Of a stretch of DNA of 64,000 bases, positions 1 through 64,000 are shown piece after piece. The notes below the pieces were generated by a model. The model did not search any database, was not told where the DNA came from, and saw nothing but the letters and a program-made list of their open reading frames with translations. The stretch covers positions 15,337 to 79,336 of the forward strand of contig JAADFL010000187.1 in the NCBI GenBank assembly GCA_013152945.1, given 5' to 3'. Source of the DNA: Deltaproteobacteria bacterium. GTDB lineage: Bacteria; Myxococcota_A; JAADFL01. The position numbers were made by a program, and so were the translations under genes. How positions within the stretch are numbered: the stretch's first letter is position 1; every line of letters begins with the position of its first letter.

Positions 1-294
1 CTGGAACAAATAGAAAGGCTGTGCGCACCGACCGTCTGGGTGCACTCCGGGTATCGATCACCTACGGTAAATAACGGCGTGGGAGGAGTCAGGCATTCAC
101 GTCACATGGAAGGACTTGCAGCAGACTTGTCTTTTCCTGGCAGCGAGGCATCCGCTGTCAAAAAGTGTATATGCAAACGGGCCAGGGCCGGCATCTGTGA
201 GATGTACGTGCACAAAGACCGCCACTATATACACATGGGACTTTGCAGGTACCTGGAAAAGCCCGGGCCCTTGAAATGGTGCGGCGAAAAATAG
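1..294 (+). CDS. M15-family peptidase, C-terminal part (5' end outside window)
   Basis: Reading frame 1 is open from the first base to a stop at 292-294, so the gene begins outside the window. The visible 97 residues contain SGYRSP, then VGGVRHSRHMEGLAADL, and near the end HYIHMGL. These match the zinc site of M15 (D-Ala-D-Ala carboxypeptidase-like) enzymes, with His from SRH, Asp from AADL and His from the terminal HxH. The likely role is trimming peptidoglycan peptides in the periplasm, but the signal peptide cannot be seen. It is convergent with the NlpC/P60 gene, only 8 bases away, so two cell-wall hydrolases end tail to tail. Confidence 0.75.
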   Translation: MEQIERLCAPTVWVHSGYRSPTVNNGVGGVRHSRHMEGLAADLSFPGSEASAVKKCICKRARAGICEMYVHKDRHYIHMGLCRYLEKPGPLKWCGEK

Positions 295-302
295 AAAGTC
301 GA

Positions 303-2483
303 TTAGAGAAGCATCTCCCACGCGAGTTCGATTACACCTTGCACAAAGACCTTGCACAGCCCTGGGGCCGGGCCGCTGCAGCCGGGACCGGCCATGATCG
401 CAGCCTTGAGCCTCAAGTTCTTCAACAATCCAAGGTCGAACAATGCGGATACTATGCTCTTACCTTGTCCGAGATGAATGGTCTGGCCGAAGTTTTCGAA
501 ATTCCTGCTCTGGTACGACAGGTAAAGATCCGTGAGCATCCTTGTCCCGGGTATTCTCAAATACCTTGCACGAAAAGATACCCCAAGCGATTTCGTGCCC
601 AGGCCTTCATAGAAACTATTTGCCAAAAACCAAGCGTCTTCATAGTACAAACCAAGCTCGATCCTCTGCGAAATCGAGTAACCGAACAGGGCTGCAATAC
701 CGACAGCCGAAGGCCCTCCCGACCTGCGTTCTACAGCCACAATCTTGGGCAACCCATATCCTTTAAGCGATTCGGGTTCCAAAACCGATCCCGTTTTGAT
801 GGCTTGAAAATAATACATGCCGTCGAAGTACGAAGGCACGAATGCGGCGTCATGTACCCTGGCCTCGAGTCTGGTGGAAAACCTATGTAATTTCCGGCCG
901 GATATCATGGCGGACATCTCAACTCCAAGGGCACCTCCGGCGCCTATGGTCCTCGGTCCGATCAGTGAACCTGAATCAATAAAAGCCGCCATGTCGAATT
1001 GCCGGGAGGTGAACAAGTCGATCGAGATGCCGAGACCTGCTGCAACAATTTTGGTCCTTGCAGGATTGGTAAGCCCTTCAAGGTAAGGAGCATCGAGGTC
1101 CGCAGCAACGGAAACATCGAGTCCAAGTCCTCCGGGCATGCCTGATCCGGGATCCAGGAACAATCTTCCGCCTATTATCCTGGGGCTGGACACATCGTCC
1201 AGGAATAACTGCATACCGAGCGGAGTTTTTCGATTAGTCTTGTCCCGTCTGCCGCCGCTCAAGAACAAGCGAGCTTCCATTTCGAGAGATAAAGGCGTGT
1301 CGTATACATCCCAGCCCGGCACCTGGCTCGACGCCAGGTAAGGTGTAAGCCCATGGACCAGGAACCCCCTTCCGAGCGTCAGCTCGTTCGACCTTTTGAG
1401 AGCCAGGTGAAACGAAGAGCCGGCGCGGCCGATCTCAAGTTGGTCCAGGACCCCGAGATAGTACCTCCAGTCCTTGGACCTGTTGTTCCAGGTTGGTTCA
1501 CCTGCATCCTTTCCGGACAGGTCCAGCCCCAGTGTATAAGCAAGACAAATTTCCAAAGCAAGGTGAGGTACGACAATCTTCAACCTGGGAGTTATTCCGA
1601 GGAATACCTGGTGATCTTCGAACAACACCCCGGTTCCAAGCCCCAGGAAACCGGCCTGCCGCAATGGCAGAGGCAGGGAAAATTCGATTTCCCTGTACCG
1701 GTTGATTTTCAGCGGAACATACCAAGGTCTGACGGGCCTTTCCCTCTGTGTGGAATTGTTCAACACCGGAGTTTTGCCCGCCTCCGCCATTGTACCGCGT
1801 GGAGGTTCGAAACCTATTACAGCTCCGTCCAGGGGTCCCGGAAGCCTGGATCCCCTTCTCTTGTCTTTCATAGGATCAAGGTCGGGATCCAGAATTCCCG
1901 GCGGCAGGCCGATTACCCTACGGGCAGTGACCAGCCTCGATTTGTAATAAGAAGCGGAAAGACTGCTGATGGTGACCTCGCCGAGTCCGCTTGCAGCGTG
2001 CACGAAATCGTTTTCACCGATATACATCCCGACATGGTCTATTCTCTTGGATCCGGGCCGCGCGGAAAAAAAGAGCAAGTCACCTGGTTCGAGTTCACCC
2101 GGACTCACCTTCAGTCCGACCTTTGCCATGTCCCGTGACACCCTTGGCAGGCCGTAACCGTTTTCAGCAAAAACCTTTACCATCAGGCCGGAGCAATCAT
2201 AGCCATCGGGGCCGATCCCGCCGTAAAGGTAAGGCATACCAAGGCGCTCCATGGCACTGTCGACCACATCGGATTGCCTCGGCGGATCTTTTCGCCAATG
2301 TACCGCAAGTTCCATTGGACGATTGAAATGATAACCCAAAAATATCCCTGTATCGGGCAACCAGTTGAAATGCAGACTTTCCAGATGCAGGGATCCCGAG
2401 TTTGCAAGGCCCGGCATAGTAAGCAACAACACACAGGACAATGCCGATGCTGAAAGACGCAAACACAACCTCCGATACAGCAA
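303..2483 (-). CDS. NlpC/P60 peptidoglycan hydrolase fused to a probable outer-membrane beta-barrel
   Basis: 726 residues if the TTG start at 2483 is used; it gives a good signal peptide (arginines, a hydrophobic run near residues 13-23, then PGLANSG). Residues about 70-190 form an NlpC/P60 cysteine peptidase: Cys97 in DGYDCSGL, His150 in IDHVGMYIG and His162 in DFVHAAS form the expected Cys-His-His set. A Pro/Arg-rich linker follows. From about residue 260 to the end the sequence alternates polar and hydrophobic residues in short segments with Gly/Asn turns, as in outer-membrane barrels; this is judged by eye, and the last residue is Leu, not Phe. The family links the N-terminal half to cleavage of cell-wall peptides. 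The fusion suggests a hydrolase held at the outer membrane. No clear Shine-Dalgarno, so the exact start is uncertain. Confidence 0.8.
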   Translation of the reverse strand: MLYRRLCLRLSASALSCVLLLTMPGLANSGSLHLESLHFNWLPDTGIFLGYHFNRPMELAVHWRKDPPRQSDVVDSAMERLGMPYLYGGIGPDGYDCSGLMVKVFAENGYGLPRVSRDMAKVGLKVSPGELEPGDLLFFSARPGSKRIDHVGMYIGENDFVHAASGLGEVTISSLSASYYKSRLVTARRVIGLPPGILDPDLDPMKDKRRGSRLPGPLDGAVIGFEPPRGTMAEAGKTPVLNNSTQRERPVRPWYVPLKINRYREIEFSLPLPLRQAGFLGLGTGVLFEDHQVFLGITPRLKIVVPHLALEICLAYTLGLDLSGKDAGEPTWNNRSKDWRYYLGVLDQLEIGRAGSSFHLALKRSNELTLGRGFLVHGLTPYLASSQVPGWDVYDTPLSLEMEARLFLSGGRRDKTNRKTPLGMQLFLDDVSSPRIIGGRLFLDPGSGMPGGLGLDVSVAADLDAPYLEGLTNPARTKIVAAGLGISIDLFTSRQFDMAAFIDSGSLIGPRTIGAGGALGVEMSAMISGRKLHRFSTRLEARVHDAAFVPSYFDGMYYFQAIKTGSVLEPESLKGYGLPKIVAVERRSGGPSAVGIAALFGYSISQRIELGLYYEDAWFLANSFYEGLGTKSLGVSFRARYLRIPGTRMLTDLYLSYQSRNFENFGQTIHLGQGKSIVSALFDLGLLKNLRLKAAIMAGPGCSGPAPGLCKVFVQGVIELAWEMLL

Positions 2484-2632
2484 AGACCGACACGTTAAAG
2501 CTTATCCGAGATGGCCGGGACCGGCAAAACATTAATCGGGGGTGCCCTTGATTGACACCTGTTCATGCTATGCTTAGAATACATCGGGTTTTACATGATC
2601 TCCGCCAATCTTTTGGTGAGCAAAGGGGAAGC

Positions 2633-5020
2633 ATGGACAACGGACTCAAAAAAGTTGAGAATGGTACAATCAAAAGGAAAATAATAATAATACTTATCTT
2701 GTTGATTGCAGGTGTACTTGCAGGCGCCGGATACTATTATTACAAGTTATATGGCAGGGCCTCAAAGCAGGAAGTGGCCGATCTTCTTTCCAATGCATTG
2801 AAAAAGCACCAGGGAAATGTCTGTGTCATGGCGCCCAAAGGTGATTCATCCATGCCGGGGCAGGCTTTAAAAATGAAAAAGGCGGGAGCTGTTCCGGGGC
2901 TTGTTCAAGCCCTTGACGGGCCGGACCAGGCAAAGATCGCCGACATCTTGCGAAAAAGCGGGTTAAACGGGATCCTGGTTTCCAGGAAATTTCATTTCAG
3001 GGACAGGAGACCGGATGCGGTTTTGAACCGTTTCATCAGGTTGCGATTCTGCAGGTTGTTCAATGCCGAGTTGATGGCTGAAGACTGGGTACTATACAGC
3101 CTGGTAAAGCCGCTCGAATATTCAAGAGCGGAAAAAAAGGCGTTACTTGAACTGGCCAGAAAGGCCCTGTCCAGGGAAAAAACACCGGAACTTTCTTTCT
3201 TGCCTGCTTCCCTGAAAGCAAGGAAAAACATAGAGACCGAGGTCATACTCACGATATGGCCCAATCACAGGTTTGCCGTAATGGCCAGAGCTAAACTAAA
3301 AGGTCCGATAAGGGCCGTACTTAAGGCCGCATCCAGGTGCAAGGTGAAATGGGCCAGGAGGCAAAAGACCAGGGGATTGCCTTTGCTGGAAATGGCCATG
3401 CCCAAGTCCAGGATTCAAATCGACATCGTGCATGACAGGGGCAGGTTCGTTGACAGAACCGATAAGGTCCTGTTCTATGGCGTGGAACTGGGGCTTGCAG
3501 GGCTGTACCTGAAAAAAGATGACAGGATAAAGGTGTTGCCGCCAGGCTACGCAGTATGGTTCGGCAAAGACTACTACACGAAATTATTGAAATCGCTGAT
3601 GCTGGTATCTTGCGGCAGGGGAAAAACCGAGTCTTCGAAAAAATGCAGAAACGATTGGAGTTACAAGGATCCCAAAGTGGACTTCGGCAGGTTTGCAGCC
3701 GTATCGTTCAGGGACAGGGAGCCCGGAGGCGGTCTCATTGAGTTATATAGATCCGTTCCCCTGATCAAAATGAGTGACATCACCAGGGAAAGCATCATAA
3801 AGGCAGTCGAGGCCGGCGCGGACAATATGGCAAAAACAGTTTATCCAAACGGCGAACTCTGGCCCCATGGACACAAGCAGGAGGCGAAACTCAAGCCGGA
3901 GCCCGGCAAGGTGGTTTACAGGTATGCGCCGATAACCGACTATTATTCAAGAGACTACAACATGGTCAGGCACGTCCTGGTTCCATACACGGTAATGTTG
4001 GCGAACAGGTTCGTGCCCAAGGAGTTGTACAGGAAAGCGGCCCTTGCCTCCATGCGCTTCTTTCAGAGACATTGCCGCTTTGAAAAGGGCATGGCCTATC
4101 CTTTTTGGAACAATAACGTAAAGACCGGGGCCGCGGCCCTGGGCGCCGTGGCCCTGATGGAATACGCATCCCAGGCCGAGCTCCCGCCCGACCTCCGAAA
4201 ACTGGCAAAGGGCCTGGAGAAATTCATATTATTCATGGAAGATAAAAACGGTCATTTCAAGGATTACCATGTCAAGCCGGGACATCCCTACTATGGCAGG
4301 GAGACGACGATCTTCCCGGGTGAAATCCTGCTTGGTTTGTCGAGACTGTACAGGGTATTCAAGGATCAGGAGGCAAAACAAGGCTTTGAAAAAGGCGCCG
4401 AGTTCTACCACAAGTACTTCGAGACTGCGGCTTCAAGGAAAAAATCCGATGGAACCTATAGCGAAGGAGACGCACTGGACATCCTGCAATTCAGCCCTTG
4501 GTACATCATGGCCCTGGAGGACTTCTACCGGCAGAGCAAGGATCCGAAGTACGCAAAATGGGCACTGGAAGTCGGCAACTGGGCGGTTGATAACTACGAG
4601 GTGTTGCCTCCAAGAGCACCTTATGCAGACCATGTGGGAACTTTTTGGCAAAGGGAACGCGAAGAGCCTGCCATGCATGGTTGTGTGTACACCGAAGGCG
4701 CTGCTTCGGCCCTGGGCGTGGCTACCGCTGCAGGTAACGAACTGATGAGAAACAAGTTTCGAAATGCAACGTTATGGGGATGCCGTTTTGCTCTTCAGCT
4801 TCAATACCACCACCTTGAAAACGATTTCTACCTGCCATTCCCAAAAAAGGCGGACGGCGCTTTCAGATATTCACTCACCGAGGACCATATACGTATAGAT
4901 TATACGTACCATGCCTTGTCGGCATTGACCCAGGCCCTCAAGCACCTGAAGGAAGATGAATTCACAATCGTAAGGCCTGAACCGGATGTGAATGTCAAAC
5001 CTGCGTTTCCGGTCGAATAG
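2633..5020 (+). CDS. Membrane-anchored protein with alpha/alpha-barrel-like C-terminal half, function unknown
   Basis: 795 residues. ATG 2633 is chosen over upstream in-frame ATG codons because AAAGGGGAAGC lies directly before it. Residues about 15-40 are a basic flank plus one transmembrane helix, followed by GYYYYK, so the body should face the periplasm. Residues about 45-370 are not recognised. The second half (about 400-780) has repeated paired helices with Trp/Tyr/His-rich turns (NGELWPHGH, YPFWNNN, FSPWYIMALEDFY, TEGAASALG), a layout seen in the six-hairpin glycosidase and uronate-epimerase superfamilies. A carbohydrate-active role is only inferred. It stands alone on this strand, between genes on the other strand, and may end at the weak hairpin at 5019-5037. 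Confidence 0.6.
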   Translation: MDNGLKKVENGTIKRKIIIILILLIAGVLAGAGYYYYKLYGRASKQEVADLLSNALKKHQGNVCVMAPKGDSSMPGQALKMKKAGAVPGLVQALDGPDQAKIADILRKSGLNGILVSRKFHFRDRRPDAVLNRFIRLRFCRLFNAELMAEDWVLYSLVKPLEYSRAEKKALLELARKALSREKTPELSFLPASLKARKNIETEVILTIWPNHRFAVMARAKLKGPIRAVLKAASRCKVKWARRQKTRGLPLLEMAMPKSRIQIDIVHDRGRFVDRTDKVLFYGVELGLAGLYLKKDDRIKVLPPGYAVWFGKDYYTKLLKSLMLVSCGRGKTESSKKCRNDWSYKDPKVDFGRFAAVSFRDREPGGGLIELYRSVPLIKMSDITRESIIKAVEAGADNMAKTVYPNGELWPHGHKQEAKLKPEPGKVVYRYAPITDYYSRDYNMVRHVLVPYTVMLANRFVPKELYRKAALASMRFFQRHCRFEKGMAYPFWNNNVKTGAAALGAVALMEYASQAELPPDLRKLAKGLEKFILFMEDKNGHFKDYHVKPGHPYYGRETTIFPGEILLGLSRLYRVFKDQEAKQGFEKGAEFYHKYFETAASRKKSDGTYSEGDALDILQFSPWYIMALEDFYRQSKDPKYAKWALEVGNWAVDNYEVLPPRAPYADHVGTFWQREREEPAMHGCVYTEGAASALGVATAAGNELMRNKFRNATLWGCRFALQLQYHHLENDFYLPFPKKADGAFRYSLTEDHIRIDYTYHALSALTQALKHLKEDEFTIVRPEPDVNVKPAFPVE

Positions 5021-5037
5021 ACCTTTTTTATAGGTCT
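5019..5037. terminator. Weak hairpin between converging genes
   Basis: AGACCT at 5019-5024 pairs with AGGTCT at 5032-5037 around a T-rich loop, just at the stop codon of the + strand gene and before the stop of the - strand gene at 5028. The stem is only six pairs and the T run lies in the loop, so this is a poor fit to a classic rho-independent terminator. It is listed only because of its position. Confidence 0.25.
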
Positions 5038-5405
5038 TCAAAAGTATAGCTTTCCAGCCGCTCCAACAGGTCCTGGATATCGAAAAGCCTGCTTTCGTGC
5101 ATTCTCCTGGCCTTGATGGCATAGGTCTTGTTACCATCCTCGGGTATATTCTGTATAAAATTTTCCACCTTGGCCAACTCTCCCCTTACTACATCCCTTG
5201 CTTCCTCCAGCTTGTCCACGGTCGGATCCAAGAGCACCAACCTCTGACCTCCCTTTTCCTTCCAAACCAGGAAGCGGCGTAAAAAATTCAGGTCGGCCGC
5301 CATGTCCTGGAGGATTTCTTCCACTGCCTGCGATGGCACTTCCCCTGCTTTGCTCAACGCCCTGTATTCTCCCTTCTTATTCGTTTCCCCTGAAACAGAG
5401 TCCAA
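5028..5405 (-). CDS. Small helical protein, unknown function
   Basis: 125 residues if started at the TTG at 5405; there is no strong ribosome site, so a later start is possible. The sequence is rich in Glu, Lys, Leu and Arg with helical heptad-like stretches (EEARDVVRGELAKVENFIQN and, near the end, ESRLFDIQDLLERLESYTFEDL). It has no signal peptide or membrane helix, so it is probably cytoplasmic. No family was recognised. It is followed on the same strand, about 80 bases upstream, by the HEAT-repeat gene, so the two may be co-transcribed. Confidence 0.5.
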   Translation of the reverse strand: MDSVSGETNKKGEYRALSKAGEVPSQAVEEILQDMAADLNFLRRFLVWKEKGGQRLVLLDPTVDKLEEARDVVRGELAKVENFIQNIPEDGNKTYAIKARRMHESRLFDIQDLLERLESYTFEDL

Positions 5406-5482
5406 AACCTATTTTCAAGGCGATTCTATATGGGCCAAGCCCATCCGGTCAACGTGGAAACTTGGAATTTGCAAGCCTGTTC

Positions 5483-6289
5483 TCAGCCCCGCCTGTCCCT
5501 TACCCGGCCATGCCTGTCCAGCTTGAATCCCTTTGGCAGCACTTCTTCGACTTGTTTTCTAAATCCCTTGACATCCCATTCGTTCCGGGCGAGCACCTCG
5601 GCGATTCCCACCCTGAATCTCCTGCTCGTGTGCTCTTCCAGCAAAAGATTGATTATGGGCTCCCTGGCGCAATCATCCTTTTGCCTGCCCAAGGCAGCGA
5701 CTGCCAGGAAACGAACTTCCTCATCTTCATCTTCAAGAAACTTCAGAGCAGCTTCGGCTATCCGATGGTCTACAGGCGGTTTACTGCTGTGAATCAACAA
5801 ATCCTCTTTATCTTCCTCGTATTCCCCGTCTTCACTCAACTCGTCCAAACCTGAAAGAAAAGTAAGTAATGCAACCTTTTTTTCAGGGTTCCTCGTATAC
5901 TCCACATCCAAGTCATTCAGCAGGGAAACAACCTCGTGAACAAATCGCTCCTCGTCCTTCTCGAGTATCTGTCTCAACAGTGCGAGCGGCCATGATATTT
6001 GGTCTATTTTACGCAATGACTCTTTAATTGGCTCGATTGCATCCTCACCAAATGACAGGACCAAGTGGCCCACCTGTTGCTTTTCTTCTTCGTCAATCAC
6101 CCCGTTTTCAGACAGAATCGTGTAACGTTTCAATAGACCGAAAATTGCTTCCGGTGTGCCGATCTCGGCCAGCCGATGGGCCGCAGCCATACGATTTTCA
6201 GTTGGGCCGTATTTCTGGGTCAGTTTCTTCACCAGCCTGTCTACAGGACTCGAAGATCCAAGGCCCTTGAACAGATTTTTTAATCCCAT
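5483..6289 (-). CDS. HEAT-repeat protein
   Basis: 268 residues from the ATG at 6289, which has GGAG eight bases upstream; an in-frame start 16 codons earlier lacks one. Helical repeats of HEAT type are visible, for example RMAAAHRLAEIGTPEAIFGLL near the N-terminus and RIAEAALKFLEDEDEEVRFLAVAALGRQ about residue 195 onward. An acidic stretch (EDGEYEEDKED) separates two blocks. Such proteins are scaffolds or adaptors and have no catalytic residues. The gene lies upstream of the small helical protein on the same strand, and divergent from the O-antigen-ligase gene. Confidence 0.7.
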   Translation of the reverse strand: MGLKNLFKGLGSSSPVDRLVKKLTQKYGPTENRMAAAHRLAEIGTPEAIFGLLKRYTILSENGVIDEEEKQQVGHLVLSFGEDAIEPIKESLRKIDQISWPLALLRQILEKDEERFVHEVVSLLNDLDVEYTRNPEKKVALLTFLSGLDELSEDGEYEEDKEDLLIHSSKPPVDHRIAEAALKFLEDEDEEVRFLAVAALGRQKDDCAREPIINLLLEEHTSRRFRVGIAEVLARNEWDVKGFRKQVEEVLPKGFKLDRHGRVRDRRG

Positions 6290-6503
6290 GAAATGAACTC
6301 CTTGCCCGAATATGACATCAGGGCGCAGTCTAGACACTGGGCACTGAGCTTGTCAAGAAAGGGGATGGTCAGACTTGTCAAGTTCACAGGTTTCATGGTA
6401 CTTAATCGCAATACTCGAAGCTGATTTAATTCAGGGGAAAAGGCGGCATTACAATATGAACCGGTAATTGATAAACATTTAATGAGTATAATGAGTTATT
6501 GAC

Positions 6504-9071
6504 ATGACCAGGGACTCAAGACACAGAGGGCTATTCAACCAAAGCAGGCTTGGAGCCTTGTCCGAGTTTCTGATGCTGGCCTTACTGGTCGTTACTCCAT
6601 TGCTCGTGGGAACCGTGCATCCATTGACGATTTTGTTGACTTCGCTTACAGCACAGGCCGCATTGGCTCTTGACTTTATCAGAAGAAGGAGACACGGAAG
6701 GTCCGACATAGTTTTTGGCGCATTAGGCTTGGTGTTCACCTTGACCCTTGCGTGGACCATACTGCAGGCCGTTCCTCTTCCCCGGGGCCTGTTGGAGCTT
6801 ATTTCTCCCAAGTCTGTGGAAATCCGTGATTTCGTGCTAAAGGATACGGCCAAATGGACAATCGCCAGCCTGTCCATGGATCAGCCGGCGACGATTATCG
6901 AATCCATAAGGTTTCTGGGGTTGCTTTCGATCTTTCTTTTGGCATTGAACAGGGTGGCTTCAAGACATGAACGAATTTCCAGGATGCTTGGCGTCCTGGT
7001 TGCAACCGGAGCTGCCATTACCATCCTGGGTCTTTTCCAAAAGCTGTTCGGAGTAACCGCCATTTTGGGCATCTATGATACACCGGCGGTGAAGAACAAC
7101 TATTTTACGGCAACATTCGTCAACCCCAACCACCTGGCTGGATATCTCGCCTTGCTTGCACCTGTGGGGGTGGGCCTGACACTTGATACAAGAGACAAGC
7201 ATAAAAAGGTGCTCTGCGCCCTGGGCTCCGGGCTGATAATGCTGGGAGCGGTATTGAGCATGTCCAGGGGTGGAATAATCGCGATCCTATTGGGCCAAAT
7301 CCTCCTGTTCCTGCTATTGCTGGCAAAGAAGATCAGGGACAAGAGGGCCCTGGTGAGTATCGCCCTGGTGACATTGGCTGCGCTATCAGTTGCATCCTGG
7401 CTGGCCTACAAGGAACTTGCCGAGCAGTACGAAACCATGGACACAGCCCAAAAAATAACTACAGATGAAAAAATACAGGCCTGGAAATCCGTATGGCCCA
7501 TGGTAAAAGACTTCTGGCTGACCGGCATAGGTAGAGGCGCTTTTGCAACAGTATATTCGATCTACAAGACAATTCCCGACAGGCTGACCTATACGCATGC
7601 AGAGAACGAAGCCATCCAGGCCGTGGCGGACCTCGGCACTATAGCCGGTGGCTTGTTGATCCTTGCGATTGCTCTTGCCTTTCTGTTTCTTTCGACCAGC
7701 AGGGGCCTGACTCCGACGAAATGCGGGGTCATTGCCGGTCTCATGGCCTGTTCGTTTCAAAACATGGTAGATTTCAATCTCGAAACCGGAGCAGTCGGAT
7801 TGACATTCTTTGCCCTGTTGGGAGCTGTCCTCGGCAGGTCCATACGAAGGAACTCTGGGAAAAAGAGATGGCATAAATCGTTTGTAAGAATTCCTGCAAG
7901 CAAAGGCTTGGCTGTCTTGTCGTCTCTCTCTTTAATGTCGGCCGGCTTCGGTTCCTGGGCATCATTGCACAGCATGTCGATGGACACATTCGATGTCATG
8001 ACCGCGATTGACTCGGAAGGATATGAAAAAGCGTTACTAACCGGAAGGCAGGTGTTAGGACACAGGCCTGCGGATTTCTATTTGGCTTATTTGCTCGCCA
8101 GGGCTGCATTGGAAGAGGGTAAGACCAGACAGGCGATGCACTGGGTCAACAGGGCACAGTATTTGAACCCAGTTGCGTGGGAACCGCACGAACTTGCCGC
8201 CTTCATACTCATGCACATCAAGAGGAACAAGCAGGCCAGGATAGAGATAAGACTTGCCGCCGAAAAAGCAGGGACTGCGTTCAAACCCATATTGAAACGT
8301 GCTTTCAGAATCTTTCCCTATACAAAATGCTGGCTGGAGATGACACCCGACCAACCGGACCAGCAAGAGTACCTCGCCATGCGCCTGTTACAGGCTCACG
8401 AGGCAAAACAGGCTTTTGGTATTCTTTCTTCCTTGATAAAAGAAGGGCATTTGGAGCCGCGGGTGCTCCTGCTGGCAGCCAGGGCCGCAAAAGAGCAAGG
8501 CCTGGTTCAAAAGGCCATGACCCTTGCACGAAATGCATCCAGGGTCGATCCTACCCGGCCTTCGCCTTACATGTTCATGGCTTCATTGGCGGGCACGGGT
8601 GAATCTTGCGAACAAATCCTGCGGGAAGGACTTCAAAACGTCGACAAGAAAAAAAGAGTTTACCTCCAAAAAAGACTTGCGCTCTTGTTGCTGAACAGTG
8701 GGAGGCTCGAAGAAGCAATAGAAATAGCCGAAGACATGAACAAGCAGGCAGGTATCCGGTATGGAGTCAAAGCCACTGCCAATTGGCTCCTCGGAATGAT
8801 CGAGGAAAAAAGAGGGAACGTGCACCAGGCTGTATTTTATTTACAACAGGCAGTCAAACTGGACCCGGCGAGCCGAAGCTACAGGTACAGGCTCGCGCTC
8901 CTGCTTCAAAGAAACGGAGCACTCAAAAAGGCTGAAGCAGAGCTGAAAAAACTCGTTGGCGCAAATCCATTAAACAGGGCATATGAGGCCTCACTGAAGA
9001 GAGTCCAGGATAAGCTGAAAAAATCCATGTCAAACCTTGAAGAGCAGGATTTGAAAAAACAATTCCCTTGA
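6504..9071 (+). CDS. O-antigen ligase/polymerase-like membrane protein with TPR C-terminus
   Basis: 855 residues. The first ~430 have about ten hydrophobic segments and the Wzy_C/WaaL-type signature ATFVNPNHLAGYLALLAP in a large extracytoplasmic region, followed by SMSRGG and the YTHAENEAIQ segment. Members of this family join or polymerise lipid-linked glycans at the periplasmic face. Residues about 530-850 are tetratricopeptide-like (LARAALEEGKTRQAMHWVNRAQYLNP; LLNSGRLEEAIEIAEDM; YRLALLLQRNGALKKAEAELKKL), probably periplasmic. This ligase-plus-TPR layout is common in Deltaproteobacteria and Planctomycetes, where the substrate is usually unknown. There is no glycan cluster beside it, so the substrate cannot be inferred here. 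Confidence 0.8.
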   Translation: MTRDSRHRGLFNQSRLGALSEFLMLALLVVTPLLVGTVHPLTILLTSLTAQAALALDFIRRRRHGRSDIVFGALGLVFTLTLAWTILQAVPLPRGLLELISPKSVEIRDFVLKDTAKWTIASLSMDQPATIIESIRFLGLLSIFLLALNRVASRHERISRMLGVLVATGAAITILGLFQKLFGVTAILGIYDTPAVKNNYFTATFVNPNHLAGYLALLAPVGVGLTLDTRDKHKKVLCALGSGLIMLGAVLSMSRGGIIAILLGQILLFLLLLAKKIRDKRALVSIALVTLAALSVASWLAYKELAEQYETMDTAQKITTDEKIQAWKSVWPMVKDFWLTGIGRGAFATVYSIYKTIPDRLTYTHAENEAIQAVADLGTIAGGLLILAIALAFLFLSTSRGLTPTKCGVIAGLMACSFQNMVDFNLETGAVGLTFFALLGAVLGRSIRRNSGKKRWHKSFVRIPASKGLAVLSSLSLMSAGFGSWASLHSMSMDTFDVMTAIDSEGYEKALLTGRQVLGHRPADFYLAYLLARAALEEGKTRQAMHWVNRAQYLNPVAWEPHELAAFILMHIKRNKQARIEIRLAAEKAGTAFKPILKRAFRIFPYTKCWLEMTPDQPDQQEYLAMRLLQAHEAKQAFGILSSLIKEGHLEPRVLLLAARAAKEQGLVQKAMTLARNASRVDPTRPSPYMFMASLAGTGESCEQILREGLQNVDKKKRVYLQKRLALLLLNSGRLEEAIEIAEDMNKQAGIRYGVKATANWLLGMIEEKRGNVHQAVFYLQQAVKLDPASRSYRYRLALLLQRNGALKKAEAELKKLVGANPLNRAYEASLKRVQDKLKKSMSNLEEQDLKKQFP

Positions 9072-9192
9072 CACCTTCCCAAATTGAAAACACCCGGTCC
9101 ATGGTTGGGCGGGAAGGCCGGACAATGCCTGTTGACCTTCCACTGTTCTGTTGCTAATCATTACGACCGTACCTTTCCATGGAGGTTGCAAG

Positions 9193-9309
9193 ATGGCGAG
9201 ATCCAAGAGCAAGAAAAAAAGGATGCAACACAGACGGCGCACCAAATTGAACCGGCGCAAGTCCAGACAGAAGGCATCGACATCCGGCCTGTCGGAAACG
9301 ACACGATAG
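9193..9309 (+). CDS. 38-residue very basic small protein
   Basis: ATG at 9193 is preceded by GGAGG at 9181-9185 with an ideal seven-base spacer; the frame stops at TAG 9307-9309. The product begins MARSKSKKKRMQHRRRTKLN and roughly half of its residues are Lys or Arg; it has no Cys or hydrophobic segment. The composition resembles small ribosome- or RNA-bound proteins (Thx/bS22-like in style), but no family is assigned. It lies 30 bases upstream of nadD in the same orientation. The strong ribosome site in a short gap between two genes is the main reason to believe it is real. Confidence 0.6.
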   Translation: MARSKSKKKRMQHRRRTKLNRRKSRQKASTSGLSETTR

Positions 9310-9339
9310 GGCTGACGCCTATATCGGTCCGGGCATAAA

Positions 9340-9906
9340 ATGAGACTGGGGGTACTGGGTGGGAGCTTTGATCCACCTCACATGGCTCACTTGTTTGCAG
9401 CGGTTTACACGATCTCGACCGGAAAGGCGGATCTTGTTTGGCTTGTCCCCACGTACCGTCATCCATTTCAAAAAGTCTTGAGCGACTTCGAGCATCGCCT
9501 TACAATGTGCAGGCTTGCAGTGGAACCTGTTTCCCACCTCGTACAAGTCATGGATATTGAAAAAAGTCTGGGCAGTACCAGTTATACCGTGCGAACATTG
9601 GAAAAAATTCACCAACAGAGGCCGAAAGACACGCTGGTCCTGATAATGGGTTCGGACACACTGGCGGATAAAGAAAAATGGAAAGATTTTCAGAAAATCG
9701 AGGAACTTGCCGAACTAGTGGTAATTGGGCGCCGGGGCTTTGAAAATTCGGATACGAAAAGTTATAATAATGACCTGGTGCTCCCATTGGTTTCTTCCAC
9801 AGAGATAAGAAAACGAGTGCAAAATGGTGAACCTATAGACGGCTTGGTGCCTTCAACGGTAAAAGATTACATCTATAGCCATGGTCTGTATTTACAGGGA
9901 CATTAA
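9340..9906 (+). CDS. nadD: Nicotinate-nucleotide adenylyltransferase
   Basis: 188 residues, close to the usual length. It transfers AMP from ATP to nicotinate mononucleotide in NAD synthesis, in the cytoplasm. The N-terminus LGVLGGSFDPPHMAHL holds the nucleotidyltransferase GxFDPxHxxH motif. Further family marks are LIMGSDTLADKEKWKDF and the C-terminal VSSTEIRKRVQNG, an ISST.IR-type segment. There is no clear Shine-Dalgarno before ATG 9340. Its partner in NAD supply, nadK, is also in this window but 34 kb away. Confidence 0.93.
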   Translation: MRLGVLGGSFDPPHMAHLFAAVYTISTGKADLVWLVPTYRHPFQKVLSDFEHRLTMCRLAVEPVSHLVQVMDIEKSLGSTSYTVRTLEKIHQQRPKDTLVLIMGSDTLADKEKWKDFQKIEELAELVVIGRRGFENSDTKSYNNDLVLPLVSSTEIRKRVQNGEPIDGLVPSTVKDYIYSHGLYLQGH

Positions 9907-10085
9907 AACACTTCCCGATTTCTTTCTAATCTTTGCCGATCGTTTTTTCCGGCATACCATCGAACGATTGGAGTAACCTGCAAGGAGCGACAACATGGTA
10001 ATACCTCCAGGTATTTCGAGGATGAGCAATAAAGCCGGGCGCTTCGAGAGCCGGCGGTATTTGGAATACTATTCTCCGAGCCCCT

Positions 10086-10601
10086 CTAACAGCAAGGATC
10101 TCTTGTCCCCGCCCTCTTCGATGGCAACAGAAATACGCCGGCCAGGGCCAAAATAATAAAGAACAGGGAATCACTTGTTCCGGCCGAACTGCAACCACTA
10201 CCGCCTCCATCGAACTTCACGCAATTTGTTCCCTTGCAGGAAAAACCATCCTTGCAGGTCTTGTAGTGCTCCCATCCGGATCCGTCCATCTTGCATATAA
10301 GCACCTCTGTGCTCGATCCACACTTCAGGTCTCTCGAACAGCAGGCACCGCAATGCGGCTCGGTATCAACGATTGAAGACTCCCGTTCGTTTCTCACCTC
10401 TGTTTCTATTGAATCGTTTTCACTTGTGCTTTCTTCAAAAACTTCGATTTGGGCATCCGATGCTATTTCTTCCTCGGTTGCATCCCCTGTCTCTCCAGCC
10501 TCTTTTTGTCCGCCAGTCTCTTCAGCAAAAGCCGGATCAACAGTAAAATGAATCAACCCGAACAATATGACCCATGTCAAAAAAAACCTGATCATTTTCA
10601 T
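10086..10601 (-). CDS. Cys-rich secreted surface protein with MYXO-CTERM-like tail
   Basis: 171 residues. A signal peptide (MKMIRFFLTWVILFGLIHF, then PAFAEE) is followed by a long acidic Glu/Thr/Ser region to about residue 80. Next comes a small Cys domain with about eight Cys (HCGACCSRDLKC, CKMDGSGW, CKDGFSC, CVKF). The end is GGGSGCSS, then a hydrophobic helix (LFFIILALAGVFLLP) and a basic patch SKRAG. Gly/Cys motif, helix and basic end is the layout of MYXO-CTERM surface-anchoring signals of Myxococcota, although here ten extra residues including CC follow. It starts 22 bases after the clp gene stop on the same strand, so the two are probably co-transcribed. Confidence 0.7.
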   Translation of the reverse strand: MKMIRFFLTWVILFGLIHFTVDPAFAEETGGQKEAGETGDATEEEIASDAQIEVFEESTSENDSIETEVRNERESSIVDTEPHCGACCSRDLKCGSSTEVLICKMDGSGWEHYKTCKDGFSCKGTNCVKFDGGGSGCSSAGTSDSLFFIILALAGVFLLPSKRAGTRDPCC

Positions 10602-10623
10602 TGCATGCCCCTTATATCCTTCT

Positions 10624-13101
10624 TCATGTCTCTTTCGAGTTTTGTTGCACGGTCAGGGTCAGGGCATTGTTTGAAACATCTATTGCAACAACCTGCTTCT
10701 CCCCTACCCTGCCGGCGAGTATCATTTCAGCGACTCTTGATTCAAGCTCTTGTTGTACCATCCTGCGCATGGGCCTCGCACCCAACTCCGGATCAAATCC
10801 TCCCTCTTGTATCAGCCAATCTATCACTGCTTCGGTGGGCATGAATGATACGCCCTTTTCCTGTTTCAACTTGCCTGAACTCTGCTCGACAAGCAATCTT
10901 GCAATCTCTTTTACCTCATTTCTGGACAACGGAGAAAACACGCACTTCTCATCAATCCTGTTCCAAAGCTCTATGGGAAAATGCGAACGAGCCGCCTTGA
11001 CGACTTTTTCCTCCACCTGCTCAAGCCTGTGACCGGATGGGGCTTCTGCAGAAAAGCCGATGGAATGATCTTTTTGCGAATAGTTGGCGGCTCCGAGGTT
11101 CGAGGTCATTATTATCACAGTGTTACTGAAGTCCACGGTTCTGCCCCGGCCGTCTGTAAGCCTCCCGTCATCAAGTGCCTGCAAGAGAATCAACAACACA
11201 TCCTGGTGAGCCTTCTCGATCTCGTCCAACAAAACCACCGAGTACGGTCTCCTCCTTATGGCCTCGGTCAACTGTCCTCCCTCGCCGTATCCTACGTACC
11301 CCGGTGGCGCACCGATAAGCCTTGCCACTGTATGAGCTTCTCCGTATTCACTCATATCAAACCTGCACAGAGCATCCCTGGTCTTGAACAGGAATTCAGC
11401 CAAGACTTTGGCGGTCTCGGTTTTACCCACTCCCGTCGGCCCCAGGAACAAGAACGATCCTATGGGCCTATTGGAATTGAAACCGGCATAGTTGCGCCTC
11501 AGTACACCCGCCACCTTGGACAATACCCTCTTGTGACCGACTATCCGACGCTCAAGTATTTCCTCGGCCTTCAGCATTCTTTGTTTTTCATCACCGGAAA
11601 GCAACTCGGGCGGGACACCGGCAAGGCCGCCGACGACTTCGGCTACCTCGCTTACAGTAACCTTTGTCTTCCCGTATCTCCTCGCCCTCGATGCAGCCAA
11701 GTCAACTATGTGTATGGCCTTGTCCGGAAGAACACGGTCCGGCACATACCTTGCCGAAAGCTTGACCGCCGCTTCCAGTGCCTCTCTTTCGAATTCGATC
11801 GAATGATGATTTTCGTAGGATGGAATAATTCCAATCAGAATATCCAATGATTCCGATATGGACGGCTCGGACACGAATATGGGATGAAACCTCCTTTTCA
11901 ATGCCGGATCACTCTCAACGAGTTCCTTGTACTCTTCGTCGGTTGTGGCACCTATACATGGAAATTCTCCTCGTGCAAGAGAAGCCTTGATCTCTGATGC
12001 AGGATCACCTCCCATCCTGGCCAAGGATGACATCTGGTGTATTTCATCCAGGAAAAGTATTACCCTGTCCTCCGCCGCCTTTACCTCTTCACGAAGGGAT
12101 TTCAGTCTGTCCACGAGTCCGCCCCGGTTCGATGATGGTGAAAGCAAAGAAGACAGATCTATGGCAACGAGCCTCTTGTCGGCCATTACCGCGACCTCCT
12201 CGGTCGCATTTACCTGTTTCCATGCAAGGCCTTCCACGAGAGCGGTTTTTCCAACGCCCGGAGGGCCGAGAAGTATTGGATTGTTGGCCCTTCTCTTTCC
12301 GAGGACATCGCAGATTTCCTCCACTTCCCGGCTGCGGCCTATGAGTGGATCGAGTTCACCTTCCTCTGCCGCTTCGGTCAGGTCGTAACCCAACTCGTTC
12401 AATATGGGAAATCTACCGGGATGCAATACAGGCCTGTTGTTCTTTGCAGCCATGCCTGTCAACTTGGAGTGCTTACGATCCCTTGTGGGAAGTTCAGAGG
12501 ACCCATCCTTAATATTTTCTACAGTTCTTCCGCCAATCGGCAATGCCGTATCCGCCGTCCCGGCGCTTTTCGGATTCACCGGGCGCCGCCCCGGTTTGGC
12601 CGCCACGGCAGATGCCTTTTGTGACGGCGGCCCCAATAGTTCAGTCGGCGCAGTGTAGACATTCGCCCTTGCATACCTTCTTGGAAGACCGTTCGTCAGG
12701 TATGACAAGGCAACAGTGCGCAGCTCACCAATCGGCCCCCTGGTACGGTTCAGGATTGCATAAGCCAACGAATCCTTGACACCGACGATAGCTACAATCA
12801 GGTGCAGTGAATTGGCCCTTGTATTCTTACACCCCTTTGCTACTGCGTCGATCTTATCTTTTACATTTTTCAGGACATCTCTTGGTTCGGTCAAAAAATC
12901 ATTTATACTCTTTCTCAATTCCAGGACCTTGCCGATAATAGTGTCCTCGTCAAACCTCAAGTCCTCCAAAAGAATTTTGGCATGGCTTTCTACGGTATAC
13001 ACAGCCAAGAGAAGGTGGGCAGTATTTAAATCCTGCTCGGTTGCCTCTGCAACCTCACCGGCCTGGCGGAATATTTCTTCCAGGTCATCGGAACGTAACA
13101 T
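10624..13101 (-). CDS. ClpA/ClpC-type AAA+ unfoldase
   Basis: 825 residues. It has a divergent Clp N-domain (about 1-150), a low-complexity linker to about 235, AAA module 1 with Walker A GPPGVGKT and Walker B VILFLDEIHQM, and AAA module 2 with GPTGVGKT and VVLLDEIEKAH. The long ClpB middle domain is absent. An IGF tripeptide (DHSIGFSAE) late in module 2 is in the place of the ClpP-binding loop, which suggests a ClpP partner rather than a disaggregase. No clpP is near. Such machines feed unfolded proteins to a peptidase in the cytoplasm. ATG 13101 has GAGAGG close upstream. Confidence 0.88.
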   Translation of the reverse strand: MLRSDDLEEIFRQAGEVAEATEQDLNTAHLLLAVYTVESHAKILLEDLRFDEDTIIGKVLELRKSINDFLTEPRDVLKNVKDKIDAVAKGCKNTRANSLHLIVAIVGVKDSLAYAILNRTRGPIGELRTVALSYLTNGLPRRYARANVYTAPTELLGPPSQKASAVAAKPGRRPVNPKSAGTADTALPIGGRTVENIKDGSSELPTRDRKHSKLTGMAAKNNRPVLHPGRFPILNELGYDLTEAAEEGELDPLIGRSREVEEICDVLGKRRANNPILLGPPGVGKTALVEGLAWKQVNATEEVAVMADKRLVAIDLSSLLSPSSNRGGLVDRLKSLREEVKAAEDRVILFLDEIHQMSSLARMGGDPASEIKASLARGEFPCIGATTDEEYKELVESDPALKRRFHPIFVSEPSISESLDILIGIIPSYENHHSIEFEREALEAAVKLSARYVPDRVLPDKAIHIVDLAASRARRYGKTKVTVSEVAEVVGGLAGVPPELLSGDEKQRMLKAEEILERRIVGHKRVLSKVAGVLRRNYAGFNSNRPIGSFLFLGPTGVGKTETAKVLAEFLFKTRDALCRFDMSEYGEAHTVARLIGAPPGYVGYGEGGQLTEAIRRRPYSVVLLDEIEKAHQDVLLILLQALDDGRLTDGRGRTVDFSNTVIIMTSNLGAANYSQKDHSIGFSAEAPSGHRLEQVEEKVVKAARSHFPIELWNRIDEKCVFSPLSRNEVKEIARLLVEQSSGKLKQEKGVSFMPTEAVIDWLIQEGGFDPELGARPMRRMVQQELESRVAEMILAGRVGEKQVVAIDVSNNALTLTVQQNSKET

Positions 13102-13629
13102 TACCTCTCAGCCTTCTCCATTCGTCTTTTGCAGACCAATTTAATTATTGGATATTAACAGAATTCGAAACAAACAAGCAATAGGAAATGGTGGGCGAGC
13201 CATCCGGTCTATATATAATGGGGACGTAATGGGGACGGATGCACACACATGGAAAGCACATGGAAGAGCACATGGGGGAGCACATGGGGACGGGGAGCAC
13301 ATGGGAGCACATGGGGACGGAGGGAGCGAGCACATGCATGGGACATGCATGGGGACGGAGGGAGCTAATCCCTTGAAATCTCACCTGATTTGCATATCAA
13401 TTTATTACCGGCACGACATGTTTCGGAAACTCTGTCACTTACATTTCTATTAGCCGGTCCGAAAGATACAAGCCAAGGTACATTAACTTTTGCATCGATA
13501 CCTTGTGTATGAATATCGCGACTTGGTGTAGGAATATTCAACGCTGATAAACCTCTCCGTTTTGTCGATGACTTATTAACTAACACAAAATGAACCGTAA
13601 TTGCAATATATAAGGACCCTAAATCGTCG
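13102..13629. other. Intergenic stretch with short tandem repeat
   Basis: No credible gene lies between the divergent clp gene and the Fe-S operon. Positions about 13218-13366 hold an irregular tandem repeat built on GAGCACATGGGGACGG, with variants of GCACATGG and GGGGACGG, followed by GGACGGAGGGAG. An inverted pair GAATAT (13511-13516) and ATATTC (13534-13539) lies about 100 bases upstream of the sigma-54 promoter. That is a reasonable distance for an enhancer-binding-protein site, but only the symmetry supports it. Short open frames across the repeat lack ribosome sites and have biased composition. Confidence 0.5.
13218..13366. repeat. Irregular tandem repeat of GAGCACATGGGGACGG units
   Basis: About eight partial copies of a GCACATGG core, several extended to GGGGACGG, are packed into 150 bases of otherwise AT-richer sequence. 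The copies differ in length and end with two ATGGGGACGGAGGGAG units. A similar ATGGGGACG pair sits just before, at about 13217-13236. Function is not evident. The purine-rich skew on one strand is marked. Confidence 0.6.
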
Positions 13630-13645
13630 TGGCATGCCTGTTGCT
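13630..13645 (+). promoter_or_regulatory. Sigma-54 (-24/-12) promoter of the Fe-S operon
   Basis: TGGCATGCCTGTTGCT matches the RpoN consensus TGGCACG-N4-TTGCW. The invariant GG (13631-13632) and GC (13643-13644) are separated by exactly 10 bases. Transcription would start about 13656, followed by an excellent ribosome site AGGAGGTGAT before ATG 13686. It implies control by a bacterial enhancer-binding protein, which is not encoded in the window. Confidence 0.75.
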
Positions 13646-13685
13646 TGTATATTTGGCAAGGGTTTGGAATAGGAGGTGATGTGAA

Positions 13686-14981
13686 ATGTCACAGGTAACA
13701 ATCAAGATAAACGGACACGAAGTCAAAGCTGAAAAGGGAGAGCCCATCTTGGGGCCGATTCGTGCACAAGGTATCGACATTCCTACTTTATGCCACATGG
13801 ATGGCGTGGAGCCTTACGGAGCATGTCGCCTCTGTATGGTCGAAGTAGGTAAAGGCGATCGTGCCAAGTTGGTTACGTCGTGTAATTTCCCGGCAAGGGA
13901 AGGGCTCGAGATCCAGACCGATACTGAAAGGGTGCATAGGGACAGGGCTATGCTGGCCGAACTGCTCTTGGCGCGCTCTCCAGGTGTAAAGAAGGTGCAG
14001 GAATTGGCAGTATCGCTGGGGGTGAAAAAGGCGCGATTCAAAACCATGGAACCGACCGAATGCCTGCTTTGCGGACTTTGTGTTCGAGTGTGTAATGAAA
14101 TCGTGGGCGCCTCGGCCATCGGTTTCGAGGGCCGCGGAGTCGACCGCGTGGTAGGAACACCTTTTTTCCTCGATCCCGATGCCTGTATAGCCTGTGGTGC
14201 ATGTACCGAAGTGTGTCCCACGGGTATCATGCAGATGGAGATAAAAACCAAGGAACGATGGAAAAAGGAACTTGTCGGCAACCAGAGGCTTTGCCGCTAT
14301 GCCCGCATGGGGCTTGTCCCGTACAAGGTCTGTCCCAATGACTTTGACTGTGCTACCTGCGAGGTCGACCAGCGTCTTTGGGATGAGATGGGCATGCACC
14401 CGGTATTGGCTCTGGCCCCCGGCAAGAAGCGAAAACCCAGGCAAGTCGGAAATTTTGTCACAATGCTTGATCGTTTCTATTCCAAGGGGCATGTCTGGGT
14501 CAAACCACTGGGGGAAAGGGTAATCGTGGGCCTTGATGATTTCGCCCAGAAGGTCATCGGAGATATCTCCTCCATTACAATAGGAGCAAAGCCCGGAGAT
14601 GTAGTACACAAGGGGAAAGATAGCCTTAATGTGGCTTGTAACGGCCATAGCGCCGCCATGCTTTTCCCGATATCAGGCACAATAAAGAGCATCAACCCGG
14701 CCATGGATGACGAGCCTACGGTGATAAACGAAGATTGCTACCGGCGCGGATGGCTCTTTACTGTTGAGCCTACAGACCAGTACAGGGAAACCAAAGACTT
14801 GGTCGCTTCCGGTCAAGTGGAGCCATGGATGTTGGAGGAATCGGATTTTCTGTTCAAGACCTTGAGTGAGGTCGGCGGTGCTGCATTGTCTGATGGCGGT
14901 GAGCTGTTGCCCAACTTCTCCAGGGAACTTGCGGATGATGAATGGGATCGCATTGCAAAAAGATTTTTCTCAAAGGTCTGA
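13686..14981 (+). CDS. NuoG/HydA-N-terminal-like Fe-S protein fused to a Cys4 motif and an H-protein-like domain
   Basis: 431 residues. Domains in order: plant-type [2Fe-2S] with Cys36, 47, 50, 66; a helical stretch where NuoG/HydA usually carry the His-Cys3 cluster motif, here without those ligands; two [4Fe-4S] sites (Cys126/129/132/136 and 167/170/173/177); a motif C-x12-C-x5-C-x2-C (Cys203, 216, 222, 225); and from about 262 to 370 a domain resembling glycine-cleavage H protein (KGHVWVKPLGERVIVGLDDFAQ). At the usual lipoyl-lysine position relative to FPISG the residue is Gly320, not Lys. No H-cluster domain follows. First gene of the operon, so probably the electron-exit subunit in place of HydA. 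The ribosome site is very strong. Confidence 0.85.
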   Translation: MSQVTIKINGHEVKAEKGEPILGPIRAQGIDIPTLCHMDGVEPYGACRLCMVEVGKGDRAKLVTSCNFPAREGLEIQTDTERVHRDRAMLAELLLARSPGVKKVQELAVSLGVKKARFKTMEPTECLLCGLCVRVCNEIVGASAIGFEGRGVDRVVGTPFFLDPDACIACGACTEVCPTGIMQMEIKTKERWKKELVGNQRLCRYARMGLVPYKVCPNDFDCATCEVDQRLWDEMGMHPVLALAPGKKRKPRQVGNFVTMLDRFYSKGHVWVKPLGERVIVGLDDFAQKVIGDISSITIGAKPGDVVHKGKDSLNVACNGHSAAMLFPISGTIKSINPAMDDEPTVINEDCYRRGWLFTVEPTDQYRETKDLVASGQVEPWMLEESDFLFKTLSEVGGAALSDGGELLPNFSRELADDEWDRIAKRFFSKV

Positions 14982-15018
14982 AACAAGAATCCGAAGCCGA
15001 TGGATGGGGAGGTGTGAC

Positions 15019-15957
15019 ATGTCCGGGAATATCAAGAACAAAAAGAAATTGGTAAAAGCCTCGTCGGGACAGTGTATCTGGGTTGATGCGGGAGTCATAT
15101 CCTACAGACTTTGTACATTGAACTACGAGTGCGAACGGTGCTCGTTGCACCAGGCTCTGATAGACAGCCCCGTATTGGTTCAGCCCGGCATGAGCCTGAC
15201 CTTGGACCAGGCGGAGTTCGAAGAACGGCGCGCCGAGTTCGACAAATTTTTCGAAAAGCTTCCTGCAGAGGCCCGTAAGTGTCGGTACATGTTGACCGGT
15301 GATGTTTCATACAAGTTGTGTATCAACTCGTTTCGGTGTGCAAGTTGTTCTTTTCAGCAAATGATGGAGGACTCGATTACAGCCGAAGTAACAATTCAGC
15401 CAAGTAAAACAGATGTTATATATGGGCTTCGTTTCAAAGGGGACCTGCACTACCACAGGGGGCATGTCTGGGCCCGAGTCGAACGCGAGGGTGATGTTCG
15501 AATCGGGCTTGACGATTTCGGACAGCAATTACTGGGCCCGATCCGGGAAGTCGACTTGCCTGGAATTGGTGATGCTGTGTACGAGGGTGTTTCAGCATGT
15601 AAACTTGGACACAAGCAGGGCGGCATACATGTACAGACGCCCATCTCCGGGCGAATCATTGCTGTAAACAAAATGGTATCAGAGCATCCGGAGCTTATTA
15701 ACGATTCGCCTTACAACAAAGGATGGCTGTACATAGTCAAACCTCACGACCTGCCATCAGAACTCGTGAACCTGCTTTATGGAACAGAAGCCAGGCACTG
15801 GTTCGAACAGGAAATCAACAGGGTGGTCAAACGTTTATACAGGGATTCCGGGAAGAGAAAGGTTGTTTCGATAGAAAAAGGCGCTATCTGGAAGGAATGT
15901 GACTGCATCGAGATGGCAAACGAATTCTTACTGGCGGTGCTTGAAAAAGCGGCCTAG
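15019..15957 (+). CDS. Protein with two Cys4 motifs and an H-protein-like domain
   Basis: 312 residues from ATG 15019, chosen because GGGGAGGTG is just upstream and an earlier frame start would overlap the previous gene by more than 100 bases. It has two copies of the same C-x12-C-x5-C-x2-C motif found once in the preceding protein: Cys19/32/38/41 and Cys88/101/107/110, each followed within about five residues by Gln. A third segment, about residues 135-245, is H-protein-like (YHRGHVWARVEREGDVRIGLDDFGQ). Next to TPISG the nearest lysine is Lys199, one place off the canonical lipoyl position. It is clearly a relative of the C-terminal half of the preceding product, and probably a partner in the same complex. 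No published function is known to me. Confidence 0.8.
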   Translation: MSGNIKNKKKLVKASSGQCIWVDAGVISYRLCTLNYECERCSLHQALIDSPVLVQPGMSLTLDQAEFEERRAEFDKFFEKLPAEARKCRYMLTGDVSYKLCINSFRCASCSFQQMMEDSITAEVTIQPSKTDVIYGLRFKGDLHYHRGHVWARVEREGDVRIGLDDFGQQLLGPIREVDLPGIGDAVYEGVSACKLGHKQGGIHVQTPISGRIIAVNKMVSEHPELINDSPYNKGWLYIVKPHDLPSELVNLLYGTEARHWFEQEINRVVKRLYRDSGKRKVVSIEKGAIWKECDCIEMANEFLLAVLEKAA

Positions 15958-16004
15958 GGGCTGCTTGTGACTCGCTGGTTTGTAAGAAAGGAGGACAAGA
16001 CAAG

Positions 16005-16478
16005 ATGGAAGTACAGCCGAATGATGTTGACAATATTGTCGACCGCTGGAGAGGCGACAGGAGTTACCTGATCGAAATGCTCCAGGATGTACAGGAACAA
16101 TTTCACTACATTCCAAAGGAAGTGGCGGAGAAATTGTCCAGTGATCTGGACGTGCCTTTGACTCACATTTTTCATATTACGACCTTCTACAAGGGCTTTA
16201 CCCTCGAGCCGCGCGGGAAGTATCCAATTTCCGTCTGCACCGGCACGGCATGCCATGTTAAGGGCGGAGCGCGCATCTTGGAAAATGTTATGCGCGAACT
16301 AAATGTGAGTCGCGAGGGCGAGGCAACCCCGGACGGCCTTTTTAGCGTGGAATCGGTTCGTTGCCTCGGGTGTTGTGGCCTCGCCCCCGTTGTAACCGTA
16401 GGTGATGATGTCTACGGCCGTACCTCGTCAACCAAGGTCAACCGGCTAATCAAGCGGATAAAGGGGAAAGAGCGATGA
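16005..16478 (+). CDS. NuoE/HydC-type [2Fe-2S] subunit
   Basis: 157 residues, the normal size for NuoE-like proteins. The thioredoxin-fold [2Fe-2S] site is CTGTACHVKG (C-x4-C) and CLGCCGLAP (C-x3-C). The N-terminal helical part (YLIEMLQDVQEQFHYIPKEV) is typical. In complexes of the HydABC/NuoEFG kind this subunit carries a cluster beside the flavin subunit. It lies between the Cys-motif protein and the ferredoxin/NuoF genes, has a GGAGG site before ATG 16005, and is spaced for co-transcription. Confidence 0.92.
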   Translation: MEVQPNDVDNIVDRWRGDRSYLIEMLQDVQEQFHYIPKEVAEKLSSDLDVPLTHIFHITTFYKGFTLEPRGKYPISVCTGTACHVKGGARILENVMRELNVSREGEATPDGLFSVESVRCLGCCGLAPVVTVGDDVYGRTSSTKVNRLIKRIKGKER

Positions 16479-16506
16479 GAGTATACAGATTACTTGGAGG
16501 TGATTT

Positions 16507-16890
16507 ATGCCAAAACTGAAAATCGAAGACCTCGACAAGATCGTGGAGCAAAGCAAAAAGACCATGTCTGTTAGGTATGGCGCAGGCAGGGTCAAGATTA
16601 CTGTGCACATGGGTACTTGCGGGATTTCGGCCGGTGCACGGGACATACTGTCTGCAGTCATGCGTTGTGTGGAGGACTCCGGCGTCGATGACATCATTGT
16701 TACCACTTCCGGCTGTGCAGGCCTTTGTAGCCGCGAGCCGATGATGACTGTAGAGGTTGTTCAACACCCCCCTGTGAAATATGTGGATTTGAACGAAAAA
16801 AAGGTCAAGGAGATTTTCGATGAGCATGTAATGAAAGGAAATATCGTCGAAGACTATGCTTTGGCCATAGGCGGAGAACAGATGCTATGA
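16507..16890 (+). CDS. Small thioredoxin-like [2Fe-2S] protein
   Basis: 127 residues with the pattern MGTCGISAGARDIL and SGCAGLCSREPMM of the (2Fe-2S) ferredoxin-domain proteins that accompany NuoF/HydB in [FeFe]-hydrogenase and related loci. The usual paired first cysteine is absent, and another Cys is at VMRCVEDSG. Its role is presumably to carry a cluster within or to the complex. It has GGAGGTG before its ATG, and its stop overlaps the start of the next gene (ATGA), so translation of the two is coupled. Confidence 0.85.
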   Translation: MPKLKIEDLDKIVEQSKKTMSVRYGAGRVKITVHMGTCGISAGARDILSAVMRCVEDSGVDDIIVTTSGCAGLCSREPMMTVEVVQHPPVKYVDLNEKKVKEIFDEHVMKGNIVEDYALAIGGEQML

Positions 16891-18758
16891 GTACAATACC
16901 AAAACAAGTTTTGGAAGAATCGCAGACTGCGGGCAGGGATTTGAGCAGGTTTCGAATGCAGCTCATGCTGTGCTCTGGAACTGCTTGTGTCTCAAGTGGC
17001 TCCCATAAGATCAAAGATGCCTTGGAACGGGAGTTGGCCAAACAAAATCTTGACGACGAGGTGGCGGTTGTTATGACCGGATGCAATGGTTTTTGCGCCC
17101 AGGGACCGGTCATGGTAGTTCAGCCGGACGGAATCTTCTACCAACTTTTAAGCGATAAGGACATACCCCTTTTGGTCGAAGAGCATATGCTTAAAGGCCG
17201 GCCGGTCGAGAAGCTCATGTATAAACCATCAGCAACCAAAACCGCAGTGCCGAAGATGAGTGAGATAGGTTTTTTCAAGAAGCAACGTCTTCTGGCACTT
17301 AGGAACCGGGGGCTGATCGACCCGGAAAAAATCGAGGAGTACATTGCTCGCGACGGGTACAAGGCCCTGGCCAAGGTACTCACAAAGATGAAACCGGAAG
17401 AGGTGGTCCAAGAGATGATTGCATCCGGCCTGCGTGGACGTGGAGGCGGTGGTTTTCCGACCGGTATCAAGTGGAAGACATGCCGTGATGCTCCGGAAAG
17501 CCCTAAGTATGTTGTATGCAATGCAGACGAGGGCGACCCCGGTGCATACATGGACAGGAGTATAGTGGAATCAGATCCCCACGTCGTGCTTGAGGGTATG
17601 GCCATAGCAGCCTATGCCGTCGGCGCCAAGAAAGGCTATGTGTACATTCGCCACGAGTATCCACTCGCACTCAAGCGCCTGCAAAAGGCAATTGCCGATG
17701 CCAGGGAATATGGTCTGTTGGGAAAAAATATCCTGGACCAGGGCTTTGATTTCGATATCTCCATTCACCTTGGAGCCGGCGCTTTTGTCTGTGGCGAATC
17801 GACGGCACTCATGGCATCGATGGAAGGGCGTGTGGGTGAACCCCGCGCCAAGTATATCCATACCGTCGAACATGGCTTATGGGATCGCCCCACAAACCTC
17901 AACAACGTGGAAACATATGCCAATGTGCCGCAAATCATGCTGCGGGGGTCAAAATGGTTTACCTCGATAGGTACCGGTGATGTCAGCAAGAGCCCTTGGG
18001 GCGGAAGCAAGGGAACCAAAGTCTTTTCCCTGGTCGGCAAGGTGAAAAACACGGGCCTGGTTGAAGTTCCCATGGGCACGACATTGAGGGAAATCATCTT
18101 CGACATTGGTGGTGGCATTTCAAACGGCAAGAAGTTCAAGGCAGTACAAACAGGTGGACCCTCGGGCGGGGTGATTCCGGAGAGTCTGCTGGACCTGCCT
18201 GTGGATTTCGACCAACTCACCAAAGTAGGCTCCATGATGGGTTCAGGCGGCATGATCGTGATGAACGAAGATGACTGCATGGTGGATATTGCAAGATATT
18301 TTATTGACTTCTTGGTTGGCGAGTCATGCGGTAAATGTCTTCCGTGCCGTGAAGGCTTGCGGCAGATGAGTTCCATGCTCAATGACATCTGCAGTGGCAA
18401 GGCAGAGAAAGGGACCATCGATCTCCTGGAGAATCTTTGTTATACAGTGCGTGATACCGCGTTATGCGCCCTGGGACGGGGTGCGGTCAATCCTGTCCTG
18501 ACAACGATCAAATATTTCAGGGAGGAGTACGAGGCACACATAAACAAGAAGAAATGTCCGGCCGGTGTATGCAAGGCTCTCATTACCTATAAAATAGATG
18601 CCGGGAAGTGTAACGGCTGTACATTATGTGCAAGGGAATGCCCACAACAGGCCATTACAGGTGAAAAGCTGAAACCGCACAAGATTAATACTGATTTATG
18701 TATCAGATGCGGTGTCTGCCGGGATGTATGTAACCAGGATGCGGTTTATGTGAAATAA
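16887..18758 (+). CDS. NuoF/HydB-type NADH-binding flavoprotein with extra Fe-S domains
   Basis: 623 residues with the HydB layout. An N-terminal thioredoxin-like [2Fe-2S] domain (CSGTAC, GCNGFC) is followed by the FMN/NAD core with GLRGRGGGGFPTGIKWK, CNADEGDPGAYMDRS and GAGAFVCGESTALMASMEG. Next is the NuoF [4Fe-4S] site ESCGKCLPCREG. Last is a C-terminal ferredoxin with two [4Fe-4S] motifs (CNGCTLCARECP, CIRCGVCRDVCN). Enzymes with this added C-terminal ferredoxin are the flavin subunits of the bifurcating HydABC/Bfu group. It should oxidise or reduce NAD(H) and pass electrons to the neighbouring Fe-S proteins in the cytoplasm. It starts in an ATGA overlap with the preceding gene. Confidence 0.93.
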   Translation: MSTIPKQVLEESQTAGRDLSRFRMQLMLCSGTACVSSGSHKIKDALERELAKQNLDDEVAVVMTGCNGFCAQGPVMVVQPDGIFYQLLSDKDIPLLVEEHMLKGRPVEKLMYKPSATKTAVPKMSEIGFFKKQRLLALRNRGLIDPEKIEEYIARDGYKALAKVLTKMKPEEVVQEMIASGLRGRGGGGFPTGIKWKTCRDAPESPKYVVCNADEGDPGAYMDRSIVESDPHVVLEGMAIAAYAVGAKKGYVYIRHEYPLALKRLQKAIADAREYGLLGKNILDQGFDFDISIHLGAGAFVCGESTALMASMEGRVGEPRAKYIHTVEHGLWDRPTNLNNVETYANVPQIMLRGSKWFTSIGTGDVSKSPWGGSKGTKVFSLVGKVKNTGLVEVPMGTTLREIIFDIGGGISNGKKFKAVQTGGPSGGVIPESLLDLPVDFDQLTKVGSMMGSGGMIVMNEDDCMVDIARYFIDFLVGESCGKCLPCREGLRQMSSMLNDICSGKAEKGTIDLLENLCYTVRDTALCALGRGAVNPVLTTIKYFREEYEAHINKKKCPAGVCKALITYKIDAGKCNGCTLCARECPQQAITGEKLKPHKINTDLCIRCGVCRDVCNQDAVYVK

Positions 18759-18802
18759 GATACAGATGTGGGCTTGGCGATGCTGGGGATAGGTAACCCG
18801 AC

Positions 18803-19618
18803 ATGACGCTTAAAGAGCTTGTGAGCCTCCTTGAAGCCGATGTGCTTTTCGGCGAACGGCATTTGGATGACGAATTCAGATGTGTCAGTGCGTCGGATCT
18901 CATGAGTGACGTTCTGGCATTTGGTGTCCCGGGGGTTGTCATTTTGACGGGATTGCCGAATACCCAGTCCATATGTACTGCAGATATTGTAGAAGCAAAA
19001 GCCGTGGTCTATGTGCGCGGCAAGAGACCGGACCGGGAGGGAATCCTGTTGGCGCAGGAGAGAGATATTCCCATACTGTCGACCAAGTTCTTCATGTACA
19101 AGGCATGCGGGTTGCTGTACAGCCGGAGTATCGAGGGAGTGGAAAAAACCAGCAATGAATATGCTGACAGCATGGTCAACAGCCGTAATTTTTCACGTGT
19201 CTTCAAGATCAAAGGCGGGAATTTTTCAAAGGCCGGTTCAGCGTCGATAGAGACCAAGGAGATCCTTCGCGAGTTAGGTGTCGATCCGGTCATTGTCCGT
19301 CGTGCGGCCATAGTTGCCTATGAAGCCGAGATGAATGTCGTCATGTACGCCGACAATGGGGAGATGGTAATAACGGTAAATCCCGATGCCATCCGTATCC
19401 GCTTACAGGACCAAGGGCCGGGCATCAAGGACATTGATGCTGCGATGCAGGAAGGCTTTTCCACTGCATCCGACGAGATACGGGAGATGGGATTCGGTGC
19501 CGGCATGGGCCTGCCGAATATCAAAAAGAACGCGGACGTGTTCGAGTTGACTACGACTGTCGGCAAGGGCACATGTTACAAAATCGTCATATACCTGGAT
19601 TCCAGGGGGCGGACATGA
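18803..19618 (+). CDS. DRTGG-domain protein fused to an anti-sigma-type ATPase domain
   Basis: 271 residues. The N-terminal ~110 residues (MTLKELVSLLEADVLFG through DIPILSTKFFMYKACGLLY) are a DRTGG-type domain, related to the separate DRTGG gene later in this operon. The C-terminal half from about 145 is a GHKL/HATPase fold: AAIVAYEAEMNVVMYA as the N box, LQDQGPGIKD as G1 and FGAGMGLPNIKKNAD as G2. In similar hydrogenase loci these two domains occur as separate proteins; here they are one. A regulatory role for the complex or the sensory subunit is inferred. Its stop overlaps the next start (ATGA). Confidence 0.82.
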   Translation: MTLKELVSLLEADVLFGERHLDDEFRCVSASDLMSDVLAFGVPGVVILTGLPNTQSICTADIVEAKAVVYVRGKRPDREGILLAQERDIPILSTKFFMYKACGLLYSRSIEGVEKTSNEYADSMVNSRNFSRVFKIKGGNFSKAGSASIETKEILRELGVDPVIVRRAAIVAYEAEMNVVMYADNGEMVITVNPDAIRIRLQDQGPGIKDIDAAMQEGFSTASDEIREMGFGAGMGLPNIKKNADVFELTTTVGKGTCYKIVIYLDSRGRT

Positions 19619-20982
19619 GTAAATATTTCCATTCGGTAAGAGTTGATGAATCGAAATGCGATGGTCGCCGGAGGTGCATGAGGGTATGTCCTACCCAGGC
19701 GATCCGGGTAAGAAACAATAGGGCGGTAATCCTGGAAGAGAAATGCATTGATTGCGGAGAGTGTATCACGGCCTGCCCAAATGAGGCCATCGTGGCATTG
19801 ACCAATCCAATCGGTGAGCTGAAGCGATTCAATTACACGGTAGCGATACCTTCGCCGACACTCTACGCGCAATTCGGCAGATCTATTCTACCGGATCAAA
19901 TTTTGGCGGGTTTGAAGAAAATAGGGTTCGACGATGCAGTCGATTTGGCTATAATCTGTGGAGATACCAGCCTGGCCACAGAATATTTTTTGGGTGATTA
20001 CAGTGGTCCAAAGCCGCTGATTTTCAATTCCTGCCCTGCAGTCGTGAGCCTTATACAGGTCAGATACCCACAACTCGTAGATCACATCATTCCTCTCAAG
20101 GAACCCAAGAGCCTTGCTGCAAAGGAAGTCAAGGAACGAAAATCAAAAGAACTTGGGCTCAAACCCGAAGATATTGGGACATTTTACATCACACCATGCC
20201 CTGTCAAGATGCTTGCCATCCAGCAGCCTCCTTCCAAGGAAATGTGCCATCTGGATGGGGCAATCTCTATTGCCGACATCTACGGACCACTGCTGTCGGC
20301 GCTTGAGGGCGAAGACAAGGACAGCTATCGCAGGAATCTCGAAAGCGTCTGTATCCTTGGAATCGGGTGGGCCGTTGCCGGCGGAATGCACCGTACCCAG
20401 AACATGAAGAATGTCGTCGATGTTTCAGGTATTTCGGAAATCATCACTACCTTTGATGATATCGAGCAGGGCAAGTTGCAGAACGTGGACCTGGTCGTGG
20501 CATATGCCTGTCCGCAGGGTTGCGTCGGCGGATCATTGACAGTGGAAAACCGTTATATTTCCTATAACAAGATACTTCGTCTGCTTGAGACCCTCGAACA
20601 GGAAAACATAGAGGCATGTCGGGACAAGCGGGAAATTCTCGAACGTTATCAGCAAAAGTATTTCCACAGGCGGCAAAAATACGAACCGCGGCCCATGCAG
20701 GCGCTCGATAAAGATCTGGGCAAGGCCATAAGAAAACGCGAAGAAAAGCAGCGCTTATATGATTCCTTGTCCAAGGTGGACTGTGGAATATGCGGCGCCC
20801 CGACATGCCTTTGTTTCGCAGAGGATGTTGTCATGGGAAATGCGCAACCGTCTGACTGCATTTTCAATGTTCCCCGTAGATTCAAGGAGCTTACAGCCGA
20901 GCTGTCTGAACTCTTGGACGCCTTTGGCTCAATGGGCATGGATAAAATTGAAGGGCACAAACCGGGAAAAGTGGAGAAATAA
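19615..20982 (+). CDS. HydS-like [FeFe]-hydrogenase-domain protein
   Basis: 455 residues from the ATG at 19615, inside the previous stop codon. An N-terminal ferredoxin has one incomplete site (Cys15, 21, 25; the second Cys is Arg18) and one complete site (Cys44/47/50/54). The H-cluster domain keeps four possible cubane ligands: Cys140 in NSCPAV, Cys195 in TPCPVK with Lys198, and Cys299 and Cys303 in ACPQGCVGG. The proton-relay Cys of TSCCP enzymes is Ser139. The C-terminus adds a C-x2-C-x4-C-x16-C Fe-S motif (Cys390, 393, 398, 415). These features fit the sensory HydS-like groups rather than a hydrogen-producing enzyme. Family and context suggest redox or hydrogen sensing; catalysis is not excluded. 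Confidence 0.85.
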   Translation: MSKYFHSVRVDESKCDGRRRCMRVCPTQAIRVRNNRAVILEEKCIDCGECITACPNEAIVALTNPIGELKRFNYTVAIPSPTLYAQFGRSILPDQILAGLKKIGFDDAVDLAIICGDTSLATEYFLGDYSGPKPLIFNSCPAVVSLIQVRYPQLVDHIIPLKEPKSLAAKEVKERKSKELGLKPEDIGTFYITPCPVKMLAIQQPPSKEMCHLDGAISIADIYGPLLSALEGEDKDSYRRNLESVCILGIGWAVAGGMHRTQNMKNVVDVSGISEIITTFDDIEQGKLQNVDLVVAYACPQGCVGGSLTVENRYISYNKILRLLETLEQENIEACRDKREILERYQQKYFHRRQKYEPRPMQALDKDLGKAIRKREEKQRLYDSLSKVDCGICGAPTCLCFAEDVVMGNAQPSDCIFNVPRRFKELTAELSELLDAFGSMGMDKIEGHKPGKVEK

Positions 20983-20985
20983 ATC

Positions 20986-21324
20986 ATGACCTTGGCAGAG
21001 ATTGTCGAAAGATTGGGGCTTTGTGTTTTGACGTCGAAAAAAATCCGGGATACCGATGTGACCGGAGGCTATACGTGTGATCTATTAAGTGATGTGATTG
21101 CCAACAGCAAGGTGGGGAATCTCTGGATCACCGTGCAAATACACGAAAATGTTTTGGCAGTAGCCAAGCTCAAGGACCTCGCGGGAATTGTATTGGTAAA
21201 TGGCCGCAGGCCCGATGAAAGCGTGACCAGGAAGGCCGACGAGGAGAACGTTGCGATCTTGGGCACTGATGAATCTGCCTTCGAGATCTCCGGGCGGCTT
21301 TACCGGTTGATCAATAAAATGTAG
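20986..21324 (+). CDS. DRTGG-domain protein
   Basis: 112 residues, a single DRTGG-type domain (MTLAEIVERLGLCVLTSKK, GGYTCDLLSDVIANSK, LAGIVLVNGRRPDESVTRKA) that aligns in outline with the first domain of the fused protein at 18803. Domains of this type are found in phosphotransacetylase-related and regulatory proteins and accompany HydS-type genes in many anaerobes. The function is not established. It starts three bases after the HydS-like gene and ends six bases before the PHP gene. Confidence 0.85.
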   Translation: MTLAEIVERLGLCVLTSKKIRDTDVTGGYTCDLLSDVIANSKVGNLWITVQIHENVLAVAKLKDLAGIVLVNGRRPDESVTRKADEENVAILGTDESAFEISGRLYRLINKM

Positions 21325-21330
21325 TTCACG

Positions 21331-22062
21331 ATGCTGAGAACTTTCAAGGCCGACTTGCACATTCATACCTGTCTTTCTCCTTGTGCCGAAGTGAAGATGT
21401 CACCGGCCGGAATCATCGATCGCGCAAAGGCTGTTGACCTCGACATACTGGGCATCTGTGATCACAACTCTGCGGAGAATACTCCGGCTGCCATGGAGGC
21501 GGCACAAAGACATGGTTTATATGTCCTTCCGGGAATGGAGATAACCTCTATGGAGGAGGTTCATCTACTGGCCTTGTTCGATGCGCTGGAGCCTGTACAC
21601 GTCCTTCAGGAGATCGTGTATGAACATCTGCCGGGCAAGAATGACGAGAAAGTCTTTGGCATGCAGGTGGTAGCCGGTGCCGACGACGAGGTCCTTGGTT
21701 TCAACCAGAAGCTCTTGATTGGAGCAACCACGCTTCAGTTGACGGAAATTGTAGAGGCAGTTCACTCACTGGGCGGTATCGCCGTTGCAGCACATATCGA
21801 TCGACAGAGTTTCGGTATTATCGGTCAGCTTGGTTTCATTCCCAAGGGCCTTGCCCTTGACGCTCTGGAGATCTCTGCACGAATTTCGAAGGAGAGAGCC
21901 ATTGACAAATATGGTTCCGGCCTGCCTTACGTCCAGTCATCCGATGCACACAGGCAGGAAGAAATCGGCCGGTGTCATACCATGTTTTCAATCGGGGATG
22001 TCAATATCCAGGAAATCCAAAAGGCCCTCAAGGGAATTGATGGCAGGAGAATCATGCGCTGA
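21331..22062 (+). CDS. PHP-domain metallohydrolase
   Basis: 243 residues. PHP metal ligands are visible: DLHIHTCLSP at the N-terminus, GICDHNSAENT, then GMEITSMEEVH, an AHIDRQSFG segment and the C-terminal SSDAHRQEEIG. PHP proteins hydrolyse phosphoesters, and this short stand-alone form regularly sits in HydS/DRTGG operons; its substrate there is unknown. The start lies six bases after the DRTGG stop. Its stop (TGA) overlaps the next ATG by one base pair step (ATGGAAG begins at 22062), so translation is coupled. Confidence 0.85.
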   Translation: MLRTFKADLHIHTCLSPCAEVKMSPAGIIDRAKAVDLDILGICDHNSAENTPAAMEAAQRHGLYVLPGMEITSMEEVHLLALFDALEPVHVLQEIVYEHLPGKNDEKVFGMQVVAGADDEVLGFNQKLLIGATTLQLTEIVEAVHSLGGIAVAAHIDRQSFGIIGQLGFIPKGLALDALEISARISKERAIDKYGSGLPYVQSSDAHRQEEIGRCHTMFSIGDVNIQEIQKALKGIDGRRIMR

Positions 22063-22601
22063 TGGAAGACCTGTCGCTACACTTGTTGGATATAATGGAA
22101 AATTCCATCGAGGCGGACGCACACAGAATAGATATCACCATTGACGAGGATCTGAATAACAACCTGCTTACGCTGGAAATCAGTGACGATGGAAAAGGCA
22201 TGGATACGCAGATGCTGAAGATGGCTGCTGATCCATTTTTCACCACCCGAAAGACGAGGCGTTTCGGCCTGGGATTGTCCATGATTTCCGAGTCTGCAAG
22301 GGCAACCGGGGGTGAATTGACGCTTGAGTCAAAACCCGGAAAAGGCACTTGTGTACGGGCGGTCTTTCATAGGAACCATATCGACATGAAACCGTTGGGA
22401 GATATACCAAAGACGCTGTTGACCGTGATTTTTGGACATCCTGAAATAGATTTGAGCTATCATCATGTTGTTGGCATGAAGGAATTTTCTTTTACTACCA
22501 TGGATTATAGAGAGGCGCCTATCAACTCTCCAAATGTGTTGCGACGACTGGCAGAAATCATGCGCAAAGGTATTGACGGCTTGAAAATACGCGGGAGCTG
22601 A
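22062..22601 (+). CDS. GHKL ATP-binding protein (histidine-kinase-like, no kinase core)
   Basis: 179 residues. It is essentially an isolated HATPase_c domain: LLDIMENSIEADAHRID (N box), ISDDGKGMDTQML (G1), FFTTRKTRRFGLGLSMISESARATGG (F and G2). A short C-terminal extension of about 60 residues follows. There is no DHp or phospho-acceptor His. Proteins like this end HydS-type operons and may act as anti-sigma-like or switch kinases together with the fused DRTGG-ATPase earlier in the operon. It is the last intact gene of the operon. Confidence 0.85.
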   Translation: MEDLSLHLLDIMENSIEADAHRIDITIDEDLNNNLLTLEISDDGKGMDTQMLKMAADPFFTTRKTRRFGLGLSMISESARATGGELTLESKPGKGTCVRAVFHRNHIDMKPLGDIPKTLLTVIFGHPEIDLSYHHVVGMKEFSFTTMDYREAPINSPNVLRRLAEIMRKGIDGLKIRGS

Positions 22602-22763
22602 ATTGGTCTGTACCCCGGTTCCGTCAGGGATTATCACCTGAAGACAGTTGCCATATGCTGATTTCACCGGTTTTTTACCCCAGGCAGGGACGGGTGAAGA
22701 TTTTAAAAAATCGAGGGAAGCAAGAATAAGACGCCGCATAGCAGCATCTAGTGGAGCCTTGCA

Positions 22764-23565
22764 GGTTACCTTGACGAGCCCCTGTCTGATGCAGCATACA
22801 ACGTGCGGGACGGTTACCTGTACCTGTTCGGCGGTCTGACAGCCATGGGCCTTACAAACGGCTTGACAAGGAAGACATAAACACTGGCGAGGTATCTGTT
22901 CCTGATGTGACTGTGATAGGGTCAGAGGACACAGGAGACTGCGACGGCGATGGAGAGACTGACCCTGGGTACGGGCTCTTCTGCGGTGGCGAGCCCAACT
23001 GGTGGGACGACCTTGGCTGGGCGGTTTGCGACCAGGGCGAGCTTGTGTGCTCGTCAGGGTCGAAGGATGCCGAGGCCCTGCTCGACGCCAGGCTTCCTGT
23101 GCGGTCCTTCAGCCTGAAGGTGGTTGGAGACAGGGCTTACCTTGGCACTGCCTGGGGAGTGCTCTGCCTGGACGTGAGCGAGCCTTCATCTCCGGGGTTC
23201 GAGTTCTTTGTGCCGTTCGGCAGGGTGAACGACGTGGAAACGAATTTCAATGAGCCGAATCAAAAAAGCCTGTCACCGCCTGTTACAGTGCCCACAAGCC
23301 TTGGCGACAGGACCCCGGCCTTGTGTACGCCGTCATTGGCAAAAGCGATTACTACACCCACGACGTGGTTCAGATAGTATTCTTCAATCAATCAACGAGT
23401 CCCGCCACGATCTTGACCTGTTATTTCAGAGAGCTTGGCGCAAGTCCCGTAGGCACATATCGGATAGGTGATAGCCTGGTGAAGGCGCCCGTGACGTATT
23501 CATTGTTCAAACGTCCCCTGTTGACAATTACAGAGGATGTCTGCTTGTCTTGTGTTGTTTCATAA
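22764..23565 (+). pseudogene. Decayed secreted beta-propeller (LVIVD-type) gene
   Basis: Three frames carry successive pieces of one protein. The piece at about 22764-22880 reads YLDEPLSDAAYNVRDGYLY. The piece from about 22880 to 23270 reads NTGEVSVPDVTVIG, then GDCDGDGETDPGYG and GDRAYLGTAWGVLCLDVSEP. The piece from about 23320 reads VYAVIGKSDYYTHDVVQIV. The GDRAYL...LDVSEPSSPG segment is an LVIVD-style propeller blade, usually found in secreted proteins. At least two frameshifts and no start or signal sequence show that it is not functional. Its richer GC and acidic Asp/Gly content differ from the neighbouring operon. The stretch 22602-22763 shows nothing else. Confidence 0.7.
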
Positions 23566-23583
23566 TGCCTTGCTGGAGGATAC

Positions 23584-25017
23584 TTGGAATACACTGTTTT
23601 ATTGGTTTCTTTCATATCCTATCTTGCCCTTGCTGTTGTCTGGATATTACTTGAAAAAAAACGGCCTACGTCTACCTTGGCATGGATACTGGTGCTGGTA
23701 TTCATCCCATTTTTCGGTATGTTGCTGTATTTACTCATAGGGAGGCATCGTGCAAAGAAAGAGGTCAGGCTGAGGGCAGCATCATTCGCGCAATTGGCGC
23801 CTACACTTTCTGAAGCAGCAGCGTTCGACAAGGGACTTGCCCCGTTTTTACCCGGACCCGGCGACGGCCGATACCTGCCGGTAGTGGAACTTTCACGCAA
23901 CATAGGTTATGCGCCGATAACCCATGGAAACAAGGTGGAGATATTCCTTGACGGCGTGGCCAAGCACCAGGCCCTTTTCAATGCAGTGCGCAACGCGCAG
24001 CGCTTTGTGCACCTCGAGTACTATATCTTTCAACCCGACGACACGGGCATGCAATTAATGGACATTCTAAAGGACAAGGCCAGGCATGGCATAGAAGTCA
24101 GGTTGCTGGTCGATGGCGTGGGGTCGTACGCGCTTTGCCAGGACTATCTCGAGGAATTGGAAGAGGCGGGCGTGGAAACCGGAATATTCCATCCTCTGCC
24201 TGTGGCCATTTGGAAGAACAGGATCAACTATCGCAACCACAGGAAGATAGCGGTCATAGACGGCAGGACCGGCTTCCTGGGTGGGATGAACATCGGAGAT
24301 GAGTACATGGCTGGAAAGTCCGGGGAGCTTCCATGGAGGGATACGCACTTAAGTGTCAAGGGTCCTGCAGTATGGGGGCTGCAAAGGATTTTTTCCGAAG
24401 ATTGGCACCTTGCAACGGGTAAGGTCCTGGCCCATGCCGATTATTTTCCAAGACCGATGGAAATGGGCTCCGACTTGGTGCAGATCATGGCGAGCGGTCC
24501 TGATATGAACTGGTCGGCCATTCATTATCTCTATTTTACTGCCATTTCAACTGCAGAGAAGAACGTTCGAATAACTACACCGTACTTTGTGCCGGATGAA
24601 CCGTTGCTACTGGCTTTGAGGACATCTTCATTGCGCGGAATCGACGTGGAAATATTGGTGCCGGGAAAGACTGATTTACCCTTGGTGACTTTTGCCGGAA
24701 GGAGCTACTATGAAGATCTACTGGATGTCGGGGTAAAAATTCACGAATACCAACCAAGGGTCCTGCATGCCAAGGTCCTGACAGTGGACCAAAGATTTGC
24801 CGGCCTTGGTAGCGCGAACATGGATATCAGGTCTTTCCAACTGAACTATGAAGTCGGTGCTTTCGTGCACAGCAAGGAACGGGCAGGGCAGCTCGATAAA
24901 CAGTTTGAAAAGGATTTGCTGGAGAGCAAGGAAGTGAATCTCGATGCCTGGAATAACCGGGGATTTAGCAGGAAACTAATAGAATCATCGGCAAGGTTGC
25001 TGTCGCCGCTGTTGTAG
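23584..25017 (+). CDS. cls: Cardiolipin synthase (phospholipase D family)
   Basis: 477 residues, the usual length. Two transmembrane helices are at the N-terminus (about 1-50: VSFISYLALAVVWILLEKKR and WILVLVFIPFFGMLLYLLIG). Two HKD motifs follow: NHRKIAVIDGRTGFLGGMNIGDEY and HAKVLTVDQRFAGLGSANMDIRS. It joins two phosphatidylglycerols to cardiolipin at the inner membrane. The start is the TTG at 23584 with GGAGG four bases upstream; the nearest ATG codons would cut into the first membrane helix. Confidence 0.93.
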   Translation: MEYTVLLVSFISYLALAVVWILLEKKRPTSTLAWILVLVFIPFFGMLLYLLIGRHRAKKEVRLRAASFAQLAPTLSEAAAFDKGLAPFLPGPGDGRYLPVVELSRNIGYAPITHGNKVEIFLDGVAKHQALFNAVRNAQRFVHLEYYIFQPDDTGMQLMDILKDKARHGIEVRLLVDGVGSYALCQDYLEELEEAGVETGIFHPLPVAIWKNRINYRNHRKIAVIDGRTGFLGGMNIGDEYMAGKSGELPWRDTHLSVKGPAVWGLQRIFSEDWHLATGKVLAHADYFPRPMEMGSDLVQIMASGPDMNWSAIHYLYFTAISTAEKNVRITTPYFVPDEPLLLALRTSSLRGIDVEILVPGKTDLPLVTFAGRSYYEDLLDVGVKIHEYQPRVLHAKVLTVDQRFAGLGSANMDIRSFQLNYEVGAFVHSKERAGQLDKQFEKDLLESKEVNLDAWNNRGFSRKLIESSARLLSPLL

Positions 25018-25045
25018 AAATATTCTCGTTGTCAAAGCTCTGTGC

Positions 25046-26671
25046 CTACCAGTCGAGGGGTATGTCACAGAGAACCGATGCGTCCAGTTGCATGAGACCC
25101 GCCTTGAGCTTTCCCCGGCTCATCAGCCAGCTTTCAACCCATGGAGTTTTTAGGAAAGCGGCCAGTCGTTTCAGATCTTTTTTTGTATCGGCTCCGGCGG
25201 CTTTTATTATGTTTACTCCAAGGTCGACGAATAAGGGTTCCCCGGTGAACAATAGGGAAATGGACCGGCACTGCCTTGGAACGAAGATCTTCGGGCCGAG
25301 AAAGATTTCCTGGTTTCGCGGCCAATGGAGGTGGAACCAATCCCTGGCGCCGTTCCTTGTCTCGCGCCTTTGTTCCAGTATTGGTCTGAACCTTGAAAGA
25401 TGCTCCAACAGGGCAGGATAAGCATGAATGTCCGTGCAAGTGTTTTTTGTTAGGTAGAGAACTTTTCGGCTCACTGTCGGTCGGTCACCCAGGAGATCAG
25501 ATTGGCGTAAAAAATCCCTGAACAAATTTTCCGGAACTCCGGACGATATCAATGAGCGGGCCTTGCTTGTTGAAAGGATGAAAACACCCTCACCAGGAGT
25601 AAAACCATGATCTTTGGCCCACTTTGAAGCAGCCTTCGGGGTCGGATCCATGTCATGAGCTTCAAGGACCCTTGCAATGGCCTTTATCGAGGCCTTTGCC
25701 GGCCCTGGTACCAGCCCTTGGCTGACAGTGAAATAATCTCCAAGTCTTGGCGCCCCACGGTGCCTTATTGCCGGCGCCGGAAACCAAGGCAGCCTATCAC
25801 CCGAATTTTTCGGTTGCGAACCGAACCATGATACAGCTCTGCCTTGAGGCTTGCCCCGGATGGCTTCCACAACTTGATTCAAACCCGGTCCTGGTATTTT
25901 CCATGTCAGGCGTTCCACCGGAACAGACTTGTGAAAACCGCCTTGTCTCAAAATCAGCAGGACTGCCGGTTGGGCGATATTCGGGCCGAAAGGCCTTCCA
26001 CCCAAGTCCATTAGGCACAACAATGTGCCTTCTCTTGCTATTCTTGCCCGGAGGGATCTTGCAGAGTCAGAATCTGCGAAAGATGAAGGGAGTATCAAAC
26101 AAAGCAAGCCGTTGATTTCGAGCAGGTCCAGGGCCTTGGAAACAAAATGCAGCGACAGGTCGCCCCTTGGGGCCTTCAGCCCTGAAAAACGGGCTGCCTG
26201 TGCAAGTGTGTCTGAATGATCTTCCTCTCCCAGGTGTGGGGGATTACCGATTATGAGGTCGTAACGACCGGGCCCCGGCCATGGGCCGGCCAATCCGTTG
26301 GAACTCGATATCCGGTTTCCAGCCTCTTGGGGCGGCATGCCTGCAGTCACCAAGACTTTTCTCGTCGCCTCGACTGCTTTGAAATCCTTGTCCATTCCAT
26401 ATAATGTATGGATTGCCTCCTCTCGGCCGAGCCCCTTGCCTACCAGGCCGGCAAAAGCAGCGCCAAGAAAAACACCGCTTCCGCAGGCAGGATCCAGGAT
26501 TGCCCTTGGAACCCGGTCAAGCTTGTCCAGCGCCAGTGCAACAGCCGCTGTTGCGAGTTTCGGCGGTGTGTAATAGGCACCCATGTGGCGTCTTTTTGAA
26601 TCGAGATGGGACAATCTTGCCTTGCCGAGGTCTGATGCCAGTTGGAGCAGATCTTCAGGTAATGTCTTCAT
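25046..26671 (-). CDS. Adenine-specific DNA methyltransferase (TaqI-like), no restriction partner seen
   Basis: 541 residues. The S-adenosylmethionine site is ILDPACGSGVFLGAAF (about residue 60). The catalytic motif IV reads IIGNPPHLGEE, that is NPPH where the family nearly always has NPPY or NPPF. A variable C-terminal half from about 300, with TKNTCTDIHAYPALLEHL and a late FLKTPWVESWLMS segment, is like the TaqI/Eco57I target-recognition region. It would methylate adenine N6 in an unknown site. No nuclease gene is adjacent, so it is an orphan methyltransferase in this window. It follows the flavoprotein gene by 23 bases. Confidence 0.85.
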   Translation of the reverse strand: MKTLPEDLLQLASDLGKARLSHLDSKRRHMGAYYTPPKLATAAVALALDKLDRVPRAILDPACGSGVFLGAAFAGLVGKGLGREEAIHTLYGMDKDFKAVEATRKVLVTAGMPPQEAGNRISSSNGLAGPWPGPGRYDLIIGNPPHLGEEDHSDTLAQAARFSGLKAPRGDLSLHFVSKALDLLEINGLLCLILPSSFADSDSARSLRARIAREGTLLCLMDLGGRPFGPNIAQPAVLLILRQGGFHKSVPVERLTWKIPGPGLNQVVEAIRGKPQGRAVSWFGSQPKNSGDRLPWFPAPAIRHRGAPRLGDYFTVSQGLVPGPAKASIKAIARVLEAHDMDPTPKAASKWAKDHGFTPGEGVFILSTSKARSLISSGVPENLFRDFLRQSDLLGDRPTVSRKVLYLTKNTCTDIHAYPALLEHLSRFRPILEQRRETRNGARDWFHLHWPRNQEIFLGPKIFVPRQCRSISLLFTGEPLFVDLGVNIIKAAGADTKKDLKRLAAFLKTPWVESWLMSRGKLKAGLMQLDASVLCDIPLDW

Positions 26672-26694
26672 ATAATCTTCTTTGACATGCTCCC

Positions 26695-27996
26695 TTAAAT
26701 GTCTGCAGCCGATTTTTCAGATGCTTCGATACCTTGTGCCATGGATGAGTCCATAGAGCCGTACTCCCACCTTCCGTACCTGCCGGCGGTTTTGATTCGA
26801 TGTTTCGCAAGGAACCGGTTTATTTCCGGGAGAGCCCTTTCCCTGGACCTAGTATAATCCACGTATGCAGGATCCATCACAACGCAGTGTTCTTCCAAGA
26901 TATTATTTCGGCCTGAAAGAATGCCGCACGAAACCAAGTCACATTCGGCCCTTTTTATCAATGCCTTTTCATTTACACATCCTCCCCTGCACCCGATTTC
27001 CACATACATGGAATGACAGCCTCCGGGAGCCAGGTGAGGTGCAAAGTTCGTGTAAAAGCCTACGCGCAGGAAAACCCACTTGTGTTCAGGAAAATAGATC
27101 CAATGCGAGCCGGTTGGAGCCGGTCCCTTAACGCCCAAGTTCAAGACAAGCATCTTGGATGCCGACAATGCCCTGTGCCATCTTCTGTAGTTCTTGGGCC
27201 TGGGATCCAGGATTCTCAGCAGCGACGGCAAGGGTATGGTCGAAATCAGGCTGCTGAAGCCAATGTTTTCTCCGGAACTCAGCTCTATGGTCTTTTGCTC
27301 GAGATCAATACGGACAGCCTCTGAATCTATTCGTACATTCCTGGTTCCCTTTGCAAGACATTTTGGGAGCTCTTCAATGGAACCCTGTGACGGGTACAGA
27401 AAAGAGGCATTGTAACCATATGACCTTGTTTTATCACCAAGTGCACCTCTCCTGATCTCGGCGGCGCTGGGTTTCGGCACCGACCACGTGGTCCATTTTG
27501 TAGTAATTCCGGTAAGACTGCGGCTGAACAACTTTTGGTTGTAAGGAATAAAGAACATGCGGGCCATTTCGATGCCAAAAGTGCGGGTCACAAAGGCTTT
27601 GAAAGAGTCGGCAGGCTTAAAAGGTTTCCTATTGGTTCCTTTTTTTCTTGCTCTTTCATATGACGCCAGAACTCGCCGGGCGGTTTGCGGACCCAGATGA
27701 TACAAGTTCGCCTGAAACGGAAAGGGAACCCTTTTATCTCCAATCCATATTTCAGCGCTTCTATCGTGCCGGTCGAAAAGATCCGGGCATTTTTCCGCCA
27801 GTAGTTCCTTGGTTCGCTTATTGTTCACATGAAGGAGGTGGCCTGAGAAATCAAATGTGAACTTTCCTGCTTTGAATGATCTCGAATATCCGCCGATTCT
27901 TGGTTCTTTTTCGATTACGACATAGTCCTTACCAAGGTTTTCCAGTGTACTTGCGGCCGCGAGCCCGGCAACACCAGCTCCCAGGATTGCTATCAT
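26695..27996 (-). CDS. FAD-dependent oxidoreductase, UDP-galactopyranose-mutase/protoporphyrinogen-oxidase-like
   Basis: 433 residues. The FAD-binding Rossmann motif is at the very N-terminus (MIAILGAGVAGLAAASTLENLGKDYVVIEKE), followed by RIGGYSRSF and FDFSGHLLH, which is closer to UDP-galactopyranose mutase-like and amine-oxidase-like members than to true HemY. Later marks are PFQANLYHL, MFFIPYNQKLF and a C-terminal GRYGRWEYGSMDSSMAQGIEAS, the second FAD contact. Its substrate cannot be named; a glycan or isoprenoid precursor is possible. GGGGGCAAG precedes the ATG. Co-transcribed with the methyltransferase. Confidence 0.8.
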   Translation of the reverse strand: MIAILGAGVAGLAAASTLENLGKDYVVIEKEPRIGGYSRSFKAGKFTFDFSGHLLHVNNKRTKELLAEKCPDLFDRHDRSAEIWIGDKRVPFPFQANLYHLGPQTARRVLASYERARKKGTNRKPFKPADSFKAFVTRTFGIEMARMFFIPYNQKLFSRSLTGITTKWTTWSVPKPSAAEIRRGALGDKTRSYGYNASFLYPSQGSIEELPKCLAKGTRNVRIDSEAVRIDLEQKTIELSSGENIGFSSLISTIPLPSLLRILDPRPKNYRRWHRALSASKMLVLNLGVKGPAPTGSHWIYFPEHKWVFLRVGFYTNFAPHLAPGGCHSMYVEIGCRGGCVNEKALIKRAECDLVSCGILSGRNNILEEHCVVMDPAYVDYTRSRERALPEINRFLAKHRIKTAGRYGRWEYGSMDSSMAQGIEASEKSAADI

Positions 27997-28070
27997 CTTG
28001 CCCCCAAGTCCGGCAGGTATGATCTTGACAGGCCTTGGAGTCTCATTGAAACATCGATAACAGGCAGACC

Positions 28071-28304
28071 CTAGTAATCAGTTGCAACCAATGTTTCTGT
28101 CTGGGCGACTCCTTGAATACCACGAAGTTGTTTCATTATGGTATTGGTAAGCCTGTTGATATTCTTGGCTTGTACGGCCAGTATGGCATCCCACCTGCCA
28201 AAGACCAGTGTGACATCTTCGATACCTTCGGTCATCCTGATCTGGTTGAGGGCATCCTTCTCCAGTCCCGGAACCAATTGTAATAGTATGAAACCGCGTA
28301 CCAT
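28071..28304 (-). CDS. Lrp/AsnC ligand-binding domain protein (no DNA-binding part)
   Basis: 77 residues from the ATG at 28304, chosen over one four codons upstream because the earlier codons (ATGGAGGAAGAG) themselves form the ribosome site. The sequence VRGFILLQLVPGLEKDALNQI and VTLVFGRWDAILAVQAKN matches the RAM (AsnC effector) domain; the helix-turn-helix half is absent. Such stand-alone RAM proteins bind amino acids or similar ligands and may modulate full-length Lrp proteins. It lies upstream of the flavoprotein on the same strand with a gap of about 70 bases. Confidence 0.85.
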   Translation of the reverse strand: MVRGFILLQLVPGLEKDALNQIRMTEGIEDVTLVFGRWDAILAVQAKNINRLTNTIMKQLRGIQGVAQTETLVATDY

Positions 28305-28916
28305 CTCTTCCTCCATTTTTCTTTTTGCGCCAAGACCCTGCCTTTGTTTGCAAGGTAATGAACAAAAAGCAGGAGCTATTGCCTAGCAATGCTCGATGAT
28401 TATGTCAAGGGATCCGCCGATGTTGGTTGGCAGAGCCGTTGCTGATAATATTTTTTGTATCCCCTTCCGTCCCCTCCATCCGTCCCCAAAAGCCCCAAAG
28501 GGGCGAAATAAAATAGCCTGGGGCAACGCCCCAGGAATTATTGGTACCAAACGATCCCCCTCGCCCGCTCTGCCGGGAGAGGGGGACAAAAGGGGGTGAG
28601 GGCGGTGGAAAGCCGGCCTGGTCCAGGAGATAAAATACAAATTGTTCGGCTTTTTTTCATGCCTTGAAAATCAACCTGGGTGGGGAGAGCATGACAAATA
28701 TGTCTCATACCCGCCTGATAATAACTGTATCATTTTACCCAGTAGCCTCGGTATGGCTGTAGAAAATAATACATGTAGACTCTGACCATGATCCTGGTTG
28801 CAGGAAATCCTTTGTAAATTCAATGCACTGTTAACTTGGGGCAGATGGCATGATTGATGCTTTATGAGATAGCAGAGCAGGCGATACAGCTTGCCTAAAA
28901 GTAAAAGGAGGTCGTC
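28305..28916. other. Intergenic region with a palindromic repeat, between divergent genes
   Basis: Six hundred bases without a credible gene. Positions about 28480-28612 hold a GC-rich palindromic repeat described separately. The rest is AT-richer. Near the right end lies AAAAGGAGGTCGTC, the ribosome site of the SHOCT gene. No clear metal-regulator operator was recognised upstream of the copper genes. Confidence 0.5.
28480..28612. repeat. REP/MITE-like palindromic element
   Basis: Three nested inverted repeats follow each other: GCCCC-AAA-GGGGC (about 28489-28502), CCTGGGGC-AAC-GCCCCAGG (about 28516-28535) and a run CCCCCTCGCCCGCTCTGCCGGGAGAGGG ending in GGGGGTGAGGGCGG. The GCCCCAAAGGGGCGAAATA and CCTGGGGCAACGCCCCAGG type of unit is familiar as a dispersed intergenic element in several bacterial phyla. 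Only one copy is visible here, so the claim that it is dispersed is inference. Confidence 0.6.
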
Positions 28917-29147
28917 ATGAATTGGATGGGTGGATACGGACACATGGGATATATGTGGTTCTGGTGGCTGCTTGGAGTGCTGTTACTGGCGGCGATTATC
29001 TGGATCTTCTCCAGGGCAATGGCCCATGGGACCCGGCCGATAAAGCCTGCACAGGAATCACCCGAGCAAATCCTAAAGCGCCGCTATGCTGCCGGGGAGA
29101 TCGACCGAGAGGAGTTTACTTCACTCTTACAAGACCTGCGAATATAG
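28917..29147 (+). CDS. Small membrane protein with SHOCT domain
   Basis: 76 residues. A Met/Trp/His/Gly-rich N-terminus (MNWMGGYGHMGYMWFWW) leads into one transmembrane helix (LLGVLLLAAIIWIFSRAM). The C-terminal SHOCT domain is EQILKRRYAAGEIDREEFTSLLQDL. SHOCT proteins of this short form often precede copper-exporting ATPases; the Met/His-rich N-terminus would suit metal contact, which is inference. AAAAGGAGG is directly upstream. It is followed by the DUF302 remnant and the copper ATPase, all in one direction. Confidence 0.85.
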   Translation: MNWMGGYGHMGYMWFWWLLGVLLLAAIIWIFSRAMAHGTRPIKPAQESPEQILKRRYAAGEIDREEFTSLLQDLRI

Positions 29148-29163
29148 GATCAGGGAGGCAACC

Positions 29164-29346
29164 ATGGCTGTAATCGATTACGGATTTACTAAAACAGTAA
29201 AGGGAAATCTGGAGGACGTGAAAAAGCAGGATATCATTGACGTCCGAGCCACCATAAAGCAGTTGGATGTCGACCTCAATCCCTACGTCATACCGGGTGC
29301 CTGCAATCCGCCTTTTGCCCACCAGGCTCTGCAGAGGTTGATATGA
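29164..29346 (+). pseudogene. Shortened DUF302-domain gene
   Basis: 60 residues. It starts like DUF302 proteins (MAVIDYGFTKTVKGNLEDV), then passes straight to [33 protein letters not shown]. The segment usually in between, about 17 residues with GFGVLTE, is missing in frame, and the frame ends where the family normally continues for 50 or more residues. DUF302 domains bind small ligands or metals in the periplasm or cytoplasm; this copy is unlikely to fold. GGGAGGC precedes ATG 29164 and the stop overlaps the ATPase ATG at 29343, so it may survive as a translation coupler. Confidence 0.6.
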
Positions 29347-31832
29347 ACATGGCCGGTAAAAAAGGAGTAACTGGTGAGCACCTTGATCCGGTTTGCGGCA
29401 TGACCGTGAGTGAAGACACCCCGTACATGTTGGAACACCGGGGTGAGACAATTTTCTTCTGCTCGACACACTGCCTGGAGAAGTTCCGATCCGCTCCGGA
29501 AAAGTATCAAGAGAACGGCGAGTCCGCAGCCGGGCATGGCGCTCATGGACACTATGGCCAAACCGAGACCTCGTCCTGTCCCAGTTGCGCCGAGTTGGTC
29601 ACCGGCACCAAGTGGGTTTGTCCCATGCATCCCGGGGTGGTGGCCGACGAGCCCGGAAACTGTCCCAAGTGTGGCATGGCGTTGGAGGCGGAATCGCCTG
29701 TGGAAACAGCCCTTACCACCCGTTGGACCTGTCCCATGCATCCCGAAGTGGTGGCCGACGAGCCCGGAAACTGTCCCAAGTGTGGCATGGCACTTGAGGC
29801 AATAACGATTACGGCGGAGGAGCAGCCCAACCCCGAATTGCATGACATGACAAAGCGCTTCTGGTTCGCGTTGGCCCTGGGTGTTCCCTTGCTTGTCATC
29901 GCCATGGGCGACATGTTGCCCGGCCAACCCATTTCAGATCTCGTCGGACCGCGACTCCGGATGTGGCTGGAACTTGGTTTGGCTGCGCCTGTGTGCCTTT
30001 GGGCTGCATGGCCCTTCTACGTCCGTGCGGTTCGATCGGTGCGGACACTTAACCTAAACATGTTCACGTTGATCGGTCTGGGTGTGTCGACGGCCTTTGT
30101 CTACTCGACTGTGGCTGCACTGGCTCCAGGAGTCTTCCCCGAATCTTTTCGTGATAGTAACGGTCAAGTAGCTGTATATTTCGAAGCCTCGGCGGTGATC
30201 GTTGCATTGATCCTGCTGGGTCAGGTGCTCGAGCTGCGGGCAAGGGAGCGTACAGGCCGGGCGGTAAGGGCTCTGATGGAGTTGGCGCCTGTAGCGGCCC
30301 GGCGCATTGAGCCGGACGGCAGGGAGCGCGATGTAAACCTCGATCAGGTGAAGGTCGGTGACCATCTGCGGGTACGACCCGGTGAGAAGATACCGGTCGA
30401 CGGCGTTGTGATCGAGGGAGGAAGCAGCGTAGACGAGTCCATGGTCACCGGAGAAGCCATGCCCTTGAGCAAGAACCCCGGGGATGCGGTCATCGGCGGC
30501 ACCGTGAACGGCTCCGGGGCCCTCATTGTCGAGGCCCGGAAGGTGGGATCCGATACCCTTTTGTCTCGAATCATCGACTTGGTGGCCCAGGCCCAGCGCT
30601 CGCGTGCGCCGATTCAAAAACTCGCCGATGTCGTGGCCGGCTGGTTCGTGCCTATTGTCATCGCCATCGCCGCTGTAACATTCGGCGTCTGGGCCCTGTG
30701 GGGGCCGGAGCCACGCCTGGCCTATGCCCTGGTAAACGCGGTAGCAGTGCTGATCATTGCCTGCCCCTGTGCCCTGGGCCTTGCCACACCTGTGTCGATT
30801 ATGGTGGCCACGGGCAGGGGTGCTGGGGCAGGAGTACTGTTCAGAAACGCCGAGGCAATCGAGACCATGCGGAAGGTCGACACCCTGGTAGTCGACAAGA
30901 CAGGCACACTTACCGAGGGCAAACCGAAGCTGGTGACGGTGCAGTCGCCGGCTGGGGACGAAAATCGCCTGCTGTCATTGGCTGCGGCCATCGAGCGCCC
31001 AAGCGAGCACCCTCTGGGCCGGGCCATCGTCGAGGCGGCCGCGAAGCGTGCCATCTCCACCGAGCTGCCGGTCGAAGATTTCCAGGCCGTTTCCGGCCAG
31101 GGAGTACGCGGCCGGGTAAACGGTGAAGATGTGTTGCTGGGCAACGAAAAGCTGCTTGCGGGATCCGGGCTCGAGCCAGGCGGACTGGCAGCCGAAGCAG
31201 GGCGCTTGCGGGCAGAGGCCCATACAGTGATGTTCCTGGCTGTGGGCGGGCAGGTTCTCGGCCTGCTTGGCGTTGCCGACCCGGTCAAGGAGACCACGCC
31301 GAAGGCCCTCGCGGCCTTGCGCGATGAGGGGCTTAAGATCGTCATGCTTACCGGTGACAGCGAGTCCACTGCCCGGGCCGTAGCCGGTCAACTGGGCATC
31401 GGGAGCGTTGTCGCCGGGGTGCTGCCCGAACGCAAAGCAGAGGTGGTACGGCAACTCAAACAGGAAGGCCGGGTTGTGGCCATGGCCGGAGACGGCGTCA
31501 ACGATGCTCCGGCACTGGCACTGGCGGACGTGGGCATCGCAATGGGCACAGGAACCGATGTGGCCATGGAGTCGGCGGGAGTAACGCTCGTGAAAGGGGA
31601 TCTACGCGGAATAGTGAGGGCTCGCAGGCTATCACGTGCCACTATGCGCAATATCAGGCAGAACCTGTTCTGGGCCTTTGCCTACAACTTGCTGGGGGTG
31701 CCCATCGCAGCAGGAGTGCTCTATCCCACCTTCGGGCTGCTGCTTAGCCCGGTAATCGCTGCTGCGGCCATGAGTTTTTCCTCTGTCTCGGTCATATCCA
31801 ATGCCCTGCGACTGCGCCGAGCCCGCATCTAA
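29343..31832 (+). CDS. Copper-type P1B ATPase with YHS and two heavy-metal-binding domains
   Basis: 829 residues. N-terminal YHS domain ([25 protein letters not shown]), then two nearly identical metal-binding modules with CPMHP and [10 protein letters not shown], whose first Cys are residues 93 and 130. Eight transmembrane helices follow. The core has CPC at about 474-476 ([13 protein letters not shown]), the phosphorylated Asp518 in [21 protein letters not shown] and [20 protein letters not shown], and the last helix has [18 protein letters not shown] plus MxxSS places it with Cu(I) exporters. It would pump copper out of the cytoplasm. The GC-rich codon use is visibly unlike that of the flanking genes, which suggests acquisition by transfer. 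Confidence 0.92.
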
Positions 31833-32079
31833 CACGGATTGCCTCCAGCCCAAAGCTTTATCCCGGCTGAGCAGGCCGGTTCAGTGAACATACCATAGCC
31901 TACAATCCGCCCCGGTCAACACGGCGGGAATCACGGCTGTCCCAGTTAAGAAACATTGGACCAATAATAGCTTGACCAGAAAATCCAGATCTTTACATGC
32001 CGTTCATTATCAGTTACTAACTTGCCATGGTTTTAGGGTGCAGAATGCAAATCTTGAGAAAGCATTTCGAGACATCGAG

Positions 32080-34230
32080 GTGAAGACAGGAAAAATATTA
32101 TCATTGGCCTGGCTCTTCTGCTTGATGATGAATGGAGCATGTATCCATCAGGATAGGATAGCAAAGCAAACAGAGGTTCAAATGGAAGATAACCCGTTAT
32201 TCAAAGACTTTGACACCCCTTTTGGTGTCCCTGTATTCGACCGAATCGAGAACAGGCATTATCTGCCTGCCTTTGAGAAAGGAATCGAACTGCATGACCG
32301 CGAGATAGAAAGTATTGCAGGCGACACAAGATCGCCTGAATTCGAAAACACCATTGCCGCCCTGGATCGGAGCGGTGAATTCCTGGACCGGGTCTCCAAT
32401 GTGTTCTTTGGATTGTTGAGCGCAAACACCAATGACGAGATGCAGCAGATTGCCAAGAAGGTCGCCCCTGCCCTCTCGAAGCACAGGGACGATATTTTGC
32501 TCAATAGGAGCCTGTTCGAACGCGTTAAGGCGATTTATGCCAAGAGAGGCGAACTTGACCTGACACCGGAGCAAAAAACTCTACTGCGTGAAACGTACCA
32601 GGATTTTGTACGTGGCGGAGCGGATCTTGACAGGGATGCAAGGAAGCGCCTCCGCGAAATCAACAAGCGGCTTTCGGTACTCGAGTTGGAGTTCCGGGAG
32701 CATGTTCTCAAGGAAAACAACAGATTCGAGCTTGTTATTGAAAACAAGGAAGACCTGGCAGGCCTGCCGGAACGGGTCGTAGCCGGTGCTGCAAAGGCCG
32801 CAAAGGACCGGGGCCGTGAAGGAGCTTGGGTTTTCACGCTTCACAAGCCCAGCCTGATTCCTTTCCTGCAATTCTCAAAGCGCAGGGAACTTCGCAGGAA
32901 GATGTTCGAGGCCTATATAACGAAAGGGGACCACAACGACGACCTGGACAATAAGAACATATTGAAAGAGATTATTCAGCTTCGCATCGAGAAGGCGGAA
33001 CTGCTGGGATATCGAAACTACGCCGGGTTCAAGCTTGCAAGAAGAATGGCCAAGACACCAAAGAACGTTTACGAACTGCTTGACCGTATATGGGAAAAGG
33101 CCTTGCCGGCCGCCCGGCGCGAGGCAGAGCAACTACAGGAGTTGGTACATAAGGAAGGCCACGACTTCGTTTTGGAGCCCTGGGACTGGTGGTACTATGC
33201 GGAGAAACTTCGGAAAAGACTATACGACCTCGACGAGAACGAGCTTCGGCCTTACTTCGAGTTGGAAAACGTATTGCATGGTGTCTTTGACCTGGCGAAT
33301 CGCCTGTATGGTATCCGGTTCGTGGAGAGGCACGATCTTCCCAAGTACAATGAGGATGTCAGGACATTCGAGGTCAAGGATAAGGATGGTTCCCTCCTGG
33401 GAGTATTCTATGTGGACTACTTTCCAAGGCCGTCCAAGAGCGGCGGGGCCTGGTGTGGAAACTACCGGGAAGAGTACAAGGTGGGTGGCCGCAGGATTGT
33501 TCCGGTGGTGGTAAACGTGGGCAACTTCTCGATGCCCACGGACGACAAGCCGGCCCTGTTGAGCTTCGAGGAGGTCAGGACCCTGTTTCACGAGTTTGGA
33601 CACGCCTTGCATGCCTTGTTTGAAGACACTGTGTACAAGGGCAGTGCCGAGAATATCGACGTGGACTTCGTCGAGTTGCCTTCCCAGTTCATGGAGAACT
33701 GGGCCGCCGAACCCCAGGTCCTGAAGATGTACGCACGTCATTATAAGACCGGTGAGCCCATGCCGGATGCGCTAATAGCCAAAATAGAAAATAGCCGGCA
33801 TTTCAACCAGGGCTTCGAGACTGTGGAGTATATGGCGGCGTGCTTTCTCGATATGGACTGGCACATGTTGGAAAAACCAACCGACATGGACGTACGCGCT
33901 TTCGATAAGGCCTCCATGAAAAAAATCGGTCTCATTCCCCAGATAGCCGTCAGGTATCACAGCACCTATTTCGAGCACATTTTTTCCGGTGATTTCTATG
34001 CAGCAGGTTACTACAGCTACATCTGGTCCCAGGTGCTTGATGCGGATGCGTTCGCCGCATTCAAAGAGGCAGGTCTCTTCAACCCCGAGGTTGCGGAGTC
34101 ATTTCGAACGAACGTATTATCTCAGGGCGGCGCAGAAGACCCTATGTCATTGTTCGTACGATTCCGCGGCAGGGAACCTAGAATCGAGCCTTTGCTCAAA
34201 CGCAAGGGAATGCTTGGTACCGGAAAGTAG
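32080..34230 (+). CDS. M3-family oligopeptidase (peptidyl-dipeptidase-like), possible lipoprotein
   Basis: 717 residues from the GTG at 32080; a TTG at 31972 is also open. The GTG gives a lipoprotein-like start (KTGKILSLAWLFCLMMNGAC) though the -3 residue is Asn and the ribosome site is weak. The zinc site is HEFGH (first His about residue 504) with a downstream ENWAAEPQVL segment that supplies the third ligand Glu. Members such as OpdA and Dcp cut short peptides of signal-peptide or nutrient origin. If it is lipidated, it would act outside the cytoplasm, as Dcp does. No partner gene is adjacent; it converges with nth. Confidence 0.88.
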   Translation: MKTGKILSLAWLFCLMMNGACIHQDRIAKQTEVQMEDNPLFKDFDTPFGVPVFDRIENRHYLPAFEKGIELHDREIESIAGDTRSPEFENTIAALDRSGEFLDRVSNVFFGLLSANTNDEMQQIAKKVAPALSKHRDDILLNRSLFERVKAIYAKRGELDLTPEQKTLLRETYQDFVRGGADLDRDARKRLREINKRLSVLELEFREHVLKENNRFELVIENKEDLAGLPERVVAGAAKAAKDRGREGAWVFTLHKPSLIPFLQFSKRRELRRKMFEAYITKGDHNDDLDNKNILKEIIQLRIEKAELLGYRNYAGFKLARRMAKTPKNVYELLDRIWEKALPAARREAEQLQELVHKEGHDFVLEPWDWWYYAEKLRKRLYDLDENELRPYFELENVLHGVFDLANRLYGIRFVERHDLPKYNEDVRTFEVKDKDGSLLGVFYVDYFPRPSKSGGAWCGNYREEYKVGGRRIVPVVVNVGNFSMPTDDKPALLSFEEVRTLFHEFGHALHALFEDTVYKGSAENIDVDFVELPSQFMENWAAEPQVLKMYARHYKTGEPMPDALIAKIENSRHFNQGFETVEYMAACFLDMDWHMLEKPTDMDVRAFDKASMKKIGLIPQIAVRYHSTYFEHIFSGDFYAAGYYSYIWSQVLDADAFAAFKEAGLFNPEVAESFRTNVLSQGGAEDPMSLFVRFRGREPRIEPLLKRKGMLGTGK

Positions 34231-34325
34231 AACCGTGTTGTACGATAGCATTTCGATCTGCCTCATCGACTCCCGGTTCAACCAAACATCAGACCGGTTG
34301 GCTTGAGATATCATCCATGCCTCTT

Positions 34326-34973
34326 TCATGCACGCGATGGGCAATAAGTTGCCAGGAGGCACCGCCCGCACAACGGCTTTCTGGCCTTGCAGATCTGTCT
34401 TCCGTGTAGTATCAAGGCATGACTGAGAAAAACCCATGAATCCCTTGGAAAGGCATTCATGAGGTCCTGCTCGATTTTGCCGGGATCTTTTTCACGGCTG
34501 AGTCCCAGCCGCCCTGCCAAACGCTTTACATGGGTGTCGACCGTTATGGCAGGGATGTTGAACCATGTTCCAAGCACAACATTTGCCGTCTTCCTGCCGA
34601 CACCTCGAAGTTTCACCAGTGCATCCATTTCGGCAGGTACCTCTCCATTGTATTTTTCGACCAGTTCCCGGGAACATTCCTTTATTGACCTCGCCTTGTT
34701 CTTATAAAAACCCGTGGATTTAATATCTTGCATCAACTCGTCAATGTCCGCCTCTGCAAAGGCCTTGGGCCCTTTGTACTTGGTGAACAAGTGCTTCGTA
34801 ACCTGGTTGACCCTCTCGTCGGTGCACTGGGCGGACAATATAGTGGCAACAAGAAGATTGAAAGGGCTGTCGTGCCCCAAGGTGCATCCAGCGTCCGGGT
34901 AAGCCTCCTTCAGCTTCCCAAGCAATATGCCGGCTCTCTTTTCCGGGACGGGTGATTTCCTATTCCTGGCCAT
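34326..34973 (-). CDS. nth: Endonuclease III
   Basis: 215 residues, typical. It removes oxidised pyrimidines and nicks the abasic site. Helix-hairpin-helix LRGVGRKTANVVLG supplies the catalytic Lys128, and Asp146 lies in VDTHVKRLAGRLG. The C-terminal [4Fe-4S] loop has Cys195, 202, 205 and 211 in the normal C-x6-C-x2-C-x5-C spacing. It follows the PolX-type gene on the same strand by 18 bases, a repair pair. Confidence 0.95.
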   Translation of the reverse strand: MARNRKSPVPEKRAGILLGKLKEAYPDAGCTLGHDSPFNLLVATILSAQCTDERVNQVTKHLFTKYKGPKAFAEADIDELMQDIKSTGFYKNKARSIKECSRELVEKYNGEVPAEMDALVKLRGVGRKTANVVLGTWFNIPAITVDTHVKRLAGRLGLSREKDPGKIEQDLMNAFPRDSWVFLSHALILHGRQICKARKPLCGRCLLATYCPSRA

Positions 34974-34991
34974 TATATTCCTCCTGTCCGC

Positions 34992-36689
<1,698 letters not shown>

Positions 36690-36847
36690 ACACGACCTCC
36701 TGCAGGTATTCTAGATCCTGAAAATTCCATTACAAGTGGGAACAATTACGGCGTAGGTCCCGGGGCCGGGCTTGATCACTCATGACCAAGTGTGGATTGT
36801 CGGTCTCCCTTGATTTAGAGTCTCCAAACTGTTATCAAATCAACCTG

Positions 36848-38317
36848 ATGAATATTTTACTTGGGGCACCTTTTCCTTATCGCTTGGTCAGTCCTCTTGG
36901 TCTCGGTTACCTGGCCGTGGCCTTGAGGCGGGCCGGACACGAAGTGGAAATCAGGAATCCGAACAAGGGGCAAGACGATCCGGGCGGTTTTGCACGGTGG
37001 TGCAGGCAACGTAATTTTGATGTCGTAGGCTTCCAGGTCATGACATCCGAGCGTGGTTTTACGCGTGCATTGCTTTCTGCAGTTCACGAAGAACTTCCCA
37101 ATGCCCTTCTCCTTGTCGGCGGGCCCCACATCTCGGGCAGGGGTGCGGATGCACTCGAAGACTTCGAGGATGCCCACTACGCATTCTGCGGCGAGGCCGA
37201 AGAAAGTCTGCCCGAACTGCTGCGCCTGATCGACCGGACACATCGCCCCGCACCGGGAAAGACGCTTGTCCATGTCCCGGGTCTCGTGTACCGCACCGAC
37301 GAGGGAATACAGAAGAACCCGCCGGTCCTGATCGAGGACATCGACTCGCTCGGCCCCTTGCCCTGGGATCTTTTCGACATTGAGGGGTACAACGAGGATC
37401 CCGGAATCATGAACGACGAATACCCGTGGTACTGGATCGGAACATCCAGGGGATGCCCGCACGCCTGTGCCTATTGCATGAATCCAGTGCTGAACCAAGG
37501 CAGGATACGCTACTACAAGCCCCAATATGTCGTGGATGAAATCGAGCGGATGAAAAAACTCGGGGTGCCGGCAGTGACCTTGATAGATGATACGCCCACA
37601 GACGATCGCGGGCATTTTACAGAGTTCTGCCTCGAACTCCAACGTCGAGTGGGCATACCATGGGACGTTGCCGGCAATGCGACCCGGCTCCAGACCCTTG
37701 ATGAGGAACTCCTGCAACTCATGGAGCGGACCGGCTGCCGCAAGGTGGCGGTTGCTCTCGAGTCCGGTTCTGCGAAAATGATTCAACGTTTCAGGCGGGA
37801 CTATGACCCATGGACGGCAGTAGCGCGCATCAACGAGCTTGCCGCTTCGACGCGGATGGGATTCGAGGTTTTTTTTATGCTGGGCCACCCCGATGAAACC
37901 GATGCCGATGTGCTTCAAACCATAAGAGCCATACTCGCACTCGAAGTGGACAGGATCAAGGTCAATATGTTCTCGCCATGGCCCGGTATTGCAATCACAA
38001 AGGAACTCGAACGCCAGGGACGCTTGCCGTATGTGCCGGATTACCTCTATTACTTTGATTCAGCGGCAATGCCAACGAGCACGATATCGGTCCGGCGTCT
38101 CATGTTCTACCAGTTTCTTTATTATGCGCTGTTCAATCTCAAACCAAAGCGGGCGTACAACCTGGTACGGCAATTCGGCATTGGGAACGTCCTGCTTACA
38201 TCAACCAAGCTCTTGTTGTCTGCTATGGGCATTGAACGGGCTGTGCCGGGGTACATGTATAAAAGAGAATACCAGGCTTCCCCTCATCGCCAAAATGGCG
38301 AAAACCGGGGAAAATGA
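36848..38317 (+). CDS. B12-binding-domain radical SAM protein
   Basis: 489 residues from the ATG at 36848, chosen because the product then starts at the family N-terminus (MNILLGAPFPYRLVSPLGLGYLAVAL); an ATG at 36782 is also open. Residues about 1-140 form a cobalamin-binding-like Rossmann fold (FDVVGFQVMTSE, LLLVGGPHISG). The radical SAM site is GTSRGCPHACAYC with the three Cys of CxxxCxxC, followed by TLIDDTPTDD and GFEVFFMLGHPDET. The C-terminal 100 residues are helical and hydrophobic in part. BchE/HpnJ-like enzymes modify lipids or pigments; the substrate here is unknown. Confidence 0.85.
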   Translation: MNILLGAPFPYRLVSPLGLGYLAVALRRAGHEVEIRNPNKGQDDPGGFARWCRQRNFDVVGFQVMTSERGFTRALLSAVHEELPNALLLVGGPHISGRGADALEDFEDAHYAFCGEAEESLPELLRLIDRTHRPAPGKTLVHVPGLVYRTDEGIQKNPPVLIEDIDSLGPLPWDLFDIEGYNEDPGIMNDEYPWYWIGTSRGCPHACAYCMNPVLNQGRIRYYKPQYVVDEIERMKKLGVPAVTLIDDTPTDDRGHFTEFCLELQRRVGIPWDVAGNATRLQTLDEELLQLMERTGCRKVAVALESGSAKMIQRFRRDYDPWTAVARINELAASTRMGFEVFFMLGHPDETDADVLQTIRAILALEVDRIKVNMFSPWPGIAITKELERQGRLPYVPDYLYYFDSAAMPTSTISVRRLMFYQFLYYALFNLKPKRAYNLVRQFGIGNVLLTSTKLLLSAMGIERAVPGYMYKREYQASPHRQNGENRGK

Positions 38318-38349
38318 CGTGAATAATATCGGCAGTGACTCTGAATATC

Positions 38350-38842
38350 CTATTGACAATGATCGCCTTGGCAATGGGTCCCGGTTATACACTGGGAGGA
38401 TGACCAGTAATTGCAGTCAGTGCTGTCATCATGTTTGCAAGTAAAATCGAAATCAGTATAATTCGAATCACATTTCCTTTGACCCGGAGTGCAATCTTCC
38501 GAGCAAACGCATTCTCCTTTTTCACATATAGTATGGTCGGGACACGTGGAAGGGAACCCATAGTACTTGCAACCGTTCGCATCTTGCTTACATTCCTGTA
38601 TATAGGCCCCGAATGCACATTTCTTGTCTCCCAAGTTGCAGGCATTGATGCATTTACAGGTATTGTTGACGCAAGTCTGGTTGGCCGGACATTGCTGCGG
38701 ACTGCCTCCGAATTCGAGACAACTATCGTCGTCATAATCCCCGCAGGTCAGAAAGTCTATCGGCGATTGATTATCATTAGGGTCGCAGATTATGTCATCT
38801 TGGCTGCATTCATCCTTACAGGCCTCTACACGTGTTCTGCTT
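38350..38842 (-). pseudogene. Frameshifted 3' part of the Cys-rich Asp-Thr repeat lipoprotein gene
   Basis: This frame continues the Cys-rich repeats of the gene at 38816-40354 after its stop: EACKDECSQDD, CVNNTCKCINACNLGDKKC, CEKGECVCSEDCTPGQRKC, with the end at SSQCITGTHCQGDHC. The two frames overlap near 38816-38850, and skipping one base after the codon for the Cys of NTC joins them into NTC-EACKDEC without loss of pattern. No start or ribosome site is seen for separate expression. So a one-base shift, real or a sequencing error, has probably split one gene of about 670 codons. Confidence 0.65.
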
Positions 38843-40354
38843 GTTGCACTGCGGTTTTTGAGGAGGACAATCCTTGTCTTCAAGACAGTTTACGCATTCA
38901 TGCCTGTCAAGATTACACCGGCCGCCCGGACAGTGTTCATCTTTCGTGCAACTATAACATTTTCCTGAAGCCGGACTGCAATGCGGAAGATCAGGAGATG
39001 TGCAGTCTGAATCGGTTACGCAGGATGCGCACTTCTGGTTAAAGGGGTCGCAGTACGTTTCATCGCAGTCCTTGTCTTCCAGGCAGTCGTAGCAACCGCC
39101 GGTTTCAGGATCACAATGAGGCGGAATCCAGCAGGCACCATTGAAACACGGGAATATACAGGTCCTGGTAAGCGGATCGCATCTCAAGGTTATCCCCTGG
39201 CGTTCGCAGTCCGAGTCCTTTGTACATGCATCATTTGGCAAGTCGATGCAAACATGCATTTTCGGATGGCAGTACTTGCCGTTTCCGCAATCTATGTCTT
39301 TCGTACATTCCTGGGCAAGACACTCATTCTTCACGCATTGTTCATTGGCCTTGCAATCATCAGACTTAATACACTCCACGCATTTACCCGTGGCGGGTAC
39401 GCAGTAAGGTCGATCCAGCGGACAGTCCACATTATCGCAAAGATTCCCGGTGCCTGTATCCGTATCCGTGTCAGTGTCAGTGTCAATGTCAATGTCAATG
39501 TCCGTGTCGGTATCAGCATCCAAATCAGTATCGGTATCCATATCGACATCCGTATCCGTGTCAGTGTCAGTATCTATGTCAATATCTATGTCAGTATCTA
39601 TGTCAATATCTATGTCAATATCTATGTCAATATCTATGTCAGTGTCAGTGTCAGTATCTGTGTCAGTGTCAGTATCTGTGTCAGTGTCTGTGTCAGTGTC
39701 AGTATCTGTGTCAGTGTCTGTGTCAGTATCGCCTCCGCCCATGCATCTGCCGTAATCTCCTGCATCCGGATTGCATTGAGGCTTATCCGGAGGACAATCC
39801 CGGTCGCTCTTACAGCCCTGGACACATGTGCTGTCCATACAAAGTTGGCCCAGTTCACAGTGATCTGTCTCATAGCATTCCACGCATATCCCCTCTTGTC
39901 TGCAATGAGGCCTGTCTGAAGGACAGTCCTTGTCTGTAATGCATGGATTGGTGCATGAGCCTTTGACACATTTCTTGCCGTTGCAATCAGAATCTGCAAG
40001 ACACTGAACGCATTCTCCGTTTGCACCGATCTTGGTGTCACACTTTGGGCGATCTTTCGGGCAGTCCCTATCAGTATTGCATCCGGGAACACAGTTACCG
40101 TCGAGACATATTTCTCCAAGGTCACAGTCATCTACCTTTGTGCAGGTGTGATTGGTGCCGGTGTCCGTGTCTGTATCTGTATCTATGTCCGTATCCGTGT
40201 CGGTATCCGTATCCGTATCCGTGTCGACATCCGTATCACCCGGCGTAACCGAATGGCCCTTGCAACCAAGACTGAATACGGTAGTTAGCGATATTAATGA
40301 CAGGAACGCTGAAAAAGATAATTGAAAGAGAAAGAAACGTGGATGCATCTTCAT
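38816..40354 (-). CDS. Cys-rich lipoprotein with Asp-Thr repeats
   Basis: 512 residues to its present stop. A lipoprotein signal peptide (FSAFLSLISLTTVFSLGC) is followed by an Asp-Thr repeat of about 30 residues, then Cys repeats of the form C-x-x-D-x-D-C-P (CNTDRDCPKDRPKC, CITDKDCPSDRPHC, CKSDRDCPPDKPQC). Then comes a second Asp-Thr/Asp-Ile repeat of about 90 residues and more Cys repeats. Such proteins are typical of Myxococcota and Bradymonadota surfaces; the Asp-rich tracts may bind calcium, and the Cys pairs should be disulfides. Its function is unknown. Sequence after the stop continues the Cys repeats in another frame. Confidence 0.75.
   Translation of the reverse strand: MKMHPRFFLFQLSFSAFLSLISLTTVFSLGCKGHSVTPGDTDVDTDTDTDTDTDTDIDTDTDTDTGTNHTCTKVDDCDLGEICLDGNCVPGCNTDRDCPKDRPKCDTKIGANGECVQCLADSDCNGKKCVKGSCTNPCITDKDCPSDRPHCRQEGICVECYETDHCELGQLCMDSTCVQGCKSDRDCPPDKPQCNPDAGDYGRCMGGGDTDTDTDTDTDTDTDTDTDTDTDTDTDTDTDIDIDIDIDIDIDIDTDIDIDIDTDTDTDTDVDMDTDTDLDADTDTDIDIDIDTDTDTDTDTGTGNLCDNVDCPLDRPYCVPATGKCVECIKSDDCKANEQCVKNECLAQECTKDIDCGNGKYCHPKMHVCIDLPNDACTKDSDCERQGITLRCDPLTRTCIFPCFNGACWIPPHCDPETGGCYDCLEDKDCDETYCDPFNQKCASCVTDSDCTSPDLPHCSPASGKCYSCTKDEHCPGGRCNLDRHECVNCLEDKDCPPQKPQCNKQNTCRGL
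39453..39732 (-). repeat. Hexanucleotide tandem repeat coding for Asp-Thr/Asp-Ile
   Basis: About 46 copies of a six-base unit GAYACN or GATATT-like (on the coding strand) encode alternating Asp-Thr and Asp-Ile. Unit changes keep the frame because the unit is six bases. A shorter tract of the same kind lies at about 40158-40239 near the N-terminus. Length variation between strains is expected by slippage. Confidence 0.8.
40158..40239 (-). repeat. Short Asp-Thr hexanucleotide tandem repeat
   Basis: Thirteen or so six-base units coding for Asp-Thr, directly after the lipoprotein signal of the Cys-rich protein. It is of the same kind as the longer tract at 39453-39732. It would form an extended acidic spacer between the lipid anchor and the first Cys domain. 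Confidence 0.75.
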
Positions 40355-40466
40355 GGCAAACCTCCAAAAAGTGGAATGCTCAAGGTATCAACCATTTTGG
40401 CCATAGTGAATTCAATGTCAAACAAGATAAAGCACCTCGAAAGAATCATGCCGATAATTGCGGCTT

Positions 40467-40964
40467 TTATAACCTCGGCCATGGTTTTGTTATGTGATTA
40501 TCCTCACAAGACTCAAATAAGGCGGAAATTGTTCTGCCGAGAACAGGATGAAGAACATCCGGTGCAATCTCGGCCAATGGCTCCAAGACGAACCTGCGCA
40601 GTGCTATTTGAGGGTGGGGTACAATTAAGTCATCGTGCTCAATGATTTCCTGGTCGAACAGCAGGAGATCGAGGTCGAGCGTCCTCGGACCCCAGCGTAC
40701 ATACCCGGCCCTGTGAAGGCATTTTTCGATTTTCTTCATCTCCCGGACCAGTTCCCTTGGCTCAAGATTTGTGCGCAACTCGGCGGCACCGTTAATAAAC
40801 CAGGGTTGTTCGACAGGACCTACCGGTTCAGTCTCCAGAAAAGTGCTAACTTCCTGTACAGAAACATTTTCGAGCTTGTCCAACAGATCCATGCCTTTGC
40901 AGCAGTTCTCCAGCCTCTTTCCAAGATTGGAACCGAATGAGATATATGCAATCGATTCTGACAT
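40467..40964 (-). CDS. folK: HPPK, 6-hydroxymethyl-7,8-dihydropterin pyrophosphokinase
   Basis: 165 residues from the ATG at 40964, which has GGAGGAG ten bases upstream; an ATG nine codons earlier overlaps that site. It transfers pyrophosphate from ATP to the pterin in folate synthesis. Family marks are AYISFGSNLGKRLENC at the start, the RWGPRTLDLDLLLFD motif with its Asp pair for magnesium, and the DLIVPHPQIALRRFVLEPL segment. It follows the aminotransferase gene on the same strand by about 40 bases. Confidence 0.93.
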   Translation of the reverse strand: MSESIAYISFGSNLGKRLENCCKGMDLLDKLENVSVQEVSTFLETEPVGPVEQPWFINGAAELRTNLEPRELVREMKKIEKCLHRAGYVRWGPRTLDLDLLLFDQEIIEHDDLIVPHPQIALRRFVLEPLAEIAPDVLHPVLGRTISALFESCEDNHITKPWPRL

Positions 40965-41003
40965 GTTCGGTTTGCTCCTCCATTCATTCAATGCACGGTA
41001 CTG

Positions 41004-42182
41004 TCAATTTGTAATCTTCCTAACGAAGCCGCGGATTTTTCGACCTGCTTCAGCCAGCCGTTTCTTGTCCCTTGTAAGGGATATTCTGAAAAAGCCTTCT
41101 CCATAAGGCCCGAAGCCGTTTCCCGGTGTGACGACGACCCCGGTCTCCTCCAGGAGTCTCAAGCTGAACTCGCTACTCGACATTCCGGCAGGAACCCTTA
41201 TCCAGATGAAGAAGGTGGCATCAGGGATTCTGAAATCGAGGCCTGCCTGTGCAATCTCTGTAATTATGGCATCCCTTCTTTCTTTGTATGTCACCCTCAA
41301 GGAGTTTGCAAAGTCCATGTGTTCTTCCAGGGCTATTCTGCCTGCTTCCTGGACTGCGGTGAACACACCGGAATCCGTGTTTTTCTTTACTGCTTTCAGC
41401 GCGTCAAGGACCTCGTGGTTGCCTACCGCCCATCCGAGCCTGAAACCACACATGTCGAATGTCTTTGAAAAAGATCCGAATTCTATGGCATTTTCCTTTG
41501 CATCCGGCAAAGAGAGAATAGATGTAGGCGAATGCTTGAACTGGATTTCCGCATAGGCATTGTCATTGGCTGCCACCAGGTTGTGCCGTGAGGCAAAATC
41601 GAGCGCCTCCTTGAAATCTGCGGCCGATGCTGTTGCGGTGGTAGGGTTGTTCGGGTAGCACAGCCAAAGCAGCTTGGCCTTGCTGCACGTCTCTTTATCC
41701 AGGAGCGACAGGTCAGGGAAAAATCCGTTTTTTTCGAGTAGTGGCATGTGAACCACCCGGCCGCCGCAGAACTTGGCCCACACCTCGTACACCGGGTACG
41801 CGGGGTCCGGAACCAAGACAACATCGTCATGGTCCACCAGTGCAGTCGCGAGGTGGGCGATTCCTTCCTTGGAGCCTCCCAGGACAAGGACCTCGGCATC
41901 AGGGTCGAGGATTACATTGAATCTCTCCTTATAATAGCGTGCAATTGCCTTTTTCAGGTCGCTTGTTCCCTCATAAGGCGGATAACTGTGACTCGCCGGG
42001 TCCAGGACCGCTTTTGCCGCAGCTTCGGCAACCGCCTTCGGCGCTGGTAGATCCGGGTCGCCGACACCGAGGTCGATTATGTCCATCCCCATTTTGGAAA
42101 CCTGATCGCGTCTCGCGTCCAATTCCGAGAACAGGTAAGGAGGTATTGCCTCCAACCTGGACGATGGACGGATATACCCCAT
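41004..42182 (-). CDS. Class I/II aminotransferase, LL-diaminopimelate-aminotransferase-like
   Basis: 392 residues from the ATG at 42182, placed seven bases after GGGAGA; another ATG at 42188 overlaps the rarA stop as ATGA. Pyridoxal-phosphate lysine lies in GSFSKTFDMCGFRLGWAVG, with YPNNPT as the cofactor Asn/Pro strand and NDNAYAEIQF. The N-terminal IPPYLFSELD and DLGVGDPDLP segments resemble DapL, which makes LL-diaminopimelate directly from tetrahydrodipicolinate for lysine and cell wall. Related aminotransferases (AspC, AlaA types) are possible, so no symbol is given. It is coupled to rarA upstream. Confidence 0.83.
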   Translation of the reverse strand: MGYIRPSSRLEAIPPYLFSELDARRDQVSKMGMDIIDLGVGDPDLPAPKAVAEAAAKAVLDPASHSYPPYEGTSDLKKAIARYYKERFNVILDPDAEVLVLGGSKEGIAHLATALVDHDDVVLVPDPAYPVYEVWAKFCGGRVVHMPLLEKNGFFPDLSLLDKETCSKAKLLWLCYPNNPTTATASAADFKEALDFASRHNLVAANDNAYAEIQFKHSPTSILSLPDAKENAIEFGSFSKTFDMCGFRLGWAVGNHEVLDALKAVKKNTDSGVFTAVQEAGRIALEEHMDFANSLRVTYKERRDAIITEIAQAGLDFRIPDATFFIWIRVPAGMSSSEFSLRLLEETGVVVTPGNGFGPYGEGFFRISLTRDKKRLAEAGRKIRGFVRKITN

Positions 42183-42184
42183 TG

Positions 42185-43513
42185 TCATTCTCCCTTTTTC
42201 CGTTGTTTGAACCACCTGTTAAGACGTTCCCGTATTTCAGCTTCCACGCCCCTTGGCGAAGGCTCATAGTAACGCCTCGATTCCAGTTGTTCAGGCAGGT
42301 AGGCCTCTGGGACATAAGCTCCTTTGAAATCGTGGGGATATTTGTAATCCTTGGCGTAACCAAGGCTTTTCATGAGAACGGTGGGGGCGTTTCGCAGCTT
42401 TTTCGGGACAGCCAGAGCCCCGAGTTCCATTACATCTTTCCTTGCCGCCGTGTAGGCCTTTATCACGCTGTTGGATTTTTCCGCACACGCAAGGTAGGTC
42501 GCAGCCTGTGTCATCGGCAATACGCCTTCAGGCAGGCCGACAAACTTGAAAGATTCCAGGGCATGTACCGCCACTGCAAGGGCGTTGGGATCGGCGTTTC
42601 CCACGTCCTCGCTTGCAAATATGACCATTCGCCGCAATATAAACAAAGGATCCTCCCCGGACTCGAGCATCCTGACCATCCAATAAACCGCCGCATCAGG
42701 ATCGGAACCCCGCATGGACTTGATGAATGCCGATATGACATTGTAGTGTTCCTCTCCCGACCTGTCGTAGAGCAAGGATGACTTTATAAACGAAGCCTGT
42801 GCGGTCTTCCTGTCTATCTTCACGGTTTTTCCCGTGTCTTCGAAAGAACAAACAAGGGCCTCGAGCGCATTAAGTGCATTCCTTGCATCCCCGTGGCTTT
42901 TCTCTGCAATTAGTTCGAACACGCCGGGCTCTAATTTGACGCCTGTTTTTCCAAGCCCCTTTTCAGGATCCTCGATAGCCCTTTTCAGTATTGCAATGAT
43001 GTTTTCTTCAGACAACGGCTCCAACACAATTACTTTACATCTTGACAAGAGAGCCGACGTAATTTCGAACGACGGGTTTTCCGTGGTTGCTCCGATAAGG
43101 ATTATCGTCCCGTTTTCAACGTGGGGGAGGAAGGCGTCCTGCTGGGCCTTGTTGAACCTGTGAATTTCATCCACGAAGAGGATCGTTGACCGTGCTTGCG
43201 TTCTTTTTTGCAATTGGGCGGCCTTCACGATTTCGCGTATCTCCTTGACCCCACCCAGTACTGCTGAAAAAGGCACGAACTTGGCCCTGGTCTTTCCGGC
43301 AATGATCCTGGCCAGAGTCGTTTTGCCCGTGCCGGGCGGCCCCCAGAGTATCAATGAAGGCAATGTGTCGTTCTCGATCATTCGCCGGAGCGGAGTCCCG
43401 GGACCGACAATTTTGTCCTGGCCCAGAAATTTTTCGAGGTCGTTCGGTCTGACCCGGTCCGCCAGGGGACCGGTCTTGAAAACTTCCTTTTCGTCTTGCT
43501 CGAACAAATCCAT
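42185..43513 (-). CDS. rarA: Replication-associated recombination protein A (AAA+)
   Basis: 442 residues from the ATG at 43513 (MDLFEQDEKEVFK), the normal length; a longer frame has no family similarity before this point. Walker A is LWGPPGTGKTTLARII, Walker B LFVDEIHRFNKAQQD, sensor-1 IGATTENPSFEI. The C-terminal MgsA-type tetramerisation part includes SAFIKSMRGSDPDAAVYWMVRML. RarA acts at stalled replication forks with single-strand-binding protein. It is divergent from nadK-recN across a gap that contains a palindrome. Confidence 0.93.
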   Translation of the reverse strand: MDLFEQDEKEVFKTGPLADRVRPNDLEKFLGQDKIVGPGTPLRRMIENDTLPSLILWGPPGTGKTTLARIIAGKTRAKFVPFSAVLGGVKEIREIVKAAQLQKRTQARSTILFVDEIHRFNKAQQDAFLPHVENGTIILIGATTENPSFEITSALLSRCKVIVLEPLSEENIIAILKRAIEDPEKGLGKTGVKLEPGVFELIAEKSHGDARNALNALEALVCSFEDTGKTVKIDRKTAQASFIKSSLLYDRSGEEHYNVISAFIKSMRGSDPDAAVYWMVRMLESGEDPLFILRRMVIFASEDVGNADPNALAVAVHALESFKFVGLPEGVLPMTQAATYLACAEKSNSVIKAYTAARKDVMELGALAVPKKLRNAPTVLMKSLGYAKDYKYPHDFKGAYVPEAYLPEQLESRRYYEPSPRGVEAEIRERLNRWFKQRKKGE

Positions 43514-43583
43514 GCATTGACAATTAGCATCAATGGACCGAGTTGACCAGAGCCTTGAGAACATACAACCGGCGTGGTACAAG

Positions 43584-43598
43584 TCAGGGGTCCCCTGA
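43584..43598. promoter_or_regulatory. Perfect palindrome between rarA and nadK
   Basis: TCAGGGG-T-CCCCTGA is a perfect seven-base inverted repeat around one base, 25 bases before the nadK start and about 70 before rarA. Its place in the shared control region of rarA and nadK-recN suggests an operator. recN is an SOS gene in many bacteria, but this sequence is not a LexA box that I recognise. Confidence 0.35.
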
Positions 43599-43622
43599 CA
43601 TGGGGTGACTGGAGGAATGTCG

Positions 43623-44489
43623 ATGGAAACGGCGGATGCGGTAGGAATATTTGTGAAAAGCAATCAACCCAGGGCCTTGTCCCTGGCTGCCGATGTCATG
43701 GAATGGCTCGATAGGAGAGGCGTCCATGGAATGCTTGGTATCGAAGAATCAAAGGCATTGGGCCGTGGCGATGGTGTGCCTTCCGAGACCCTGGCCGACA
43801 AGAGCGATCTCATACTCGTACTGGGCGGCGATGGAACACTTATTCATGCAGCGGGACTGTTGAAGGACAGGGACGTGCCGATACTGGGCGTGAACCTCGG
43901 AGGCCTGGGGTTTCTGACTGTCCTTTCAATAGCCGAACTCGAACCCACTCTTGATGAAGCGCTCAAGGGCAACCTTGCCGTAGAGGAAAGAATAAGGTTG
44001 GATGCCGAACTATGGAGAGACGGCAAAATAGAACTGAAGGGCCTTGCCCTGAACGACGCGGTAATCAACAAGGGGGCCTTGGCAAGAATCGTGGGGCTGG
44101 AGACCTGGGTCGACGGTGAAAGAATAGCCGTGTTCAGAGCTGATGGTATAATCTTCGCCACCCCGACCGGTTCGACTGCATACAACCTGGCTGCAGGCGG
44201 TCCCATAATCGATCCGCGTTTGCCCGCAATAGTTTTGACGCCTATTTGTCCGCATTCCCTGACTGCGAGGCCTCTTGTATTGCCGGAGAAGAGTGTGGTT
44301 GAAGTCTTCATGCCCAATGACGCGGCGGAAGAAATATTTTTGACACTGGACGGTCAACGAGGCATTGCATTGAAAGCGGGAGACCGCATAAAGGTGGAGC
44401 GGTCAGCCAGGCCGGTATTACTGGTTCGTTCACCCAAAAGAAGTGCTTATGAGATTCTTAGGACCAAATTACACTGGGGAGAAAGATGA
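43623..44489 (+). CDS. nadK: NAD kinase
   Basis: 288 residues from the ATG at 43623, six bases after GGAGGA; upstream in-frame starts overlap that site. It phosphorylates NAD to NADP. Motifs: ILVLGGDGTLIHAA (GGDGT), NLGGLGFLT, NDAVINKGALARI and FATPTGSTAYNLAAGGPI, then DGQRG. It lies upstream of recN, an arrangement also seen in Firmicutes and other Deltaproteobacteria. Confidence 0.95.
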   Translation: METADAVGIFVKSNQPRALSLAADVMEWLDRRGVHGMLGIEESKALGRGDGVPSETLADKSDLILVLGGDGTLIHAAGLLKDRDVPILGVNLGGLGFLTVLSIAELEPTLDEALKGNLAVEERIRLDAELWRDGKIELKGLALNDAVINKGALARIVGLETWVDGERIAVFRADGIIFATPTGSTAYNLAAGGPIIDPRLPAIVLTPICPHSLTARPLVLPEKSVVEVFMPNDAAEEIFLTLDGQRGIALKAGDRIKVERSARPVLLVRSPKRSAYEILRTKLHWGER

Positions 44490-44515
44490 TGAGGGACAGG
44501 TGATGCAATCGCCGC

Positions 44516-44614
44516 ATGAAGGACAAGTTTGATTTCTGGGTTTGCCGTAAAGCTCCGGCCGTTTGTTGCGAATATTGTGACCGTAAGGCAGGAGCTGTGA
44601 TAATGGACGTATAA
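44516..44614 (+). CDS. Possible 32-residue Cys protein
   Basis: A short frame from ATG 44516 to TAA 44614 sits between nadK and recN, ending four bases before the recN start. The product contains VCRKAPAVCCEYC, four Cys in 13 residues. The only ribosome-like sequence, AGGTG, is about eleven bases upstream. The close coupling to recN is the main argument; a leader or a chance frame are equally possible. Confidence 0.25.
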   Translation: MKDKFDFWVCRKAPAVCCEYCDRKAGAVIMDV

Positions 44615-44618
44615 TAGT

Positions 44619-46331
44619 ATGCTTGATCTACTGCATATAAGGGATCTGGCCATAATAGACGACATGGAGATAAAGTTCTCTAAAGGGCTGAATGTGCTTA
44701 CCGGCGAGACAGGCGCCGGAAAGTCAATACTGGTCGGCGCGGTTCAATTGTTATTGGGTTCCAGGGCCAATCAGACGCTGGTGCGCAAGGGGGCCGGGCA
44801 GGCTATTGTAGAGGCGGTCTTTCATCCAGGCCCTGACAGGGAACTCGGCAACCTAATGGAGAACGCGGGTCTGCCGTTGGAAGACGGGGAGGTGGTGGTC
44901 AAGAGGATTATCTCGAAAGACGGCAGGAGCAGGGCCTTTATTAACGGTTCACCTTGTCCGGCCAGGGTATTGGGCGATGTCTGCTCCAGGCTTGTGGATA
45001 TTTCCGGCCAACACCAGTTCCAGTCTCTGCTGGATCCGGAAAACCATGCAGGCTTTCTCGATGCATTTGCCGGGTGTCTTGAACTACGACAACAGGTGGC
45101 AAATATCTGGGAAGAACTTAGGGTAATGGATGGCGAGATTAAAAGGCTCGAGTCATTGGAGAAAGAAAGGGTGGTCCAAGAGGATTACCTGCTTTTCCAG
45201 ATAAGGGAGATTGATGCATTGAACCTGGTCGCCGGGGAAGAGGACGACCTGGAGAAGGAAAGGAATATTCTCCGGAATTCCGAGAAACTGGCGAATGCAA
45301 CACGATCGGCTGCTGAAAAGTTATACGAGGAACAAGGTTCCGTCTCGGAAATACTTGCATTCGTCCAGTCTCAACTCGAAGGCCTGGAAACAGTCGATGC
45401 CACTTTGACGATTCTCAATGAGACTATACAAAAGGCGAGAATGGATATAGAGGATGTTGCTTCCCAACTCAGATCTTATTCTGAAAAGATAGAGGCGGAT
45501 CCGGTCAGACTGGATGAAATCGAAGCCAGGTTGGAGGCGATATCCAGGTTGGCGAGAAAGCACGGTCCTACCACGAATACCATTCTTGAAAAAAGGGAAG
45601 AGCTCGCACAAAGGTTGAATTCCCTGTCTTCCGATCATGAGCATCTGAAAGAATTGAAGCAAAATTTCGCTGCACTTTCAGCAAAACTTGCAAAGGCCGC
45701 CGCCGACCTTGGCAAGGCGCGTGAGCAAGCTGCACCGCGTCTTGAAAAGGAAATTACCCGTGCCTTAAGGAGTCTGGCCATGCCGGGTGCAAAGTTGAAG
45801 GTGGAAATCAGGCCGGCTGCACCTGGAAATGACAGGTTTTCTTTGGATGGGCTGAATATCGGGCATAGCGGTGCTCATCAGGTCGAGTTCTTGTTCGGCC
45901 CCAATCCGGGAGAGGGGCTTAAGCCGTTGGTGAAGATTGCGTCGGGAGGCGAGCTATCCAGGACCATGCTTGCTTTGAAAAAGGTTTTTCTGGAAGTGGA
46001 TTCAGTAAAGACATACATCTTCGACGAGATCGATGCCGGAATAGGAGGAGAGGCTGCGGAATCTGTTGCAAGGACTCTGGAGGATGTAGCATCGAGACAT
46101 CAGGTATTGTGTGTCACCCACCTTCCGCAGATCGCTGCCCGGGCCGGGCACCATTTCAGTGTATCCAAGGAGAAAATCGAGAGCCGCACGGTTTCAAGAA
46201 TTCATTTACTTGTCGACATGAAGGAGCGGGCATTGGAAATATCACGAATGCTCTCTGGAAATAAGGTTCCCCGGATTTCCTATGATTACGCCGTGGAGAT
46301 CCTCAATGGGACGGAAAGAAAAAAATATTGA
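44619..46331 (+). CDS. recN: DNA repair protein RecN (SMC-like ATPase)
   Basis: 570 residues, normal. The head domain begins MLDLLHIRDLAIIDDMEIKF with Walker A LTGETGAGKSILVGA, and a long central coiled coil runs from about 160 to 370. The C-terminal head half has the signature KIASGGELSRTMLALK and Walker B TYIFDEIDAGIGGEAA. RecN holds broken DNA ends together for recombination. It is downstream of nadK in the same direction. Confidence 0.95.
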   Translation: MLDLLHIRDLAIIDDMEIKFSKGLNVLTGETGAGKSILVGAVQLLLGSRANQTLVRKGAGQAIVEAVFHPGPDRELGNLMENAGLPLEDGEVVVKRIISKDGRSRAFINGSPCPARVLGDVCSRLVDISGQHQFQSLLDPENHAGFLDAFAGCLELRQQVANIWEELRVMDGEIKRLESLEKERVVQEDYLLFQIREIDALNLVAGEEDDLEKERNILRNSEKLANATRSAAEKLYEEQGSVSEILAFVQSQLEGLETVDATLTILNETIQKARMDIEDVASQLRSYSEKIEADPVRLDEIEARLEAISRLARKHGPTTNTILEKREELAQRLNSLSSDHEHLKELKQNFAALSAKLAKAAADLGKAREQAAPRLEKEITRALRSLAMPGAKLKVEIRPAAPGNDRFSLDGLNIGHSGAHQVEFLFGPNPGEGLKPLVKIASGGELSRTMLALKKVFLEVDSVKTYIFDEIDAGIGGEAAESVARTLEDVASRHQVLCVTHLPQIAARAGHHFSVSKEKIESRTVSRIHLLVDMKERALEISRMLSGNKVPRISYDYAVEILNGTERKKY

Positions 46332-46357
46332 CAATAGCTTGAATCCACTGATATTTT
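46328..46357 (+). promoter_or_regulatory. Candidate housekeeping promoter of the M23 gene
   Basis: TTGACA at 46328-46333 and TATTTT at 46352-46357 are separated by 18 bases, a good match to the sigma-70 pattern. The -35 box overlaps the recN stop. The leader to the M23 start would be about 95 bases. Confidence 0.4.
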
Positions 46358-46457
46358 ACCTCTGTTAAATTTTTGATGGTTTCAAGATTCGGGAGAATGA
46401 TATCGAAGTAGGCTTAATTGTTATACTAGTTGGATTATTATCAAGGCCGGTGTTGTT

Positions 46458-47435
46458 ATGATAAGACAAGAGAGGAACAGGCGTAAGACTCAAAAGGCTT
46501 ATACCTTCATGTTAATTCCTGAGCAGCAATCCAGGGTCAAGCGCTTGAGATTCAGCTCATCTATGCTGTATGTGGCCGGGGGAGCGATCGCAATTTCAGT
46601 AGTACTTTTTGCTACAATGGTATGGGTTGCGGGAAGTGTTCCACGGCTGACCAACGAGAACAAGGAATTGAACACGGAAAACCTGCAACTGAAACAGCAG
46701 ATACAGAGTCTTAGCAGCAAGATGGATTATGTTGAGGGAGTTTTGGCCCGGGTAGAACGTTTCGACGCGAAATTAAGGGCTATAACCCAACTGAACGATC
46801 CAGACCGTCATATTGCAATCGGCCCGGTGAGCAGGAAAGATATGCTCGTGGTCCAAAGTGAATCCCGGGATGACACGGCTGCTGATCCGCTCGTCAATGA
46901 CTTGGTTAACATTTCCGACAAGCAGGAAGTCAGCCCCAAAATTCTGGAGGTCAAGCTGGACGACCTTAAGGAAGAGGCCCAGCGCAGTGAAGACAGCCTG
47001 AGGGAACTCTCCGAATTATTGGCCGACCAACGGTCGCTGTTGAGTTCGCTGCCCTCTACCTGGCCGGTTAGGGGATGGGTGACTTCGGGATTCGGCCCGC
47101 GAATCTCTCCCTGGACCGGAGAACGGGCAATGCATGAAGGCCTCGATATAGCTGCTGCTCCGGGAACAATAGTCAAGGCGCCTGCTGACGGCGTCGTAGT
47201 ATTCAAGGGTACGAGGGGTGGTTACGGCAAGATGCTCATAATCGACCATGGCTATGGGCTGGAAACCAGGTACGGTCATCTCCAGCAGTGGTTCGCAGAG
47301 GTGGGACAAAAGGTAAGGAGAGGTCAAAAGATAGCTGCAGTCGGCAATACCGGCCGGTCTACAGGTCCACACCTGCACTACGAGGTGAGAATCAACGGTA
47401 TCCCGGAAAATCCGCGCAAGTATATCCTGGAATAA
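46458..47435 (+). CDS. M23-family murein endopeptidase, membrane-anchored
   Basis: 325 residues. A basic N-terminus and one transmembrane helix (MLYVAGGAIAISVVLFATMVWVAG, about 35-57) are followed by a coiled coil (about 65-105). The C-terminal LytM domain (about 200-325) has zinc ligands in HEGLDIAAAPG and TGPHLHYEVRING, plus the YGHLQQW His. It should cleave peptidoglycan cross-links in the periplasm, for example in cell division. ATG 46458 is in the normal place before the basic segment. Confidence 0.92.
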   Translation: MIRQERNRRKTQKAYTFMLIPEQQSRVKRLRFSSSMLYVAGGAIAISVVLFATMVWVAGSVPRLTNENKELNTENLQLKQQIQSLSSKMDYVEGVLARVERFDAKLRAITQLNDPDRHIAIGPVSRKDMLVVQSESRDDTAADPLVNDLVNISDKQEVSPKILEVKLDDLKEEAQRSEDSLRELSELLADQRSLLSSLPSTWPVRGWVTSGFGPRISPWTGERAMHEGLDIAAAPGTIVKAPADGVVVFKGTRGGYGKMLIIDHGYGLETRYGHLQQWFAEVGQKVRRGQKIAAVGNTGRSTGPHLHYEVRINGIPENPRKYILE

Positions 47436-47889
47436 GCAATTAGTGCGAGCCATTCAGGCTGATCGCAGAGTAAGCAGCGACAGGGTGTTGCGCTCTCGTC
47501 ACAAGTATTTTTCCCCACGAAACGGCATGTTCATAGGCCTTCTGTGCCATGTACGTATGGCAATTTAAATATATACCATACCGACAGCCTAATGATTCCA
47601 GGGTTAGAACTTTGTCGCCAGTCAAAAGACTACAGCTCGAATAGCTTGGTGCTTTTCCGCCTTGATGGTTATCCTGTTTGTCAGGATAATGAAAAATTGC
47701 ATATTCTGCCGGCATTGAGTCGAGGTTCGTTCTTCTAGGCCATTGAACCCATAAGGGGGAAGGTGAGAGTGCATTTTAGGTCCTCCAAAATACGGTTACT
47801 TATGGCACCTTGTGACATGGCGACTCGTTATAACCAACCACGGGGCCGGACAGGAAAACCGGGATTGGTAAATCGTGGATCAGGACTTT
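47436..47889. other. Non-coding stretch before secA
   Basis: No gene with a ribosome site was found. A perfect hairpin TTATCCTG-TTTGT-CAGGATAA lies at 47669-47689, without a T run on either strand. A 91-residue open frame exists on the minus strand (47440-47715), but it has no Shine-Dalgarno. The region may hold a leader or a small RNA; tmRNA, RNase P and SRP signatures were looked for and not seen. Confidence 0.4.
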
Positions 47890-47919
47890 TTGACAGTTAA
47901 TATTCATCAAGGGTATATT
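47890..47919 (+). promoter_or_regulatory. Housekeeping promoter of secA
   Basis: TTGACA at 47890-47895 and TATATT at 47914-47919 are spaced by 18 bases in AT-rich sequence. Start of transcription would be about 47926, some 35 bases before the secA ATG. Confidence 0.6.
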
Positions 47920-47962
47920 ATAAAATTAACCCGCAGCATTGATATGCGGGACGGAGCTATAT

Positions 47963-50900
47963 ATGGCCGACAATGTACTGAAGAAGATCATCGGGACCAA
48001 GCACGATCGGGATATCAAGAAACTTTCGCCGGTGGTCCAGGCTGTGAACGCCCTGGAGCCCGGAATGCGCAAGATGTCCGATGCGGATCTCAAGACTTTG
48101 ATTGCAAGGCTCAAGGAGCGCAGGGCCAATGGTGAGCCCTTGGACGATCTGCTTCCGGAGGCGTTTGCAGCAACGAGGGAGGCTGCCGTAAGGACCCTTG
48201 GTATGCGCCATTACGACGTGCAGATTATCGGTGGTATCGCCCTTCACCAGGGAAAGATCGCCGAGATGAAGACAGGTGAAGGTAAAACCCTCGTGGCGAC
48301 ACTGGCATGTGTACTCAATGCCCTGGATGGAAAGGGCGTGCATGTGGTCACGGTTAACGATTATCTGGCAAAGCGTGATGCTGAATGGATGGGCAAGTTA
48401 TACAAATTTTTAGGCCTTCGAGTCGGTGTGATAGTTCATGGACTGACGGACAAACAGCGTAGGAGGGCCTATGATTCCGATATTACATACGGCCAAAACA
48501 ATGAATTCGGTTTCGATTACTTGAGAGACAACATGAAATTCTCTTTGCGGGACTATGTGCAGAGAGAGCATCACTATGCAATCGTTGACGAGGTCGACTC
48601 GATCTTGATTGATGAAGCCAGGACCCCGTTGATAATCAGCGGGCCTGCGGAAGAGGCCACAGACAAGTACGTAAAGATAAACGCGGTGATCCCAAGACTT
48701 CGCAAGGACATCGACTACATAGTGGACGAGAAGTCCAGGACCGTGGTCCTGACCGAGGACCAGGGCGTCCCCAAGGTCGAACGCCTGCTTGGCGTCAACA
48801 ACCTCTATGCTCCCGATGAGATCGAGACGCTTCACCACGTAAACCAGGCACTCAAGGCCCATACCCTCTTCAAGAACGAAGTCGATTATGTAATCAAGGA
48901 TGGAGAGGTCATAATCGTCGACGAATTTACAGGCAGGCTCATGCCGGGACGGCGTTGGAGTGATGGACTGCACCAGGCAATCGAAGCAAAAGAGAATGTC
49001 AAGATACGGAGTGAAAACCAGACTCTTGCAACAGTGACTTTCCAGAACTATTTCAGGCTGTACGACAAATTGTCAGGCATGACAGGAACCGCGGATACGG
49101 AGGCCCAGGAATTTGGAGATGTATACGAACTGGATGTAATGGTCATTCCCACAAACCTGCCTATGATCAGAAAGGATCACCACGATGTGATTTACAAGAC
49201 CGAGCGGGAAAAATTCAATGTAATACTTGACGAACTGGTACACTGTCATAAACAGGGCCAGCCCGTTCTGGTGGGCACTATCTCCATCGAAAAGTCGGAG
49301 GTATTGGCCAGGAAACTGAAAAAGAGGGGAGTTCCGCATAATGTTTTGAATGCCAAGCACCATGAGCGCGAGGCGGAAATAGTGGCCCAGGCGGGCAGAA
49401 AAGGTGCAATTACAATCGCCACCAACATGGCAGGCCGTGGAACTGATATCATGCTCGGCGGGAATCCCGAGTTCCTTGCAAGAAGAGAAGTGGAAGATCC
49501 TGATGGAGAGGATGCCGAGGAATATGCCGAGGCTTTGGCCAAGTACAGAAAGATATGCAACAAGGAAAGGCAAGAGGTTATAGCCGCGAACGGCCTTTAC
49601 ATTCTCGGCACAGAGAGACACGAGGCAAGGCGCATCGACAACCAGCTTCGTGGTCGTTCAGGCCGCCAGGGAGATCCGGGTGAAAGCAGGTTTTTCTTAT
49701 CTCTGGAAGATGATCTATTGCGTATCTTCGGCATGGACAGGGTCCGCCCGCTTATGGACCGCCTGGGAATGGAAGAGGGCGAACCAATAGAGTCGAAGAT
49801 GGTTTCAAAGGCGATACAGCGTTCGCAGGAGCAGGTGGAAGAACAGAACTTCGGTTCGAGGAAGAATCTAAAGGAATATGATGATGTCATGAATGACCAG
49901 CGCAAGGCCATTTATGGCTTGAGGCGCAAGGTGCTGGAAGGTGAACAGCCTTTCAGGTTGCACGAAGAGACCAGAGCGGCACTGATTCCTTTGTTGCTTC
50001 CACACTATCCCGAGCGATCAGGCCCTGAACAGTGGAATCCGGTCGGAGCTGCTGAAGACCTGTCAAAGGCCCTTGGCGTGAAAATACATCCGCCAACGGA
50101 TTTGCGTACAGTACATCCTGGAGAAATCGCGGCCCATTCGCTTCGAATCCTGTATAGGAATATTGAGAAACTGGGTGTACGGCCCGCCTGGTTGCTTGAG
50201 CGATGCAATGAGATGGCCAAGATGGCTGTCGACGGCATATGTAAGCGCAAGGAAAAGGTGGAAAAGGCAGAAGGAGCAAAGAATAACGGCTCGGACGAAG
50301 CGAAAGACATCTTGGTGTGGCCTCCGACGCCATGGGAAGTATCGTCCATGCTTTCGGCCCATGGTTGCGACATGGAAATCGATCAGCTTCCCGACCAGAT
50401 TTACCGCAATGCATTGGAATTCAGAATCCTGTCCGGCAACGGACTGACTTCAAAGATCGAACCAAAGCCGGAAAGATCGAAAATCAAAAGCAAAGAGGAA
50501 AAGAACAAGGATAAGAAATTACAAGAGGAAGAAGAGACCCCTTTGTCCAGGCGCCTCGAATCCATAGATGGGCTGGTCGTGAGTAGATGCCAATACGGAA
50601 CAGGCATCGAAGAATGGGATTTGGCGGGCCTGGCTGAAAGAGTGGAAGAACTTTACGGTACCAAGCTAGAGATTTCAGATATCGAGGCTGCATCGGATCC
50701 CAATGGCAGGTGGCAGGAAAGTGCTGTAAAGGATGGCGTGGCAGGAGCCTTTTTCAGGCAGTGGCTCATTGAAACAAAGGCGGATGACGAAGCTCATGAC
50801 AGGATTCTCGGTATACTCGAGGACCTGGTAATCGAGCTGGTGGACGAGAGATGTCCGGAACATGTCAACCCTGAAGAGTGGGACTTGGCCGGGTTGAAAG

Positions 50901-51496
50901 AAGCGGTAAAGGCCCAGTTTAATGTGTTGGTCGATCCCGGTCCGGGCGAAGACATGCCGTTTACCAGGGAGGCCATACAGGACAAAGTATTCGATGCAGT
51001 GGAGGCCAAGCTGGCCGAAAGAATAGAAAAAATCGGTTTGCCTACCTTCCGGGACCTAGCCCGGTTCCTGCATCTACAGGATATCGACCAACTTTGGAAA
51101 GATCACCTGTACGCCATGGATCACCTGCGTGAGGGTATCGGACTTAGGGGATACGCCCAAAAGGATCCCAAGCAGGAGTACAAGAAAGAAGGATACAACA
51201 TGTTCGTGGCAATGATGCACGATATCGAGACAGGTCTGATTTCCAAGCTCATGCGGGTACAAGTAGAATCCAATGATGATGTCGAACGTTTCAGACCAAG
51301 GAAAAAGAAACAGGCCCCGCTGACTGAATCCAAGGGCACTACTCCCGCCGAGGTCAACAAACCGCCGGAGAAACCGGTCACGTACAAGAGAGACAAACCC
51401 AAGGTGGGCAGGAACGACCCCTGCCCTTGCGGCTCGGGAAAGAAATACAAGAAATGCTGCTGGGCAAAGGATCAGGCCGCAAAGAGAGCGGGATAG
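47963..51496 (+). CDS. secA: Preprotein translocase ATPase SecA, enlarged form
   Basis: 1177 residues from ATG 47963 (GGAG seven bases upstream), about 270 more than E. coli SecA. The motor and C-terminal motifs are intact: MKTGEGKT at about 105-112, [45 protein letters not shown], the [29 protein letters not shown] segment, and a C-terminal zinc-binding [13 protein letters not shown]. The extra length is in the helical scaffold after [20 protein letters not shown]. This part includes a Lys/Glu-rich linker and two copies of a segment ending EEWDLAGL (about 880 and 970). SecA drives protein export through SecYEG. Confidence 0.95.
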
Positions 51497-51593
51497 CTTT
51501 CCCTCCGGAAATCCTGCCGCCTGGAACAAGTCACGAGGTCATCGGGTTATTAGGTTTGACACATAGGTTTCGGCTTGGCTATGTTCCATTGCC

Positions 51594-53876
51594 ATGAAAA
51601 GACGCAAGAGCTTCAGATACAAAAACGAGTTCTTGGTAATCCTGTTGGCTGCAGCAATTTACCTGCCGGGGCTTTCCAGGGGCGGGCTTTGGGACCCTTG
51701 GGAGACCCACTATGCAGAGGTCGCAAGGCAGATCCTGGTGCGAGGAGACTGGCTGACACTGCACTGGGCCAAGAACCAGAATAGGTGCAAGTGGACGAAA
51801 CAGGGAGAGGTCTTTTACAGCAAGCCTCCATTACCCTTCTGGGTCATGGCCCTGTCTTTTCTTGCATTCGGTGTGAACGATTTTGCGGCCAGGTTGCCCT
51901 TTGTCCTGGCAGGTGCTTTTGGACTGGCCTTTCTTATGTTCGTGGTGAGGACCTTATGGGATACCAAACGAGCATGGCTCACCACACTTGTGCTGGCGTC
52001 TTCACCCATGTACGCCCTGCTGTCCAGGCAAGCCATGACCGACATGATGTTCGAGGCGTTCCTTATAGCCTCTATGGGCAGCTTCATGCTTTGGGCCTTC
52101 GGCCCGGTGAAAAAGGCAAGATGGTTGTATGGATTCTACTTGTTTTCGGCCCTGGCGGTAATGAGCAAGGGATTACCCGGAGTACTGCTTCCTCTCGCCA
52201 CTGTGGGAATGTACGTTGTGGTGACCCGGAAATGGGAAACATTGGCGCGCATGAGACCGATAACAGGACCTGCATTGTTTTTCCTGGTTGCCGGGCCGTG
52301 GCACATGTACATGTTGCTGGGAGGAGATGGCGTACGGTGGTACAGGGAGTACATATTATTTCATCATTTCACCCGTTCGGCCACTGTTCTCCAGGGGGCT
52401 GGCTCCGGAGGTCTTGGATATTATATCGACGTGTTGTGGTCCGCGTTCTTTCCCTGGTTTGCATTTCTCCCGGCCGCCCTTGCTTTTCTCCTGGTGGGCG
52501 CAAGGAAAAAACGGCCGGTGGATGCAGGCAGGGATACGTTTCTCCCCGGCTTGTTTCATGCCTTTGTGCCGTTGGTAGAGCAAGACTCATCGTGGCCCCG
52601 ACCGGGTAAAGAACATTATTCAACAGACCGTAGTATCCAAATCCAGGTCTTTGCTGTTTGCTGGATAATCGTTTGGTATGCAGTGATAACGTGGTCCAGG
52701 ACCAAATTCAACCACTACGTATTTCCTTTATTGCCCCCTATGGCCTTGCTGGTCTCGATCTACCTTTTCGAGTTGCCCCAAAGATTGCAGTCCAAAGGAG
52801 AGAGGGCCCTGACCTTCCTTGGCCTGGTTTTGATCGTTTTGGCAGGACGGGAAATTTTGCCATCGCCCTCTGTATGGGCATACAGCATAACCTATGATTA
52901 CACAAGGCAGCCCCTGGACAGGTTGGCAACCATCTCCAACCTGGGATACTGGTTGCCGATATTCCTGGTTGTATCAGGTATCGGTGCAGCCGTTATCGCA
53001 ATGCTGCGGCCTATCAGGCTTGGTATCGCCCTGGTAGTGTCGGCCGGAATGGGCCTGGCTGTTTGGCTGGGCTTTTTCTATGTTCCCTTTGTAGCCCCTG
53101 CCATGGGGCAGGAAGAGGCCTGGAGGTCTTTTCAGGAAGCCCGCAAACCTTCAGATCGGATATACAATTACAGGATGATATGGCGAGGCGAGATGTGGTA
53201 CTCCAGGGATTCGGCTTCGTGTGTAAGGAATCGTTCGGAACTGAAAAGGGTACTGCAAAAACCGGGCAGAATATTCTTTATCACCAACAGGGACGGCAAC
53301 AAGCATAATCAACTGAAGAGAGAGTACAGGTCACTGACAGGGAGATCCCTCAAGGTGGTCAACAAGGAGACGGAAAACTATATAATGTATCTTCATGACG
53401 GCCCGGCCCTGAAGCCGGAACCGATCAAGCCTTTGGCGGGAACTATTTTGAAAAATCCGCCAAAGGGAATCGTGGAGGTACATGCCCACCTGGGAAATAA
53501 AAAGGTGGAACTGATTGGATATAAGTTGAATACAACGCCTTTGGAAAAGGGCACGTACATGGACCTTTCCTTGTATTGGAGCGTGCTTGGCAAGATGAAT
53601 CGTGACATGAAGGTCTTCATTCACATGGATAAACCCGGGAAGCGATGCTTTGTAAGTGATACCACACCCGTAAAAGGCTCATACCCGACCACGGAATGGA
53701 AAAAGGGAGAGTTGATATTGGACAGGCATTCATTCAGGGTCCCGGACGATTGCAGGAGCGCGGATGTTTCTTTGTACGTGGGACTTTTCGACGACAAGGG
53801 CAGACTGGAGATTAAGGAGAAAGAACTGACGGACTCCAGGAACAGAATCCTGCTTGATACATTGGACCTGGAGTAA
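51594..53876 (+). CDS. ArnT-like (GT39) membrane glycosyltransferase
   Basis: 760 residues. About twelve hydrophobic segments, with the first periplasmic loop DPWETHYAEVARQILVRGDW, the place of the catalytic acidic residue in dolichyl-phosphate-mannose/ArnT-type enzymes, and PPLPFWVMALSFLAFG. It would transfer a sugar from a polyprenyl phosphate to a periplasmic acceptor. The C-terminal ~170 residues from about 585 are soluble and beta-rich (VELIGYKLNTTPLEKG, VFIHMDKPG), probably a periplasmic domain. It stands alone after secA. Substrate unknown. Confidence 0.85.
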   Translation: MKRRKSFRYKNEFLVILLAAAIYLPGLSRGGLWDPWETHYAEVARQILVRGDWLTLHWAKNQNRCKWTKQGEVFYSKPPLPFWVMALSFLAFGVNDFAARLPFVLAGAFGLAFLMFVVRTLWDTKRAWLTTLVLASSPMYALLSRQAMTDMMFEAFLIASMGSFMLWAFGPVKKARWLYGFYLFSALAVMSKGLPGVLLPLATVGMYVVVTRKWETLARMRPITGPALFFLVAGPWHMYMLLGGDGVRWYREYILFHHFTRSATVLQGAGSGGLGYYIDVLWSAFFPWFAFLPAALAFLLVGARKKRPVDAGRDTFLPGLFHAFVPLVEQDSSWPRPGKEHYSTDRSIQIQVFAVCWIIVWYAVITWSRTKFNHYVFPLLPPMALLVSIYLFELPQRLQSKGERALTFLGLVLIVLAGREILPSPSVWAYSITYDYTRQPLDRLATISNLGYWLPIFLVVSGIGAAVIAMLRPIRLGIALVVSAGMGLAVWLGFFYVPFVAPAMGQEEAWRSFQEARKPSDRIYNYRMIWRGEMWYSRDSASCVRNRSELKRVLQKPGRIFFITNRDGNKHNQLKREYRSLTGRSLKVVNKETENYIMYLHDGPALKPEPIKPLAGTILKNPPKGIVEVHAHLGNKKVELIGYKLNTTPLEKGTYMDLSLYWSVLGKMNRDMKVFIHMDKPGKRCFVSDTTPVKGSYPTTEWKKGELILDRHSFRVPDDCRSADVSLYVGLFDDKGRLEIKEKELTDSRNRILLDTLDLE

Positions 53877-53915
53877 AGGCTTCAAGCTTGTTATTTGGCT
53901 GACCAATCAAAAAAA

Positions 53916-54560
53916 ATGAGACTTACAACGATCTACCGAAAACTGCTTGATGCTCATGGGCCGATGCACTGGTGGCCTGCAAGGACCCGCTTCGAAATCA
54001 TTGTCGGTGCAGTGCTGACACAGAATACTTCCTGGAAGAATGTTCAGAAAGCAATATCGAATCTACGAAGGGAAAAAGTACTAACCATTAATAAGCTTTC
54101 CGGCCTGGGAGAGAGTACATTGGCTGCGTTGATAAAGCCTGCAGGGTATTACAATCTCAAGGCCAGGCGTCTCCTGAATGCCGTTCATTGGTGGAGGGAC
54201 AATCATCGCAACTTGAAAGACATGGACACCATGGAGATACGTGGTAAGCTGTTGGCTGTCAACGGAATAGGACCGGAAACCGCTGATTCCATTCTGCTCT
54301 ATGCGCTCGGCCGGCCCGTGTTCGTTATAGATGCGTATACCAGGAGAATACTTTTCAGGCTCGATATGGGGCCATGGGATGGAAGTTATGACGAATTACG
54401 TGCTTTTTTCGAGAAACGATTGCCCTCGGATGTGGGCCTTTACAATGATTTTCATGCCCAACTCGTCAATCTTGGAAACAATGTATGTAGGGTCAAGCCG
54501 TTATGCTCGTTATGCCCGTTCAACAATGTTTGCCCGAGTCGAAAGCGGGAAAGGAATTGA
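53916..54560 (+). CDS. Endonuclease-III-related DNA glycosylase (COG2231/MagIII-like)
   Basis: 214 residues from the ATG at 53916 (a TTG seven codons earlier is also possible). The helix-hairpin-helix reads VNGIGPETADSILLYALG, and the position of the lyase lysine of true endonuclease III is Glu121; Asp139 is kept in VIDAYTRRIL. [4Fe-4S] Cys are 191, 197, 200 and 206, with one residue less between the first two than in nth. Loss of the Lys points to a monofunctional glycosylase such as a 3-methyladenine enzyme. The true nth is elsewhere in the window. Confidence 0.85.
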   Translation: MRLTTIYRKLLDAHGPMHWWPARTRFEIIVGAVLTQNTSWKNVQKAISNLRREKVLTINKLSGLGESTLAALIKPAGYYNLKARRLLNAVHWWRDNHRNLKDMDTMEIRGKLLAVNGIGPETADSILLYALGRPVFVIDAYTRRILFRLDMGPWDGSYDELRAFFEKRLPSDVGLYNDFHAQLVNLGNNVCRVKPLCSLCPFNNVCPSRKRERN

Positions 54561-54655
54561 CGGCGCCTAGTGCTTAGTGACGAATTATCAATTGAGGCTT
54601 TGGCACAATGAATCTTGATGGTATTGTGTCGCCTGTGAACAGCGAGGTGTAAGAT

Positions 54656-56068
54656 ATGAGCATGACTTCAGGATTGATAGTGGCAATGCTTATGCAGTTT
54701 ACCGCAAAAGCGCCCACCACGTACGCCTTGACTTCGATGCATGAAATAGATGTTCCAAAAGGCGCCGTGTTTCCGGCCTTGTCCATGGATGGTTCCATAC
54801 TGGTATATGCAGCTCCGGATGACAAGGGCTGGAGCTTGTACAAATATAGTATATCCGGGAAATCAAGTGTCTTGTTGAAGAAAGGTCTGAAGGCCGACAA
54901 AGACACGATGGCCAACTCGTTGTTGGTGGAGCCCATCTCCGGGGATAATAGAGGCCTGGTCTACCTGACCTACTCGGACTCGAATAATAACGGCAAGAGG
55001 GACCGGGATGAAAAACTGGTGGTTCAGGCCCTGGATTTGAAGACCGGCAAGGTCCAACGGCTTTCTTCACCCGGTCGAACAGGCATGAATCCGGCGTGGC
55101 TGCCTCGTCGTAATACATTATGCTATACCGAATCCGGGGATCCCGGTCATGATCCGGTTCTCGTCGTTTGCAGGGATGGATTGCAGGGACCGCCCAGGAT
55201 CATCACAAGGTTCGAACATTCTTTTGTATACTGGCTGATTCCCTCTCCTGATGGTAGGCGCCTGGCCTTGAGAGAATTAAGGGCGGGTGATTCAAGGCCG
55301 AGGTTGGTTGTGATCGAGGTTTCAAGTGGAAGGAAGATCTTGAACGTTCAGGGCAACAACCCGGCTTCGGGCATGGTTCCTCCGCGTTGGAGCAATGACG
55401 GGAAGAAACTGTTTTTCGTCGACATCAAGGAAAAGGCAAAACCCGATGTGTTTGCAGTTTTACTTGAAAGTAAGGATAAAAAACCTCGTTCCCTTGGCGC
55501 CGGCGGTTGTATCAGCTTTCTTGTCGGCCCTTTCGGCAATACACTGTTGCTGGCGACGCCCAGGAGAAAACTGCCCAGCCTCGACCGCACAGTGGATGTT
55601 ATGTCTTTCGACGTTGATACGGGTAAATTGTGGAGAATCGGGAAGGATGAGGGCTTGACGAGTATAACGGGTAAACTCGCGGCCGGCTCGACCGAAGACG
55701 GCAAGATCATTCTGGCCAGGCTACAGGAAAGGGGAGTGCCCGAAAGGAATGATCCGGCCATAGATGAAATCCTGGCCGGCAATATCATATGGAAGACCAG
55801 GGTGAATATTCATGACGCCGAGGCTCCATTTGCCGTGTACAAGGTGGATCACCATCAATATCCTGTCGGCCCTGATCCGGCAAAGACGGTGATGAAAGCC
55901 CTGGGGTTGAATGAGCTTAAACAAGACCCATTGGGCAGACCTTTCGATATCCAGGTCTTGGAAGGCGGGCAGAGACTGATACTGAAAAGTAAAACTTATA
56001 AGGGCTGGTATGTAGTCTATGATTCCAAGACCAGGAAGACAGAGGTCCATGGAGGATGGGCAAAATAA
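54656..56068 (+). CDS. TolB-like beta-propeller with pseudopilin-like C-terminus
   Basis: 470 residues. A hydrophobic N-terminus (MSMTSGLIVAMLMQFTA) may be a signal sequence. Repeated blades follow (SMDGSILVYAAPDDKGWSLYKYS; PRWSNDGKKLFFVDI; LIPSPDGRRLALRELR), with a DSNNNGKRDRDE calcium-loop-like insertion. The last ~90 residues differ: APFAVYKVDHHQYPVGPD, LKQDPLGRPFDIQV and GWYVVYDSKTRK resemble the globular part of GspG/PilE-type pseudopilins, without their N-terminal helix. Such a combination is not one I recognise. The gene precedes xseA by about 50 bases. Role unknown, probably secreted. Confidence 0.65.
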   Translation: MSMTSGLIVAMLMQFTAKAPTTYALTSMHEIDVPKGAVFPALSMDGSILVYAAPDDKGWSLYKYSISGKSSVLLKKGLKADKDTMANSLLVEPISGDNRGLVYLTYSDSNNNGKRDRDEKLVVQALDLKTGKVQRLSSPGRTGMNPAWLPRRNTLCYTESGDPGHDPVLVVCRDGLQGPPRIITRFEHSFVYWLIPSPDGRRLALRELRAGDSRPRLVVIEVSSGRKILNVQGNNPASGMVPPRWSNDGKKLFFVDIKEKAKPDVFAVLLESKDKKPRSLGAGGCISFLVGPFGNTLLLATPRRKLPSLDRTVDVMSFDVDTGKLWRIGKDEGLTSITGKLAAGSTEDGKIILARLQERGVPERNDPAIDEILAGNIIWKTRVNIHDAEAPFAVYKVDHHQYPVGPDPAKTVMKALGLNELKQDPLGRPFDIQVLEGGQRLILKSKTYKGWYVVYDSKTRKTEVHGGWAK

Positions 56069-56117
56069 CCTTCTGAGGTTTGAAACTCTCCGAGTTGCCT
56101 CATTACCGGAGTAAGGC

Positions 56118-57476
56118 TTGGTACACAGCGGGAACAATGAAGGAATTAGATCATCCAGGCTCACCGTGTCCGGGTTGACCGCAAAACTCAAGGACTTGCT
56201 GGAAACCGAATTCGGGGATGTCGAGGTCGAAGGCGAGATTTCCAACTTCACTGCACACAGGTCCGGTCATTGGTACTTCACCCTCAAGGACAAAGGGGCC
56301 GAACTCCAGGCGGTGATGTTCAAGTACAGCAACAAGCGTGCAGTCATGCCGTCCGAAGGGGACCGGGTAGTGGTCTTTGGCAGGCTTGTTATCTATGCGC
56401 CGAGGGGACGTTACCAAATTGTATGCGACAAGATAGAGCAAGCGGGTGCAGGCGATTTATGGAAAAAATACCAGGAATTGAAAAAAAAGTTGGAGGAAGA
56501 AGGACTTTTCGAACAGGATAGGAAGAGACCCTTGCCGCGGATTCCCGAGACAATAGCCTTGGTTACCAGCAAAGATGCGGCTGCGTTGCAGGATATGTTA
56601 AGGGTGTTGCACGAGAAAAAACCGTCTGTAAGGATTATTTTGAGACCCGCAGCGGTGCAGGGCCTTGGTGCAGGATCTGATATTGCTCAAGGTATAGTCG
56701 AGTTGAATGCCGTGGAAGGCGTCGAGGTCATCGTGGTTGGGAGGGGAGGAGGTTCCATCGAGGACCTCTGGGCGTTCAACGAGGAAGTCGTGGCCCGGGC
56801 AATTGCAGCCAGCAGGGTCCCCGTGGTTTCAGCAGTAGGACATGAGAGCGATGTCATGATAAGTGATCTGGTTGCGGACTTAAGAGCCCCCACTCCGACC
56901 GCAGCCATGGAATGGATCCTGCCCGATAAGGAAGATATCTCGGACCAAATGGAAGAATCCGCCGTGAGGATGAAAACCGTATTGGAAGAAAGGATCTCAT
57001 CTCTGCGCAAGGATTTATCCATGGCGGGTTACAGGCTGAAGGATCCAAAGACAAGGCTTGCGGAAAACAGGCTGATACTGGACGGTCTATTTCGAAGGCT
57101 TGAAAAGGGATGTGCGGCGGATATCAGGACCGGGTCGCAGACCTTTATCGCATTAAAGGACAGGCTATTGGCTGTGTCTCCGGCCAATGAGCTTTCTATC
57201 GCCAGGGGAAAATTGGAAACCAAGCGCCAAATTTTGATGTCATTAGGCCCCGGATTGGTAGAAAAAGCGAGGCAAAAGTATATGGCGCTGAACGGGAGAT
57301 TGGCTGTCTTGAGCCCGATCTCGGTTCTTGAAAGAGGTTATGCGATTGTCTTCGACAAAGCAGGAAAAATAGTAAAAGAGGCATCTGAACTGGAGCCGGA
57401 TCAGCCTATTCATATCATGGTTCACAGGGGCGCCCTCAGGGCCAGGGTCGAATCCGTCGAAGCCGAGGGTTCATGA
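56118..57476 (+). CDS. xseA: Exodeoxyribonuclease VII large subunit
   Basis: 452 residues from a TTG at 56118 with GGAG six bases upstream; no ATG start fits the family N-terminus. It has the OB-fold (VEGEISNFTAHRSGHWYFTLKD), then the catalytic region with VVGRGGGSIEDLWAFNEEVVARAIAASRVPVVSAVGHE, and a helical C-terminal half. The enzyme degrades single-stranded DNA together with XseB; no xseB is seen in the window. The end overlaps the radical SAM start (ATGA). Confidence 0.93.
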   Translation: MVHSGNNEGIRSSRLTVSGLTAKLKDLLETEFGDVEVEGEISNFTAHRSGHWYFTLKDKGAELQAVMFKYSNKRAVMPSEGDRVVVFGRLVIYAPRGRYQIVCDKIEQAGAGDLWKKYQELKKKLEEEGLFEQDRKRPLPRIPETIALVTSKDAAALQDMLRVLHEKKPSVRIILRPAAVQGLGAGSDIAQGIVELNAVEGVEVIVVGRGGGSIEDLWAFNEEVVARAIAASRVPVVSAVGHESDVMISDLVADLRAPTPTAAMEWILPDKEDISDQMEESAVRMKTVLEERISSLRKDLSMAGYRLKDPKTRLAENRLILDGLFRRLEKGCAADIRTGSQTFIALKDRLLAVSPANELSIARGKLETKRQILMSLGPGLVEKARQKYMALNGRLAVLSPISVLERGYAIVFDKAGKIVKEASELEPDQPIHIMVHRGALRARVESVEAEGS

Positions 57477-58459
57477 ATAACGCCGAAAGAAACTTTATGA
57501 CCGCTGTAAAGGCGGGCATATCCAGGTTGGGCCTGACAAGGATTCCATTGGCCGTGAGTTTCGAGATTACTACGAGATGCACCAGAAAATGCCTCTATTG
57601 CGAAAGTTGGAAACTAAAAAGGGATGAATTAAATACACACGACATTCTGGGCATCCTGGACGACCTTGCAGATAATAACACTGAATATCTTTCAATCACC
57701 GGCGGAGAGCCGCTGCTTAGGGCCGATTTGCCGGATATTGTGAAGCGAGCCAAAAGTCTTGGAATGAAGGTGGGATTGAACACCAATGGTGACCTGCTGC
57801 CTGAACGGATAGAAGATCTGGAAGGCGTGGATAAACTTGTTCTTTCCCTGGATGGACCGAAGCATATTCAAGACAGGCTGCGCGGCAAGGGCTCCTTCGA
57901 TAGTACTATGGCGGCCATACGTCTGGGACAATCCCATGGCATTTTTATAGGGGCTACCGCGGTTCTAACAAACAAGAATCTTGGCTCGGTAAAAGATATA
58001 TTGAATCTGGGCCGGGATATGGGCATCAAGGTGAGGTTTCAACCCGCGTACACACACAGATTGAGGGCAACGGATGAAAATCCGGCTGCCCCTGGTAGAA
58101 AAGATTACCAGGATGCCATGAGGTTCCTCATTAAGGAGAAGATCTCCGGGAACCAGGTAATTGGAAACTCTGTTTCCGTATTGAAATACCTTGCCGGATA
58201 CCCAGGACCCATGAATATCCAATGCGCCGGGGGAAGCTGGTTCATGAGAATCAGGGCTGACGGAAAGGTCGGGATCTGTGGAATAGGCAAAGACAGGCCT
58301 GTTCCTGGAATCGATATCAGAGACGGCGTCAAGAGAGCGATGAGCAGGTTGGCGCCTCCGGATTGCAGCGCCTGCTGGTGTTCACAACGGACAGAGATCA
58401 ACCTTGCCTGGAGCGGCCACGTGGATGCAATGGCAGGACTCTTGAAATACGTTTTTTAA
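57473..58459 (+). CDS. Radical SAM protein with SPASM/twitch-like C-terminus
   Basis: 328 residues. The radical SAM site is TTRCTRKCLYCESW (Cys36, 40, 43), followed by YLSITGGEPLLRADL and LNTNGDLL, then KLVLSLDGPK. The C-terminal part has more Cys (IQCAGGSWFMRIRADGKVGIC, then DCSACWCSQ), a short SPASM/twitch-like cluster site. Proteins of this type modify peptides or cofactors. The start overlaps xseA (ATGA), so the two are coupled. Convergent with the YfhO-type gene; the coding ends overlap by about 60 bases. Confidence 0.85.
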   Translation: MNNAERNFMTAVKAGISRLGLTRIPLAVSFEITTRCTRKCLYCESWKLKRDELNTHDILGILDDLADNNTEYLSITGGEPLLRADLPDIVKRAKSLGMKVGLNTNGDLLPERIEDLEGVDKLVLSLDGPKHIQDRLRGKGSFDSTMAAIRLGQSHGIFIGATAVLTNKNLGSVKDILNLGRDMGIKVRFQPAYTHRLRATDENPAAPGRKDYQDAMRFLIKEKISGNQVIGNSVSVLKYLAGYPGPMNIQCAGGSWFMRIRADGKVGICGIGKDRPVPGIDIRDGVKRAMSRLAPPDCSACWCSQRTEINLAWSGHVDAMAGLLKYVF

Positions 58460-60770
58460 AGACAAGTAGTATCAAGAATGCCAGGACTGCCATTGATATT
58501 AATGCACCAAGGTAGAACGAAGCCGGTTCAAATGCTATTTTCAGGACAAAGTGTCCCGCAGGAACAGGAACTGCCATGAAGCAACCGTTCGCCTTTATAA
58601 CAGGCACCTGGATGCCATCCAGGTACGCCTTCCATCCAGGATGCCACGTCTCGGAAATTACAGCCAGAGAGGGTCTGCTCGTCTCGATGCTGTATTCCAT
58701 GACAGTGGGTTTCCTGTTAAGCGGTTCTATGCGGCCTTTGGGGCTCTCTTTGTTCCCCTTCAATGTGAATGCCGCCGCCGTTGAATCCGGGTCGTCATCC
58801 AGTAGGAGCACTTCGTTCGAGGTGTCGAGCGCCGGGTCGCTCAATGCATAATAGAGCCATCTTCTCCCAATCAACTTGGCTCGACCGAACAACCTTGCTT
58901 TTAGAACGACATGCCTGTTGATCCAGAGCCTTGCGGTTCCATCCTGGACGGCGGGTTCGAAAACGCCGCCGGTTATCTTCCTTTGTTTGTCCAGGACAAT
59001 GTATCTTACGCCTGCAAGGTCAAGGATTCTCTTGTTTCTGTCTCCGCCCGGTCCGCCTATTTTAATTTCCCTGGATTTCAGTCTGTATCGATCATCCGGT
59101 GCTTTGGCTGACGCCGCGACATCATCGGCTGTCAGGGACATGCCGTCGAGCATGTGTGAAAGCATGGATTCACATTCCGGTATCAGCTTGGATTCCAGGT
59201 TTGCCGCTTCGAACCGTCTGACCAATGATTCGTTCGGCCTAATTGCCCATTCGCAAAAAGGTGTCGAAGTCTGCTGAAGCAGGACTCTGCCTCTCTTGCC
59301 GTCTCGATCTATTGCCTTGGCGATCTTGCCGCCTGCAAAAAAGTTTTCAAGAGAGAAATGGCGATCGGCAGGCTCTGATGCAACGAAAGAATAAACCATC
59401 AACTCCAGGGCAACAAGGCCTGCCAACAGTCGCCTGGCTTTTAAAAAACTCGATCTTTGGCCCCCTCCTTTTATCCGGTAAGCCGATATTAAGATCATTG
59501 CGACGGAAAAACCAATGGCCCATGCCGTGTCGGGCATGTCGAAGAATCCCCTGACAAAGTTGATCGCGAAAAGGAAGGCTGCTGTCGAGATGAGTATCGG
59601 TAAAAAAACATGTCGCAGTAAATCTCCCGATCTTTGCGAGAAGTAGGAATCGAGTTCGTCCAGGCCGGCGGCAGCCGCCATGGATGCGCCGAATGTGACG
59701 GTTATACCAAATGGAAAGGTGTAGCTGATGGTGTTGAGCACCGGAATTTTGGCGATAACGAATTCCCATACTCCCGTGCTTGGTGATGTTATTAAAAGGT
59801 AGCCGAGCAACATGGAGATAATGCCTGTAACTGTCGGAATATTTCTTTTTCGACTAACGGCGGTGACTATTATTGCAATTGGAATCAGCCCAATGAATTC
59901 CGTTCCCCTTTTCCCTGGCTCGTAAAGCGGGACCAGGTAGGAAAGGATTCGCCAGGGCTCATAGATGTGTAAGAACCCAAGCCGTAGTTGCCGGCCCGAA
60001 AATGCCGGATTATTCAGGTATTCAAGGGCCATGGGTAGGACATAGATCGCAGACAGGGCCAGGGCGAAAATAAAAGCCGCGATGACCTGTGCGGTTGCTC
60101 TGGACAGGTTTCTGACAAAGCCTTTTCCCTGCAATGAAGCGGAAATCAGGAAAACAAGGCTGCAAGTAAGAAAAACAACGATGTTGTTGACGGTGTGGCC
60201 GCCCAGAAGGGCCAGGCCCAGGGGAATACCGGCCAAGGCGGATTTCAAAATATCTGTTCCACCGGCATCAAGTAGAACGAGGCTCCATGGAAGGTAGGAA
60301 AAGGATATCAGGTCCGGAAGATATCCCTGGTTAACCATCATCTGTACATGAGCGGACATGCCGATTATTACCGAACCTGCGAAAGCGGAGGATGGGCTTA
60401 TACCCTTTCGGACCAATAGAACGTACATGCCGAGAGCAAGCCAAAGAATATGAATGAAGAATCCTGCATTAACAGCAGGTCCTGGTTTGAAAAAGTAAAA
60501 CAGCGGGAACAATGGATAGAATGGCCCCATGAAGGGATTGTTCGCCCATAGGGGAGCGCCCATGTCCGAGTATGGATTCCAGATTGGATTTTGGCCCTGG
60601 TCCAGATGGGTAACCACCATTTGGGAAAGGGGGATGGAGTACTCGGTTACATCATCGAGACAGTTGAAATCCACCCTGGTAAGCAACCGGGAATATCCAA
60701 CAGCCAGTATAATGAACAGCAGGCTTACCACATATAAATGGACCCTGTGCTTATCAAACACGCTAATCAT
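58398..60770 (-). CDS. YfhO-family membrane protein (copy 1)
   Basis: 790 residues from the ATG at 60770, which overlaps the stop of the upstream paralogue (ATGA). It is a polytopic GT-C-like protein with FNCLDDVTEYSIPLSQMVV and NPIWNPYSDMGAPLWANNPFMGPFYP near the N-terminus, and the YfhO end ETWHPGWKAYLDGIQVPVIKANGCFMAVPVPAGHFVLKI. Members add sugars to lipoteichoic acids or other surface polymers or are of unknown role. Its 3' end overlaps the converging radical SAM gene. Confidence 0.85.
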   Translation of the reverse strand: MISVFDKHRVHLYVVSLLFIILAVGYSRLLTRVDFNCLDDVTEYSIPLSQMVVTHLDQGQNPIWNPYSDMGAPLWANNPFMGPFYPLFPLFYFFKPGPAVNAGFFIHILWLALGMYVLLVRKGISPSSAFAGSVIIGMSAHVQMMVNQGYLPDLISFSYLPWSLVLLDAGGTDILKSALAGIPLGLALLGGHTVNNIVVFLTCSLVFLISASLQGKGFVRNLSRATAQVIAAFIFALALSAIYVLPMALEYLNNPAFSGRQLRLGFLHIYEPWRILSYLVPLYEPGKRGTEFIGLIPIAIIVTAVSRKRNIPTVTGIISMLLGYLLITSPSTGVWEFVIAKIPVLNTISYTFPFGITVTFGASMAAAAGLDELDSYFSQRSGDLLRHVFLPILISTAAFLFAINFVRGFFDMPDTAWAIGFSVAMILISAYRIKGGGQRSSFLKARRLLAGLVALELMVYSFVASEPADRHFSLENFFAGGKIAKAIDRDGKRGRVLLQQTSTPFCEWAIRPNESLVRRFEAANLESKLIPECESMLSHMLDGMSLTADDVAASAKAPDDRYRLKSREIKIGGPGGDRNKRILDLAGVRYIVLDKQRKITGGVFEPAVQDGTARLWINRHVVLKARLFGRAKLIGRRWLYYALSDPALDTSNEVLLLDDDPDSTAAAFTLKGNKESPKGRIEPLNRKPTVMEYSIETSRPSLAVISETWHPGWKAYLDGIQVPVIKANGCFMAVPVPAGHFVLKIAFEPASFYLGALISMAVLAFLILLVFKKRISRVLPLHPRGRSRQG

Positions 60771-63172
60771 CTTGGAAATGCCTTTCGAAATGTGAAAGCC
60801 ATTAAGGCCAGGACAAGCAACCAAGTGATGCTTACAATGGCACCCAGTTCAAAGGGAAATGAGCTGAACTCCATTAATACTTTGTGGTTGCCCTTGGGAA
60901 CGTATACTGCCTGCAAAAAGCCGTATGCCTTTAGCAATGGAACTTGTTCACCATCGATCAAGGCATGCCATCCGGGATGGTAAATCCTTGATAATACCAG
61001 GTAGCCTGCAGCCGGCATCTCAAGATACAGGAGACTGCGACCGTTGCCTGACTCCTTGATGGCAAGATGAGCTTCATGGACTTTTTTAGCCAACTCCGGT
61101 ATTTTTTTTGTCCTGCATGCCGCACCCTCTATTACCACGGTATTTGAAATATCCAGGTTTTCCCCCAAGGTGCTGTCAAGTGCAGAACCTTGTTGCAGCG
61201 ACCTGCAATAGAAAGTGATTCTAAATTGAGCCAAGGAATTTTTTCTGACCCAAAGCGATGCATTGTTGTCATGGGCTACTAATTTCACTCCCTTTCCTTC
61301 CACTTTCCGATCCTTGTCAAGTAGCAGGTACCTTACGGATGTCAGGTTCAATATCTTGTCGTTTATACTGCCCTGCTCAAGATGAACCGGCCCTTTCTTA
61401 AGATTTTCGGGATCAGGTCCTCCTTGAGCCGCCGTGAAAATATCATCCCTCAACAAGCTCAAGCCGGCGAGTTTTTTCGAGACTTCGTATAGTTCTGTGC
61501 GTACCAATTTTACTTCGCTATTGGCCACAGGAATATTTCTCAACATGGATTCGTTTCTTCTCCATGCCCAATCTTTTTCCGGAGTTCTCACCTGGAACAC
61601 CAATAATCTACCCCCTATGTGGTAATGGCCCCTTCCTGTGATATTGCCCGGTTTTCCAGCTTCATCAAGTATCGCAGCCTGGATCCATCCTCCCTTATAA
61701 TAGTTGCCTATGGAAAAACGTCTCGAAGCCGGCTCTGTAGCCATTATCGAAAATACAAGCGTTTCCAGGATGATTGTACCCAGAAGCCATCGAGTTATGG
61801 ACTCGGATTTTCCGGATGCGATACCGAGCATGGAAAGTGCGGCGAGCCCGGTAAAAGAAAAAATCCAGGCAATGTTCCTGAATATGGTTGCAGAACCGGA
61901 AATGTTTGACGAACCGGTCAGGACGGCCAAGGCAGAGAGCAAGCTGAAGATTACGGCGGTGACAACGGTTCTGAAAAACAAACTGTGACTGCGTGACAAT
62001 TCGCTCTGCCTTGCCATTAAGAGCACATGATCTATTGATGTGGCTCCTGCCACGGTAAATCCGAATACTATTCCCAACCTGAATATGTAAGGGTATCTGA
62101 ATATCGAAGAGACATAGGGTAATCGAAGAAAAAGGGTTTGAAGGCCTGATGCCGGACTTGTTGCGACTATTGCAGAAATTGTGGATGTAATTATTCCCGC
62201 CCACCATATCTTCTTGTTTTCGCGACTGATTGAAACTACCAGCAGCAAGATCATCACAATGCCCATGAAAGGAGCCTCTAATTTTCCGGGCGCATCGAAT
62301 GGGGCGAAATAGGATAACAGGGTGGTAATTTTCGAGTAAGCCGCTTGCACCGGCCCCCTCTTGTCGATCGCATTATAATAGAGTTCGGCCGAGACGGGAA
62401 AGGTCCAGACAGCAGCGGCAAGAAAGCCGGAAATACAGGACAAGAGGAACATGAACAGCCTGTATGATCTTTTGATTTTCCCGCCGGGGAAGGCCATCAA
62501 GAAAACAAAAGCAACAAAAAATGTCATTGCTGTTCTTACAGTGTTGCCCCCAAGAATAGCCAGACAGACAGGTATTCCGGCAAGCAAGCTGAAAACGATT
62601 GGGCGGGAGGCCGACATTCCAATTATCAAAATCAGTACAATCCATGGCAGATAGGACGATGATATGAAATTGGAAAGATATCCCTGATTTCCCATGGCGA
62701 TGAAGTAACTCGTTCCACTGAAAACCATTGCAGCAGCAGCGGCAGCAGCATCGGACAGACCGAGCCTCTTGACCAACAAGAACATTCCAAGACAGGCCAA
62801 GAGGGCATGGAATAAGTAGCCAAGGTTTAGAGCTATGCATGGTTTTAAGAACCAGAAAAGGGCAAAGCCCGGATAGAATGGCCCCATGAATGGAGTGGAA
62901 CAAAAGATTGGTGTCCCCATATCCGTATACGGGTTCCATAAAGGGGTCTGTCCCGATTCTATCGAGTTCAGAACGAAACCAGCGTAAGGAACGTGGTACT
63001 CGAGATCGTCATCACCGTATTTATAATCACATCGGGTCCAAAACCTATGGTGCACCAGGAACACGCTGCATGCGGCCAGCATAAAGAAAACGATACTTCG
63101 CCTGATGGATCGGTGATCTAAAACCAATTCAGACTTCTTTCCTCCACGATCAGGAAAGTAACTTCCATTCAC
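60767..63172 (-). CDS. YfhO-family membrane protein (copy 2)
   Basis: 801 residues; a paralogue of the gene downstream, with the same key segments: YKYGDDDLEYHVPYAGFV, TPLWNPYTDMGTPIFCSTPFMGPFYPGFALFWF and the end RIYHPGWHALIDGEQVPLLKAYGFLQAVYVPKGNHKVLM. About twelve transmembrane helices in the first two thirds, and a soluble C-terminal part (about 500-750). The last helix is followed by RKAFPR and the stop that overlaps the next start. The tandem pair suggests related acceptor or donor sugars. Confidence 0.85.
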   Translation of the reverse strand: MNGSYFPDRGGKKSELVLDHRSIRRSIVFFMLAACSVFLVHHRFWTRCDYKYGDDDLEYHVPYAGFVLNSIESGQTPLWNPYTDMGTPIFCSTPFMGPFYPGFALFWFLKPCIALNLGYLFHALLACLGMFLLVKRLGLSDAAAAAAAMVFSGTSYFIAMGNQGYLSNFISSSYLPWIVLILIIGMSASRPIVFSLLAGIPVCLAILGGNTVRTAMTFFVAFVFLMAFPGGKIKRSYRLFMFLLSCISGFLAAAVWTFPVSAELYYNAIDKRGPVQAAYSKITTLLSYFAPFDAPGKLEAPFMGIVMILLLVVSISRENKKIWWAGIITSTISAIVATSPASGLQTLFLRLPYVSSIFRYPYIFRLGIVFGFTVAGATSIDHVLLMARQSELSRSHSLFFRTVVTAVIFSLLSALAVLTGSSNISGSATIFRNIAWIFSFTGLAALSMLGIASGKSESITRWLLGTIILETLVFSIMATEPASRRFSIGNYYKGGWIQAAILDEAGKPGNITGRGHYHIGGRLLVFQVRTPEKDWAWRRNESMLRNIPVANSEVKLVRTELYEVSKKLAGLSLLRDDIFTAAQGGPDPENLKKGPVHLEQGSINDKILNLTSVRYLLLDKDRKVEGKGVKLVAHDNNASLWVRKNSLAQFRITFYCRSLQQGSALDSTLGENLDISNTVVIEGAACRTKKIPELAKKVHEAHLAIKESGNGRSLLYLEMPAAGYLVLSRIYHPGWHALIDGEQVPLLKAYGFLQAVYVPKGNHKVLMEFSSFPFELGAIVSITWLLVLALMAFTFRKAFPR

Positions 63173-63448
63173 CCTGGGCTCAACCCGTGTGTATCATCTT
63201 TAATAAATTTGATAAACAAATTCATGGTGAAACATGGATGATTGGATGCAGTTTTGATTTTTTTCGTCCGGGTTGTCGCAGTAAATGGAGGCTTGGATGA
63301 GGTTCACGTACCGAAGCGGTTTTCACCCCGTGATGGCCTGAAAAACGTCTATTGATTCATTGTCGTACGGTAGATTAGCGGGAAAAACTCTGTTGTCTTA
63401 ACAAAGTGCTTCAGTGTTCCGGTAACAAAGTAATAAAGCCCGTATTGT

Positions 63449-63754
63449 TTACTTTTTCTTGGGAGGAACGATAGCATCCTTGCAAACCTTGGAAAGACGC
63501 ATCTTGACGACCGTCTTGGCTGGAATGCGGATCTTTTCGCCTGTTGCCGGGTTCATTCCCATACGAGCCTTCCTCTTGGCTTTTACGAGTTTACCAATGC
63601 CGGGAATCGTGAATGAACCGACCTTCTTGGTCTCCTTGACTGCAAGGTTGGTAAAGGTTTCCAGGAATTGGTTTACTTGCTTTTTCGGTAGATCGAGTTG
63701 TTCGGACAAGGTCTTTACGATCTGGGTTTTGGTCATCGGTTTCTTTTCTGCCAT
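63449..63754 (-). CDS. HU-family DNA-binding protein
   Basis: 101 residues from the ATG at 63754, with GGAGGAGGAA just upstream; an earlier in-frame start covers this site. The sequence KTQIVKTLSEQLDLPKKQVNQFLETF and GSFTIPGIGKLVKAKRKARMGMNPATGEKI matches the HU/IHF fold, including the beta-arm GMNPATGEKI and the C-terminal KVCKDAI. It bends and compacts DNA. The N- and C-terminal Lys runs (AEKKPM, PPKKK) are longer than in E. coli HU. No operon partner is visible. Confidence 0.92.
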   Translation of the reverse strand: MAEKKPMTKTQIVKTLSEQLDLPKKQVNQFLETFTNLAVKETKKVGSFTIPGIGKLVKAKRKARMGMNPATGEKIRIPAKTVVKMRLSKVCKDAIVPPKKK

Positions 63755-64000
63755 TTCTTCCTCCTCCTTACAGGACCATTTGAAAAACAATAATACCTAT
63801 TCAGTACGTGCACCCGGCTTAAAGGTCAAGAAAAAAACAATACGTGTGATCACACACATGCCCCCACCCAAGTTGATTTTTCATGTTTCGCTTTTTAAGG
63901 GTCGAATTAAGGCATGGCATGCAAGTAATAACCTGCAAAGGGGCTTATATTGTTAATTTGGATGACAGGTTTAACCCACCTTGGATGGCAAACAACACAT

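Follow-up and report, generated by a model that had tools for sequence, protein, structure and literature searches.

A probable Type 2 Bfu complex, its BfuA modified and its putative partner of the Hdr/Qmo type, in a Myxococcota-like bacterium

The closest described relatives of the locus considered here are the Type 2 Bfu enzymes, exemplified by Bam-Bfu, Por-Bfu and Wor-Bfu (Schut et al. 2022, PMC9304861). In these enzymes BfuA is short, with three clusters, and receives the electrons of a third substrate by way of extra subunits; Bam-Bfu, which couples BfuABC with an HdrA module, offers a precedent for an association with Hdr proteins (PMC9304861). A histidine ligand of cluster B2 occurs in virtually all bifurcating BfuB proteins and is missing from non-bifurcating homologues (Schut et al. 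2022, PMC9304861). The same survey could assign no function to 17 of its BfuB clades, and the terms "GcvH" and "glycine cleavage" do not occur in its text (PMC9304861). Also relevant are the sHdr systems, which combine Hdr, TusA, DsrE and the GcvH-like protein LbpA; the lipoyl lysine is strictly conserved among LbpA proteins (PMC6067878).

Positions 13,686 to 22,601 of the window (the whole 64,000-nucleotide stretch of DNA that was analysed, from a genome assembly that is 94% complete) hold ten genes, all on the forward strand and separated in the open reading frame list by gaps of -46 to +47 nt, with convincing ribosome-binding sites preceding the first genes. A sequence-only reading had described NuoF with a C-terminal ferredoxin, NuoE, and [2Fe-2S], HydS-like, DRTGG, PHP and ATPase proteins in tight coupling, a content and order borne out by the open reading frames and by domain assignment with Pfam and NCBIfam. 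The features are as follows.

13630..13645, + strand: sigma-54 type -24/-12 promoter, TGGCATGCCTGTTGCT, about 40 nt upstream of P1
13686..14981, + strand: P1, a BfuA (HoxU/NuoG-like, 2Fe-2S and 2x4Fe-4S) fused to a Cys4 motif and a GcvH-like domain (Pfam/NCBIfam, PDB match, alignment)
14292..14360, + strand: Cys4 motif of P1 (C203, C216, C222, C225), invariant in 5/5 orthologues
14475..14822, + strand: GcvH-like domain (GCV_H) of P1, lipoyl Lys position occupied by Gly
15019..15957, + strand: P2, two Cys4 motifs, a GcvH-like domain and a C-terminal tail; ATG start at 15019
16005..16478, + strand: BfuC (NuoE/HydC), with C1 [2Fe-2S] ligands C78, C83, C120 and C124
16507..16890, + strand: thioredoxin-like [2Fe-2S]-type protein, a separate gene, in which one of the usual four Cys is substituted
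16887..18758, + strand: BfuB (NuoF/HydB), with FMN/NAD site and clusters B1, B2, B3, B4 and B5
18803..19618, + strand: DRTGG-like and HATPase (anti-sigma-like) protein (Pfam/NCBIfam), 64% identical in locus L092
19573..20982, + strand: HydS-like protein, 2x4Fe-4S, PF02906 and a C-terminal FeS domain (PF04060)
20986..21324, + strand: DRTGG protein (Pfam/NCBIfam)
21331..22062, + strand: PHP-domain protein (Pfam/NCBIfam)
22062..22601, + strand: HATPase (GHKL) (Pfam/NCBIfam)

As judged from the predicted proteins, the core of the locus is likely to be an electron-bifurcating NuoEF, or BfuBC. The family-defining domains are present in both subunits: FMN/51K, SLBB, NADH_4Fe-4S and a 2x4Fe-4S C-terminus in BfuB, and a 2Fe-2S thioredoxin-like domain in BfuC. 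All ligands of B1-B5 are kept, and the cluster ligands of BfuBC are complete. BfuB can be aligned over almost its full length to the HydB/BfuB chains of bifurcating enzymes with solved structures (best E value 8e-240), and its B2 ligands C464, C502, H551, C557 and C562 align with C438/C476/H525/C531/C536 of a solved NiFe-Bfu. The separate [2Fe-2S]-type protein has a 76% identical counterpart at locus L090. In a BfuB tree of 32 rows the protein of the window pairs with the Hdr-linked BfuB of a related genome, G385 (support 100/100), and this pair falls with the Bam and Por types in a 99/99 clade that leaves the HydA-linked BfuB proteins outside. The proposal that this is a bifurcating-hydrogenase operon whose HydA has been replaced is weakened by the tree, together with the short three-cluster set of P1.

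P1 itself had been recognized correctly as a NuoG-like Fe-S protein joined to a Cys4 motif and an H-protein-like domain: a HoxU/NuoG-like N-terminus is followed by a GCV_H domain. One 2Fe-2S and two 4Fe-4S motifs give the cluster count of a Type 2 Bfu, and by that count, and by analogy with the BfuA of the Bam type, P1 would qualify as a Type 2 BfuA with clusters A1, A2 and A4 and without A3 and A5. Neither an H-cluster domain (Pfam/NCBIfam and PDB comparison) nor the His-Cys3 motif of HydA (PDB comparison and alignment) was found in P1, whose best PDB match is the 247-residue "chain G-like" subunit of 9mqx (E value 1e-36). The Cys4 motif has the spacing C-x12-C-x5-C-x2-C. In all five aligned orthologues the H-like domain is covalently joined to BfuA and the lipoyl lysine of GcvH is replaced by glycine; Cys351, where GcvH has proline, is invariant. 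AlphaFold predicts P1 with low confidence (pLDDT 50).

The second protein, P2, had been taken for another of the same kind. Its Cys4-Cys4-GCV_H composition agrees with this in the Cys4 motif, which appears twice, and in the H-like domain; the NuoG-like Fe-S part is missing. AlphaFold models its H domain well (pLDDT ~90, matching GcvH with a TM-score by target of ~0.9) and has low confidence across both Cys4 regions. The lipoyl position is glutamine or histidine in the two P2 sequences aligned. P1 and P2 were considered as lipoyl carriers and rejected, since the lysine is missing from every aligned P1 and P2 and lipoylation is thereby excluded. The true GcvH of the genome keeps the lysine and adjoins gcvP-like genes.

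A scan of named genomes, with a two-sequence alignment as query, located P1-P2-NuoE-Fd-NuoF in the order of the window on contig JALVPF010000360.1 of a Myxococcales MAG (68, 57, 74, 55 and 81% identity, respectively). The recurrence of an orthologous operon, alike in order and fusion, in a second MAG indicates more than chance. Three further genomes with P1 were found in the class of this MAG (n=9 genomes examined), bringing the carriers so far to five, the genome of the window and four relatives. Co-occurrence of the first gene with NuoEF elsewhere, which the sequence-only reading had proposed to check, is supported. A phylum-wide search of 377 genomes found BfuA and H-like proteins only as separate proteins, except in the window itself.

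An Hdr cluster adjoins P1 in each of the three relatives that have upstream sequence, G385, G384 and G378. The order in G385 and G384 is DsrE-like, TusA-like, MvhD, HdrA1, HdrA2, a small winged-helix-like protein, HdrC, HdrB (CCG), P1, NuoE and 2Fe-2S, followed in G385 by NuoF, a histidine kinase, a sigma-54 regulator and an archaemetzincin. Neither genome has P2 in the interval from P1 to NuoE, so P2 is dispensable for the arrangement. In G378 the order is the end of HdrA2, HdrC, HdrB, DsrE-like, kinase, regulator, archaemetzincin, P1 and the start of P2. The BamB tungsten subunit is absent from the operon of the window and from the P1-linked Hdr operons. As to the carrier that had been guessed at, the lipoyl type falls with the missing lysine, and the thiol type gains indirect support from the linked TusA, DsrE and CCG-domain HdrB of the relatives.

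The genome of the window has an Hdr/Qmo-like operon of its own, found by a search with HdrA2, on contig C115, where TusA, MvhD, HdrA1, a winged-helix protein, a QmoC-like membrane protein, DsrE, a kinase, a sigma-54 regulator and an archaemetzincin occur in this order, together with HdrA2. Orthologue identities are 62% for TusA, 64% for MvhD, 60% for HdrA1, 54% for HdrA2, 74% for the histidine kinase and 75% for the response regulator. C115 is not the contig of the Bfu operon, and the linkage is therefore not direct in this genome. A QmoC-like protein, assigned by eye from sequence pattern and predicted membrane segments, stands in place of HdrC; this replacement of HdrC/HdrB points to a link with quinone. 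No HdrB orthologue was found in the genome, in which only distant CCG proteins matched, of the Bam type and one beside glycolate-oxidase-like genes. A search with HdrB alone would misleadingly have suggested that there was no Hdr partner; the HdrA2 search revealed the operon. A separate Bam-like set, a Bam-Bfu with HdrA module, lies at C212.

The promoter upstream of P1 is the single exact match to the sigma-54 consensus in the 64 kb window, where 0.20 would be expected. Equivalent sites lie upstream of P1 at loci L079 (61-76) and L089 (5943-5958), making three genomes with that of the window, and in the relatives a sigma-54 response regulator either adjoins P1 or sits in the linked Hdr operon. 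An Rfam scan of 9000-26000 gave no match.

Taken as a whole, the locus probably encodes a Type 2 Bfu complex whose BfuA is modified, rather than a hydrogenase, and its partner is probably of the Hdr/Qmo type; the earlier suggestion of an NAD/ferredoxin-linked, non-hydrogenase complex with some other redox partner is supported. The explanation we favour, and hold to be reasonably likely, is a Type 2 Bfu module through which NADH, ferredoxin and an Hdr/Qmo-like complex would exchange electrons. NAD(H) and ferredoxin would be the redox partners of BfuB and BfuC, and the three clusters of P1 would carry mid-potential electrons to or from a separate oxidoreductase. Most likely this is an HdrA1-HdrA2-MvhD complex, which HdrC and HdrB may join in the relatives and a QmoC-like, quinone-facing membrane subunit in the window's own genome; its operon carries the sulfur carriers TusA and DsrE, and the connection is probably sulfur- or quinone-linked. 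In P1 the Cys4 motif and the lipoate-free GcvH-like domain would most likely dock or couple the Bfu module to Hdr/Qmo, as would P2. Sigma-54 would turn the cluster on, probably through the histidine kinase, response regulator and archaemetzincin encoded with the Hdr genes. A more elaborate form of the same explanation, possible but doubtful, is a double-bifurcating supercomplex in which Bfu is joined to an Hdr/Qmo complex fed with persulfide by TusA/DsrE, the GcvH-like domain being a coupling or sulfur-presenting element.

P1/P2 might instead deal directly with some other third substrate, such as a protein thiol or persulfide at the Cys4 and H-like domains, in the manner of an LbpA without lipoate, with the Hdr operon no more than co-regulated. 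The solitary Bfu operon of the window's genome, the invariant Cys351 and the pairing of Hdr, TusA, DsrE and LbpA in sHdr systems (PMC6067878) are compatible with this, but P1/P2 lack the lysine that LbpA strictly conserves, a Type 2 BfuA requires an electron-feeding partner, and Hdr genes directly precede P1 in G384/G385. We consider it unlikely.

A role of the HydS-like protein as the actual third partner is improbable; it would then be an [FeFe] enzyme resembling group C/D, would exchange electrons with P1 and would make the complex an unusual NADH/ferredoxin-linked hydrogenase or an H2 sensor. Its module begins 44 nt after BfuB, it is the sole PF02906 protein of the genome, and all four positions of the H-cluster Cys ligands are retained in it (C154, C209, C313, C317); in G384/G385, which encode HydG, the module is 76-78% identical with all four cysteines kept. 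The proton-transfer cysteine is, however, Ser/Thr. A genome-wide check called for by the sequence-only reading found HydA absent and nothing over the cut-off for HydF or HydG, although HydEFG could be missing because the assembly is incomplete. In G385 the HydG/HydE genes adjoin a separate, normal HydABC, from which its P1 complex is thus distinct, and G377 has the P1 operon but no PF02906 protein in its available contigs. From the missing HydF/HydG, the setting of HydG in G385 and the G377 operon, HydS is regarded as accessory and most likely sensory, the main caveat being incomplete assemblies; together the HydS, DRTGG, PHP and HATPase genes would form a regulatory or redox-sensing appendage rather than a hydrogenase.

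Alternatively, the Cys4-H parts of P1/P2 might be sensory or regulatory and signal to the histidine kinase/sigma-54 regulator set what state the electron-transfer complex is in. Cys4/H-like proteins that neighbour DmsB/NrfD-like, archaemetzincin, sigma-54 regulator and histidine kinase genes in other genomes (L047, L092) might suggest this, but it is very improbable given the covalent fusion to BfuA in 5/5 orthologues and neighbours that could equally mean the complexes are being regulated.

P1 joins a GcvH fold minus its lipoyl site to a subunit of a likely bifurcating enzyme, and the position of Bfu beside Hdr genes in the relatives suggests that two energy-saving machines, each already known, are paired here in a new way. 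The P1 locus offers a defined architecture whose proposed partner, HdrA/MvhD/TusA, can be tested; if the favoured Bfu-Hdr/Qmo reading is right, uncultured Myxococcota-like bacteria would tie NADH/ferredoxin balance to the chemistry of sulfane sulfur or quinones.

No description of the P1 architecture was found in the open-licence literature, and the locus shares parts with several known systems. With Type 2 Bfu it has in common the FMN and six clusters of the BfuBC core and a short, three-cluster BfuA, but this BfuA carries a Cys4 and GcvH-like tail, and the system is linked with TusA/DsrE and has no BamB/WOR, POR, CODH or hydrogenase subunit. HydABC [FeFe] hydrogenases likewise have a NuoE/NuoF core and a separate 2Fe-2S protein, whereas the BfuA of the window is without an H-cluster domain, HydF/HydG are missing and BfuB stands outside the HydA-linked groups. 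FlxABCD-HdrABC, known here through literature cited in PMC10553843, resembles the locus in coupling NADH, ferredoxin and Hdr, yet the NADH-oxidising part is made of Flx proteins there and of NuoEF-type BfuBC in the P1 system. Like QmoABC, the Hdr operon of the window's genome encodes a pair of HdrA-type flavoproteins along with an HdrC/E-like membrane subunit; unlike it, the operon on C115 includes TusA, MvhD and DsrE and has no AprAB beside it in the 20 kb covered. Finally, sHdr-LbpA systems also group Hdr, TusA, DsrE and GcvH-like proteins, whereas P1 has lost the lipoyl lysine, is accompanied by another Hdr gene set and carries its H-like domain fused to BfuA.

GcvH-like proteins encoded in other genomes (loci L046, L047 and L080) lie near DmsB-like Fe-S proteins and kinase genes, with NrfD-like membrane proteins also nearby at L046 and L047. 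The lipoyl lysine is missing from the L046 and L047 proteins, the two that were checked, and the three loci apparently represent a wider, uncharacterised family of GcvH-like proteins without this residue. Beside the HydS module, a 605-residue protein with an N-terminal Cys4-like motif and a C-terminal GcvH-like domain occurs at each of two loci, preceded by a sigma-54-like site (at 6345 and 8371, respectively):

L092, 6397-8214
L093, 8423-10240

In L079, the P1 operon of a relative, the BfuB orthologue (3313-4128) has no 2Fe-2S (B5) domain fused at its N-terminus, and B5 may therefore be supplied there by the separate 2Fe-2S protein.

Other genes in the window include:

10624-13101, minus strand, ClpA-like AAA+ ATPase, divergent from P1
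38816-40354, minus strand, predicted lipoprotein whose signal region is followed by long (DTDT)n/(DSDS)n repeats

Predicted lipoproteins with such repeats occur in this genome and its relatives (also L050, L051 and L118).

The same genome carries complex I (contig C110, L060) and two further BfuB-type NuoF clusters, on contig C121 (L061) and at the start of C212 (L059), one of which includes an 888-residue BfuA-fused oxidoreductase that, judged by eye, appears formate-dehydrogenase-like. Also in this genome, a BamBCDEFGHI-like cluster (C212, 52500-72000; L062), comprising AOR-like, 4Fe-4S, HdrD-like, HdrA (1022 residues), MvhD, NuoE, NuoF and short BfuA proteins, suggests anaerobic aromatic degradation.
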